From NCBI RefSeq assembly GCF_026151205.1, contig NC_087079.1, positions 9,476,635-9,540,634 of the forward strand: a stretch of 64,000 nucleotides of DNA, in the 5' to 3' direction. The first letter of the stretch is position 1, and each line of letters opens with the position of its first letter. Positions 1 to 64,000 of this stretch are shown piece after piece. The notes beneath the pieces are model-generated. The model was given only the letters and a program-made list of their open reading frames with translations. It was not told the DNA's origin and did no database searches. Both the position numbers and the translations under genes were made by a program. The stretch comes from Bolinopsis microptera. Its lineage: Eukaryota > Ctenophora > Tentaculata > Lobata > Bolinopsidae.

Positions 1-2
1 CG

Positions 3-455
3 AGTGTGAAACAAGAGCTTAACAAAGATTGTTCAAGAGACGACAAAGACTTCTGGGGAGCGGACTTGAGAAACTTCAAAGCCGCCAGTTTTGATCAGTG
101 TGCTCGTTCCTGCAGGATGGCTCAAGATTTTCAGTCCTTTACACTTAGAAAATCTGACAACTACTGCTGGTTGAAGAGGAAGAGAGGAGGACAGAGCGGA
201 CCCTCACCAAATGCTGGATTTGAGGCCACAGACAATAGATGTGCCATGCACGGATTTGATTTCTGGGGTGCAGATTTGAGAAACTTCCGATCTAATGGAT
301 ATGTGGATTGTCACACGAGCTGCTTTGACGCTGCTGACTGCGTCTCCTTCACTCTAAGAAAGTCTGATAACCACTGCTGGCTGAAGACGAAGGCGGGAGG
401 ACAAAACGGTCCCGGAGCTAACAGTGGTTTAATCAGTGCAAACATGAGTTGTTAA
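3..455 (+). CDS. PAN/Apple-domain protein, C-terminal exon (5' partial)
   Basis: The frame is open to the left edge and ends with TAA at 453-455, so this is the last coding exon of a larger gene. It encodes two tandem copies of one module of about 70 residues. Each has the core DFWGADLRNF, a CxxxC pair, SFTLRKSDN, CWLK, and a Gly/Gln-rich tail ending in Cys. This Cys spacing and the CWLK strand fit PAN/Apple domains, which bind protein or carbohydrate in secreted or surface proteins. The first copy has MAQDF where the second has AADCV, so copy 1 lacks one Cys of copy 2. No membrane segment or signal peptide lies in the visible part. Domain identity comes from pattern recognition. The role of the full protein is unknown. 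Confidence 0.75.
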   Translation, partial: SVKQELNKDCSRDDKDFWGADLRNFKAASFDQCARSCRMAQDFQSFTLRKSDNYCWLKRKRGGQSGPSPNAGFEATDNRCAMHGFDFWGADLRNFRSNGYVDCHTSCFDAADCVSFTLRKSDNHCWLKTKAGGQNGPGANSGLISANMSC

Positions 456-525
456 AATAATTTATATTTTATCTTCTTTGGTTTGAATTCTTTATCGGAC
501 TTCTGTTATTGCATGGATACTTCGG

Positions 526-531
526 AATAAA
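526..531 (+). promoter_or_regulatory. polyadenylation signal candidate
   Basis: A canonical AATAAA lies about 70 bp after the stop codon of the PAN-domain exon, in AT-rich sequence. This is a normal place for the 3' end of that transcript. Confidence 0.5.
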
Positions 532-1440
532 ATTACTAAGAGTTTTTGTGGCATTTTAAAAAGATCTGAAATAAATAAATGAGAATGTTGAAAGAATAAT
601 GATTGCGCTAAATATTTCACGATTTTTACGTAACATTACTTAGCATTTCAATTGTCGTGCTTTATTTTATCCACTGAAAGGAAATAATATAAAATGGTTA
701 TTTTATTAAAAAATATTTTATCCAAATTAATACTTTTTGAACAATTGCAATATTATAACAACTATAACAGCCAAAACAACAATTGAGTCAAACAGTGAAA
801 TTCCAGTCAAGGAAACGGCAGAAAAGCTTCTCTTCAAAGATCATCCAAAATCTCTTTTTTTAATTTGATGATTTTCCGTTTATCAAAACTTTCTTTGGTA
901 ATCTAACTTTCAGCACCTCAATACTGTCTTGTGCCATCCACATTAAACTCAATAATTAGCCATTCAAGAAAAAGTCAAAACAGTTTCAAGTGTTAAACTA
1001 CTAATAAATGACTCTTGCATTTATTTTCACCAGTCATTACTTATTTTCGTAAATTTGTTAGATAATTTCGTTAAAAATCACATTCTCCCACATTGTTGGA
1101 CTAAAAATAAACCTGCTGAACGACTTCCAAAGAGCCTCAATGCCTGAATAAACAGTAAAGGGGATATAATAGTATGGGAGGTATAAGGGCAACGGTCATC
1201 CGTCATACTTGCCAGCACTGTGATCAAGCGGTACTGGTACTTCCTTGAACTTGAACGAATGAGGTATTCTTGTAATTTAGCATGTGATTGCCGTCAGGTA
1301 CTGGTAAAATCATTTTGCGGTCCTATTATTGATAACACTAACAGCCTTTATTTCCTCTTTAAAGTGCATTTTTACTTAAAGTTTAAGCTTATATTCAATC
1401 GACTGGTTTACAACAACAAAACAAAGTTATATTGCTGACC
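532..1440. other. AT-rich intergenic stretch
   Basis: I see no supported gene. The short open frames have no recognisable protein pattern and no splice context. Confidence 0.6.
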
Positions 1441-1441
1441 T

Positions 1442-1736
1442 TGTCCTTCCATGAAATACCCAGCACCATACCATTTGTATGGTAGCCTACCAAGGTTGTC
1501 AAACAAGTTACGAAGCAGGAGATTAAAAATGGCGGGACACTGCATCCGACATCCTGAGCTACTTGTCAGTGATTAATTCTTATGGGAACCTACGCACGGT
1601 TGAGCACAGCAAGGCCGACCAAGACAAAGCTACTTGTCTATGTTACTGAAGGAAGTTGGGACAAACTCTAAAGAGGAACTGCGAACCCTGATGCGGGACA
1701 GGGAATGGGATATATGGAGGGGTTTTCTGGAGTAGA
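1442..1736 (+). pseudogene. LINE reverse transcriptase C-terminal remnant
   Basis: One frame reads through two internal stops with the C-terminal block typical of RTE-like non-LTR retrotransposons: YGSLPRLSNKLRSRRLKMAG, then HCIRHPEL, WEPTHG, RGRPRQSY, and EELRTLMRDRE near the end. A short TAG-rich simple repeat follows at about 1,754-1,771, as expected at a LINE 3' end. The copy lacks all catalytic RT motifs and is 5'-truncated. It sits between the PAN gene and the carboxypeptidase gene and has no role in either. Confidence 0.75.
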
Positions 1737-2099
1737 TCGGACTTAGCTCCGACATAGTAGTAGTAGTTTAGTAATTTTTTTGGTCTGTGGTTCTTGCTCC
1801 TGATTACTTGATTAGAATTTCAATTTCAGCACAATTGTTATATAAGTTGAATAATACTAAAAAACCGGTGAGACAATGGTTACACACTTACAGCAAAAAT
1901 TTGACAAATCTTTAAAAATCAAAATCCTGGCTATCAATACTTATACAGGATGGTGCAGATAAGCGATTTTTCATTTTTTTTACATTTAACCCACCAGCAC
2001 CACTGCAAATCAAAACCCTCGTTGAATAAAATGTCATTACGGTTCAAAACGCTAGGCTCACGTCAACTCATCAACTGCAACTCAAAAATATTGAAGAAG

Positions 2100-4953
2100 C
2101 TAAAAGTGAACTAAATTAGCTGAATCATCTTCGGTAAAATTATCAGTTGCCTTCTGGCCGAGCCATTCCGCGATAAGGGCTACTTCCTGGTTCCTTGCAA
2201 GTATTACTGACATAGGATCGTCTTTATTGGAACCTCTCAGGTCAAGATGATGTGCTCCTTCGGCTATAATTATCGCTTTCACTGTCGGGTTCACGTCCTC
2301 TAGCACTCCTCCTGTTGGAATTTGATTTTTGGTATACTCAGGATGTTATACCATGTACGATTCCTTCAATCTTGAAGGCTAAAATAGCCTTTGGTCGAGA
2401 ATATCAATATTCAAAGTAAAGAACGCTATAAAGAGAATAGATAGAATTGAACAAAGAGTGCAATAATATTTTCCAACTCACCAGCGTGCCAAGGATCGAG
2501 TAGACCGTTAGAAAATATGATGTTGCTGGCAGCGGAGAAGTCAGCAGACCAGTAGTTAAGACTAGCATCAACTGGGTCAGGGGATACCTTGTAGTTAGCT
2601 TCACAGTACCTGGACGGACCGCGGCAATTAATTTTTGGTTTACCCTGTTCACTTTTTTCAGAAATCTCTACAATGACCTTCAGTGTTCCAAAGCACTAAG
2701 TGCGCGTTATTTAAAGTCGATAGGCAGCCAGTCTGAGCCAATTCAATCATTACTATTTTCCCCGGTAAATCTCATCAACTGACTTGCTAGCTATGTCAAG
2801 ATTCCACTCAAGTGGGGGAAACATGTCAGTTACATTGGTGCTTGGGGTGGCTAATTGGAACTCAGTACAGCACTGGAAATCCCACGCTTTCGCTTCGGGT
2901 CCCGTACCACAACCTGTGGGGATTTGAAATTATTTCATAATATAGGTATACACCTGAGTGTGAACGTGGGCGTGAACGTGGGCATGAAAGTGGCCAGGGC
3001 TTGGGAGTTGGGCTTGGGAGTAATTGGTAACCTCATCACCTGTTATGTCGGCACATTCGATGAAGTCTTCGTATATGTTAAAACATGATTTAGTGCCATC
3101 AGTTCCGTTATACAACAACCCAGCACCAACTGCTAAAGCCCTCATTTCGTTTCCACTCGTTTCCATTTCTTCGAGCATCATTTTACAAGAATGCTTCACC
3201 TAGTGATATTATGGCACTGTTTGAGTATTTCGAATTCATGAGATTGAGAGTGAGTTATTGCTATTTTTCGCGGAAATTCTGGAAACACTTCCCAGTCCCT
3301 TTCTAGAGAACAGCGGTTAAGAACAAGTTGACAATATATGGAGATACACTTACTGGCCATGCAGGTAACTCTCCCATAAACGAAGCGGGGTAGGGATAAT
3401 CAACCATCGCCATCATCAGCATAGCATTCCTCGCCCAGCCAACTAGATGGTTGAATTGGCTCACGTCAAACGTCTTACATAGCCTGTTGTGTTAAGAGTG
3501 AATATAAAGTTTCTACGTTTTAAACGTTTATTAAACATTCATAAAAAAATTTTAGTTCAATGGATCATTGAAACAATGTCAATACCAGATTCACAACGTG
3601 ATTCAGCTGCGTCACTTTGACATTTTAGCTGAGAGCCACCAACTTGAAAGTATCAGTTACAGAGGCCTGATAGCCTGGTGTCTTTACAATATTGTAGAGC
3701 TGAGAGAATCCCTTTCGAACGATATCCGGACACCTTTCATCAGCGGCCTTGAAGTCTTCTGTAACTATCTCGAAGAAAGCCTAAACAGAGAGAAAGTTCA
3801 ATGTACAAAAGGAGAAGGAAGCTTTTGTTGGTGAATTATCGTAAACGATCAAATAAAACATCCGTTTACTTACAATTATTGACAATGGAATGTGGTATTA
3901 TTGTTGAGAAATATTAGAAAGATAATTATTCAAAAAACGTTCGGGCTCCTTTGGATCAACTTTCTTACAACTGAGTACCTGTTTTGGTTTGGCGGTTCTA
4001 GCCATCATAGGCAGGGGAGCGGAAGCAGCTAAGGCCACATCCACTAACTGAGGGTACCTCAACCTCATCCAGGCAGTCAGCATTCCTCCGTAACTGCCAC
4101 CAAACGAAACTACCTGCATAACAGTAGTGGATTATTATTTAGGTTGAAGATTTAAAAATACAAAACGGTTAAAAGTATTTCGTAGTGTTATAAGTCCAGA
4201 TTATCATCATTACATTTACGAACCTTGCTCATAGTTTTAACCCAATATAGGTGGGAAAATGAGATTCTAATTGTGAATGCAAATATAATTCTCATCATAC
4301 CTGAGTTATGTTTTTTGATTTCTTGTAATGGTTGATAACTTCCGCAAAATCAGCTGTAGCTTGAGTTGAAGACAGATATCGCAGACCATCATTGCTGAAC
4401 GATTCAGACCCAAACGGTAAAGATTCTCCGTAGTACCTGATAGGAAATTAAGCATTTCTAATTTTGTAGAGTTTAAAGTTTCGTTTCAAGAATGAAGAAT
4501 ATGAAGAGTCATTAGCCATCTTCTGACAGTTACATAGTATCATTAGTATCTTAGACACATAACTTCTATAAGATAAGCTCCTATGAACAATAAGCTTCAG
4601 AACAAAGCTTGGACTAACCTATGCTCAACGAAGAGGATAAGAGCCCCGAAAGCGGGTGCTATCTCAAACATGAACCCTGTATTGTAATAGAAACTTTCAA
4701 GTGGTCCCTCGTTTCCAGTGTAAACAAAAAGTGGCCCAACTGTGCCGTTAGGACCACAGTCCCAGTGCTTGTTGTACTCAAACAGACGCTGAGAAAAGGT
4801 TTGAGAAGCTTCAGGGCTGTAACTGTAGTGGTCTACTTTCTGAGAGTATTGGAAGATTCCTGTGGGTTTGGGAACGTCATCAGAGAGGGTCAGGGAGATT
4901 AAGACTGAGAGAAGAAGTAGAATGATCATTGGATCACTTTTAGCCAGACTCAA
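2100..4953 (-). CDS. PRCP: Lysosomal Pro-X carboxypeptidase-like protease (peptidase S28), nine exons
   Basis: Exons, read on the minus strand, are 4953-4619, 4436-4301, 4113-3979, 3780-3644, 3483-3354, 3199-3040, 2913-2784, 2609-2482 and 2311-2100. All introns are GT..AG and phases match throughout. They join to a 500-residue protein, close to the family norm of about 490-500. Residues 9-23 form a hydrophobic signal peptide, and Met9 is an alternative start. Family S28 marks in order are [17 protein letters not shown] (about 110-117), FGGSYGG with the nucleophile Ser164, [14 protein letters not shown] with Asp426, and EGAHHLDLR with His451. The Asp-to-His spacing of 25 equals that of human PRCP. 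The enzyme would cleave C-terminal residues after proline in lysosomes or after secretion. DPP7 is the nearest alternative, but the His and Asp motifs read better as PRCP. The gene looks intact. Confidence 0.93.
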
Positions 4954-5429
4954 GCTTCAGAGACTGTTTTATAGCTATGAAATTTTATTGTTATAGTTAC
5001 GTAGTTACAAGTTAGCATGCTTACTGTTACTGTTTCAGCTCAATTAAGTATTAGTCAGTTGAAACTACAATGAAAGTAACAATAATAAAAGTAAAATTTT
5101 ATCAGTTATCTTCTGAGCAATCGAAAAAATTATCGCACAGAGTAGGAGTTTTCTAAAAAAATGTTCTGCAGCACCAGATACTAGAAGAAGCACTAGTATT
5201 ACTGATAACAAATAAAAAAGAATATGAGTGTTGAGTAAATATGAAGAGTAACTTAACACCGGGCCGGTGCAAATTATACAGGTCATCAGATAGATAAAAC
5301 GAGTCATGTGAGCCGCCACATCCCATTCTGATTCACTTAACTTATTCCAAATTCACCTGCACTAACTGATGTATCAGAATGATATGGGTTATTCCAGTTG
5401 CTACTGAGAGCTGCATGTACTATAACTAA
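4954..5429. other. Upstream region of the carboxypeptidase gene
   Basis: This AT-rich sequence lies 5' of the S28 gene on the minus strand. Its promoter should be here, but I see no clear TATA box or initiator. A minus-strand open frame near 5,065-5,319 is low-complexity hydrophobic and has no support as a gene. Confidence 0.4.
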
Positions 5430-5545
5430 CTGTTTGTAGGTTTACAACCTACCAGGACGCGCGCCGAGTTGGACTCGTTGACGGTCCAATATATGGAACA
5501 GATATTTTACGAGTATCACCCGTTAACTAACTGTAAGCACTAAGA
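5430..5545 (+). repeat. Dispersed repeat family A, end with short palindrome and Sal I-like motif
   Basis: It starts with an imperfect palindrome, GTAGGTTTACAACCTAC, then GACTCGTTGACGGTCC, then TTTTACGAGTATCACCCGTT. Related copies occur at 22,110-22,235 in the same orientation and at 14,770-14,960 and 33,300-33,420 in reverse. The shared order of the three blocks marks one repeat family. The class is not recognised. Confidence 0.6.
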
Positions 5546-5761
5546 ACCTGAAACATCGTTATAATGTATAACGAACTCAATTATAAATTCAGAGGCAACT
5601 TCATTGTTTCACTTCAAGAATATGGAGAGTTGTCAAAATTTAACAGGTGATACTTGTAAAATATTTGTTCCATTAAATATTAGTGATTAGATAATAGATT
5701 TAGATTAGGAGTTCAACTCAGCGCGCGTCATGGTACTGGTAGGTTTGGGAGCGTTCACATA

Positions 5762-5858
5762 TGACGTCAGCGACTGAGGGCGGAGGAGGGTTTTATAATG
5801 CTGACGGATGCTGACAGGGGAGGAAGTCTAACTCTAAGCCTTGCTCATGCTGACGTCA
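5762..5858. promoter_or_regulatory. Two CRE-like TGACGTCA sites
   Basis: Perfect TGACGTCA octamers lie at 5762-5769 and 5851-5858, 89 bp apart, in otherwise AT-rich DNA. Such sites bind CREB/ATF-type factors in animals. No gene start is visible next to them, so function is only a possibility. Confidence 0.3.
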
Positions 5859-5984
5859 GCAAAAATACGTGAAATTTTGCAACAAATTTTTGTTCCAAAT
5901 CAATTTTATTAATAATAAAACTTTGGTAATTTCTTTGTATTAATATTAATAGGTTAATACTAAATATTTAAAGACAAATAATAA

Positions 5985-6333
5985 TTATAACTCGTGCAAG
6001 TCCGAAATGGGCCGTGTGCTGCTTCTAGGAAGTACATATGACAGTGCATATCAGCACACTGTTGGCTTTCTTAGAGACCTGATGAGAACCAAGCGGAAAT
6101 CATGATTGCCTGGTAAGCAAGTTCACACTCATTCCGAATGGCGGTAGACTTTACAGCTACACTGCAGCTTACACTGTAGTGGGAATCGCGTCACTGATAT
6201 CCTCCGAGCATAATTACCAGGATAAATCCTGTACCAATCACAGCTTGGTGACCTGGCCTGCCTGCCTCAGACGGGGTTTGAACCCCGGTCTTCCGCTTGG
6301 GAGGCGAGTGAATTACCACTACACCACCCGGCC
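5985..6333 (-). mobile_element. tRNA-Gly-derived SINE
   Basis: On the minus strand the head reads as a tRNA with an A box at 6326-6316 (TGGTGTAGTGG), an anticodon loop CTCCCAA giving CCC (Gly), and a B box at 6284-6274 (GGTTCAAACCC) inside a good T arm. The 3' acceptor strand does not pair with the 5' GGCCGGG, so this is not a functional tRNA. A tRNA-unrelated body of about 260 bp follows. Similar 13-14 bp stretches (TATTTGTCTT, then TAA or AAA) lie outside both ends and look like a target-site duplication. These are the marks of a SINE driven by an internal Pol III promoter. Confidence 0.7.
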
Positions 6334-6602
6334 GACAAATTAAGACAAATATTAATATTTAATAGCATCATTTCGTAGATCATCAGAGAATGCATTTACA
6401 TCACTGCTTATAATATAATAACATGAGTTACACACCTCGTCAAATTCGGTATGTAACTCGTTTTATCCAACTCGTCAAACTCGTTGGATACAACTATTTT
6501 CACAACTCAAACATCAAAGTTGTGAAAATAATGTTATAAGCAGTGTTGTAACTGCTTATTATCACCTCTTCGACCTGTTGAACATGTACTTACCATAAAA
6601 TT

Positions 6603-6717
6603 TTGATTCACGATGTCAATCCTTCGCAGCTCGGTGAGGCACAGTGGTGCATCACGCCGATCTACCGAGAAGAATTATTTGATGCGCGGCGCGACCCAGT
6701 AGTGCATCGCGCTACAA
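6603..6717 (+). repeat. Dispersed repeat family A, inner block
   Basis: The block holds ATTCACGATGTCAATCCTTC, GTGAGGCACAGTGGTGCATC and a GATGCGCGGCGCGACC segment. The first part recurs inverted at 32,965-33,020 and, degraded, at about 14,786-14,812. The second part recurs inverted at 23,580-23,640. It lies just outside the 15-kb inverted repeat. Confidence 0.55.
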
Positions 6718-6847
6718 CATAAAAATGTAAACAAACAATTATCACCTCTATGGTGGCCGAGGAGGGTCATTTTTAAAAATAAAATAAAAACCATACTCAC
6801 GTGGCCGAGGAGGGTCATTCGGCCGAGGAGGGTCATTTTTTAAAAAT

Positions 6848-7148
6848 GGCCCTGCTCGGCCATGGCCGAGCAGGGCCAAACAATATGACGAAGAAATGGC
6901 CCTCCTCGGCCATGGCCGAGCAGGGCCAAACAATATGACAAAAATGGCCCTCCTCGGCCATGGCCGAGCAGGGCCAAACAAGAAATGGCCCTCCTCGGCC
7001 ATGGCCGAGCAGGGCCAAACAATATGAAAAAAGTGGCCCTCCTCGGCCATGGCCGAGCGGGGCCAAACAAGAAATGGCCCTCCTCGGCCATGGCCGGGCA
7101 GGGCCAAACAAGAAATGGCCCTCCTCGGCCATGGCCGAGGAGGGTCAT
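6848..7148. repeat. Left tandem array of 30-nt GC-rich hairpins
   Basis: Seven units of 41-51 bp each carry GGCCCTsCTCGGCC joined to GGCCGAGCAGGGCC, a 28-30 nt palindrome with CCATGG at its centre. The first unit (6848-6877) is perfect. Spacers are either AAACAATATGA-type or the shorter AAACAAGAAAT. On both sides (6760-6840 and 7135-7220) half-sites GGCCGAGGAGGGTCAT surround a shared AT-rich stretch containing ACCATACTCACGTGG. Open frames across the array on both strands are by-products of the repeat. Confidence 0.85.
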
Positions 7149-7220
7149 TTTTAAAATTAAATAAAAACCATACTCACGTGGCCGAGGAGGGTCATTCGGC
7201 CGAGGAGGGTCATTTTTTTT

Positions 7221-10029
7221 AAATGACCAAAACATCGCGCGCGCAATGCGCGTCTTTTACTTCTTAACAATGTCACGCACAGCGGCTTACGTAAACAACA
7301 AGACAGCGTGGACATTTGCTAGAACACCTCCTCGGACTAAGTTTGCATAATCAATATTTCGGTTCGAATTATAGAACGGACATGTCATTGTCATCATCTT
7401 TATACTTGAAATCTTTTTTACAAAATGAAACACAGATGTAAAATAATGAATTTATAAGAGCATTATCCGAGAACCCTTAAACACTGCAATGAAACTCCGC
7501 TGAAAAATCTGTTAAGTAGGTGAGAATTTACCTACCATCGGAAAGTTCCAAAATCTATAGCTAAATCCAAAACGTTTACAATCATACACTCCTTGCACCT
7601 TGAGATACGGAGATTGAACAGCGAGACGGAAAATAAACGATGAGATAGATATTGAACACTAGGAGTTGGACGGACATTAAATACAGAGAGAACTATTTAA
7701 CACGAGATAGAGATTGAAAACTGAAAGACAGATATTAAACACTGCACAGTGAGACGGACAGTCAATACGCAAGGATACGGAGGGAAACACTGGGTCGGTC
7801 ATCAAACATAGAGGGAGACGGAGAATCGAGAGAGTAAACACTGAGTGACATAAACACTGATGTGCATGATTGTTGAACTACTCAAACTCTTTCCCCATTC
7901 AAAACATCAAATAACAAATGCTGTCAGTAGCAGATTGAAAAATAACATTGCATTACTTTAAGATTAAAATTATAACCATTCTGAGCTGCGAAAGTAGCAT
8001 TTGATGATTTGAAAGTGAATTTCAATCCTCCAACAAACTTTAGTAAAATACACGACGTCATATGTTTCAAAAGATTGTTATATTTTAAGCTACCCTTGCT
8101 TATTTAATTAACCTCGTGCTATTTGCTAAAGAGAGAATAGCATTAGCAGATCTAGTTCACGTCTTCATATTTTCATGTAATTCGATGAAGCCACAAATCT
8201 CACAGAGCTACAGAATTCAGTGATCGTCTACAACACCAATAAAACCTGAAAAAAATGGAAGTTATGATATACATTTTAGAAACTCCATTGCAACATATTG
8301 CAATAGATCATCTAATCCGGGGTATAGTATGATGTGAAATTTGAAAAGTATTTAATATAAAAGCAAATTGTTTATCTCGTTAGGAAAATTTATCAAATAA
8401 CCATGCGAATTGTGATAGCGTGCTACGACACCGTGATTAATGAATATAGTGTTCATCGTTTACTCTCAAATCTGGATCCTAATTCTACCAGCTTCACGGA
8501 ACTTAGAAAAGAACTTTCCTCTGCCACTACACGAAGGCCAACGCAGTAAACTTGAATGCTAAAGATATCTTTCTTCAAGAAGCACTCTAAAATTTGGATC
8601 AGAATGATAAACAATGAACCTTATGCCAAATTATTAGACGGAGATCGTCTACTGATATTTCTCCGGAGTTTGCAGTTCCACGACCGGAGACCATCTACGG
8701 TAATTTTGTTGATACTGTATGAATTAATCTCCGAGAAATTCCCGGAGAGCTTCATCTCCGTCTAATACAGTAGACGGAGCCGGAGAATCATCTCCGGAGA
8801 TGATCTACGGGAAATGGACCTCCGTCTAATAATTTGGCATAATATCCGGCCATGGAACTGGGGGGTAAACTGTTTTGGAAATATCTGTAAATTTTAAAAA
8901 TGTTTTTTATAAATGATGGCAACGTCTCGACTAAGACGTTGCCACCTCGACAGTCTGTCTATTGTGTAATCAAATTTTACCTAAGTTAAGTCAGATTCAC
9001 CACACCATCTGTACCTCAAATAGTCCACTGGCAAAATCATTTTCTACAGAACCCATATACTGTTGAATGGACTCTTTTAATTACAGGTAAGACAGATTGT
9101 GTCTGAATTATTATCTTTTATTCAGAGACCGTGTAGAGTTAGACTATATAATATATATTAAGTAACTGCACTTATACAAATTTCTGGAATCATTGCAGTT
9201 GTGTGATAAGTCATGTTTTAACTCTTAAGTAGTGTTCATGGTGATCATATTTTTGGATCCCAAAACTTGGGAAGCACTCAACACACCAGGCTGAAGCAAA
9301 ACTTTCCCCATTTCACCGTACGAGGTAAGATGATCTAAAAGTATGTACTCAGCTTACAACTTTACTCGTGGGACGAGACGTCCTGACTTGAGCCCCGAAA
9401 ATTATTGAAATTATATACAGTTAGTAATAAGTATGCATACATAAATATAATACCAAACAATGTACAATGTGGTTTGGCCATTGCTATATATTTAAAATAA
9501 AATAAATCTGCCATATAATTATAAAAAATTTAAAAAATAAACCTGAAGAAAGGAGATGGAGAGTACTGAGTAGTTTCAAAAACATACATAGAATTAATTA
9601 AATGTTAGACAGAATAAATGCAAGCTTGTATCATTTTATTTTATTTCTCTAGCTCCCAAGGACCCGTATTTTAGCCGTTCAATCTACTTTAGTCATCATA
9701 ACTGCCATTTAATTTAAATTTCTTCCTATTGATCGATAATTGTTCATGACTTTTACAACTTTACTCACTCCCGCATATTGTCATTCATCAGATCACTGTA
9801 TAATAATGTGAACGTCTTTAACTAGAATTTCTCCTCAGAAAATCAGAACTTGAGGTGCTGAAAAGATAAAGAAAACAAGGAAATCAAAGTCCGGGGCCAA
9901 ACACAATGAACAGTACAGCATTGTAGAGTAAAAAATAAACTCTTTTAAAATTGTGCCCTACAGATCAGTACAATTAGTTGCACTTGAACAGGTGGTTATA
10001 CAGTCCACTACCTCTTCAATCCTCCATAT
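7221..10029. other. Unique part of the left arm, no gene seen
   Basis: The stretch is normal-looking AT-rich DNA without coding signal. Around 7,640-7,860 it has loosely repeated phrases such as GAGACGGA and TTGAACACT or TTAAACACT. It is mirrored in the right arm at roughly 18,780-21,280. Confidence 0.5.
8621..8842. mobile_element. 222-bp MITE-like foldback
   Basis: The ends TTATGCCAAATTATTAGACG and its exact reverse complement form inverted repeats of about 23 bp. Internal CTCCGG-rich segments also pair, for example GTAGACGGAG with its partner. It has no coding capacity. It is nested in the left arm and mirrored, degraded, near 19,810-19,910. A target-site duplication is not clear. Confidence 0.6.
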
Positions 10030-13000
10030 CAAGAGTATAAACAGGTGGCACTCAGTGATAAAGGAAAAACCCCCACTAACATTTTCTCAACACAAAACAG
10101 GTACAAGAAAAAAATAAGGCCCACATAGGGTAAATGGTTTTTCGGGGCACGCCACTGCATTTTCCCGACGGTGCAAAAAATCCTTTTCGAAACAAAGATT
10201 AACAAATGGGGAAGCGAAAACAAAATTTATGTGAAGCTTGTGGGAAAACTAAAATGGGATTTTTGGTAACCCCTTAAAAAGGAAAAAATAATATTAATGA
10301 AAAATTATCTTTTTGTGAACAGAACAAGGTTTGAGACGTTTATTTGGATAAGCACGGGACATCCAGGTTAAAAATTTAATCATACATAACCCACAAGGCT
10401 ATTCAGAAGTGCAATACGGGTGGGCCTGCTGGGAGCCCCTTCCCCGCCAAGAAAAAACCTGAAGGGGGTTTCTTGGAAGGTAGTAAAGCTTCGAGACTCA
10501 GAGGGTTGGGAATCTATTTTCGTTTTTGTATATTGGGGAGTCTGGGGGGGGGGCTAGCAGGAGCCCAAAAAACTTGTGGGCAGGGCGAAAGGCTCCTTTC
10601 AGTCTTTTGGTGGCCAGAAACGTTGCCCAAAACAAAGAAAGAGCATCCAAAAAATTTTTAAAAAAATTCCCAATAGGAGCAAATAGCACCAGCCAGCTTT
10701 TTACAACTTTATAAAATATTGAAAAGTCGCCTAGAATTTCAAAAAGCTCAACATCCCAACCTACGCAGGGCCCTAAAGGGATTTGAACCGTGTGATTAAA
10801 AATAACCCCCATCAAAAAAAATGAGTAACCAGAAAAAGTTTGCAAACATTAAAAAATTGCCTTTAAAACTTTAAACTCCCAACAACTTTTACAGAATAAA
10901 TGTTAAAAAAAAGGGATAAAAAGTTATTCAAAAAAAACCCTTTATTAAGGAATGATTGTTTTAAAATTTTAATATAAATCCCGATTAAAACCCTATTACC
11001 TCAACTAGCTCAAAAATTAAATGATTTTCTTATGAAAAAATAAAAACTTTCAGTTACGTTAAATTTTCGGTTATTCCAAATCAAGGCCGTTAATTCATTG
11101 CTTAATCCAGGTAATTTTGGGTTTTTATTTAAAGGGCGTAGTGTTAAAGTGTAAAATGTGGATGTTAGTGTTTTGGCTACACAACAAATACAAGCGTCTT
11201 TAAATTTTGGGGTAATACATATGATCCAATTTTAAAAATCTTAATCATTTATCATAACTTGGTTCGTCTGTCAAAATAAAAATACTAGCAATAAATCAGG
11301 TTTGGAGGAAAGCTTAAAAGGTATACGTTTAAAAATAAATTAAACAACCAGGTTCAAAAAGCATCAGTAGTTGCAGACTGCAGAGGTTAGGGGTAGTTTA
11401 AAATCGTCACATTGGAACTAAACAGGGTTTTTTTGATTTTCTTTTTTTCACCCAATTAGATGTTGCACTGCTTCAAACATTCCAAAAACTTAAAAAAAAT
11501 AAAGCAGTTTAAACGAAAAAAAACCCAAAAATATTTTTATTAAAATGGCCACTTAAAATAAATAAATTGGGCTCAATTCAAATTGTACACATTTAAAAAA
11601 TGGATATTGAAGACCCAAAAATATAAATTTATAAATAACATTTACAATATTTTTCCCCTTATCCTTGAAAAAATAAACGGGAATTTAAACATAAATTTCG
11701 GATCAATTCGAAAGGTTTGAATATCCGAAAAGATATAATAATAATAATACTGGGTACTGGTGTCACAAAAAAAATTCTTAACGCCCTACTGACTTTAACT
11801 ATTTTTTTTATTGAAGGAAAAATTTAAACGTATATTAATTTATATCAAAAATTAATAAAGTGATGCAATTGGAGAGCACAAACGTTAATCTGACATAGAT
11901 ATCGTTATCCTTCGTACTCTTCTCCTCAGGTTTCGGGTTAAGGAGACAGGGGTTTTTTAAAGGGGGGTCCTGCCTTCTTGGCTTTCCAGTACCCTCAAAT
12001 TCTAGCACACTCCTCTTATTTTATATCCATGCTCAGGCGTGTCCGGTTTACAACCCCCTCTGTAGTCCTCCTTGGGTCTTGGGGTATAAACAGAAATTTT
12101 CCCCTTTAAAAAAACCTTTGGGCCCTAAAGCTCAGGTCCTTTCCCTCCGTAGTGGTAAATACGGGAAAACAAAAATCCCCTTTCTTAAATTTATTGTAGC
12201 CATGTTCTGCATAGGTTCTATTTTCATTCTCTGCAGAGTGAAAGGCTGGGGATGGTCTTTCTTTTTGTAGGGATTTAGGATTGAAAATACGTGTCAAAAA
12301 AAATCCTCTAAATGTCCCCATACTCCTTTTCTGATATATCGGCCTAGCCTTTTCAGTTTGTTCCCCTTTGTTGGAAGTTGGCGATTTTGGTTTTAAAACA
12401 GGGGCAAAAATCCTCAGTCACATCCTTGGTCCCCACCTATATTCGAACAGGTCTTCATGTTGTTATGACGGTAGTTCTTACTTTTGGGATATGATTGTGA
12501 CATTCTTGGCTCCATAATCAAGATTTTTGGGGGTGTTAGGGTTCCCAAACCCCCAAGATAAACGCACCCAAAGTTTTGCTCGCTATAGCAACCCTAGTGT
12601 TGATGGGAGACATGTTAGCCAACTCCTCCCCATTTCTTGTACCAGTGCGTGACCCCAGTATTTCATCCCTTACTTGAATTTCTCACAAGTCCTTCTTCAA
12701 GCAAATTCTTTAACAACTTGAGGCGTTAACTCTCCCCTTTATTTTAATTTTATCCAATTTATCGGGGAGTTCGGGTCTTTGATGAGGTCAACCATCCTCT
12801 TTTTTCTTGATGACTCTGGTTTTCCCTTTTCCGCGACTTATGGCTCACCTCCCAACCCCCCCTATTTTACGGTAGCGCAGAATTTCCTGTGCAGGTCATA
12901 CATTCCTACCAAAAATTGCCGGAAAACTTTTCCTTTTGTACACTTCTCAATGGGTGGAGGTATTAATATGTTCGGGGAGGTGCCATACAAAGGTCCCCGA

Positions 13001-16000
13001 TAAGGGGGTTTGTTAAAATGGGGGCTGCCTGGGTCATCAAGAGAAATTTCAAACTCTTCTACGTCCTCTCCCCTATCACTTTCCCCAATATTTTCCCATT
13101 TTGACTCTTTCCAGTATCTCCAAAAAAAACATGGCTGCTGGTATTACCTTTTTGGGGCCCCCTTTAGGATAAGAATAGTCTTCATTTTTTGGGGGAAGCC
13201 AACTTAGGACCTTTCAAACTGAGTAAACCCAAAACAGCCCGGGTTTCTTCAGAAACTCTGCTGCAATCCCACACCCTCGCTTGCACAATTGAACTATCGG
13301 TTTTTTCGGGCCAGTATTTCGGGTTAACCCACGTTTTGATTAATTACCGTTTTATCAAAGTTTGGTGTGGGTTTAACTTCTCGCAGGGCTCCAGATGTCA
13401 AAGGACTTCCGGTTACCAGGAAAATTCTTTTGCTTGGTCAATCTTTAAATCTTTTAAGACTCTTTTTAAAATTTTTCCCTATTAAAAGTTCCTTATTCTT
13501 TCTCAGGGTATCAATATCAATGACAATACGGAAAACAAAATGTAATCAAATTAATCGTCAAAAAAGAAAACCCTAAAAATGAAAAAGGGGGTTTAAAAAT
13601 GCAAAATAACACTAATAAATTCTAAAGTATTCTTGTGAAAATTTGGGAAGTATTGCTTTAGGCCGTTTTTCATACTATAACACGGTGACTTTTCGAAAAA
13701 AAGCGCGGCGACCTAAAATTTGGTTCCTTAAGAATTAATTTTTTTGCCAAATTTATATTTGATGCTTTTAAAATTAGTCGAAATTAGTAGACGTACGAAA
13801 AAAATTTCGAAAATTTTTTTTAATTTTTAAATTTTTGTTTACAACTACCAGAGGCGGCACATTAAGAAACGCTTTCCGCTAAAAACAAAAAACGTTGTCG
13901 ATACAAAGTGAAAATGAAAATTTTGCGGGGCGCGTCCAAATTTCCAAGCAAAGAAAGTGCGCAACGTGATCAATTTTTTCCCAAAAGCCTTTTTTTGCTT
14001 GGGCCGAATTTGCAGTTATGCCATGCAACAGGGTTTATGTAAAGGGGAAAATAATATTTTATGTACGATAATGCTGTCATTAAAGTTTTTTCGCGTTCTT
14101 GTCAACACTTAATTTTAGCAAGTTTTTTAAGAGTATCCCCCGTTTTACTGGGCGGGGGCCGCGCTCACCCTGTAATCCCCCAAAATCCATCAACTTAAAA
14201 GCTGGGGTCCTCAGGAAAAAAACCCCCCGAAAACCCTTTAAAACCCCTTTCGGAACCCGATGTTGCTTTAATTTGAACCTGTATGACCCCCCGCGCACGA
14301 AGTCCCGGGGGCTCCCCTTTTCGTCGAAACATACATTATATGAAGCGACGTGGGGTCACCACGTATACAACTTTAGGGGTGTCATGTTGGAAAAAAACCC
14401 TCGGTAAAAATTTGCCGCTGGCAGTTACTAAATTGTTTTTATAACGCTGTACTGCCAAAATTGACCGATGTAAATTCTCGCCTGGGCGAGGCACAAAAAG
14501 CTTTTTTGCGATTAGCATAGGGAAATAATTGGTGCGCACGCGCACAGTAAAAATCGCGCCAAGGCCCTGGAGCTGCCGTAAATTTCCTGGCCTGACTTGG
14601 GCCCTTAATTGAAAATTAAATGCTTTTTTAAAACAGTTATACTGGTAAAAAAAAACATTTGACCGTAACGGGTTCAACTCGGCGATCATTTATTTTGGTT
14701 TTTAAAATTTTGTGCGCGTGCACTTTTTGGGGGCCCCGCGCGCATCCATATTTTTTCTCCAACCAGTATGCAGATCGGGGAGATGCGAAGGGTTGACATC
14801 GTGAATAAGTTATTAATTATGATATAAATTTAAAAAATAAATTTTTTATATATTTAAAAATTAACGGGTGAACCGTAAACAGTAAATATATGTTCCCTTA
14901 CAATATTTTGGACCGTCGACGAGTCCAAAATAGCTGGGCCCCGTCCTGGGAGGTTGTAAACCCACAATTTTAACCTTTTAAACCTATATAAAAATTTTTC
15001 AAATTTTTTCTGTCGTTTTAATCGCTAATTTAGCATCAAATTTAAATTTTTGGCAAAATAATTAATTCTTAATGGAACCAAATTTTAGGTGCCCGCGCAA
15101 AATTTTTGAAAATGACACCGGTTTTTGTATGAAAATCGAGCGCTAAAGCAATCTGCCCCAATTTTTTTACAAGAATACTTTGTAATTTATTATGTTTCTT
15201 TGCATTTTAAACTCCTTTTTTTCACTTTATTGGTTACTTTTCGACGATTAATTGATTAAAAATCATGTTTTCTCATTGTCTTGATATTGGTCACATTGAT
15301 GAAAAAAATAAGGAACGTTAAAAAGGGAAAAAAATTTTTGAAATCTTAAAAGATTCCCAAAAATTGGCCAATGCAAATGATATGTGCTGGTAACGGGAAA
15401 TCCTTTGTAATCTTAGGGGCCCCTGAGAGAAGTTACCACACCAAACTTTGATAATCAATGAAAACAGAATCGTGGATTATACCCCATAACTACTGGCCGT
15501 AAAAACCGGTACTAGCTTCAAATTTATGCAAGCTGGTGTGGGATGATTGCCGCAGGTTCTCTAAAAACTCGGGGTGTTTAGATTTACCAGTTTGAACGGG
15601 CCCCAAGTTAGGCTACTTCCCCCAAAAAAAGAAGGACTTTTTTATCTAAAGGGCCCAAAAGGGACTACCCCCCTGTTTTTATTTAGTACTGGATAAGATC
15701 ACATGCGATGGGGACATCATCTGGGAAAAAGTGAAAGGGGGAAGGGGGGCGTAGAAAAAATTGTCAGAAAATTTCCCTTTATGCCTCAGGGAGCCCTACA
15801 TTGTTACCAAAAACCCCTGTCATCGGTGGGCCCTTTTTGATGCCACCCCTCCAAAAAATTTAATACCTTTTATCCCTTGGAGAAATGACAAGAAAAAGTT
15901 CTTCGCATTTTTGGTAGGAAAGGACTGCCCACAGGAAATGTCTGCGCTACCTTAATGAGGGGGGGTTTTAGGTTTTAGCCAGTAGAATCGCGGGAAAAGG

Positions 16001-19000
16001 AAACCAATCACTCAAAAAAAAGGAGGGGTTACCCCCATCTATGACCGGGAAAATCCCTGTGAAGTTGGATAAATTAAGATAAGGGGGAAATTTAAAAGCC
16101 CCAAGTTATTAAAAAAATTACGTTAAGAAGGGGCTTCTGGGAAAATAATTCAAGTGAAGTGGATGGAATCTAGGGATCCGCAACGGGGACAAGAAACAGG
16201 GTCAGGGGCTTGGGTAAACATTTTTCCCCATTCAACCTGGGTTTGCTTATACGAGCAATTCAGAGATGCTGTTTTCTTGGTGTGGTTGGGACATCCCCCA
16301 CCCCCCGAATCTTGATTATGGGGCAAAAATTTCAAATCAAATTTTCCTCAAATTTAAAAAACCGCTAACAACATGAGAGACTCTGTTGCTGAAAACCTTT
16401 GCGGTGACCAAATTTAGCTGAGGTTTTGCCCCCGTTAAAAACCTATGAATCACCAACTTCCCCAAAAAAAGGGGAACAAGCGATATAAAAGGGGGCTCGA
16501 TAATCGCAAAGGATTGGGCACATTGGAAAGGGCTTTTTTTGAATGGTATTTCAACCTAAAAGCCACAATCAAAAAAGACCTGCCACACTTCACTCTAAAA
16601 TGAGAAATAGAACCGTATGCAGAAAAGGTGTAAATAATTTAAGAAAGGGTATTTTTTGTCCCCCCCTGTTTTACCCCTACGGGGAATGGCACCTGACTTG
16701 AGGCCAATTTTTAAAGGGATTGCTGTGTTAACCACCAAAAAAAAGGGGGGATCACCAGGAGTGTAAAAATAGGCACCCTGGGATGGATTTTAAAAACTAA
16801 AAAGGGGGTGTGCTAGTAGCATTAAGGGGGTTTTAAAGCCAAAAAAAAAAGGGATGGGCCCCCCCAATATCCAATGTTCCTTCAACCTGTACCTGGGGAA
16901 AGCTACGAAGGTAGACGTTCTATTGCTCAGGATTACGTTTGTCTCTGCCAATTTTCACCTTGATTTAATTTTTTGTATAAAATATATTTTTTCTGTTTTC
17001 ATTTTTTTATCTTCAATTAAAAAAAAGCTTAATGTCTGGTCTTTTGAATTTTTTTGTGAACCAGGAAAAACCCAAAAATATTTTTTATTAATCTTTCTGG
17101 AAATTTAAAACCTTTTGAATTTTTCTCGAAATTTTTTTTAAATTCCCCTTTTAGTTTTTAGGGATAAGGGGGTAATATTTAAAAAAGCTATTGTTAAAAG
17201 TCTCTTTTTGGGTCTTCAAGTACCATTTGGGTTTTTGGGACAATTTTTAAATTGCAGCGAAGATTTATTGATTTTAATTGGCCTTCTTTAAAAAAATATT
17301 TGCGTTCTATTCTTTTAAAAGCTTTATTTTTAACTGTTTTAAAAATTTAACTGCAAAGATCAATGCGGGGGGAAAACAAGTCAACCAAACCGATGCTTTG
17401 TTCCCTGTGACTGATTAATCTACCTCCCCAACCTCGCAGTCGCAACAAAGCTGCTTACTTTTTAAACCCGGTTGTTATAAAAAGTTTTTTTTACATCCTT
17501 CAAACTTCCCCAAAAACGATTTTTTGCGTATTTTATTTCTGAGAAATGAACCAATTATGATTAAAATTTTTTTATTAAGTTTAAACATAATCTTTAAACC
17601 AAAATTAAGATCGCTTTTATTTGTTTCGTGGGGAAAAAAAAAATCACATCCCATTTGAATAAAAAATCCCCTTTTTCCTAAACACTAAATTTACTGGGGC
17701 CCCTAAACAAAGATCTCGGCCGTGATTTTTGAATAACCCCAAATTTAAAAATTCTAAATGTATCTATTATTCACTAAAAAAAAACATTAATTATGACTAG
17801 TACCTGGTGTAATAGTGCTTATGTAATCTGATTTTATTAAATTAATAACAAGCATTCCCCTTTAAAAAATTGTCTTTTTATAATTTTTTCCTTTTTTTTA
17901 ACATTTTTGAAAAATTTTTTTGTTCTAAAGTTTAAAGGAATTTTTGAAAGTTTTGCGATACTTACTCGGTTTCTCTTTTTGTGATGGATTATTTTTAATA
18001 AAAAGCGGGGTCATAATCACTTGAGGCCATGTGTATTGTTGGGGCTTTCAGCTTTTAATTCCCAGGGGGGCTTTTTGCAATGGATTTTAGAATTTTCAAA
18101 AAAGCTTAGCTGGGCATTGTCTCCCATTTCATGGGAATTTTATTAAATTGTAGTGGGGCGTCTCTCTCTCTCTTGTTTTTGGGCAACGGTTTGGGCCCCA
18201 TAGACTTTAAAGGGGGGTTTCCCGGGCCCCCAATGGGACTCCTGCTACCCCTCCCCGGCTCCCTAGAAATTTAAAAACATAAATTAAAAATATCAACAAC
18301 AACCTCTATCTCGAAGCGTTTTTTTTCCCTTTCGGCAAAACCCCCTTCAGATTTCTTCTTTGGCGGGGGGCAGGGGCCCCAGCAGGTCCCACCGAATATG
18401 GTTTTACTACTGAGTATCCTTTTGGGGCTAGTTTATTATTTTTGAACCTTTTTATGTCCTAGTCTTTCCAAATGATCGCTCAAACCTTTTGACTTTCCAG
18501 AATTTTTAAAGTTCGAGTTTTTATTATGAGTTCCTCAATTTTAAATTTTTCCAAAAAATCCTCATTCTATTGTCTCATGGGTCATTCCATGGAAGTTTGT
18601 GATGTTTCTGCTTCCCCGGGGGTGTTCACGTCTTGGTTTTTAAACGGAGTTGTTTTTCCGTTGGAAGTATCTAGTGGGGGGTCCCATTACCCTTTTGCCC
18701 TTGATGTGATACCCGTGATGTTTATTTTCTTTACCTGTTTTGTTAAAAAATTTTTGGGGGTTTTTCCTTTATCACTGAGTGCCCCCTGTTTTTACTTTTG
18801 ATAGGGAAATTTAAAGGGAGTGGGCTGTATACCACCTGTTCAGGGAACCCAATTTTACTGTTGTAGGGCACAATTTTAAAAGAGTTATTTTTTACTCTAA
18901 ATCTGTATTTTTATTTGTTTCCCCGCTTGATTTCCCTTTTTTTTTCTTTTTTTTTTCACACCTCAAGTTCTGATTTTTGAAGGGGGAAAATTTTAGTTAA

Positions 19001-21280
19001 AGACTTACATTATTATACTGATCTGTGAAAGACAATAGCGGGGGGTGATAAAGCTTAAAAATCATGAAAAATTATGATCAAAAGGAGAAAGTTAAATAAA
19101 GACGTTTTGCTAAAAGTAATTTAAAATAAAAAAGGGGCTTGGGGGCTAAAAATTTAAAATAAAATAACAAGCTTGCATTTTTTGTCTAAATTTAATTTAA
19201 TTTTATGTTTTTTTTGAAATAATATCTCCCCTCCTTTTTTAGGTTTATTTTTAAATTTTTTATAATTTTTGGGGAATTTATTTTTTTAAAAATATACAAT
19301 GGCCCCAAAACCCCAAAGACATTTTTGTTTAAATTTTTTTGCATATTATTCTCTTTTAAAAAAATTTTTAATTTAAATTGTCCATAAAAAAAAATTTTAA
19401 CATTTACTTTTACATTTACCCTACAAATAAATTTTCTTACCTTTTTTATTTCCCCCAATTTTTCCAAAAAAACACCATAACACTCTAAAAAAACATAACA
19501 CCCAAATCAATACCCCCAAAAAAATTTAAACAACAAAATAATTAATACAACTTCCTGAATAAAATAAAAATTTTTAAACCCCAACTTTCTTCCTAAAAAA
19601 ATCCCTTCAAAAAATGGGTTCTTAAAAATAATTTGCATCTTTGAGGGACAATTTGAATCTACTTTAAATTGGGAAAATTTTATTCACAATAGCAACTTAG
19701 GGGGGCAACGTTTAGTCAGACGTTCCCTCTTTATTTAAAAAAAAATTTTCAAAATTTTACAGAATTTCCAAAACATTTACCCCCCATTCCCCGGCCGGTA
19801 TTATGCCAAAAATTATTAACGGACCATTTCCCCCTAAAAATCTCCGGGGGATACTCTGCTCGTTCGATTAACGGGGATGAAGCTTTCCGGGGAATTTCGG
19901 GAATAAATTCCATATCAAAAAAATACCGAGAGGTCTCCTCGTGGGGCTCAAATCCGGAAAATTCATGACGATCTCCCTAAAAATTTCATAAGGGGTTTAT
20001 TTTTATCATTTGATCCAAATTTTAGGGGCTTCTTGAAGAAAAATATCTTTTTAAACAATTTATGCGTTGGGCCTTGGGTATGGCAAGGGAAAATTTTTTC
20101 TAAGTTCCTGAAGGGGAAATTAAACCAATTGAGATAAACGGAACCTATATTATTAATCCGGTGGGCGGCACGCTATCCAATTTGCTGGTTATTGAAAATT
20201 TTTTCCCAAAGAGTAAAAATTTTCTTTTTTAAATTTAAATCTTTTTAAATTTCACTCAATTACCCCCCATTAGATATCTTTGCAATTTGGCAAGGGGGTT
20301 TCAAAATTATAAATTAATTCATTTTTTTTAGGTTTTTTTTTTTGTAGACGATCACGAATTCGTCTCTGTGGATTTGTGGGTTCATCGAATTACTCTCACG
20401 CGACTTGATGAAATAGAAACGTAATAGATCGCTAATGCTTCTCCTTTAGCAATACACGGGGTTAATTTAAAAAGCAAGGGTAGCTTAAAAAATTAAAAAA
20501 ATCTTTTGAAAATATGAGTTGTTTTATTTTACTAAAGTTTGTTGGGGGATTAAATTCATTTCAATCATCAAAGTACTTCGCAGCCAGAAAGGTTATAATT
20601 TTTAAACTTAAATTGCAATGTTTTTTTAATTGCTACTGAAGCATTTGTTATTTGATGTTTTGAAAGGGGGAAAAAAGTTTATATTCAAAAAATCTTAATC
20701 AGTTTTATTCATCGTTTTACTCTCTCGATTTTCCGTTCCCCCCAAATTTGATGACCGACCCCCGGTTTTTCCCCCCTACCTTGCTATTGGTCCTCTCCTG
20801 TGCAGGGTTTAAAACTTTTTCATTTTTTAAACTCTATTCGTTTAAATAGTTCCTTGTATTTAATGTCCGCCAACTCTGTTTCAATTTTAATTCATCGTTT
20901 TTTTCCGTCTCGCTGTTCAATCTCCCATCTAAGGTGCAAATGTATGATTTAAACGTTTTGGTTAGTATAAATTTTGGGAAATTTCGATGGATAAATTTCA
21001 CCTATTAACAATTTTTTACGGGGTTTTTTTCATTTTAAGGGGGTTTTCCATATGTTTAAAATTTTATTTTTTTACATCTGTGTTATTTTGTAAAAAAAAT
21101 TTTAAGTATAAATAACAAAACATTTTTATAATTCAAACCAAATAGGGTTAGAAACTTTTCCAAGGGGCTACAATTCCAGGTTTTTTGTTGTTTACAACGC
21201 TGTCTGACTTTTTTAAAAGTAAAGACGCCATTGCGCCGCATGTTTTGGCATTAAAAAAAGACCCCCCCCGAATGACCCTC
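10030..21280. other. Low-accuracy sequence tract
   Basis: From about 10.03 kb the base texture changes sharply to long runs of A, T, G or C and mixed phrases such as GGGGGGTTTT. Normal texture returns just before the right hairpin array. Aligning the right arm to the clean part of the left arm shows substitutions that mostly extend a neighbouring homopolymer, plus many small indels. That is the pattern of uncorrected long-read consensus, not of evolution. No reading frame here is credible, and coordinates within it are approximate. Confidence 0.7.
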
Positions 21281-21312
21281 CCGCCCCCTGGTATGGGTTT
21301 TTATTTAATTTT

Positions 21313-21668
21313 AAAAATGACCCTCCTCGGCCATGCCGAGGGAGGGCCATTTCTTGTTTGGCCCTGCCCGGCCATGGCCGAGGAGGGCCATTTTTGTCAT
21401 ATTGTTTTGGCCCTGCTCGGCCATGGCCGAGGAGGGCCATTTCTTGTTTGACCCCGCTCGGCCATGGCCGAGGAGGGCCATTTTTTTCATATTGTTTGGC
21501 CCTGCTCGGCCATGGCCGAGGAGGGCCATTTCTTGTTTGGCCCCGCTCGGCCATGGCCGAGGAGGGCCACTTTTTTCATATTGTTTGGCCCTGCTCGGCC
21601 ATGGCCGAGGAGGGCCATTTCTTCGTCATATTGTTTGGCCCTGCTCGGCCATGGCCGAGCAGGGCCAT
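21313..21668. repeat. Right tandem array of 30-nt GC-rich hairpins
   Basis: This is the reverse complement of the left array, ending in the perfect 30-nt palindrome at 21637-21666. It has about eight units against seven on the left. The order of long and short spacers differs from the left array, so units have been gained or lost since the arms were identical, or the array is misassembled. Confidence 0.8.
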
Positions 21669-22109
21669 TTTTAAAAAATGACCCTCCTCGGCCGAATGAC
21701 CCTCCTCGGCCACGTGAGTATGGTTTTTATTTTATTTTTAAAAATGACCCTCCTCGGCCACCATACACCTCTTCAACCTGCTGAACATGTACTTACTTAT
21801 ATTATTTTTAAAGTAAACAAACAATTATCAACATCACCTCCCCGCCAGTATCCACATCTATTAATATTAATATTATATTAATATTTGATATTATAGTACT
21901 TCATGCAGTTCGAACTGAAGTTGGTTGACCAACTGTTTAAATCAGTTTCAGTTCTCACACTAATTTTCCCTACACAGTACACCCCGTCTTACTTGGGGAC
22001 CTCAGACTATTATGTTCATAAACATAAACCGAATACAGAATAGAGATTCGGCGGAATGACAGGCTGAAAGCTGAGCGCGGCCCAGTAAACGCCGTCAGCA
22101 TTTCTATAT

Positions 22110-22235
22110 TTGTAGGTTTATAACCTACCAGCAAGACCAAAGACGCGCGCCGAGTTGCAAGTTCAATTAAGTTGGACTCGTCGACGGTCTATAAATATTT
22201 GAAACAAATATTTTACGACTACGAGTATCACGCGT
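22110..22235 (+). repeat. Dispersed repeat family A copy
   Basis: It carries the family order: the palindrome TAGGTTTATAACCTA, then GACTCGTCGACGGTC, then ACGAGTATCACGCGTTAA. It lies about 340 bp beyond the right end of the 15-kb inverted repeat. Confidence 0.55.
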
Positions 22236-22484
22236 TAATTCATTAATTTTATTTGGGGACGCCAGTACAGTGTAGTGGCCAGGCTTCACCTAACCATGTG
22301 CTTTCGCGCCACTGCGGGCGCGTGAGGCGGGCGCGCGCTACTGCAAGCGCAAGGGCTCTGCACTCTGGATAGAGCAATGGCCAGGCTATAATGCAAATGT
22401 TTATAAACAATAGATATTCGTGGAGGAATAACAGGCTGCGAGCGCCGCCCATGAATTCGAGTGTTTAGCTGGACTCTGGTTATG

Positions 22485-22575
22485 GTTAAGGTTGTGGTAA
22501 GGGTTATGGATTACTTTGGGGTTATGGATTACTTCGGGGTTATGGCTAGGGTTAGGGTTGGGATTAGGGTTTATG
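22485..22575 (+). repeat. Degenerate telomere-like TTAGGG repeats
   Basis: The stretch runs through GGTTATGG and GGTTAAGG variants to CTAGGGTTAGGG and GGGATTAGGG. The motif matches the common metazoan telomere repeat but is degenerate and internal. It is an interstitial telomere-like tract or a simple repeat. Confidence 0.55.
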
Positions 22576-22814
22576 TAAAACCGTTTCGTACGGCTGCAAA
22601 ACCATAAAAACTAAAGTCACGTGAAATTTTTGGGCGAGCGAATTAGTGAGAGACAACAAGTAAGTGAAATCTGACTGTTATTACATATTAACCACTGTAC
22701 CAATTATTAAACAGATATTAGCTGCAAATACCGGGCAATGATCACTTTTCCCATGTTAATAATATTTAGTACTTTATTTTCTCCAAGAAATTATTTCATA
22801 TTTGTCATAGTACG

Positions 22815-23165
22815 TTGTATGACCCGCCGCGCACGAGTGCGCGGCTCCCCATGTATCGTAGAAACTCAAAGTGAAACGACCGTGGGGGTAACGACGTGAT
22901 ACAAGAAATTATTTATTCAGACATCCTTTTGACAATTTCAAATAGCTGACTGTTGATTTGGTTGACCATTCTTGGCCCAACAAGCGCTACTTAGCTTCGT
23001 AGCACTTGCCATCGGGCAAAATTTCGAGAAGAAAGCGGCGCGCGCACATGACACAGAACGGTCAAAATATTGCTCTATCCAAATCCCTTGCTTTTGCGGT
23101 AGCGCGCGCCCGCCTTGACTTGTGAAACAAGCGCGCCCGCAGCGGCGCGAAAGCACATAGTTAGG
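22815..23165. repeat. GC-rich dispersed repeat with CGCGC clusters
   Basis: The block starts GACCCGCCGCGCACGAG and ends near GCGGCGCGAAAGCAC. The first 90 bp recur in degraded form in the spacer of the 15-kb inverted repeat at about 14,283-14,370. The later CGCGC part resembles 22,310-22,400, 41,790-41,960, 49,785-49,820 and 57,660-57,740. No coding signal is evident. Confidence 0.45.
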
Positions 23166-23579
23166 TGCAAGTCGAAATCTAATCGCGCCCCATCATTTTA
23201 CATTTTATACTATGAACGCGAACGATAAGCTTCAGAACAAATCTTAAGTCATTAAAATGCTTGTGCATTGTGTTGTGGATTGAGAAGAAAGCTTTGCATT
23301 TGATAACCAGAAAATAATCAAAATAGAAAGCTAAAGAGACATTTGCATTTTAAAATTTAAAAAACAAAAGCTCTTTTGCCGTTGCCTTAATCAAAATTTT
23401 ACACTTTTGACTAAAACGTTTACCATTATATTTATATAACCATGCCATAAGTAAAGCTGTTTCTGTAAGTAACCAGTATAGTAACGTAAGTATGAAATAC
23501 GTTCCATGATCATCACGATCGAAATATGAAATATACTGGAACTTCGAAGCTAAATAATATCCTATTAGCTTAATTGTTT

Positions 23580-23640
23580 GTAGCGCGATGCACTACTGGG
23601 TCGCGCGCGCATCAAATAATGCTTCTCGCAATAACAGTAG
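23580..23640 (-). repeat. Dispersed repeat family A fragment
   Basis: The segment with ACTACTGGGTCGCGCGCGC and CATCAAATAATGCTTCTC is the reverse complement of 6,665-6,717. Confidence 0.5.
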
Positions 23641-23819
23641 TGTGCAAACCAACATTCGAACCACCAGCAGCTGGTGGTCAATTTCCTACGAACGAGACTT
23701 AATTTTGGTTCAGACTGGAGTCGAGCGCTACGTTATAGCTGTATATATAGCTCGTTTCACGACGAAATCTTCATTTATTGAGTTTGTCTGTCGATTATGT
23801 TGGAGTTTGTATTTCTAAT

Positions 23820-26160
23820 TTTGTACTCGAATACTGTTAATTTATTTTTATTAAATAGTTGATTTTCGTAACAGCACACTAGTACGTGATTCCTTTTGTT
23901 ATTCTTACATAATTAGGAAGATTTTAAACTTCAATACTATAAATAATCAAATATTTACGAACACCGATCATCGGTATGTACCCATTATGCATTATTGGTA
24001 TCGAAGTCTTATGTTGAGCTGGATATCGAAAAATTTCAAAATGTAAGGCTGTAATTTTGTACTTGTTTAGGTGTAGAACTAGGATTAACAACTTGATTGC
24101 TAGGAGCTAGGAAGAGATTTTAGTAATGATGACCCTTTAAACTTAAACTATATCTCTAGTGCACTTCGATCGGTTTTCTTTTCAATTTTGATAAAACCTA
24201 GTCGTGATCTTTGTTTCAGAACTTCACTAATTTATTAAGTTTTGTAGTTTATATAGACGGAACATGAGCAGATACCATTTGATTAATTATAATATATCCG
24301 ATTTGAAATATTATTCTGTCGGAGTTTGAGTTCAACATGGACACATTTATTAACATCCCGCATGAATTTGTGTCGTCTTTACAATTTTTTGCGCTGAATT
24401 TGTATGCTTATTAATACTGCCGCATGATATCAGTAGCTGCTATAAAACTAGAGTGTATAGCATGTGTATTATACGATGTTTCCCACGTAAAAATCGCAGG
24501 TTGTTTTGGTGCGGCTGGGCACTCTACTGGTGATTGACACCAGAGACTGAGAAAAACTTTGACATAATTTTCAAGTTTGATATGACCTAATAACTACCAC
24601 ATTTACAGGAAGTATGGTAATACATTCTTGTCAGCTGTCTGGGCAAATCTTCTCTCGCAGAATTGGATTAAAATTTAATGTATTTTACTTCTCACTTCCA
24701 ACGATGTCGCAATTATTAGGTAAAATTTGAAGTTATTTTGAGATTCAATTAATAAATTTTAGATTGCAGCTTGATATCACTTAGTATGTACATTGTACTC
24801 GGTTGCAAGGGTAGAACTTATGAGAATACTATCATAGTATTATTGCACTATACTATTATGGGTTCATCAAAGTTCGTATCATGATTTGTCACAATTAAAC
24901 CATCGAGTCACTTGAGGAAACCCGTTAAAGCTCGCAATTGGCGACGAGATAAAGTTTGTGGTACCTCTAGATGTTAAGTTAACTCTTAGGCTCCAATCTT
25001 CCTTACTATACCTACCACTCCTTCTTCCTTGATAAGAAGTAGATCCATCTGGAACAGTGAGCTGCTTCTTCCCTTCTATCCCGTACTAGCCTACTCAGCT
25101 CTCTCCAAACCGTGAACAACTACTCCCGGTGCTAGAACTTTAACCGCATAATTATAACAGCACAATTCTTTCGCTTGAATCTCAGTCTGCTGTAAGACTG
25201 CTGTACCGGTAGAGTTTTTACTTGTATGATTCAGCAATCTGCTCTTTAGATGGTACCGTTACCTCCCGCCATAAGACTGTGCCGTCTTGGTGACCTTGAG
25301 AATATCATAAGGTCCAATATATAAAAGCACTATCCAATATCGAGACCCACTCAGGATCCCAAACCACGACTCCTTTCGGTCGTCTGTACTTGCTTTTTTC
25401 CTCCCAGCATGGACTAAGTCAATGATACTGTCTTACATCGCTGGCCTTGTTCTTATAAGTGTTCACTCGGCGCTCACAAGATAACATGTTCAGAGATCTG
25501 TTGCAGAACCTTGTCGTGCCGTCATTTATATACTCCTTGACTAAGAGCTACTTTACACCTACAGCAAAAATGTGCTAAATGATACCCATCCTCTCCTCAC
25601 ATTACTGTACTTGCACTTACCATCCTCATCTTCGCCATAGAGGTGGTTAAGAGGGTGACGTACACAGCATCTAGCACGAATCCAATAAGTGAGTCTACAG
25701 TGCGTGTCGAAATACATTGCATGTACCCTTATATATTAATTGAGACAGAATTTTAATAAATCAACAAATTCTTAAAATTTAAAAAGGTAGAATTTAATTC
25801 TATGGCATTTATTGAAACCTGCTTTTTTAAAGTTGAGAATTGGTTTCAATTTCTAGAATATCACGATAATGTTGACTCAAAACTGTTTCAGGCAGCTATC
25901 AAGTCTCAAGATATGACATAATTTGATAGAATGTTAGTACCAACGCTATCAGTGCATTGAAGTCGAGTTCTCGATACAGGTATTATAATTAGGTTCTATC
26001 GACCTTTTTTGTAGTCTTAACTCATTTTTATTTGTTATTATACGACCAATTAAAACCTAGCAAACCAGACTTCTTTATGTGCTAAATGTTACTTTAACCT
26101 TAATAATAGCAGCATTGTGGCAGATATCCAGTTACATTTTTTCCAGCCGTATATTATAAA
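23820..26160. other. AT-rich stretch without supported gene
   Basis: I see no gene. Around 25,000-25,600 the minus strand has a decayed frame that reads RPKGVVVWDPEW and later WREVTVPSKEQIAES, possibly an old retroelement, but I cannot assign it. Confidence 0.4.
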
Positions 26161-26190
26161 TATACAGGGTGGGCCAAAAGTCAGTGTGCA
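26161..26190 (+). mobile_element. Solitary mariner-like terminal repeat
   Basis: TATACAGGGTGGGCCAAAAG resembles the outer end of mariner elements, which insert at TA and often begin CAGGGTG. No matching inverted end or transposase was found nearby. It would be a solo or badly decayed end. Confidence 0.35.
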
Positions 26191-26445
26191 AACGTTGGCA
26201 TTAATAGCTCAGTCACTGAGTGCCCAATTGAAATAATTGGTTCTGGTATGACTTACTACCACCACTGGTTCGAGAAATTTGTCAAATCGAAACATATTTG
26301 TGTTCATTGTTTTCAAAAGAAGGTTCATTTTCGCATTTATTTGATAGTTTGGATAATCGGATCGAGCCAAATTTTATTGAATTGTGTTTAGCCATTTAAA
26401 TTACGTTTGCTCTAAAAAATGAGAGTATATATATATTACTCATGC

Positions 26446-26487
26446 AACTAAGATAAATTGAGTATAAATACTCAATTTATCTTAGTT
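26446..26487. repeat. Perfect 20-bp-stem hairpin, copy 1
   Basis: AACTAAGATAAATTGAGTAT is followed by AA and then its exact reverse complement. GCAAC and GTTGC outside extend the symmetry after a small interruption. It lies at the start of the duplicated unit. Confidence 0.8.
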
Positions 26488-27192
26488 TAAGTTGCAAGTT
26501 ATATAACTCATTTTCTAAAGGTCTCGTAAACTTTAATCAATTACAGAGAGTGTGGCCTCTTTTTCACTGAAAAGACGCCATCAGATTTCATTGCATTCTG
26601 GGACCAATTTTGGTGTGATTTAAAGTATCCTACAAATTGGTGTTTACTGTTTCGACTTTTGTAAAATCACTGTAACAATATAATCTGTATTCTTATAGTT
26701 TCAACCATAATAGTGAAATAGAGGGGCTGGCCAATAGCCACACCCTCTGTAATTTATTTAAGTCTACGAAACTTTCAGAAATTTGTGTGTAATTCGGAGA
26801 TAAATTAAACAAGTTGTTATCGGCCACCATGTGTAAACGGAATGTTCTAGCAGACTGTATAATACTATAACATACATTTTCTTACACACACATAATCTAA
26901 TCTCTGGAATGTTGCTATGATATCAATGGCAATGTTTTGATACTGTGTATTATCATGATTATGCCTTACAGGCCGATCTTCCGATGGAGTTTCGGTTGCC
27001 ATGGCAACACATCAATATTATAAAGAATTTGTAAACGCAGTCACAACTCTGTCGTGTACACTGTACGGTGCGAGCGGTTATTTTATGATAGGTAACATCT
27101 ACTTTTTCAGCATTTGCGGGATGACCAGTTCACACGTATATTTTCGCAGACACAACTTCGCATAAAATTATATCCAATTATTCTATAACCAA

Positions 27193-27688
27193 TTATCTAC
27201 ACGGACTTCTGTCTAAATATGAATGAAATCGAGAAAACCAAATATTATATGTTTCATCCTGAAGTTCTGAGTTCTCAGGCAGTAAAATCATGATCCTGAT
27301 AGATATCGAAGTCTCCTTAAATGATTGTCTCTGCTGCTTAATATATCTGGATTGTCGTTGGGAGGCGATGCAGATTTGTTTACTTTTAAGGGGGAGGTTC
27401 TGCTCAGCAGGAGAAAGAGGTGATGCACATTTTGTATTTGTCTGACATGTAGGACTTGAGCCACGTTTCCGTAAGTGCAATAAACGGTAACGAGTGGTTT
27501 TTGGATTTCTCCTGAATAAGAGCTGAGATTTTTGGCACTTCCCATATACTCGCACTTGATGCACAGGATTCATGGACTGGACATTTAAGACGAGGCATGA
27601 GGAATAACGGGCACGTGCAGTGTATCCTCTGAGGCGGTAGGAACTGCTGGTAGTGGTATAGTGGGTAGTATATATATATATTACTCAT
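27193..27688 (-). pseudogene. LINE endonuclease N-terminal fragment, copy 1
   Basis: The minus strand encodes ISALIQEKS, then FIALTETWLKSYMSD, the start of the AP-endonuclease domain of CR1/L2-like non-LTR retrotransposons, where a TETWL block is typical. The homologous stretch jumps between frames and has stops. The upstream part is cut by the tandem-duplication junction, so only about 120 residues remain. Confidence 0.6.
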
Positions 27689-27690
27689 GC

Positions 27691-27732
27691 AACTAAGATA
27701 AATTGAGTATAAATACTCAATTTATCTTAGTT
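27691..27732. repeat. Perfect 20-bp-stem hairpin, copy 2
   Basis: It is identical to the hairpin at 26,446-26,487 and lies at the tandem duplication junction. Confidence 0.8.
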
Positions 27733-28437
27733 TAAGTTGCAAGTTATATAACTCATTTTCTAAAGGTCTCGTAAACTTTAATCAATTACAGAGAGTGTGG
27801 CCTCTTTTTCACTGAAAAGACGCCATCAGATTTCATTGCATTCTGGGACCAATTTTGGTGTGATTTAAAGTATCCTACAAATTGGTGTTTACTGTTTCGA
27901 CTTTTGTAAAATCACTGTAACAATATAATCTGTATTCTTATAGTTTCAACCATAATAGTGAAATAGAGGGGCTGGCCAATAGCCACACCCTCTGTAATTG
28001 ATTTAAGTCTACGAAACTTTCAGAAATTTGTGTGTAATTCGGAGATAAATTAAACAAGTTGTTATCGGCCACCATGTGTAAACGGAATGTTCTAGCAGAC
28101 TGTATAATACTATAACATACATTTTCTTACACACACATAATCTAATCTCTGGAATGTTGCTATGATATCAATGGCAATGTTTTGATACTGTGTATTATCA
28201 TGATTATGCCTTACAGGCCGATCTTCCGATGGAGTTTCGGTTGCCATGGCAACACATCAATATGATAAAGAATTTGTAAACGCAGTCACAACTCTGTCGT
28301 GTACACTGTACGGTGCGAGCGGTTATTTTATGATAGGTAACATCTACTTTTTCAGCATTTGCGGGATGACCAGTTCACACGTATATTTTCGCAGACACAA
28401 CTTCGCATAAAATTATATCCAATTATTCTATAACCAA

Positions 28438-29045
28438 TTATCTACACGGACTTCTGTCTAAATATGAATGAAATCGAGAAAACCAAATATTATATGTTTC
28501 ATCCTGAAGTGCTGAGTTCTCAGGCAGTATAATCATGATCCTGATAGATATCGAAGTCTCCTTAAATGATTGTCTCTGCTGCTTAATATATCTGGATTGT
28601 CGTTGGGAGGCGATGCAGATTTGTTTACTTTTAAGGGGGAGGTTCTGCTCAGCAGGAGAAAGAGGTGATGCACATTTTGTATTTGTCTGACATGTAGGAC
28701 TTGAGCCACGTTTCCGTAAGTGCAATAAACGGTAACGAGTGGTTTTTGGATTTCTCCTGAATAAGAGCTGAGATTTTTGGCACTTCCCATATACTCGCAC
28801 TTGATGCACTAGGATTCATGGACTGGACATTTAAGACGAGGCATGAGGAATAACGGGCACGTGCAGTGTATCCTCTGAGGCGGTAGGAACTGCTGGTAGT
28901 GGTATAGTGGGAGCGTTGTTCCTGGCTGAAGAGGTGGATGTGGTCTGGGGTAGTGGTAGGGCATTTGAGTTTGAGGGAGGCTGGACCGGTGGTCGACTAT
29001 TTCTGATAGGAGTCCGATCCTGGTTTGCATCGTTTCCAACAGTCT
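28438..29045 (-). pseudogene. LINE ORF2 N-terminus and endonuclease fragment, copy 2
   Basis: The endonuclease part repeats copy 1 almost exactly (FIALTETWL). Upstream, outside the duplicated unit, it continues for about 130 bp into a Pro/Ser-rich stretch, as expected for the low-complexity region before the endonuclease. The frame is broken near HES/LVHQ at about 28,809. This is therefore the parental copy, and copy 1 is the duplicate truncated at its 5' side. Confidence 0.55.
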
Positions 29046-29389
29046 CCGTAACTATAACAATCCTGTGATCTGGTATTGGTTACTTAAACTTATTTAATTG
29101 AACATGGTGTTTGACGTTGGAGCTTATCACTTTACAGTTTACATCACCTTACCTGAATAATTGAATAGGATGAATACTGAATAGCATTTATTAATGCTTT
29201 CTTTACCCGGAGAACTCTGTTTTACTTGTCCCTCGGTAACACAAGACCGTGAGCCGTGACACTTAGTCACAATAATTAAGTCATAAGTCAGAAAGAAGTC
29301 CATAATTCGTACACCCATGATTATGTTAAATATAGATTGACTCCAGTCTCCATTGTTCAATGACTTCGTCAAAATGTTTTAGGAAAATG

Positions 29390-29567
29390 TTCACAGATTT
29401 GTTAATTTTGGACTCAAATTAACGTTGAGAAAAACTGAATTTATTTTGGAAAAATCCCGGCTAAAACCAAAATCCCGGCCGGTACTGGTACAAAATCGCC
29501 AAATACCAGCCGGTATTCCGGCTGCGCCGGTTATATCCCGGTCGAGTTCTGTCTGAGACCTAATTTT
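29390..29567 (-). mobile_element. Fragment of the CCCGG-rich hAT-like family
   Basis: Its reverse complement matches the left part of the 810-bp hAT-like element at 48,530. Shared blocks include TTTGGCGATTTTGT, GCCGGGATTTTTCCAAAATA and GTGAACATTTTCC. It is truncated and lacks the second end. Confidence 0.6.
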
Positions 29568-29599
29568 CTCTATTTCTCGTGCAATTTTAGATCAGACAC

Positions 29600-32098
29600 A
29601 GTCATCTAAATTATTTAATAAGAAGGTTTAAATTATAAGCAATTAAAAACAGTTGGGACTATCATTGTTTGTGAGTACATATTATACGAATATAAGGTGG
29701 TTAATATAATTATAACACATTTAATATAAAACATTTAAGACACATTTTTTTATTCCTGCATTGTACTCATTAATTTAACTAGTAATATTATATAAAAACC
29801 ACATTTCTATTTGTACAGGGAGCTGCTGGTAAACTACCGTCGCTATACATCGACTATGACTACAATCCTACCTTTAAAAACAAACTACATACATATCTCA
29901 CATTTGCGAGGACTACTTCATCACATGCAAAAAATCGACATTGGTAAATAAAGGTAGGTTCTTTTCACTGACTTCGTTAAATGAGTTACATATTTTCACA
30001 CAAATTACGTGCGTGATCATTAAAGGGTTGCTTGTGTGCAGTTACTTCTGGGCCAACGCCACCCTGTTGGGAGTTTTCACATAATATAAGTAAATTTGCC
30101 GATAATACAATTTTACTCATTCGGGACATGTTACCTATATTATCATTATACTAGGCTATTATATTGACTAGGTATTGAGGTTTAATGATGATATGGAATT
30201 TGAATTCTATATAAATTTACACTATGTGGTTGGGGCATTTTGCATAGTAAATATGGTTACTACTCATATATATCATATTATTTGATTGGTATTCGATTTC
30301 TGATTATTTCTCTAGGAATATGATTATTATATCTCAATTTGGCTTTAGGTAGGGTGCCCCGCTAAAAGAACTGGATTCTTCCAGGAAGCATCCCGTGCAC
30401 AGAGCTTGGTCTACATATATATTAAATTATTAACCATTCATTCTGTATGTGCACGAAAATTTATTTCAATCAATCAAAAAACTAGTATTTCTTCAGGTCT
30501 GTCTTCTATAACCACGATGAAAAGAAAAGCTGGGCGAAAACATTTGAGACTGCAGATTGCAGAACTGGAACACTCTATTTGAAGACAGTGGCTGCTGAGT
30601 GCTGAGCTGCATCAAATCTATCAGCATCATGTAACTTCGATCAGGAACAGACTCCAACTTTCATATGACATCTTTGATAGGATAGATGTGTCTGTGTCTA
30701 ATAGGAATAGTTATGTAAGTTATATGAAAGATAATCCATTGGTAGCTAAGAGGAAGAAGGTTAATATCAAAGGTATTTAGTTAAATTTTTTAAAAAGTTT
30801 GTAATTATATGGTTTCAAACGTAAAGTGTTCATTTTCTATGAATTTCTTTTTGAGATGCCCAGAGAGGCATTATTTATAATGTTATGTTATGTTGTGTTA
30901 TGTCCATTTCATTTCCGACAACTAGCACCTGTTTTCCCTAGACTTACCAAGTATTAAGTAACTCCATTAGTATTAGGTTAAATTAAAGGCCCTACATCGA
31001 ACAAGTCTAACAATTAAAACTTAAATGCAAGAGTGCACAATTTATCACTAAATATCTTCCTCTTCTAATTCTAATCAACACACGGTTTCGTCTTTGTTTC
31101 ACCCAATCGTGCTGATAATCAGTAATCATGCACTCTGCACTCTAACTTCGAGATGTTTCAAAAGGGCTCCCGACGAGTTGAATTAGATCAATATTTTCTT
31201 TTGATACATAGATACTGATTGGAAGGTTCATCATACTATTCTTGTCACATGGTAACGATTAACGATTAGCTGATCAGCTTCCAGCATCGACAGGCCGAAA
31301 TCCATAAATATAATCAGTTGTAATTTAATATTTATCATCGTCCGGATCATCATAATATTTTAATTTAAAGTTACAATTGAACGGTGTTAAGAAAGATAAT
31401 TTAAGAGAAATGTTTTGAAAGTGCCTGATTTCGAGTATAAGATCTGTACTGATACATTAAATTTCAGATTGTTATTATAGTTTATTTGTATTTTTTATAT
31501 TATCTTATCCGCACAAGTTCGGAAGCCATCTGAACGCTATTGCCAGATACAGGCATATATTTATTTTGGGGTATCATGCTCTCAGAAATTTCAACTCAGT
31601 CCGATATTATAGTTATACTAACCTGCATTGCATAGGGTTAATTGTCTCGCAGTCTAGTGCATAAACCTTTTATTTTGTATAAACCCTTTATTTTGATTGG
31701 GAAAACTTTAGTTTAATGTGGTTACCGTCTCTAAAGTTGGCATGATAGTTAATAAACTCTTATCTATTATGTCACTGAAGATGACGCCTTGCAACATGTT
31801 TGACGATAGCCTGTAGATTGATAGTTTGATCTAAGTATTTACAACAATTCATCTAGTTTGATTGATTCAAAGGGAAACAAATTCCTCTCTTATCTATTAT
31901 GACTATATTTAAATTCAATCCTGTAAAGTGATACTCCTTTTTTAGTAATTTAAACATGTGTTTTCTCCTTCTGATTTTTAAACTATTACCGGTCACGCTG
32001 AATAATAATGACATCAGTGAATTTAAAGCTATCGTTAACATCACTCAGAAAATGCGCGTCTTTAGCGCGTGTCTTGTTGTTATGCATCAATCCTTCGG
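29600..32098. other. AT-rich stretch without supported gene
   Basis: There are two short uninterrupted pieces after acceptor-like AG sites. One at about 29,817-29,945 reads KLPSLYIDYDYNPTFKNK. One at about 30,498-30,605 reads VFYNHDEKKSWAKTFETADC. I cannot link them to each other or to a known family, so neither is called as an exon. Confidence 0.4.
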
Positions 32099-32101
32099 TA
32101 G

Positions 32102-32962
32102 TAGTAGAGGCTCTTACGGGCAAAAAGACGTGTTTTCTGCTACGAGTTTAGAGACCTAACCGCTAATTGGACACAATAGTATGATGTCTAAGGATCGATA
32201 ATATGTTAAGAAGTATAAATTTGGCCTTATTAGTCACGTGCTATACCAATGCGCGTTTTAAACTTTGACAGTCTATTACTCTAAGGCAAATAGAGTAATT
32301 ATATTCATATTTTGTCAGCAATAAGATCACATTATTTTCTATTTAGTGTGAAAATATGAGCTAGAACGGACATAATCTCGCTGAGTTATAGCTGTTTGAA
32401 ATTTATGATGAACGCGCGGGTGCCAATTGATAACAACTAAATGCTTTTGCGCGTAGTGCGCGTCGAAAATTTGGCAAAAACGCTTGCGGAGTGAAAATAT
32501 TCAAACTTCGATAAAGTATATGAAGTGGGTACTTCTCGGAAAGGAAAAATTTAGGCAAACACGATGTGACTATTTTTGGGTTGATTTAATACAACTGCAA
32601 AAAATTATTCAAACTTCAAGCAAAAAAGTCAAAATTTTTACCACTTTTTTGGATTTTTACCTCAGAACAAATAGAGGGATTTGTTTTATTTTTATACAAT
32701 CTTGTGCGGCTGTCTTTTAGCTATTTTTATGCAAGTTTTGCCGACATGCCAACAAAATTAACTTGCTCAAAATATCAAAAAACATGGTTTTTTGGCCTAT
32801 TTTTGGCCCAAAAATCGGTTTTTTGCGATTTTACCCCAGAACAATCAGTCCAATCATCTTGAAACCACTTTCAATCGATTCTACGGTCAAAAATACGTCT
32901 AGTAAGGTGTATCTGGGGTCCCTAACGTATCGAGCAGACAATGCCCGTAAGAGCCTCTACTA
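32102..32962. mobile_element. 860-bp non-autonomous element with terminal inverted repeats
   Basis: TAGTAGAGGCTCTTACGGGC at the left is matched by its reverse complement at 32,943-32,962. Weaker symmetry continues inward through GACC blocks. A TAG trinucleotide flanks both sides (32,099-32,101 and 32,963-32,965), possibly a 3-bp duplication. There is no transposase. Superfamily is not assigned. Confidence 0.5.
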
Positions 32963-32964
32963 TA

Positions 32965-33420
32965 GATCGGCGAGATGCACCACTGTGCCTCACCGAGCTG
33001 CGAAGGATTGACATCGTGAATCAACTTAATTGTTAATGGGCGGCGCTCAGCATGTCATTCCGCCGAATTTTTATTAGCTTGACGGATGTTACTCGTCTAA
33101 ATCTTTCGAAATAGCGCGCACCGCTTTCGTCTCAAAAAGAAAACAACATTAGCGCGACGCCACGCGCAATTCACTAATGTGTAATGGGCAACGCCGCGCA
33201 TATCATCCAATAATATAATGCTTATCGCAACCACTTTGATATATTGGCGAGATGCACCACTGGGACAGTGGTCACGCTGAGCTGCAAACAATTTACTCGG
33301 CCGCTCTGAGCTTAACGGGTGATACTCGTAAAAGATTTACTCCAAATGTTAGGACCGTCGACGAGTCTAACTCGGCGATCGTTCTGGTAGGTTGTAAACC
33401 TACAACGCTCAGCCTGCCAT
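32965..33420 (-). repeat. Dispersed repeat family A, longest copy
   Basis: Read in reverse it has the palindrome with AGGTTTACAACCTACC, then GACTCGTCGACGGTCC, then ACGAGTATCACCCGTTAA, a middle part, and finally GATTCACGATGTCAATCCTT. All blocks of the family are present in one copy of about 455 bp. In the 5.4-6.7 kb copy they are separated by a SINE and other sequence. Confidence 0.55.
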
Positions 33421-33741
33421 TTTGCCTAATCTCTATCCATTTATATTTATGGACATGATATATATAATAGCCTAAATAGTCCCTAAAAAAAGCAAATTCA
33501 AATCAAATCAAAATATAATGACACAAGCATCATCACACATCATCAAAAATATATCTACTAAAGTTTAAAAATTATCTTAAATCTATCGGCCTAAACAACC
33601 AAGTTAAAAATGAATCTAATTTACATACTTTCCACTACTATATAAGTTGATAAAGCGTTTTTTAGCAACATGAGGATTACACATAAGATATTCATTGTGC
33701 TTCTCTTTGTTAGTAGCATAATTTAATTCCTCAATCTTTCC

Positions 33742-34655
33742 TTATACTTCGTCCGAAACATACCAAAAATGACTGTTATTTACAGATCCGTTTAAAATAG
33801 TCTCTTTTTTGAAAGCCTCTAATCTCATTTTAAAACTTAACACAGTCCCACAATTCTTGACATCTGAGGGGAGTTTGTTCCAATATGGTCTCACCCTCTC
33901 CGGAAGAAAAGAACTGTGGACTTTCTTCATTTTACTGCTACTTTTACTGCATCTACTGTTTGATTTATTTCAATCAATGATACCACATTAAGACCAGATC
34001 TGCTCATACTGAACAAACCAGCTCCGTAGTTGGCCAAACCACTTATCATTTTAAAGATTCAATGAGGTCCCCACGTATTCGCCGCTCTGCCAGCGTTGTT
34101 AAATTGAGGATTTCCAGTCGACGACTGTATGGAAGAGTACCCACCTCGTCAATCAGACGGGTAAACCGCCTCTGGACGCTCTCCAGCTCCAAGATGATCC
34201 CCCAACTTCCATGAGCCGCAACTGGACTCCACAATTGAACACAATACTCTAAATGGGGTCTTATCAAAGCTTTGTAAATGGATATCATCACAGATTTTTC
34301 CCTGATAATCAGATTTCTAACAATACAACATATCATTCTGTTGGCTTTAGATATTGAAGCCTTAATCTGTTCATTCCAAAGCAGAGAGTTATGGGTTACA
34401 ACTCCCAAGTCTTTTTCCTGTACAGATTCTGCCAATGTAACTCCATTAAGAGAATAACTTGATCTTGGGTTATCTGTTATCGTTAACATCTAAATGCATT
34501 ACTGAACACTTAGTAGGATTAAACTTTAAAAGCCATTTACTCTCCCACATCTCTAGTTCATTCAGATCATTAACTATAGTTTCATGCTCGGAGGCATTAG
34601 CTATAAGCTTAAGATCATCAGCAAATATTTTAACTTTACTTTTAATGTAGGGCCT
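33742..34655 (-). pseudogene. 5'-truncated LINE, reverse transcriptase palm to C-terminus
   Basis: The minus strand starts with KVKIFADDLKLIANASEHE, which contains the FADD catalytic motif of reverse transcriptases. KWLLKFNPTKCSVMH follows, then a 147-codon frame with KDLGVV, IYKALIRPHLEYCVQLWSP and RRLEILNLTTLAERR. The C-terminal motif PYWNKLPSDVKN is at about 33,880. These are features of CR1/Jockey-type elements. Frameshifts break it near 34,490 and 34,040. The 5' end is cut at the boundary of the 34.65-kb inverted repeat. Confidence 0.85.
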
Positions 34656-35484
34656 GTCGTGATATCATGGATCGCTTAGGTTCCACCAGGATCTGGTAGT
34701 CCTCATAATTCTGCGGCCTCTATGTATCGTCATCTCGTACAACTCTTTAAGAATCTTAGGGATTTGAAAAAAAAATGTGAAAATTTGCAGCCTTCCAGGC
34801 ATTGATTGGGTTAACGAGGTGTCGTACGTCACCTCAAGATCGGGTGACAGGGGGCTGACCAGGCCAGAACCCAATTCGAAATCTGATTAAATTGAAATAT
34901 GTACAAAAACTCAGCAATATAAATAACCATAACATTGTTAAAACTCGCAAAAACAAAAGACCGATCTAGTACATTTACATACGCGCCATGAACACGGATA
35001 GTTTCAACTGGTTCACAAAAGACTTGGAGGTAGTCCTGGTGGAAAAAATGGTGAAATATTCCAATTTCTAGATCAGATTCACAATTTTTCACCATGATTA
35101 CCCCACAAAAGAATTTCGCTCCTATTCTGATGAAACAGGCTCAACTTGTTCCGTAAGGAAAAGTAAATAACAAATTAAAACGGCACATCAAAATTAAAAC
35201 GGGCTCTAGAACCAAAAAAGGATAAATATCAGAACTAATAGCCTAAGCTTACTAGAAATAAAACATCATCCATACCATAAATTTGAAGGACTAAAGCAAC
35301 GGCTAAATACTAATCATCTATCAGAAAAATATTCACCCTTATCTGTGTAATCACCAAACAGATCACACAAACAAAACTTCTGTTTTAAAAAACTACCCCA
35401 AAATGTTCAATCCTACGCGATTGTTGATCAAGAATCAAAACATTCTTAGCATAATTGCAGTTTTTATTATAAGTGCAGGACGTA

Positions 35485-35775
35485 TTATTGGAATTTGAAG
35501 TGAAACTGCTGACCACCCCCACCGAAGGGAAAACCGTTGAAGTGTTGTTGGTGAAAGTTTCTGCCTTGTTCAGTTTCAGGATCCAGTGGGTCCTCGCCGT
35601 TGTCGAATTGTTGTCGCTTTTCGTCATCAGTTAATACTTCTTTAGCAGCTGCAATGTCAATAAACTTCTTCTCTGCTTCAGCCTTATCAGCCTCTTCAGT
35701 GTATTTATCAGGATGGAACTCTTTTGCTTTCTTCCTGTAAGCTTTGTTAATCTGCGATTTATCAGCGTTCCTTGG
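35485..35775 (-). pseudogene. DNAJC3: DNAJC3-like C-terminal J-domain fragment
   Basis: The minus strand reads RNADKSQINKAYRKKAKEF, HPDKY, KFIDIAAAKEVLTDDEKR, FDNGEDPLDPE, and ends FPFGGGG and FHFKFQ before TAA (35485-35487). This is the J domain and C-terminal tail of DNAJC3/p58IPK, an ER-lumenal co-chaperone of BiP. The HPD motif that stimulates the Hsp70 ATPase is present, but helix I and all TPRs are missing. It starts abruptly at AATTCC, without intron or start codon. Sequence after the stop runs to 34,877 with no poly-A. It is a 5'-truncated copy or last exon carried inside the inverted-repeat arm. The reading frame is undamaged, so the copy may be young. Confidence 0.75.
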
Positions 35776-35794
35776 AATTGATTGGGTCTGAGGT

Positions 35795-35834
35795 CACGTG
35801 ATTATGAGCCTGAGGTCACGTGACTATGACGTCA
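35795..35834. promoter_or_regulatory. Paired CACGTG and CRE-like sites
   Basis: CACGTG lies at 35795-35800 and 35817-35822, with TGACGTCA at 35827-35834. The same cluster is mirrored in the right arm at 40463-40502. These are bHLH-ZIP and ATF-type sites. Whether they drive any transcript is unknown. Confidence 0.35.
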
Positions 35835-36299
35835 CCAGACCTTGTTCTCCGTTTCCCGCTCATTGGACCAGGTGAGCTTGCATGCTTGTGAATGTGGGTG
35901 TAAGTACAGCTGTACTGTAGTTTATACCTAATTAACCCCTATAGAAACCGAAAATTTATTTTCTGGCAGAAAGCTAGAAATTTACCAAAATATCGAAATT
36001 GTTATAAATTTATTTTGATGACCATTCCTGACCTAAAATTGCACGAGAAATCGATTAAACTTGGTTTCAGGACTCAACAATGCTTTTTTATGCCTTACAA
36101 TCCATGTTTTATCGATACAATCAACATTATGATCCCGTTGATTAATTAGTAACAGGTACCTAACAAATACGCAGAAACAACCATCACACCTAGATTGCAT
36201 TCCTAACGGGTCGATTTCGAGTGACCAATAATCGTCGTGATGATACGTCATGTGTTCCTGATCACTGTTGAAACAGTTATCTCACTTTGTAACTGCATA

Positions 36300-36850
36300 T
36301 GTATCGAGGATAGCTTTACAAATAAGAGTATCAGTAAATAAAATTGCCACAAGTGTTTCTTTCACTCACTTCCGATAAGACACATTGGAAATTCTTACTT
36401 CCATAAGATTATATAATTACTCACGTTCAAATTGCATGACCAATGACTAAAGATGTTAAATTAACTTCGATATTAGGTAAACAATTATCCATAAAAACAT
36501 TTTCTGTGTCTTCCTAACTAGAATTGTAATCGTTTTGTAGACGGAAACATTCGGGAATTGAAAATGTTAACATGATCTTACACCAGAACAGAACCTTTAC
36601 ATTGAAGAGTTTTACTTTTTTCTCTTCCAAGTAGTTCATTATACCACTTGCTATTGAACGTTCAAAAATTACGAATTAGCCATATTATATCAATCAAATG
36701 AATCCGGCTGCAAAGAGCAAAGTTGCCATTTCTATTTTGTTTGTACTCAAATCTGTTACTTAATCAAACAGATTTGTCTTACCCTGAACTGTTAGATCTT
36801 GCACCGACAACAGGGCACTCCTCCTTCGCTTATTTGTTGCCAAGTTTGAT
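36300..36850. other. AT-rich stretch, nothing supported
   Basis: This lies inside the 34.65-40.74 kb inverted repeat, beyond its left arm. I see no gene and no clear repeat end. Confidence 0.4.
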
Positions 36851-36854
36851 GCTT

Positions 36855-37120
36855 ACTCCTCCTCCTCAGTCCTCCTCCTCCTCAGTCTTCCTCTTCCTCC
36901 TCCTCCTCATCCTCCTCCTTCTCCATCTCCTCCTTCTCCTTTTCCTCCTTCTCATCCTCCTCCTCCTCCTCAGTCCTCCTCCTCCTCAGTCCTCCTCCCC
37001 AGTCATTCTCCTCTGCCTCCTCCTCCTCCTCCTCCTCAGTCATCCTCTTTAGTCATCCTCCTCAGTCCTTGTATGTACGATACCTTCTCAGTCCTCCTCA
37101 TCTTCTTCCTCAGTCCTCCT
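36855..37120 (+). repeat. Polypyrimidine (CTCCT)n microsatellite
   Basis: A tract of CTCCTC units is interrupted by CAGTC, about 265 bp, with almost no purines on the plus strand except the regular A and G of CAG. The open frame through it is low complexity. Confidence 0.85.
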
Positions 37121-37251
37121 CCTTTTTAAATGTTATTAAAAGTCTGTAGACTATTCTTTGTACCTAATTGAGGATTGAAAGTTTGGGAAAAGACCATGGT
37201 CATTAACCGTGCTACCCATTTCTGCAGATAGCCTGTTACAAATCAAAAGTT

Positions 37252-37269
37252 GGGGGGGGGGGGGGGGGG
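37252..37269 (+). repeat. 18-nt poly-G tract with inverted poly-C partner
   Basis: G18 is followed by TGTAACCCAAG and AGGTAATACTGGGATTGGG. A C22 tract at 39,572-39,593 is preceded by AGGTAATACTGGGATTGGG and GGGTTACA. The two form part of an inverted repeat whose inner segment is in direct orientation. Confidence 0.7.
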
Positions 37270-37639
37270 TGTAACCCAAGAAAAGGTAATACTGGGATTG
37301 GGTTTTTTTTGGGTTTTTTTTTGGGTTTTTTAAACAAAATTTAAACAAAATTCTAGCCATTTCATTAATTGTATTGAATGTGAATTATTTCCCACTGAGT
37401 CTTACCTACGTGTTGTTCTCATGTCTTAACTTAATAGATAGTTTACATATAACATAGTATATAAGTGTGTTTATATTGATAGTATGTTATCACGATAGCA
37501 AACAGGATGTCTCGTTCATCGAGATATAATCCATATGAATGCACAAAGTGGAAATGTGGCAAATGTGTTCTCCTGTCATGGAAGGAGGCTATGACGAAGG
37601 TCAAGGGCAAGTCAAAGCACATGACTTAAATTACTTGAC

Positions 37640-38340
37640 TTAAGGCGGCTTCAGAGTCCGAGTCTCGATGATGTGTCTCCAAAGCTTTCTGTCCGCCATA
37701 AGCTCCTTAATCTCCCCAGTGTTCTTGAGTCCAGTGTCACTCATTAGGTTATCGACGAAGGTGAGCGGTGGTCTACCCCTCCCTAGGTTCCCAAAGAAGA
37801 AGTTGGTGTGCTGCCAGGTCATCATGTCGCTGGATGTGCCCAGCCAACCTCATTCTTCTGGCCTGTATCTTCGAAATAACTCTTGGGAGTGATCCAAAGA
37901 CCTCCTTGTTGGTGCGATGTCCTCTCCAGTCCACGTTTAGGGCCATCCGAAGCATTCTACTGTAACATCTGTCTATTCTTTTCTTCAAAGATTCTGTTAT
38001 TGTCCACGATTTCGTTCCATACAGGAAGATTGATTCAACCGTAGCTTGAACAGACGGATCTTTAAATCTCGGCGCAAATTGGACCTCCATGATATAGCCT
38101 ACATTTTGTGGTAGGCAGCCCATGCCTTGGCCTTGCGTAACCTAAAGTCGTGCTCCGTTGTACTAAAATCCTCAACTTCTTCTAAGGCATGTCCGTCCTT
38201 AGAAATTATTGTGTGTGGCTCCTCTCCTACTAAATTAACTGTAAGATGCTTGGTTTTAGACAAAAGAGATTTCCTGCCTCCTCATCAGATGAGGCTTCTG
38301 TAGGACTGTAGCATGTGATGACAGTGAGCCTGGGCTTTCC
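37640..38340 (-). pseudogene. Internally deleted LINE: endonuclease piece fused to RT C-terminus
   Basis: The minus strand begins with GKPRLTVITCYSPTEASSDE, an AP-endonuclease block. About 40 bp later it continues with KDGHALEEVEDFSTTEHDF and LRKAKAWAAYHKM of the RT thumb region, then ESIFLYGTKSWTITESL, RRMRLAGHIQRH, and finally RGRPPLTFVDNLMSDTGL. The catalytic RT core is missing. Frameshifts are evident near 38,080 and 37,800. The C-terminal pattern is RTE/EN-RT-like and differs from the CR1-like copies at 34 and 52 kb. Confidence 0.8.
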
Positions 38341-38548
38341 ATTAAGGGGGCCGGGGGGGGTCTTCACCAAAATTCTCTCGAAATTGACTTTATAGTTGTT
38401 TCTGATAGAGGGGAGTGATGTCTATCAGCTGTTTTTGATATTATGGAAAAATATTGTTCCTAGCCGAAATTATTGCCGGTCAAAGGTCAGCGCTTATGTG
38501 TAATTGTATTGCGCGAGCGATTTTCAATCGCGCGCCCTGAAAATCGAG

Positions 38549-38869
38549 TCTAAAAATCTATCTTCTCCTACATTTTTTGAGCAATCACCCTGAAACTTTC
38601 AGGATATGTTCTAAGGACCATTTAGAAGAAATTATTGGGCTAGAATTTTGAGATGGGCCTTAGAAATGTTTTTATTCAATTTTTAAAATCATGGACCTGA
38701 AAAAATCGTCAAAAAAACGAGGTCCAAGATTTTCAAAATCGAATAAAAAATGTTCTAAGGCCTATCTCAAAATTCTGGCCTGACAATCTCTTTTAAATGG
38801 TCCTTAGAACATATCCTGAAAGTTTCAGGGTGATTGCTCAAAAATGTAGGAGAAGATAGATTTAGACGG
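38549..38869. mobile_element. 320-bp palindromic MITE-like element
   Basis: The arms of about 150 bp pair around 38,710. TCTAAAAATCTATCTTCTCC at the left is matched by GGAGAAGATAGATTTAGA at the right, and GAACATATCCTGAAAGTTTC mirrors its partner exactly. Identity is about 90%. There is no coding capacity or clear duplication of target. Confidence 0.7.
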
Positions 38870-39390
38870 AGCAGAGAGTGACGAAGCGGAAACAGATGAT
38901 GAAGAAGAGGAAGTGGAGGATACTGACTCATCAGAGGAATGGGCGAAAATAGTAACTGTGTATGGTGATGCTCTGCATCATGATACGGCTGTTGAGGTTT
39001 GCCTCAATGGAGGGTGAGATCGAATGCCATCCCAGTCAAGATTTGAGCAACTCCAGGGCCATAAACAAGCGAAGATATCACTTAATATCACATGTGATCA
39101 TGCAGCTGATGGTAACTGCAAGATTCTTTCAGTTGGAAATAGAGCATGGTTTCTCGTTAAGCGGATGATCAGGAAAAAGGAAACAGAGATCGTGAAAGTG
39201 AGAAGAAAGGCTTTATTCCTCTTGTACCGGTTGCGGTCAGGGTTGGGGTCATCAGTGAGTTGCGTCCCTACTAACTCAATTTGCCATGGCCATCGAAGTG
39301 AGCATTACATATGGCTGATATCATATCTGGATGGCCAACTTCTTCTGAGCACATCAGTGAATAAAATACTGCTTTTGGGTGATATTTAAG
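38868..39390 (+). pseudogene. Decayed OTU-like domain gene fragment
   Basis: After the palindrome an acidic stretch reads ESDEAETDDEEEEVEDTDSS and then hits a stop. The frame then gives ITCDHAADGNCKILSVGN. The DGNC motif carries the catalytic Cys of OTU cysteine proteases, usually DGNCLF. A later frame contains WGHQ, stop, ASLLTQFAMAIEV, like the W-G and A..x..I-V block that follows in OTU domains. The frame is broken by at least one stop and a shift. OTU genes are often carried by transposons. The assignment rests on two short motifs. Confidence 0.35.
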
Positions 39391-39539
39391 CGATTATATC
39401 TATTGTGATGTTGTAGTGATGAACCACAACAGTGATGTTGTACTGATAATTGTTTTGCTAGGTGCTTACATGATTTTATTTCCTTCCAATGAAAAATTTG
39501 TAAAAAAACCAAAAAAACCCAACTCCTACCCTGAAAAAG

Positions 39540-39702
39540 GTAATACTGGGATTGGGTTTTTTTGGGTTACACCCCCCCCCCCCCCCCCCCCCCAAAGTTA
39601 CAAGTTTTGTCCTTTTTTGTCCGTTCGGTACCCTATTATCTGAAAACGGACAAAATCGAACGGACAAAAACGGACAAAAACAACATGAGCCCCCCCCCCC
39701 CT
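39540..39702 (+). repeat. Poly-C tracts and GGACAAAA hairpin repeat
   Basis: C22 at 39,572-39,593 and C11 near 39,691 enclose a stretch with GTCCGTTCGG and CGAACGGAC that can fold back, followed by repeated GGACAAAAAC. No gene is evident, and run lengths may be sequencing-sensitive. Confidence 0.6.
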
Positions 39703-39899
39703 CCTCCCTTGTACATTATAACAATGTGGGTGTGTACAGTGTAGTGTATTTTGTACTTTACAGACAGTCGATTGTCTACATTAAACTACCTTACACCCCG
39801 ACATACTTCACATCATTATTCCTATTTAATATTGATAACCGCTGCATACCAAGTATTTCATGTTCATTTCATGTATTCGTAACATTATCACGAATTTTG

Positions 39900-40740
39900 A
39901 CATAAATATAATATTGTAACTACATTGAACAGTTATCTTTGCCTAACTGTTTCAACAGGGGTCGAATTCACAAAAATAACGTAAACCATTGATTTAAAGC
40001 TACCGCCGCTCCTGTCTCTTGATTGCTGATGATGATCAGGAACACATGACGTATCATCACGACGATTATTGGTCACTCGAAATCGACCCATTAGGAATGC
40101 AATGTAGGTGTGATGGTTGTTTCTGCGTATTTGTTAGGTACCTGTTACTAATTAATCAACGGGATCATAATGTTGATTGTATCGATAAAACATGGATTTT
40201 AAGGCATAAAGAAGCATCGTTGAGTCCTGAAACCAAGTTTAATCGATTTCTCGTGCAATTTTAGGTCAGGAATGGTCATCAAAATAAATTTATAACAATG
40301 TCGATATTTTGGTAAATTTCTAGCTTTCTGCCAGAAAATAAATTTTCGGTTTCTATAGGGGTTAATTAGGTATAAACTACAGTACAGCTGTACTTACACC
40401 CACATTCACAAGCATGCAAGCTCACCTGGTCCAATGAGCGGGAAACGGAGAACAAGGTCTGGTGACGTCATAGTCACGTGACCTCAGGCTCATAATCACG
40501 TGACCTCAGACCCAATCAATTGGGTTCTGGCCTGGTCAGCCCCCTGTCACCCGATCTTGAGGTGACGTACGACACCTCGTTAACCCAATCAATGTCTGGA
40601 AGGCTGCAAATTTTCACATGCCAAATCCCTAAGATTCTTAAAGAGTTGTACGAGATGACGATACATAGAGGCCGCAGAATTATGAGGACTACCAGATCCT
40701 GGTGGAACCTAAGCGATCCATGATATCACGACAGGCCCTA
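39900..40740. repeat. Right arm of the 34.65-40.74 kb inverted repeat
   Basis: This is the reverse complement of the left arm, lacking the 900-bp DNAJC3-containing segment: it reads CCCAATCAATTGGGTTCTGG straight through. It also has about 85 bp around 39,950-40,035 absent from the left arm. The open frames mirrored between arms are conserved only as repeat sequence. Confidence 0.8.
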
Positions 40741-41500
40741 CTTTCCCAGTGACATAAATTTAAAAAGGGACTAGGAATCCAGTCTGGAAAGAAAAAACGG
40801 CTACCATATATTTTTAGGTAGTGCGCCATCGACAGTGAGCCGCGCTTGCCGACTGTAGGATGGTTTTTTAGCGCTAATTTCGGCCAGCACAATTTTCTTC
40901 AAACAAATAAATATTAAGTATCCTTCCCCACCTCTGATTGCAACAAAAATTGGTAAGCTTACTCATAGACTTACAAGGAAAGTGTCCGAAAAGTTTAAAG
41001 CATATCCAACCATCAGACATTATGTTACAGCTAAAAGCAGCGTATTTTGCCCCATTTTGATCACTACATCAAGTCCGATATCCACCAAATTTTTCGGACA
41101 GTTGTGAAAGCCATATTGGAAGGTCGTCGCCAATTTTCAGAATGATATCATTCAAGGAACTGAAGATATATTCAAATAATACGACAAAAATCAACGAATT
41201 TGGTCAAATTTGGTCAAATTACGCGACTTTTACAGCTAATTTTGCTCCAAAAGCCGCGCACCATCAAATATGGCACCCAGGCGAAACTCACTGATCTTTC
41301 CAAAAAGGTATGACAAATTTGGTATTGTGAAAATTCTCACAGTCTCTAGAAAACAATGGTACAAAAATTTTTTAAATCCGGGCAAGTTTATTTTTATGGT
41401 GCACCCCTTAATATTTTTAAAACGACTACCATAAATTTTTCGGCCGCTCCGCGGCCGGATAACGATTTCATTTTACTTTGCTAGTTATATTACAGAGGTT
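40741..41500. other. Non-coding stretch, nothing supported
   Basis: No gene was found. Two similar phrases in the same orientation, GGCTACCATATATTTTTAGG (about 40,799) and CGACTACCATAAATTTTTCGG without its last base (about 41,422), are the only structure I noticed. Confidence 0.35.
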
Positions 41501-41506
41501 TAGTTA

Positions 41507-41643
41507 TTCATTAGTATAGTTATTAATTCATTAGTATAGTTATTCATAATTGCCAAAAGATTGTGAAAGAATTCCTTTCCGGGGCTCGAACTCGCGATCT
41601 GCTAGTGTAGTACTGACGGATTATCCAACTAAGCTACGATTCC
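41507..41643 (-). mobile_element. Second tRNA-derived SINE
   Basis: The minus-strand head (41,643-41,575) has a perfect A box TAGCTTAGTTGG (41,636-41,625) and a B box GTTCGAGCC (41,591-41,583). The acceptor ends do not pair, and the anticodon arm is poor, so it is not a tRNA gene. Downstream are two copies of AACTATACTAATGAAT, the kind of short tandem tail many SINEs have. It differs from the Gly-type SINE at 6 kb. Confidence 0.6.
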
Positions 41644-41789
41644 ATGTACGCTATTGTAATATTTACATATAGATATTCGCACGTTCCTGCAACTACCATA
41701 CTACCATACTACCAAACAGTCCATACTACCATACTGGTAGTAGGAAAATCTTGGATCCTGACAGGGATATCTTGGATTATTTGGTAACG

Positions 41790-42560
41790 CGCAAGTTAAG
41801 CGCAAGAACTAGGAATCTGCTTCACATAGCCATGTGCCTACGCGTACTGCGTGACGCGCTTGTTTCACAAGTAGGATAGGCACATACAGATCAGCACACA
41901 TAAGATGGTACGTGTGCGCGCGCGCAGTGCTGACAATAGCGTCGTATTTAACCCCGGGTGCACGTACATCGTGTGCGATGATTGGTCTCTATTTGAGGGT
42001 TTATGTCTATTCCAAGAAGTTTTTAGACGATGAAATCAGAAATACAGGAATTGTGGTACAATAAGAAATTAGAAATTTTAAAAATCCTACGATTGAAATA
42101 CAATTTGAATTACAACAGGATTACATAAAAATATAAGTATTCTTTGTATATTATAAAGAAACTAAAAAGCCCGTGGTCACACAAAGGAAACTAATAGTAT
42201 TCTTTTTAGTCAGTTTTTATCGCATCAAAAAATATCTGTCACGACCGAGTATACAGCCCATTAAAATATAGCTTGCAATGAACACAACGTATAATTACCA
42301 CAACGTATAATTACCACAAAACCGATAAAAATGTCGTTTTAAAAATTTTCACGTGGACGGTCGTACAATGTACAAAGATAATTCTAGAATTATAGTAGAG
42401 ATAGTTTTACAATTTGAATTGCATGTAAATAATTTTCAAATGATTCTTTCATAAATGCTAAAAACAATTTCGTACATAAACAAATAATATGTACTAAATA
42501 ACTAAAGACAATTTCATAGAAATGATTACGGAAGATTACAGATTGAAAGTATAAATGATA
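41790..42560. other. CGCGC repeat fragment, then AT-rich sequence
   Basis: The segment 41,790-41,960 belongs to the CGCGC-rich dispersed family (TTGTTTCACAAGTAGG and neighbours, compare 23,110). The rest is AT-rich with no supported feature. Confidence 0.35.
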
Positions 42561-42573
42561 ACGAGATTACATC

Positions 42574-42830
42574 ACACTTCGTGATCCGCAAGAAACGGAT
42601 TCATTTGCATAACATATAACATATAACATATAACAATCCGGTGACCGACAACCAATCCATCCGGTCGCAACAATCACTTCGCGATCAGTAAGAAACAGGT
42701 TAGATCTTGCAGTCCCAACATTGACTTCGTGATCAGTAAGAAACAGGTTAGATCTTTCAGTCCCAACATTGACTTCGTAATCAGTAAGAAACGGGTTCAT
42801 TCCTGCAGGCCCAACTCCGACCGGATGCTG
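42574..42830 (+). repeat. 48-bp minisatellite, about four units
   Basis: The core GATCAGTAAGAAACAGGTTA recurs at 42,683 and 42,731, with a variant at 42,779, a 48-bp period. A diverged unit at 42,574 is separated by a short ACATATA repeat. Spacers are themselves repeats, so it is not a CRISPR array. Confidence 0.75.
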
Positions 42831-43189
42831 AAAAAGTACATGTTGTCATTGACATATTTACTCATCTGTAAATGTAATCTACGTACTAATCTGTTACGTA
42901 AAACAGCAAATGATATATTTCATCCCCTATCACTTGATCGTGCTAATATTTAATATGTAAGATACATTTTGTTCTTTACTACTGCCCGATCGGATGAACT
43001 GGGAAGTTAGGGGAGAATAGTGGAACTAATAATATTTTCACAATAAATGTATTTAATTTTAATTGCGGTTGTGAGTATAGTTAAACATTGACACTGAAAT
43101 GATGCGAGAGATACTCTTTTGTGCTAATAAGGACATAAAGTGCTCGGTTGATCAGGAGCGAGCTTAGTGTGCAGTGTGAGCTGAAGACG

Positions 43190-43275
43190 ATTTACACAAG
43201 TATTTTGAAAGCTCCTGCTAATAAAATCCTTTTCATATCACTTGTATGTTTTAAATATCCCCCTCCAGGTTAGTG
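43190..43275 (+). repeat. Dispersed repeat family B copy
   Basis: The stretch from GCTGAAGACGATTTACA through AAGCTCCTGCTAATAAAATC to TATGTTTTAAATATCCCC recurs at 58,461-58,520 (+) and inverted in both halves of the 56.4-57.5 kb tandem duplication. The class is unknown. Confidence 0.6.
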
Positions 43276-44161
43276 TGAGTGTGTGCAGTGCAGGAGCGAC
43301 ACGGGCGATTGTGTCGCTCCTACGCTACACTCTTAATCTCGGTTTACCGTGCAACTGCAAGGCATAATGCAGAAGATTTTCTATTTCAAAGTTAGCTACT
43401 ATACTATTAAAGAAAGCTTGTAGGATCAGAGGTTATAAGTTGGCAACATACAGCTAAACTGAATATAGGTAGCAAGTTTTGTGAGATGTGCTTCAGTGAG
43501 CGGAAATTAAAGTCACGACGACGTCGCAGATTGTGAGTCAGCGAAGCTACATTTACCGACTTCTAATCCCGGACCTTACTAAAATGTATTCCAATGAAAT
43601 CGCAAATTTGGAAAGAATTAGCTACGGTAACACGACATCTGTCCGACAGCGACTCTTGTCCGACTCAAGTTATCAGAAAAAAAGACATATGTCCGGAATT
43701 GTGATATAATTTCAATACGACACATTTCCAATTAGAGACATGATCTGAACTGTTACTAGCTACTTTGTATACGTAACATTTCCAATTTGATATATGATCT
43801 GAGCTGAACTCTACCATAGTTTATTTTCATTTGATGTCGATATATTGGACGAATGTTATATATAAATCAGTTCAGGACATGGTCCTTCGAGCCTTGCTTG
43901 CGTCGAGGGGTAAACTGAAGATTGGTTGCGTTTTTGGATTGCGATAACTGATTCCCATACCGCTCTCTTATATGCACTGTAGGCTGTGATGTGATCGACA
44001 GCCTGTTACAGCTTGTTAGTGTACGGCTAGCACGATCCTGTCCTCAAATAGTCAATCACGTATCGATGGATCGGATCTCAATGGATCAAATCAGGATTAG
44101 GACAGTGGGAGCCACTGGGAGACCTTGGGTCAGAACTGATCCGGCCCCCAAGAGGGGTCAG

Positions 44162-44201
44162 ATCACATCACTAATTAGTGACGTATAATTAGTGATGTGA
44201 T
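44162..44201. repeat. Perfect 16-bp-stem palindrome in the MULE TIR
   Basis: ATCACATCACTAATTA is followed by GTGACGTA and its exact reverse complement. Only half of this palindrome is kept in the right TIR (45,568-45,583), so it arose in the left end after the two ends diverged, or was lost from the right. Confidence 0.6.
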
Positions 44202-44504
44202 TCATGGATTGAATATAATTGACACATATGACATAAATGGGCTAGATCTGGGGTAGAGTTCACATGTCAATTCTGTAAATCATAGCTGTACATTAAGAAG
44301 TAAACATGATCTGACTGCTCGACTCGTAGACAACATAAGGGACGGGAGCTCTTGCTTATGGGGGGGTTCTCGTATCAAGGGATGTGCCAAAGGCATGTAA
44401 GGGGAGTGAGCCGATAAAGTGTTCTTAGGTATACATACTGGAAGATAGAAGGTAGTGGTATCGCATTCTATCAACAGTCATGCCTACCTTCTCCAAGTTC
44501 CTAA

Positions 44505-45371
44505 ATGGTTTCAGAGGATCAAGGATGTCAACAAGTGCTTGATTCTGACGGATATATCTACACCAGGAAGAAATCTGATGACAGCGTCCTCTCCTCTGCT
44601 TGGCGTTGCCAGAAGAACAAAACTCTTAAATGTCCCTGCCACTGTTACCTCGCTCTCACAGACAACACTCTTTCCATTGGACGTAAACCACACAACCACG
44701 ATTCAGATTCGGCTACCCCACAGAGACTCGAACTCCTTACAACGCTCAAGAGGAAGGCTGCAGAACAACCCCTGTCGGCGACTCAGAACCTGATATCAGA
44801 AGTCCTTGCTGATGCTTCAACAGAAGTAAACCAGACGCTACCTAATATGGAATCCCTAGGAAAAGTCGTCCAACTAGCCAGAGCTTCTGCCTCCGGATCT
44901 GCCCAACATACCGAGTCGAAGACTTCTCTTGAATTCGTTCTTCCTCCCAGCTGCACATCTACAAGAAGAGACGAACAATTTATCCTCTTTGATGGGAAGA
45001 CTGACCGAGATGGAAGAAGATATTTCCCCAAAGTTACACCATACATATCCAGAGGATATGTGGGTGTTCTGGAATCATTTCGCCAGTATTATTCAGGATC
45101 CGGAGCTCCCTCGGAGAGGTTTCAAAGAGGTTTCAAAACCCGAGTGAATCGCCCAAAGCCCTCTGTTCAAGAATATTTTCGTGCTATTAAGGAACAACAG
45201 GTTGTTACAGATTATCATCTGGATCGGCTTGCTGTTGGAAAGACTCCTTCCAAAAAGAAGAGGATTTCCAGCAGTATTCTGTACGACCTTTGTTCTTTCT
45301 ACACGGCATACCCAACAAAGATTGAGTCATTGTTCGCTGTTGCGAAATACTTTGGTAATTATATTGAGTAA
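44505..45371 (+). CDS. FLYWCH-domain MULE protein with transposase core deleted
   Basis: The product has 288 residues. Residues 15-65 form a FLYWCH zinc finger: DGYIYTRKK, WRC (33-35), C43/C45/C47, and HNH (63-65), a DNA-binding domain common in metazoan MULE transposases. Residues 66-125 have the usual helical linker (LKRKAAEQPLSATQNLISEV, then LPNMESLGKVVQLAR). FILFDGKTDRDGRRYF (about 159-174) precedes the catalytic core in such proteins. Here it runs almost directly into a C-terminal-type segment (ESFRQYY, PSVQEYFRAIKEQQ, KTPSKKKR). The DDE catalytic core is absent although the frame stays open. It could bind the TIRs but should not transpose alone. A splice-joined or recoded product is an alternative I cannot exclude. 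Confidence 0.75.
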   Translation: MVSEDQGCQQVLDSDGYIYTRKKSDDSVLSSAWRCQKNKTLKCPCHCYLALTDNTLSIGRKPHNHDSDSATPQRLELLTTLKRKAAEQPLSATQNLISEVLADASTEVNQTLPNMESLGKVVQLARASASGSAQHTESKTSLEFVLPPSCTSTRRDEQFILFDGKTDRDGRRYFPKVTPYISRGYVGVLESFRQYYSGSGAPSERFQRGFKTRVNRPKPSVQEYFRAIKEQQVVTDYHLDRLAVGKTPSKKKRISSSILYDLCSFYTAYPTKIESLFAVAKYFGNYIE

Positions 45372-45912
45372 TTTGTTGTATTCTGAAGTATTATATCATT
45401 AATCGATTTAACATTTTAATAACATTTTATAACCAACCAATACATTGTCTCAATTTAAAACATGTTCACTTCTTAATTTATAGCTTCTATGTACAGAGTT
45501 GTCATATGAACTCTACCCCAGATCTAGCCCATTTCCAGCTCAATTATATTCAATCCATGGATCAAATCACTAATTATACGAGACAAGCTTCAAGCTTGCA
45601 TGTTACTTACTTGATGACGTATATGGTAGTCATATCACTTCTGACCCAAGGTCTGGCAGCCGTGGGAGCAACGTCACGAGATTACCCGTGAGCTTGTGAA
45701 ATACGAATGTGATCCGAAATTACAATTGTGATCCGAAAGTCGGACAGATGTCGCCAAAAATTACTTCTGTCCGAAACCGCTAATTCGGCTGTCGGATAGA
45801 TCATTAGCTACTAAATTCATGGCATGAAATAAAGCATTAATCCTGTAATACAGTTACTATACTGAACAAAAATACGGATCATATTCGTATTTCACAAGCT
45901 CACGGGTAATGT

Positions 45913-45928
45913 GGGGGGGGGGGGGGGG
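45913..45928 (+). repeat. Poly-G tract
   Basis: G16 lies 100 bp beyond the MULE right end. Length may be sequencing-sensitive. Confidence 0.6.
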
Positions 45929-46331
45929 CTGCTGGAGACGAAGAAGTTAAAATACGGAACAAAATCCGAGATGTTACGTGCAAAGGTTGAGGTTAACTTA
46001 TAGCTGTAATTACTGGTAATAGTAATACTGGAATCACAAATAGCTCTTACTTTTTGACATTCCGTTTCCTTAGTAGTTTAAATAATCCTAATCTGGTTTG
46101 GTACAATGGTCCCTTATCATAATGAGATTAACCATTTCAAAAAGTTGCTCAATACGTTGTGCGAGTTGAATAAATTAATTTTCCAATGAATCACTTTAAT
46201 TTTCCAGTTTTACCAGTAAGTACGACATGTAAGTTGACAAGTAAATACTCCGACTTTAGCTCGAGAAGTCGAGACATCCCAGGAACGTTTCTCGCATTCA
46301 GAAGCTCAAACCAGCCCACCCCCACATGTTC

Positions 46332-46984
46332 GGCAGTATCTAGATAGCCCGACCCCTGTCCGCGGACAACTGTCCACGGACAACTGTCCACGGACAACTG
46401 TCCACGAACACCTGTCTACCAGATCATGTTATAACTGCATAATAACAGTATCCCCTGAATCAAGCAACAGGTGTTTGTGAATAGTTGATTGGTTACCAGA
46501 TCATATGACCGCAAATGTTATGAAATTGAATGGTATGTATGGTATCTTGGATGCAATTAGTTACGACTAGCATAATCAAACTATTGATTACGATTCAAAT
46601 GTGGTCCCTCGGATATAATGAGTTACGAATAATATTGATTGTAGCGTAGTATATTCCTGACATGGTACTCTTCTGTCTAATGGACGAAATTAATGGACCC
46701 ACGGCCTCCTTAGAGAATGCTCGAGACTTCCTATTCCAGAAAAACCTCCTAAAGAGCTCCATGTCCTGTCCTGGGTGTAACGCATCTATGTCCCTGGTTC
46801 CCTGCTCGTAAGGTTGCTTAATCGTTTCATAAGCCTTGACACCACCGCTGATTGAAATTCGCGTGCGATGATGTGAACCCTGCTTGATTCAGGGGATACT
46901 GTTATTATGCAGTAATATGATCTGGTAGACAGTTGTTCGTGGACAGTTGTCCGCGGACAGGGGTCGGGCTATCTAGATACTGCC
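46332..46984 (+). mobile_element. 653-bp Merlin-like deletion derivative
   Basis: Perfect terminal inverted repeats of at least 40 bp start GGCAGTATCTAGATAGCCCG and continue ACCCCTGTCCGCGGACAACT. ACATGTTC is duplicated exactly on both sides (46324-46331 and 46985-46992), an 8-bp TSD. The left end repeats GTCCACGGACAACT in tandem. An internal 49-codon frame keeps a zinc-ribbon start resembling Merlin/IS1016-type transposases, whose TSD is 8-9 bp. hAT and P elements also make 8-bp TSDs, so the Merlin call rests on the peptide. Confidence 0.75.
46662..46811 (+). pseudogene. Merlin-type transposase N-terminal remnant
   Basis: The 49-residue frame contains LENARDFLFQKNLLKSSMSC, then PGCNASMSLVPC, then a stop. 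Merlin and related IS1595-type transposases begin with a helix followed by a CxxC zinc ribbon, usually with WRC soon after. The second half and the catalytic domain are absent. Too short to act as a transposase. Confidence 0.5.
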
Positions 46985-47031
46985 ACATGTTCATACTTAA
47001 TTAATTTCAATGTTCGCAAAAGTTGTGTCTT

Positions 47032-47550
47032 GCTATTTTCCGATTAGTTGCAGCCAAATAGTACAGCAGGTCACAATTTAACTTTGATTCTTTCTTACAG
47101 CAGGCAACCTAATAACGATCTGAGAATATTCCGGTAAAAACATCTTCCGCCCCGAGGTAATAAGTACATAAATTTCGACTCGCGAGAGCGTACAAATAGG
47201 TTTTGACCTAAGAACTCAACAACCTGAAGTCTGTAGACTTTAAAACTATGCTCTACCCCACTCAATGTGATGATTCTGATCATTTTCATACCCAAGTTGA
47301 TATACTTCCTCCAATCAAAAGTGGAGATATGTGGGGTTAGAAATCACGAAAGCGTCAAAAAGGGCGTGGTCAATTGAGCAAAACTGCCCCATATTCAGAA
47401 AGTCTACCGAAGCCAAATTTGTTCCTCGGGGCGGAAGACGTGTCTACCGGAATATTCTCAGAACCTTGTCTAGTTGCCTGCTGTAAGAAAGAATTAAAGT
47501 TAAATTGTGACCTGCTGTGACTATTTGACTGCAACTAATCGGAAAATAGC
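47032..47550. mobile_element. 519-bp inverted-repeat element
   Basis: GCTATTTTCCGATTAGTTGC at the left end is matched exactly in reverse at the right end. Pairing continues through CAGCAGGTCACAATTTAACT, CTTACAGCAGGCAAC and TTCCGCCCCGAGG, giving arms of about 130 bp. No target duplication is clear. It lies 40 bp from the Merlin-like element and runs into a short repeat tract. Confidence 0.65.
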
Positions 47551-47554
47551 TAGT

Positions 47555-47830
47555 AGTGGCCGATTAGTAGCCACTTTGTGGCTACTAGCCGATTAGCAGC
47601 CGGTTAGTAGCCGTCTAGTGACCACTTTTCAAGTGCCGGCTAGTAGCCTGCTAGAAGCCGGTTTGGGACCTCGAGAAAGTAGGTCTGCTTTAGAGACAAG
47701 CTAATAGCCGGCTAGTGACCGCCTAGTAGCCACTTTTTGGTCACTAGCCGGCTAGTAGCCGGTTAGTAGTCGGCTAGTGACCACTTATTAAGTGCCGGTT
47801 AGTAGCTGGTTTCATGTAAAATATCTTTTA
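47555..47830. repeat. Degenerate GCCGGCTAGTAGCC repeat tract
   Basis: About 20 variants of CTAGTAGCCGG, TTAGTAGCCGG and AGTGACCACTT follow each other. Many are self-complementary through CCGGCTAGTAGCCGG-like cores. The order is irregular, not a clean tandem period. No coding sense is seen. Confidence 0.6.
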
Positions 47831-48529
47831 AGTGCCCGTACAGTGGCCATATAGACTATAGAGGCCGTATAGAGGCCGTATTAATAGTGGCCGCATAGTA
47901 TAGGGGCCAAACCTAATCGCCCATTTTCCCCATATGGGAGCATATCAATCATGAAATGTTATGAAATTCAATGGTAATATGTATTATATGGTATCTTGCA
48001 ATTAGTTATTGCTAGAATAATTTGCCATTAATTGTAGCATAGTAAATTGCTGGATCAAACTATTGATAACGATTCAAATGTGGTCTCTCGGATATAATTA
48101 GTTACGAATAGCACTGATTGTAGCGTAGCATATAATAATTATTATTATAAAACAGGATCTTACCGTCAATAATGATTCATAAAAATACTTTAATGCGGTA
48201 AACTGTACCCTTGAAACAAATTTTCTCAACATCTGTTGCATGCAGCTATATCTTTGATTTCGTTTAATTCATGCAAGTTATCTATGTGCTAATTTCTACT
48301 ACTTAAATCACTTCTTAAAACAGATAAAAAGTTCATTCTAGGTCTCCCCAATCTTCTAATAAATAAATTATCTGATTCAATAGCAAAAGAGGGGGTATTC
48401 TACATATTATATTGCTCAATGAAATAAATAATTAAGATTTAAATATGGTATAGAAGTCGTTCGTTTTTGGTGGAGTATTATCAGTTGCCATCAACAACAA
48501 CAACAACAACTATTCCAATTACTGACATG

Positions 48530-49339
48530 CAGATCCCGGCCGGGATTTGGCGATTTTGTCCCGGTCCCGGTCGGGATTTTGTTTTTAGCCGGGATTTTAG
48601 ACGGGATTTTTCCAAAATAAAGTCTGTTTTAGAGCGTATATTTGAGCCCAAAGTTCACGAACCTGTGAACATTTTCCGAAAAGTTTTACTACAACAGTGC
48701 TCTACAGTGCTTCTTAATAGTTAGATCATTTCACTTTCTCGTCGCCAAAAGTTTATTGAAAATTCAACTTTCAAGTCTTATGTGAAATGTTTATGTTACA
48801 TGATATGATCAAAATTCTATGAATTTTGATCGATGGTAGTTGGCAAATTTCAAGTCAAACAAAATTTACTAATGTTCAAAATTAATTATATGTTCAACTG
48901 TTCACTTCATGAGTAACAAATTACAAAATGTTAGAAGAAAGCTGAAGTCCGAACAAACTTAGAAATACTCAAGAGTCAGGGGCCTCGCCCTCATCAGCTT
49001 CTTCATCTGATGAAATATATCAAATAATAATTTGTGACACGCTAGGTCGATCCACCAATGAGAGCGCTCGCGCTCTCTATCTCAGAGATAAAGAGAGAGA
49101 TAGAGAAAGATAGAGAGATAGAGATTAGAGAGAGATAGAGTAGTTACTACTACTTACTGTCAATTTTAACTTGACATACCTCAGTTTGTTCTGGAAGATT
49201 TTATTTAACATATAACATTGTTTCATTTAAACTGAGATTGAGAAATATTGGAAAAATCCCGGTCCCGGTCCCGGTCGGGATGAACGTCATCCCGGCCCGG
49301 TCCCGTCCGGGACTGAATTTCGATCCCGGTCGACCACTG
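48530..49339. mobile_element. 810-bp hAT-like non-autonomous element
   Basis: CTGACATG is exactly duplicated at both sides (48522-48529 and 49340-49347), an 8-bp TSD. The ends are CAGATCCCGGCCGGGAT on the left and CAGTGGTCGACCGGGATCG on the right (in reverse complement). CAG ends and an 8-bp duplication fit hAT. Both ends are packed with CCCGGTCCCGGTCGGGAT-type repeats. Nothing encodes a transposase. The TSD lies within Merlin-family sequence, so it inserted into that copy. Confidence 0.75.
49060..49140. repeat. GAGAGCGCTCGCGCTCTC hairpin and (GATA/GAGA)n tract
   Basis: A perfect hairpin (49060-49077) is followed by about 60 bp of AGAGAGATAGAGA repeats, inside the hAT-like element. Confidence 0.65.
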
Positions 49340-49639
49340 CTGACATGGTACTCTCCCGTCTAGACGAAATTAATGGACCCACGGCCCCCCTAGAGATAAG
49401 AGAATGGTCCAGTCCAGGAGGAGTACAGTGCTTGCGATAATGTGAACCCTACTTGATTCTGTGTCAAGCTGTCGAGGGGTTCACATCATCCTAAGCAAGT
49501 TATTAGGCAGTCATATGATCTGGTAACCATCATATCATAAGTTTTTCACGAACACCTGTTCGTGAACAGGGTCGTCCGTCGTGCTATCTGGATTCGGCTC
49601 AAATTATCTTTGCGCACAACACTTACGTTGCAAATTAGA

Positions 49640-50200
49640 TAGAGTTTCAGAAATGTTAACAGGATATACTTTTTATTCAAAAAGTGCAATTTAAGTGGTC
49701 TTTTATGGTCAGACAATGCTAGTTCTGAAGCACATTTGCAAATTTTGGCCCATCTAACAATGGGTTTACGCCAAATGGCTGTCGCGCGCTACTGCACAAG
49801 CGCGAAAGTGTCTGCAGAACAGATCAGGACTTTCGACAAATCTGTTCCAAATAAAAAGTTCGAAAATCGAGTGTTTTAGTGAATAACTTAGAATATATTT
49901 TTGATTTTCACAAGATCTGAATGACAGATTTTCTTCAAACTTTCCAGATAGTTAGATGGCTATATGACAGATAATGTGTGAGAGTTTGGGAGAATTTCTA
50001 TGTGCCAAAATGGAGATATGACTTCAAACACAAGAAAATATCTCCAAATTGGCGGTTTCTAGCGGAACACAGGTATATATTTAGAGATCTGAATGATAGA
50101 TTTTCTCTAAACTTTCCAGACAGTTGTATGGCTATCAGACGAATAATCTGTGCGATTTTGGGCGAGTTTCTATGTGCCAAACTTGAGATATGACTTCAAA
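49640..50200. repeat. Diverged direct repeats near a CGCGC fragment
   Basis: About 49,965-50,065 and 50,140-50,240 share GTGCCAAA, GATATGACTTCAAACACAAG and AAAATGGCGG-like phrases at an offset near 176 bp. This is a decayed tandem repeat. A CGCGC-family fragment lies at 49,785-49,820. Confidence 0.5.
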
Positions 50201-50219
50201 CACAAGAAAATATTTCAAA

Positions 50220-51260
50220 ATGGCGGTTTCTAGCGGAACGCAGGCATATATTTCGAGATATATGCTGGAGAATAATGCACCTCTAAGTCAGCATAAAAAG
50301 CACATGAAGAAGTTGAGTTACAATCAGTTATTCTCAGATTTACATCGACACGCCGAGCTAATCAGCTTGTCTTTGTACTATGGAGTTCAACTCTGTGGAA
50401 AATTTGAACAAACTTGAAAAAGAGTTATCGCTGCCGATGTCTTAATGCTTTTCATACAAAATTGATGTCTCGGACCAAAGTACTAACAATAAAGTATGGA
50501 ACTTTGTAACTCTCGAAAACTCAAACCGTTAACAAAGCTGAATCATTCGAGATTGATGGGTATAACGAAAGACCCCTTGGCTACTGCTGTTGAAAATCTT
50601 TCTAAATTGATGACAGGCAATATTGAACTATGTAAATCTGCGGCCAGTACGAGACAGACTGGTATCAGCGCAGCCTAATTATCAGAAGGATCAGTTCAAA
50701 CAGCAACAGAAAGAGCTCGACTCTGTCCAGCAAACTGTACAAACTGAGATGAAAAAACTTGGTGTGACATCGTCAAGGAGAACTGTGAAAGGGCTGTGAA
50801 ACAACTACCGGTGCTCCGTCGATTAAGACAGTATAAAGACAGCTGTTAAAAACGTCCGCAGAAAGAATTTCATTGTATACGGTGTACCAGACAATTAGGG
50901 CAGTGATCCACATATAGTGGCAGAAGAAGTGATCACCGAGATTTGGGAATCATCGGTAGTGTGATCCTGAATTGGTGACAGAAAATTTGATCAGGATTAA
51001 AAAACATGCAGATACGGTAGTGGTAAACCGAGACCGATAAAAGTGACATTGGCTTGCATGGGATCAGTCAAAATGGTTGCTGCTCGATCAAGAAACCTGA
51101 AGAAATCTAAATGTGCAGCGTACCATATACGTGGTTCATCACACCTGACAGAAATAGGGAGGAGAAAGCAGCTCATCAGAAACTTATTGTAAAAATGAAG
51201 GAAAGTAATAAGTATCATTATATTACAACCGTGTTTGTAACTCAGGTATGTGATGACTTG
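50220..51260 (+). pseudogene. Decayed LINE ORF1-like region
   Basis: Broken frames give RKNFIVYGVPDN, GSDPHIVAEEVITEIWES, RPIKVTLACMGSVKMVAARS, RNLKKSKCAAYHIRG and NKYHYITTVF in order. This is the RNA-binding ORF1 pattern seen in many invertebrate CR1/L2-like LINEs. Stops and shifts are frequent. It lies upstream of an RT remnant in the same orientation, consistent with one old element that lost most of ORF2. Confidence 0.6.
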
Positions 51261-51734
51261 TAGAGCACACATCACTGAATAGCAATCGTGATGCAGGTCT
51301 CACCCAGGCCAGGTTTAGCTATGTATATAGGGCTCTTTTTTTGAGGAAAAACTACCAGTTGTGTTGTGTGCGAAGCGTAAGGTACATCGTTTCATTTTTG
51401 GATATCATATTGGTATATCCTAAGCAAAAGAAATTCATATTTATCTAATTCTATGTAATTACTCTACATGTAATACTTTGAAATTATATTATAGTAAACA
51501 TTAACCATGAATGTACCAAAAGCTGGTCCCCAAACAAACAAACAAAAGTTGACGTAAGCGGTAGGACCATTTCAATATTCCTTCCGAAGAGCTAATAAAA
51601 TGACAAGCAATTATACGATGACGTGACGTGTTAAAAGTATTGATTGTACAATCGCAACATTGGCTCATTATGATAGGAGGCTAGGCGGGACCGGCTTTTC
51701 TTAATAAGTATAACATTTCCATATAGACAAGTCC

Positions 51735-52270
51735 GTGAAAAAAGCAAAGTCTGTTATAGGCTGGATCAAACGAAGCTTGATCTGCCGTAACAAATTTGTT
51801 ATGCTGAATGTTTACCGAACTCTAGTTCGACCTCACATCGAATACGCTGTGCAAGTGTGGAATCTACCAGCAGAGCACGGAAACTGGAGAACTATTAAAG
51901 TATTAAGACTATTAAGAATATGTTCAAGAGAGAACTTACACGAATAATCGACGGGATTGGTATTCTACCATACGATGAGAGACTGAGAATCCTCCAGTTA
52001 ACAACACAACTGGAGTGCCGTATGAGGAGTGATCTTATTGAAACCTTTAAAATAACGACGGGCAAAGTGGACTATGGACAAGATCTTTTCAGGATATCAC
52101 GTAGCGGTACCAAGATTCTAATTAAGATAAAAGAGGAAATCAGGTCCTCAGTAACCGTGTTAACAATTACTGGAACAAAGTACCAAGTTCGGTTAAAGAA
52201 GCCAGTTCAGTAGACGCATTCAAAGCTCGACTGATAGCGAGTGCAGCATCGTCAAAGGCTCACTTCTAGG
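51735..52270 (+). pseudogene. LINE RT C-terminal remnant
   Basis: Consecutive frames read AKSVIGWIKRSLICRNKFVM, VYRTLVRPHIEYAVQVWN, ELTRIIDGIGILPYDERL, ECRMRSDLIETFKITTGK and NNYWNKVPSSVKEASSVDAF. The last block is the C-terminal signature of CR1/Jockey-like RTs. Frameshifts occur near 51,915 and 52,130. It is closely related in layout to the 33.7-34.7 kb copy, but with a different sequence. Confidence 0.8.
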
Positions 52271-53340
52271 ATCTTAACGAAACCTTGATGTCAAAAATAA
52301 ATACATGTGAGCATGATTCATATGCATATTTCATGTCTAATAAGCCATTGATTGCTAAATACCGAGGAATCAATGTTTTTTGGTTGTTAAATTCAGAACT
52401 ACATGTTCTAAAAATAATTAATCATAACACTAAAAATAATTAATCATAACATTTTCCGGATAGGAACATTTTTCTTTTTGAAAATATTGTGTGAACTGCA
52501 ATAGCGAAGAGTGCAGTTCATGGGTTTCAAGTTTTGTCTAAATGGCTATGTATAATGTGGCCATAGCCCATAATCCTATCATTATAATTATTATTAGTAT
52601 TTCAGCCCAATACAAGGTTACATTTAATTCAGAAATTTTGTTATTAAGCATTACACAATATGTCGGTGGATGTCGGTGACTACGATAATCTTATCTATAA
52701 CGAAGGCTTAAACAGAAATGCCCCAAGTTCCAGTTCACTACAACAACCATGGGAGGGCTAAATTACCACATTGGTAAAAGTCACTTATTGCGGGATAAAC
52801 TAAAGGGAGACAAGAAGTTAGTAAAAGTGATATTCTCACTACTGAGAAGTTATTAAAATAAAACGTACCGTGCTCTCTGTCTACCATAGTACTGTGTAGT
52901 GTGTGTACTACCTCCGTTGAACTTTTGCTTTATTAACTGGCACCAACTCACTGACAGAAGAAATGATATTAACTGCGATATAGTGAGTTTATTGTTTATT
53001 GACCAATAAAATTATTGACCAATAAAATAAATCTAATAAGTTCAGCGTATTAATTGTGCATCAATTAAACCAACAACATACTATTCTATTTGTCGAGGTT
53101 ATAATATTATATTGAACATCAGTCAATTTGAATAAACACAGCTCTACTTACAACAGGTTGTTTGGACAATTGCAATTATAGCGACAACAATAAGCCGCCG
53201 ATCAGGGAAACAGGCCCTCCTCACGAACTCTCTGCTGTGCTGGCGCAACAAGCGATACTGGTGGGGTGGTCAGAAGATGTGATGGCCCGTCAAGTCTTGG
53301 CGAAACTCAGCAGAGGTCACATATAGGATAGAAAACAATG
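52271..53340. other. AT-rich stretch, nothing supported
   Basis: I see no gene or clear repeat end here, only short direct repeats such as CTAAAAATAATTAATCATAA near 52,420-52,450 and ATTGACCAATAAAAT near 53,000. Confidence 0.4.
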
Positions 53341-53960
53341 TTACCCAAGAACTTCTTGGTCCAACCTATTGAACTTATATAGAAGAGTAGAAATAGGTAA
53401 GTTCACGGTTATCACGCAATCTGCGGTTTCCCGTTTCCGAGAAATGTCTTGAAGCTTGCCAAAGTCTTTTGATATTGTCACTATTGTCAATTTAGGGGAG
53501 AAAATTCCAAGTCTTCCATCTTTCACTGCAAATGAGTAGTCGTAGGCATGGAGCGTGAAGAAGCTGATTTTTTTGGTGAGAGAAGATAGTATTACTTTAA
53601 CTCTCAGTCTGGCATTCTCTCTGAACTGTACATCGATCATCTATAGGTAATTTGGACATATCCCTGGAGAACTTTCCACAGATGTATGATGGAGTCTAGC
53701 CTTCTCAGCATCTTAGCAGCCAGCAGGGATATAAGTTTCAGTTCCTTCGGTCTATTCCAATAGTCGGTGTTTTTGAGCCCTAGAATCTGTCTACAATTAA
53801 CTGGCGTTGTATGCTCTCGACTGACTGGATATTATAGATCTTTTTTGGATTCCAGAGCAGCAGTACTCCACTCGCTGGATCTTAATACCATGGATTTGTA
53901 GAGCTGGAGCATTATAGGTTTTGTCCTGTCTTTGAATAGTCCAAGAACCCAAGGTGTATA
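53341..53960 (-). pseudogene. LINE RT C-terminal remnant
   Basis: The minus strand reads LGLFKDRTKPIMLQLYKSMV, RPKELKLISLLAARMLRRLD, then IIHLWKVLQGYVQI and a 99-codon frame beginning MIDVQFRENARLRVKV. The pattern of lineage-specific RT C-termini (order of Y-K-S-x-V, L-L-S, R-R, W-K) is visible. One internal stop and probable frameshifts show decay. No catalytic motif is left. Confidence 0.5.
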
Positions 53961-54590
53961 GTGTGTGATGCCAGTCATAAATGGCAGCTCCTAGAAAAGT
54001 TACACTGGTTAATACTCAGGTTTGTGAGAGAACAAGATAAAATTAGATGACCAATTTCTGTCAGTGTAAATATTGTCAAACATGAGCGGGCTTTACAATC
54101 ATTTGAGGGGAAAGAGCCCTGAAGATCAGCTATCTAAAAGTAACTTGGCTCTAAAGTCTAAATTATATTGCAGCGATATAAAAAGTCGCTGTATCATAGA
54201 AAATCTTGCTTTTTCAGAACTACTAGAAAGTTTGGGACTATAATTGGGAGCAAAGTAAAGTCTAAATGTACAATTGTAGCTGCTGTAGTGATGTGTTGCA
54301 TCAAATCAAATATTAAAGATCAAAACGTACACACAACGAGAGCGTGTATATAACGACGGTATACATGCCATGATTATGAAACGATCTGTTTGATCATAAC
54401 ACGTGTGCGCGCGCAATTCTGGAATAATCCATTAAGAGATGAACTGTAGATCAGTGTAACTTTACACTGTAATGTGTATTATATAGCGTGTACATCAATA
54501 ATCAATGTATGCTATTTCTGACGACCTATGGTCCTTTGTATAATAAGGGGTCATCCACATGTTTAGTAATCACTCGCTCAGGAGAAGGGG
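53961..54590. other. Intergenic stretch, nothing supported
   Basis: No recognisable coding pattern or repeat end was found here. Confidence 0.4.
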
Positions 54591-54640
54591 GTGGTGGGGG
54601 GGGGAGAGATGTTGGGGGGGGGGGGGGGGAGATGTTGGAG
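54590..54640 (+). repeat. G-rich tract with two GAGATGTTGG units
   Basis: Runs of 8-17 G are separated by AGAGATGTT. Four or more G-runs in 50 nt could form a G-quadruplex. Confidence 0.6.
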
Positions 54641-55073
54641 GGTTTTAAACGCAATTAATATGTAAACATGTATACTGTATAGCAGGGTACCAGATAAAGA
54701 GATAAAGCTAAACTAGTAGGCAGGGCATATCTAATACTGTGGTACTGTTGGTAAGGGACAAGGTTACAAGATATTTGAAAGACAAGCTGGAGCCCCAGAG
54801 ACGAAATCTCCTGGAGGTCTGTCGGAAAAATCACACTCTGTACATCTGAACCAGCTTGTCTGAATCTATCTGTGTCCACCTCCTTTCTCAGTCGCGAGTG
54901 AAAGGGGGCCGGCTTTCAAGGTGACGAAAAACGTTGACTGAGCATCCTGCCGGAAAACTTAGAAATCAACTTGATGATCAACTACGACTGAAGAGCCAGA
55001 AACTACGAAATATTATATCAGTTCAAGTTCCCTCCTGATTGTTTATTGTTTATATTACATTACCCCGAACAAT

Positions 55074-55187
55074 ATGAACAAAGACGACTCGTACGACGAG
55101 AGTATGGTTACGGAGTCAAATGAAGAGCCAGTTAGATTTATACTGACGGATCAGGTGATGAGGACATTGCGTAGGGTAGCATACTAG
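55074..55187 (+). CDS. Possible small first exon or 37-residue ORF
   Basis: After a plain leader, an ATG opens a frame that reads MNKDDSYDESMVTESNEEPV and RFILTDQVMRTL before a stop. A GTGATG donor-like site follows DQ, so it may be the start exon of a spliced gene. The acidic composition is not random AT-rich sequence, but I recognise no family and find no partner exon. Confidence 0.2.
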   Translation: MNKDDSYDESMVTESNEEPVRFILTDQVMRTLRRVAY

Positions 55188-55964
55188 CATGTGTTAATTT
55201 ACAGATTCTGACACAACAACTTTTGTATCCTTTTATAGCTGTACTGATTACAAGCCGTCTCACCATAATTAAAAACTGCAGCTAAAACCTGGTATCCGCT
55301 ACTTTATAGGTATTACAATACCTATTTTATAATTACAATAGTATGTACAAGCACAAACACAGCATAAGCTTACCCAACAAACCAGCTTAACCAACTCTGA
55401 CACTATAACAACCCCATGGTATCCTTTATTGATTACAAGCACAAGCACATCTCACCTAACAAACTGGCACTTATAACTCTGACAGTGTTTCATTGATTAA
55501 TTAATAACGAATTAATTGGGGACGAATAATTGGAAGATTTTTGACCGACATCGGGATTAAGCCGGGATCCCGGTCGAACCTTAACCGCAATCATAACAGT
55601 AGCCTCAGACCGGACCGAAACAGTTTTTGTCCCTAATTCTTTAGGGAAGCATTTTTACTACGTCATCGACCGGGTGATTTGGAATCAGCGTCCAAAAATA
55701 CACCGGTTCAGGTTACTTTCATACCCTGATTAGGACCTTTTTAGTTCACACAATATTTTATTGAGACGAGCGATTTAGTAGGAGCGGATTATTTGAATTG
55801 TTTTGATATGGTGTGATGAAAACCCCGTTAATTTATTAAAATGGTTTTAAAATCGATGGTCATTCTTGTTTCTCAATTCTATGCGAAAGATTAAAAACTT
55901 GATAATCTAGTTGAGAACTTTATATTGGCTGTAACTAATACTATAAGTGCCTCAACTTTGACCC

Positions 55965-56390
55965 GGGGATATACTTTAATATACTTTAATATACTTTAAT
56001 ATACTTTAATGTACTTTAATATACCTATATTATCTCCATTAAAATTTTGAACCATATTAAAGTATATTAAAATGTAGGTTTTTTTCCAATTTTGACCCGG
56101 GATATACTTTAATATACTTTAACATGTTTAATATACCTATATTATAAAAATACATGTGAAAAATGTTGTTTTATTTCATGTATAGATTAGATTTACCTTT
56201 CATGTAAAGTTAGTCTTGTTCAAAGATATTGATACTTGACCAATTTATGAGCCAAAATATATGAAGTATGAGTTCAGGGGACTAGCAATTGGCTTATCTT
56301 CTAATCTACTTATTGTAGGTATATTAAAGTATATTAAAATGTAGGATTTTTTCCGATTTTGACCCGGGATGTACTTAAATATACTTTAAT
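55965..56390. repeat. AT-rich satellite with TTTTGACCCGGG cores
   Basis: Three cores, each TTTGACCCGGG, a variable base or none, then AT(A/G)TACTT, lie at about 55,962, 56,091 and 56,355, each followed by TTTAATATAC repeats. A longer unit of about 65 bp starting AAAGTATATTAAAATGTAGG repeats at an offset of about 265 bp. Confidence 0.65.
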
Positions 56391-56401
56391 ATGGTTGGTT
56401 G

Positions 56402-56436
56402 CCCCCCCCCCGGCCCCCGGCCCCCCCCCCCCCCCC
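56402..56436 (+). repeat. Poly-C tract
   Basis: C-runs are interrupted by GG, at the edge of the AT-rich satellite and of the tandem duplication. Confidence 0.6.
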
Positions 56437-56445
56437 ATATATAAT

Positions 56446-57480
56446 GAATTTTAAAACCTATACCTGTTGTGAACTCGGAGATCATAATAACAGTATTCAC
56501 TATTCATGGGGTTCCAGGTTGCTTGACCAAAGAGACTAAATTAGTTCCCCACAAAACTCTATTTCGAAATTATAGACAATGACAACCTTTAACATTTTTT
56601 AAGTCCAATTGCAAATGACAAAAGTGTAGCAAAGTCTGCTGATTACTGACAATTTAACAGAAACCTTTAAACCTAGAGGGGATATTAAAAACATATAAGT
56701 GATACGCAAGGATTTAATTAGCAGGAGCTTTCAAAATATTTATGTAAATAGTCTTCAGCTGACCTTCAGATGACCTTCAAACACCTTTAAAGTTGTCTCC
56801 CTTTGAATCATCCGCCGAATGATCTGATCAGCTGCCGAATAAAAGCAACGAACAAAGAAACATCCGCCGAATAATCTGATCAGCTGCCGAATGATGGCAA
56901 CGAACAAAGAAACAGGAAACAGTTGTAAAATGAAATGACTGAACTATACTATAAGTGCCTCAATATATTATGAATAAAATCCATACCTGTTGTGAACTCG
57001 GAGATGATAATAACAGTATTCACTATTCATGGGGTTCCGGGTTGCTTGACCAAAGAGACTAAATTAGTTCCCTACAAAACTCTATTTCGAAATTATAGAC
57101 AATGACAAGCTTTAACATATTTTAAGTCCAATTGCAAATGACAAAAGTGTAGCAAAGTCTGCTGATTACTGACAATTTAACAGAAACCTTTAAACCTAGA
57201 GGGGATATTAAAAACATATAAGTGATACGCAAGGATTTAATTAGCAGGAGCTTTCAAAATATTTGTGTAAATCGTCTTCAGCTGACCTTCAGCTGACCTT
57301 CAAACACCTTTAAAGTTGTCTCCCTTTGAATCATCCGCCGAATGATCTGATCAGCTGCCGAATAAAAGCAACGAACAAAGAAACATCCGCCGAATGATCT
57401 GATCAGCTGCCGAATGATGGCAACGAACAAAGAAACAGGAAACAGTTGTAAAATGAAATGATTGAACAAAGAGATTAAAT
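56446..57480. repeat. 523-bp direct tandem duplication with nested repeats
   Basis: ATACCTGTTGTGAACTCGG at 56,460 recurs at 56,983 and the two units remain about 98% alike. Each unit holds a family B segment in reverse (AGGGGATATTAAAAACATAT) and two nested copies of about 55 bp containing CCGCCGAATGATCTGATCAG and CAACGAACAAAGAAAC. There is no real gene. The minus-strand frame at 57,278-57,493 is a by-product. Confidence 0.85.
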
Positions 57481-57589
57481 TAATTCCCTCCAAAAACTCT
57501 TATCCAACGAGAAAATATTGCACTGATTATATATGTGCAAATGCAATGCACGAGTCTAACAGTTGCAGTAACTAGACATGACTAACACG

Positions 57590-57745
57590 TCGCGCGCGGC
57601 ATCAGAAATATGGGAGGAAATCTGGCACCACGATTTGTGGTGCCAGTTTGTGGCCATCTATAGAGCCCTCTTTTGCCGCCTACGGCGGTCGCGCGCTACT
57701 GCAAGCGAGAGGGCTCTGGTTAGAGCAAGGAATCTGCTGGGAATC
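57590..57745. repeat. CGCGC-rich dispersed repeat with hairpin
   Basis: TGGCACCACGATTTGTGGTGCCA is a perfect hairpin when split as TGGCACCAC, GATTT and GTGGTGCCA. GTCGCGCGCTACTGCAAGCG follows and matches 22,330-22,350 and 49,790. Confidence 0.55.
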
Positions 57746-57928
57746 TGGCATTTGCGCTCGAATCGAACATCTTCTCGGATAAATATAGAATTAAAGTACA
57801 GTGCGCGGCGTTACAGTGTGTAACAACCGAGACCGACTATTTAAAGTTGATTTAATAATTTTGTTGACAAAAATTAGTCGGCGTGGCTATGGAAATTAAT
57901 ATGGCTAGGAATTAAATTCTTAGATTCC

Positions 57929-58463
57929 TCACTTTATGTCACTGGGCCTACTTTTAATGTTATCTGGTAAATCATTAATAAATAACACATATAGTAATGG
58001 TCCAAGGACTGATCCCTGGGGAACTCCTGACCATACAATCTTCCACTCTGAAGTTTCACCTTCTACACACACTCTCATAGTTTTATTTGAGATAAAATCT
58101 GTAATTACATCTAAAACTTTACCAGTTATCCCTAGACTCTTTAGCTTGTTAATCAAGCTAGGGAACAGAATCGAAAGCTTTACTAAAATCAAAATAAAAT
58201 AAGTCCACAGGAGCACCTTCATCTATTAAATTAAGTATAGTGTCGAAAGTCTCCAAAAGATTTGACAAACAAGATTTTCCTTTAACAAACCCATGTTGGT
58301 CCTTTGAAATACGGTCTTCTAAAAATTCTAACACATGGGATCTAACAAACTGTTCATAAACTTTACAAAGAATACAAGTAAGAGAAACTGGTCTATAGTT
58401 AAGAGGGTCAGACTTAGAGCCCTTTTTAAAAAGTGCAACTACAGATGCCGACTTCCATACCTC
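57929..58463 (-). pseudogene. LINE reverse transcriptase fragment (fingers to palm)
   Basis: The minus strand reads VWKSASVVALFKKGSKSDPL, NYRPVSLTCILCKVYEQFV, DQHGFVKGKSC, DLFYFDFSKAFDSVP with the block-A catalytic Asp, then after a frame break SGVPQGSVLGPLLYVLFIND. This is a textbook non-LTR RT from motif 1 to motif B. The FADD block is not reached, so it is truncated at its 3' end near 57,929. The upstream end stops at a family B repeat near 58,463. Because fingers, block A and SGVPQG are kept, it complements the C-terminal-only copies nearby, but it need not be the same family. Confidence 0.88.
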
Positions 58464-58520
58464 CTGCTAATAAACATCTTTTCGTATCACTTATATGTTT
58501 TAAATATCCCCTTCCAGGTA
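58464..58520 (+). repeat. Dispersed repeat family B copy
   Basis: CTCCTGCTAATAAACATCTT through TTATATGTTTTAAATATCCC matches 43,225-43,262. It abuts the truncated end of the LINE at 58,463. Confidence 0.55.
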
Positions 58521-60205
58521 AGAATGATAATTTGCCCGGCGCGTCGAAGTCCTCACCACTGTTTTCACGGCCGCTCACCATTCTTTGCAGGTATCCAGAA
58601 GATCATGGGCGAAAACAGTGGTGAAACCTGTCGTTTTTGTAGTAATCTTTGATGATTCTCTTGAACACCAGCTTCTACTATGTCTCGAAGTTCAGGACAC
58701 CAGTTAGTAATTACCTTCAACTGAAACAAGAACTGAATGGAGCTGACTCCTATTCTTATCTAGAAGAAGTTCTCATATATCAACAAAAAGCAGCACACAA
58801 AAAGTATTGATTAGGAGGGTTGAATTTCTTTGGGGACAAAATGAATCTCTCCAGGATTTAGCCAACTAGGTAGATTAGAAACCAATAAAGTTAAACGGTC
58901 TCACAAGAAATCTTAGCTATCAACCTTGGATCACAACTTGGGTGTAATATGATAAAATAAAGACTCTGCAAACATCTCAGGGAAATGATACCACCTTAAA
59001 AATAAAGAGGGAGGATCCTGGACCCCGAAATCCACCACCCTTCTGTACTTTCAGAGGTACCAATGTGGCAGGAAACCAGGGCTCATACTGCCGCTGAGCT
59101 AAAGCAGTAGAAGGGATGGCAGCTTCTGACTTCTCTGGGATCTAACACATCCTAAAGCAGACCAACACTATGTCCCAACGCACTGTTGTCTGCCCCCGGT
59201 GCCTGCCCGGGTCAATAAAGCAGTCAAGCATCGTGTATGTTGTGTTGAGCATTCTCTACCAACAAATGTGGGAACTCCCACAATGAAAAATCGAAGCAGT
59301 TCTAAAGAGACATTAGACAAGTAACAGAATCGGAAATAGACTTGAATTTGTTTTTTATATATAATTTAATTTATAAATTACGGCACTGCGCCGAAAAACT
59401 CACAGTGCTGCACTTAAACTCAAAGTATTGTTAATGAAAATGAAATTTTGTGAGATAATTTAGCATACTGACCTCGTGAGATATTAAAATTATACCCGTT
59501 CAGACGTACACGTAGGTCAGTACTTAAGGGGGCATACACCAAACCTGTCCAACCCAAATGACCTCATAGGCAGTTCAGTGACCATCTAGCGCACCTATTC
59601 CACATCAAAAAAATTATTTTGAGAATACCCATTTTTGTAATCGAGCATTTCCTGGTTAGAGTGGAATTTTCGGAAAAACAGAGGCTATAAGTTAATCATT
59701 TCTTGCGGTATCGGCTTGAAATTTTGCTCGCTGTTTATTCAAATCTATTTCAAGGTGTGTGTAAAATCTTGATATCGTATCTAAAAAGGCTGGTGTGTTA
59801 TAAATTTTTAAAGTAAAAAAAAGTCAAGAAGCTGAAGTTGTCCTTTTCAGACTTATTTTAACCAAAAAGTCAGTCAGGGAAGATCGGATTCATTTGATGC
59901 TGGACATGACATTGTTCTCTAAATTCTGGCGCAGTTTTTGATGCCCTCAAAAATGTTTTTACTCATTTATCTTCAGATCTAGTCTATTGGACTTCAAATT
60001 TAAACAACAAATTTAGGCACATTTTTCGTTTTTCATATTTACTGATTTTTCTAAAATTTTGATAGGAATGTGCTAGTGACTTTTTGAAGGGCGCAAAATA
60101 ACCGCAACTAGCACATTTATATATTAGTTATGAACAACAAAACACCCTAAAATGTTTCCCTTTGAAGTTATGGGATAAAATGTCGCTGCACCAGATATCT
60201 AGATA
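58521..60205. other. Intergenic stretch, nothing supported
   Basis: No gene was recognised. At about 58,550-58,615 ACCACTGTTTTC and GAAAACAGTGGT form a 12-bp inverted repeat separated by 43 bp. Confidence 0.35.
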
Positions 60206-60210
60206 GCCTC

Positions 60211-60686
60211 ATCTTGGCCTCATTCTAGATAGTAAATTAAACTTCAAAAGCCATGTAGATTATATGATTAGGAAGGTCATGAAGAGAATTGGTGCCATGT
60301 ATAGAAGTAAAGCACTGCTACCCATTAAATATAGGAAAATGTTTGCCAATGCACTCATGTTGCCACAATTCGATTATTTAGACACGATCTATTGTAGAGC
60401 TGGCAAGACAAAACTTGCTGAACTTGACACTCTGTGCAAAAAGGTAGCCAAAATAGCTCTCAACGTTCCACAAACAGAGAGCAGCCTTAATGTTTATAGA
60501 GACATGAAATGGTTACCACTCCATCTTAGACGACAACTCCATCTGTCAAATTATATGTTTAGAATCATCCATGACAATTGTCCTACAAACTTTATGAACA
60601 AATTTAGTTACATATCAGGAGGAAATAGTGATTTTAGAGCCCAAAATTTGGACCCCCGAGTGGTGTCAAAAACGCGAATGAAATAG
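60211..60686 (+). pseudogene. LINE RT C-terminal remnant
   Basis: One frame reads LGLILDSKLNFKSHVDYMIR, KVMKRIGAMYRSK, KYRKMFANALMLPQFDYLD, then SSLNVYRDMKWLPLHLRRQL and TNFMNKFSYISGG before a stop. This is the RT thumb/C-terminal pattern LG...D..L.f..H, ...P.fdY.d, ...L.WLpL..RR of CR1-type elements. It is undamaged over about 155 codons but lacks the catalytic domain. Confidence 0.8.
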
Positions 60687-60689
60687 GTA

Positions 60690-61260
60690 ATAATTATTTT
60701 AGTCTCTTGAGTCTTGACACCATTTAGGGCAATATTATACGGGTTCCTGCTAGTAATTTATAAAGCGTATGTTATTGCCCACTTAAAGGGGCCTGTTGAT
60801 AATTAGTTAAATTATTAGCTATTTTAGATTTAATAATAATAAGTTGGCAAAAGGAGCCAGTTACCTGAGCTTTACTAGCACCCGATTTACCACCTCTGGA
60901 ACACAAACCCAGGCCTCAAACCACCTAAAAAACTGCGATCATTCAGTCGGAAAAATATACATCATCATTATTTGAATTGATATAATATACATCATCATTA
61001 TTTGATTTGATATATTCCTCGAATGAGTAATAATAGAAAGCCAGCCATACCAGAAAAAAATTGTTTTTATTAGGCACTCAGTGACTGAGAAATAAGCCCT
61101 AACATGAATAAGCCCCAAGCCCGCCCGCCCGCCCGCCCCCCCCCCCCCCCCCCTCTTTATAATTTATCTAGAGTATACCAACTACCAAGGAACAGTTAAT
61201 AATCAGTTTAGATTAAATTGCTAACTTTTAAAGATAAAGTAATTATGTGCCATTCATTTA
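60690..61260. other. Intergenic stretch with poly-C tract
   Basis: (GCCC)n followed by a C run occupies 61,119-61,153. An ATATACATCATCATTATTTG unit is repeated near 60,955 and 60,986. This is the upstream region of the receptor-like gene. A TTTTCAG acceptor at 61,264-61,270 lies just before its start codon, so a 5' non-coding exon may be further upstream. Confidence 0.5.
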
Positions 61261-61272
61261 ATATTTTCAGGC

Positions 61273-63857
61273 ATGCAATTGGGTCTATGGACTTTGATTG
61301 CCCTCATAGCTGGAGCTGTGGGAAGAAACTTCATTTTCTATGTTGATGTCAGATGGGATCTAAGATCTCGTTTTAATCTCTTTGTGCAGGATGAATCAAT
61401 ACCTTTCAACCATGGTCTCCGATTAGTCCCAGCAATATATATTGCAAGAGACAAGATTAAGAAGGGTTTACGGTTATGGTCAAGTTCTCCCAGAGTGCAT
61501 GCCGGTTTAGTAAAAAACGATTTCTATCAGTCCAACGCAGAGTATGTTGCAAATTGCAAAGGAATTAATGGCTCTGAGTCTGGTTCCAACTGCTTTGTAA
61601 ATTCTAATTATGACATCGGATTTTGTTCTCCAAGTGGCCTTGAACCTAGCAACGACCCTGCTATAGTTGCTGGTCTTCACTGTAAAAACAATCCTCCAGA
61701 AGGGCACATTCTTTCGTTTAGAGATAATAGCGATACGAAATCGTTAAGCATCCCTTTACTTAAGAAAGGAGAGAATATACATTTCATTTTGCCCGATGGT
61801 ACCGGTTTAACGTCTGACCAGAAAGTTGACTTCCTCGAGAAATTTGGTGGTGTAAGTGGGAAATCCTCATCATTGGGAAAGCTGAACGATAGAATCCAAT
61901 ATATCGCTAATCTATTTGGAGACGATTTCGCTGGAATAATTGGATCAACTGAGAATGCTTACTATACGTCTATAATAGCAAAGAGCTTAAATGTCCTAAA
62001 TATAGTGCCAGCAGTTTCAGAGAAAGTAAACGAAGGTACTTAAAATCATTGATAGTTATAATTATGTAACTTATGCAATGTCGATTTGAATTTCTTTTAG
62101 ACTAATTAGATACAAAATTGATAAGCCCTCTTTAGAAAAACGTCACGATATATCCACTGAGTTGTGATCTCCAACCTTTTTAATATCTTTAATATTTTAC
62201 AATTGCTGACAGTTCTGATGTCCCTCAGGTATATGGCCACAAAGTAGCTCTGATAAACTCTCGCCTGGTTTTATGGATGCTACCCTCGTCCTTGGACATG
62301 AAGACTGGATGATCGTTGAACAGCTTGCTTACGTAATTTATTTTTATTGTTTTGGGTAATCGAAGGGATTTTGGTTTCATTTATTTTACTAATTCTTGTT
62401 TCTAAGATAACAATGATATAATGAAAGGGAATCTTTTAACTTGTACATCACAAGAATAATTCTTCAGATAATAATCAAGACTGGCTGGGACATTGGAGCC
62501 GTGGCCATAATTACTGAAACTGGATACAGTGAACGTTGGGCTATAGCTATTAAAAATAATCTTAATGTGGAACTGGTCAAACGAAATAAAGGTATCAACA
62601 ATTATAATTAGTTCAAGTAGTGTCATGAGTGACATGATCAAGGTCGACCAGGACCGGGACTAAGGAACTAAGGAGAGTGCTGATTTCAATCCTTGGATGA
62701 ACTGTTTCGAGCATGTTGAATTGAATCACGCTCAATCGTTATCAAATCAATTCAAAATTTGTAATTAATCGCATTTCAGATCCTGTGAATATCACGGTTA
62801 AGAAAAGCACTGCAGCAGATCTTTACGTATTGAAAGGATTTAGAAATTTGGTTACTTCAGTAGAAAACTTATCGAAAACATACAGAAGTGCACGTCGTAT
62901 GTAAATTGTACAACTATGATTTTTAATGCTTAATAAACTTGATTAATGATGATCAATGATCATTCATTGATAATCTAGAATTAATTATTAGATATGCTTG
63001 CCGTGTGGCCTGGAGGTCAGCATTGTCATTTAAAGTGCAGTCATTGCTTTGCTTTGTCCCGGAATAATTGCTCAACGGCCAAACAACCGGACGGAAATTT
63101 TTTGTGATTTAAAAAACTAAATTTATACTCCTCATCAAGCAATATTTTATGAATCTTTTCAGTTTACGTTGTCATCGGTAAACCTATGTTTATGCGTTAC
63201 ATGTTGAGAGAGTTGAGACAAAGCTTGAAATTTAAGACGAAAGGTACAAATAAAAATGGTGTCGTCCTCATCCCAGAAACAGGTGCACCGTGCCCGGATT
63301 TGATTTACCCCTCTAGAAAGGCCCGAAAAGTCTTTAAAGTTCAGCACTTCAGCAGATATGCCTTCTTTAAGGAGTACGATGAAATTACTGCGCGGTTGGT
63401 TCTTGAGGTACACACAATTATTGATATTTTCTTGAGATTCGTACCCTGAGTGGTTAGTGTAAAGGTGTAATGTTGATCAGAGGCTAATAATTTCGGCTGG
63501 GTCACGTCCATGTATTTGGTGTATTTGATGGATAAAGATTACATATTACATGTATAATCGCTTCGGCAAATACTGACTTATTAACAGATGCATTGAAAAG
63601 TTAATAAATTTCAGGGTTGCTTCGCGATATGCCACAATTCTCATAACCGAGGACCATGGAAATGGTCAAAGTCGACTAACATGTCCACCGACGGAAGTAA
63701 CGGAGTTGACAAACTACGATGGAAGTTGGATCCTCTTTCTTTGAACACCAGAACTGAATATGATCCAGAAATCGGTGAAGAAAGCTACAATGATAATAGA
63801 AAATATGCCACCAGAGAGGAAGAAATAGATATGGAAAGATGGAATACGTTTGAGTAA
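61273..63857 (+). CDS. ANF_receptor-type extracellular ligand-binding protein, six exons
   Basis: Exons are 61273-62035, 62229-62332, 62468-62591, 62780-62896, 63163-63407 and 63615-63857. Each intron is GT..AG and phases match, giving 531 residues. A signal peptide (LWTLIALIAGAVG) opens it. PAIYIARDKIKKGL, FAGIIGSTENAYYTSIIAKS, LNVLNIVPAVS, and TGWDIGAVAIITETGYSERW follow in the order seen in periplasmic-binding-like ANF_receptor domains of natriuretic-type guanylyl cyclases and class C GPCRs. No transmembrane helix appears before the TAA at 63855-63857. GAGTAAGA at 63852-63859 could instead be a donor, with a membrane and intracellular part beyond the window. So it is either a secreted ligand-binding protein or the ectodomain of a receptor. 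Confidence 0.75.
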
Positions 63858-64000
63858 GAAAACGTAACCATGTTGTTCTGAATATCTCACGTACCTTATT
63901 TTACTTTCCAATTCCATGATATAATATATTAGCAAACCACGAGTCATAATAAGGTTCCGACAGCTGAAGACGATTAACATGTTTTTTTATGTTTTTGATG
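63858..64000. other. 3' flank or intron of the receptor-like gene
   Basis: AGCTGAAGACGATTAACATG near 63,962-63,981 echoes the start of dispersed repeat family B (43,180). No further exon is visible before the edge. Confidence 0.35.

Follow-up and report, generated by a model that had tools for sequence, protein, structure and literature searches.

Fold-back elements have been known since the 1980s, but to our knowledge many of them have neither a known transposase nor any direct trace of the way in which their arms are kept alike. The palindromes of sex chromosomes offer an analogy, since arm-to-arm conversion occurs in them.

Several described systems resemble the element reported here. The longest copy of Galileo, a member of the P superfamily, measures 9 kb and consists of two TIRs only (PMC4168063). 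Galileo shares with our element TIRs that make up nearly the whole length, internal tandem repeats, TE fragments in both TIRs and non-autonomous copies (PMC4168063), but it belongs to another superfamily and its longest TIRs reach 4.2-4.7 kb, compared to ~7-8 kb here. Tetris and DAIBAM of the Drosophila virilis group are likewise non-autonomous, with long array-bearing TIRs and tips that they share with miniature elements. Their target-site duplications (TSDs) are, on the other hand, 8-10 bp, their TIRs reach up to 1.7 kb, and no transposase source was found for them (PMC4079207), whereas a candidate source is present in the same genome here. The KolobokP composite-like transposons are DNA transposons that carry long terminal repeats and are proposed to spread by a second route, one based on repair, but their long repeats are direct and not inverted, they belong to another superfamily, and they carry a homing endonuclease (PMC9587614).

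The comparison that matters for classification is with IS3EU. Its families have TA..TA termini and usually a 6-bp TSD (PMC10045372), and fungal members end in TAYGG..CCRTA (PMC12730594). With IS3EU/GingerRoot our family has in common the TA..TA (TAYGG..CCRTA) termini, the 6-bp TSD, and an IS3-type HTH combined with an rve-type DDE core. The descriptions of IS3EU that were consulted concern ordinary TIR elements, with fungal TIRs of >30 bp for example, and in them no whole-element palindrome, per-arm transposase gene or array of tip-like motifs was found.

Here, we describe an element in a 64,000-nucleotide stretch of the genome of the ctenophore Bolinopsis microptera, called the window below. 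The best explanation, with a probability of roughly 0.82, is that it is a non-autonomous inverted dimer of IS3EU type, belonging to a family whose arms would be copied from one another by fold-back, and that the window copy has dropped out of this cycle.

Structure of the element

An initial annotation of the window proposed a 15-kb inverted repeat with defined ends, and this is confirmed by alignment of the window with its own reverse complement, in which the dominant match pairs 6,749-13,831 with 21,765-14,977 (7,426 columns, 72.6% identity, E=0). The element consists of two inverted arms of ~7 kb each and a centre of ~1.1 kb. About 14 of its 15 kb pair, so that it has the long repeat-bearing inverted arms of a fold-back element, and the self-alignment and the arrays together bear out its description as an unusually large fold-back-type element with array-bearing ends. 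In a global alignment of the arms, the outer ~430 bp are 95-98% identical, and the inner arms 55-78%. The boundaries had to be corrected. The ends had been placed at 6,750 and 21,764, but the element in fact extends one base beyond each of these, from the T at 6,749 to the A at 21,765, and what had been taken for a flanking direct repeat of 7 of 8 bp is a perfect 6-bp repeat, CACCTC (6/6). The features are as follows.

6749..21765, unstranded: whole element, 15,017 bp, TATGGTGG..CCACCATA; a single transposon
6743..6748, unstranded: left target-site duplication, CACCTC
21766..21771, unstranded: right target-site duplication, CACCTC
6749..6771, plus strand: left 23-bp tip, TATGGTGGCCGAGGAGGGTCATT; 22/23 in common with the transposase-bearing subfamily
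21743..21765, minus strand: right 23-bp tip
6894..7144, plus strand: left subterminal array, 41-50-bp units built on GGCCCTCCTCGGCCATGGCCGAGCAGGGCC
21321..21672, minus strand: right subterminal array
6749..9980, plus strand: young outer part of the left arm, differing by 0.26-0.77% from the C5 and C13 arms; inner edge approximate
10000..13866, plus strand: decayed inner left arm, ~73% to the C5 copy
13867..14931, unstranded: unpaired centre, without pairing in the self-alignment; edges approximate
14932..21330, minus strand: decayed right arm, ~70-77% to sister copies
21330..21765, minus strand: young right tip, ~95-100% to sister copies; edge approximate
8621..8869, unstranded: MITE in the left arm, matched by a decayed one at 19,776-19,991 in the right arm
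11780..13080, minus strand: decayed reverse-transcriptase fragment captured in the left arm
15730..17027, plus strand: decayed reverse-transcriptase fragment in the right arm, the mirror of 11,780-13,080

The element had been said to contain no genes. This is right as far as an intact gene is concerned, but in both arms there are decayed pieces of a reverse-transcriptase element and of a MITE.

Related copies in the assembly

The initial annotation had regarded the absence of any other genomic copy of the ends as an argument against its proposal. A search of the 264.7-Mb assembly shows that the same tip does occur elsewhere. With up to 3 mismatches allowed, TATGGTGGCCGAGGAGGGTCATT has 135 matches genome-wide, some of them inner repeats of arrays, compared to 0 for the reversed control. 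At least 21 pairs of tips delimit elements, which range from 68 bp to 34.7 kb. Exact TSDs are found at 15 of the 21 paired copies (6 bp in 13 cases and 7 bp in two), while the other six have none.

Long relatives of the window copy include one on C5 (25.2 kb, with a nested Gypsy that has identical LTRs), one on C13 (29.2 kb, with a nested LINE), and others on C7 (34.7 kb), C8 (17.9 kb) and C11 (19.9 kb). A sister subfamily has the tip TATGGTGGCCGAGGTGGGTCATT, which differs from that of the window by one change (22/23 the same); the tip arrays are confined to the subfamily of the window. Copies of the sister subfamily are located at:

C1:20,859,265-20,873,814
C4:5,387,628-5,403,436
C5:1,340,897-1,359,488, called C5-1340k
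C10:9,968,922-9,987,071

There are also single-ended copies, consisting of the tip and 1-2 kb of arm, near contig ends and possibly subtelomeric (C2:22475270, C3:4493, C6:274581, C6:337444, C10:18199228 and C11:103455). Several single-ended copies have a common insertion of ~279 bp relative to the window. At C10:2372629-2373016, the left tip and the adjoining host flank are tandemly duplicated (387 bp), another end rearrangement that includes flanking DNA.

Transposase and classification

The same multi-exon gene is found in both arms of the C1, C4 and C5-1340k copies and in one arm of C10:9,968,922-9,987,071, and it reads outward from the centre. Spliced by consensus GT-AG introns, the C4 gene gives a predicted open protein of 305 residues, in which the C-terminal exon junction is provisional. 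This predicted protein matches the Pfam domains rva_4 (E=8.2e-23), rve (6.7e-4) and HTH_21 (0.0022), the last being an IS3-type HTH. Splicing is required for these domain matches, as single exons give nothing or weak matches only, and a search against solved structures gave no useful match. The candidate catalytic residues in the spliced model are the D of SLDGH, the D of RFDKGTE and the E of IERLW, with 37 residues separating the second D from the E (D..D-37-E).

The window copy itself had been described as having no visible transposase, and indeed no exon of the sister gene lies in 6,749-21,765; remnants of a transposase sought there did not rise above chance. The copy at C10:10,997-11,012k was considered as an autonomous one and rejected, as it has the same tips but no transposase-like ORF. 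Other IS3EU-like transposase exons, 31-57% identical, are present at C10:1362-1366k, C12:2824-2826k, C5:6.70 and 6.78 Mb, C7:18.78 Mb and on C195.

Judged by its ends, TSD and Pfam domains, the family fits IS3EU. The window element has the termini TATGG..CCATA and a 6-bp CACCTC on both sides, and its sister copies with the same ends encode the predicted IS3-like DDE transposase. A transposase of its own is expected of autonomous members only, and as the window copy has no such exon, it is filed as a non-autonomous member. The suggestion that the element may represent a new family is thus not upheld, since the ends, the TSD length and the sister transposase match a known superfamily; as far as can be told from sequence, the feature is a new structural variant of IS3EU and not a new superfamily. 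Mobilisation in trans, also proposed earlier, we consider probable. The window copy and the sister subfamily share their tip, and the transposase of the latter, recognising it, is therefore the probable agent.

Two other assignments were weighed against IS3EU. A classical fold-back element of the P/Galileo or Mutator kind, moved by a P- or Mutator-type transposase, would have a similar anatomy, with long repeat-bearing TIRs, captured TE fragments in both arms and no ORF. A Mutator-type element would, however, have a TSD of 8-10 bp, compared to 6-7 bp here, and instead of a P-type transposase the sisters with the same tip encode an rva_4/rve-type DDE enzyme with an IS3-type HTH; this assignment is thus disfavoured as very unlikely. 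Polintons/Mavericks are 15-20 kb long, with a 6-bp TSD, long TIRs and an rve-type integrase, and the size, the TSD length and the rve-type core seen here are similar in kind. A degenerate member of that group is nevertheless hardly credible. The ORF lists of the window and of the C5, C13, C10 and C1 copies, with domain searches covering part of the frames, show no polymerase B, packaging ATPase or capsid gene, the C1 and C4 exons form a compact gene matching rva_4 and HTH_21, and the TATGG..CCATA ends are the signature of IS3EU.

Palindromic copies and the likeness of their arms

Self-pairing of the C4 copy runs end to end (bases 1 to 15,809) at 99.2% and leaves a loop of no more than ~20 nt, and the C1 copy is palindromic in the same way except for a LINE fragment. 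The innermost arms of C1 can be aligned, at 71-79% identity, with their inner counterparts in the C5, C13 and window copies. The palindromic layout therefore predates the split of the two subfamilies, and the body of this IS3EU-type family would be an inverted dimer older than that split.

As a rule, the two arms of a copy resemble each other more closely than they resemble the arms of other copies. Distances were measured over 2.7 kb of arm within the window subfamily and over 3,154 columns for C4. The left and right arms differ by 0.07% in C13 (at least 0.55% to other copies) and by 0.00% in C7 (at least 0.84% to other copies); those of C4 are identical (0.00%), its nearest other copy being at 0.10%. 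There are two exceptions: the left arm of C1 is 0.22% from C4 but 0.57% from its own right arm, and the left arm of C5 is 0.26% from the left arm of the window copy but 0.33% from its own right arm. As these left arms are closer to other copies than to their own partners, exchange between copies also occurs. The symmetry of the palindrome may be maintained by a strand folding back, such that one arm is copied from the other by enzymatic steps that we infer.

The C7 copy contains a tract that bears directly on this. The segment 1,113,570-1,120,737 is mirrored at 1,148,817-1,141,650 over 7,168 bp with one mismatch. The mirrored tract covers 861 bp of host sequence beyond the left end and stops 311 bp inside the right end, after which 311 bp of the right tip follow, and the outer ends of the copy keep the TSD CGCGTA. 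As the tract takes in host flank outside an element with intact TSD, the mirroring came after insertion. The simplest reading is a fold-back copying event that overshot: the right arm would have broken after insertion, the break would have been repaired by fold-back copying of the left arm, the copying would have overrun the element into host DNA, and the copied strand would then have been joined to the remaining right tip. Such an overshoot into the flank is seen in this one copy.

These observations also bear on two further explanations. In one, the palindromes are made anew in each copy by sister-end fusion, a by-product of transposition, and no later arm-to-arm copying takes place. This would also yield near-identical arms within copies, but the homologous innermost arms in both subfamilies point to an old palindrome, and the C7 tract with its host flank is post-insertional; we regard this explanation as unlikely. 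In the other, a segment of host DNA was duplicated in inverted orientation, or the assembly is in error, and transposition plays no part. Large inverted repeats can arise in this way, palindromes assemble badly, and the C7 copy does hold an inverted duplicate of host flank. The window arms, however, differ by ~30% or more and are therefore not an assembler's mirror image, and the tip is found again, with TSDs, at unrelated places across the genome, which makes a duplication or artefact highly improbable.

Beyond the fold-back dimer preferred here, one can envisage a self-templating palindromic transposon, in whose life cycle fold-back copying between arms would regularly follow breakage. We put this forward tentatively, giving it somewhat less than an even chance. 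If true, self-templating would keep the two transposase genes per copy intact and renew the tips, and what is seen in C7 would be one such round, caught after it had run on into the host flank.

Separate decay and young ends of the window copy

In the left arm of the window copy, identity drops abruptly to ~73% inward of ~9,980, while on the right only the terminal ~430 bp are young, compared to 3.2 kb on the left. The decayed right arm has no genomic copy above 79%. The inner arms are 73% and 73% identical to C5 but 63% to each other, and each arm has therefore decayed separately from a C5-like palindrome; relative to C5 there are 118-124 deletion and 7-8 insertion events per arm. The captured reverse-transcriptase fragment provides an outside yardstick that agrees with this separate decay, as its identity to intact genomic copies is 86-90% for the fragment in C5 and 72-75% for those in both window arms. 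Change in the window arms has been at least double that in the corresponding C5 segment. Over 10000-21330 the inner arms are ~25-30% diverged, and the same segments in sister copies far less.

The window copy would accordingly be read as one that left the copying cycle, after which its inner arms decayed on their own, and whose left 3.2 kb and right 0.43 kb may have been renewed from an active relative. Two histories fit the data. Either conversion renewed the tips of an old copy where it stands, or the old copy moved after its tips had been renewed; the intact TSD leans, without deciding, towards the latter.

Hypermutation of the window copy was considered and rejected, the substitution spectrum being A+T-ward, strand-symmetric and not focused on CpG. 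An RNA-hairpin constraint on the arms was also rejected, as G.U-type differences are evenly balanced between the strands (402 vs 433) and give no sign of selection for a transcript that pairs.

Of most interest are the palindromic sisters of autonomous type and the trace that arm copying has left, more so than the window copy by itself. A single genome contains a non-autonomous fold-back element and a candidate source of enzyme with the same tip, together with near-perfect 15-kb palindromes, which are expected to be unstable, the fossil of arm copying in C7, and a window copy in which homogenisation has stopped. The origin and upkeep of fold-back transposons are thus testable in a single species.

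Other features of the window

Further repeats are found elsewhere in the window. A tandem direct duplication of 1.24 kb (26426-27665 / 27671-28911) is 99.6% identical, and its minus-strand ORFs resemble a LINE fragment; another tandem duplication, of ~513 bp, lies at 56432-56944 / 56958-57467 (96.5%). A second inverted-repeat unit of ~4.7 kb occupies 35776-40521, with 489-bp arms at 98.8% and outer arms at 34628-34876 / 40518-40765 (92.5%). Finally, an exon-like ORF at 4597-4956 matches Peptidase_S28, a serine carboxypeptidase (E=1e-12).
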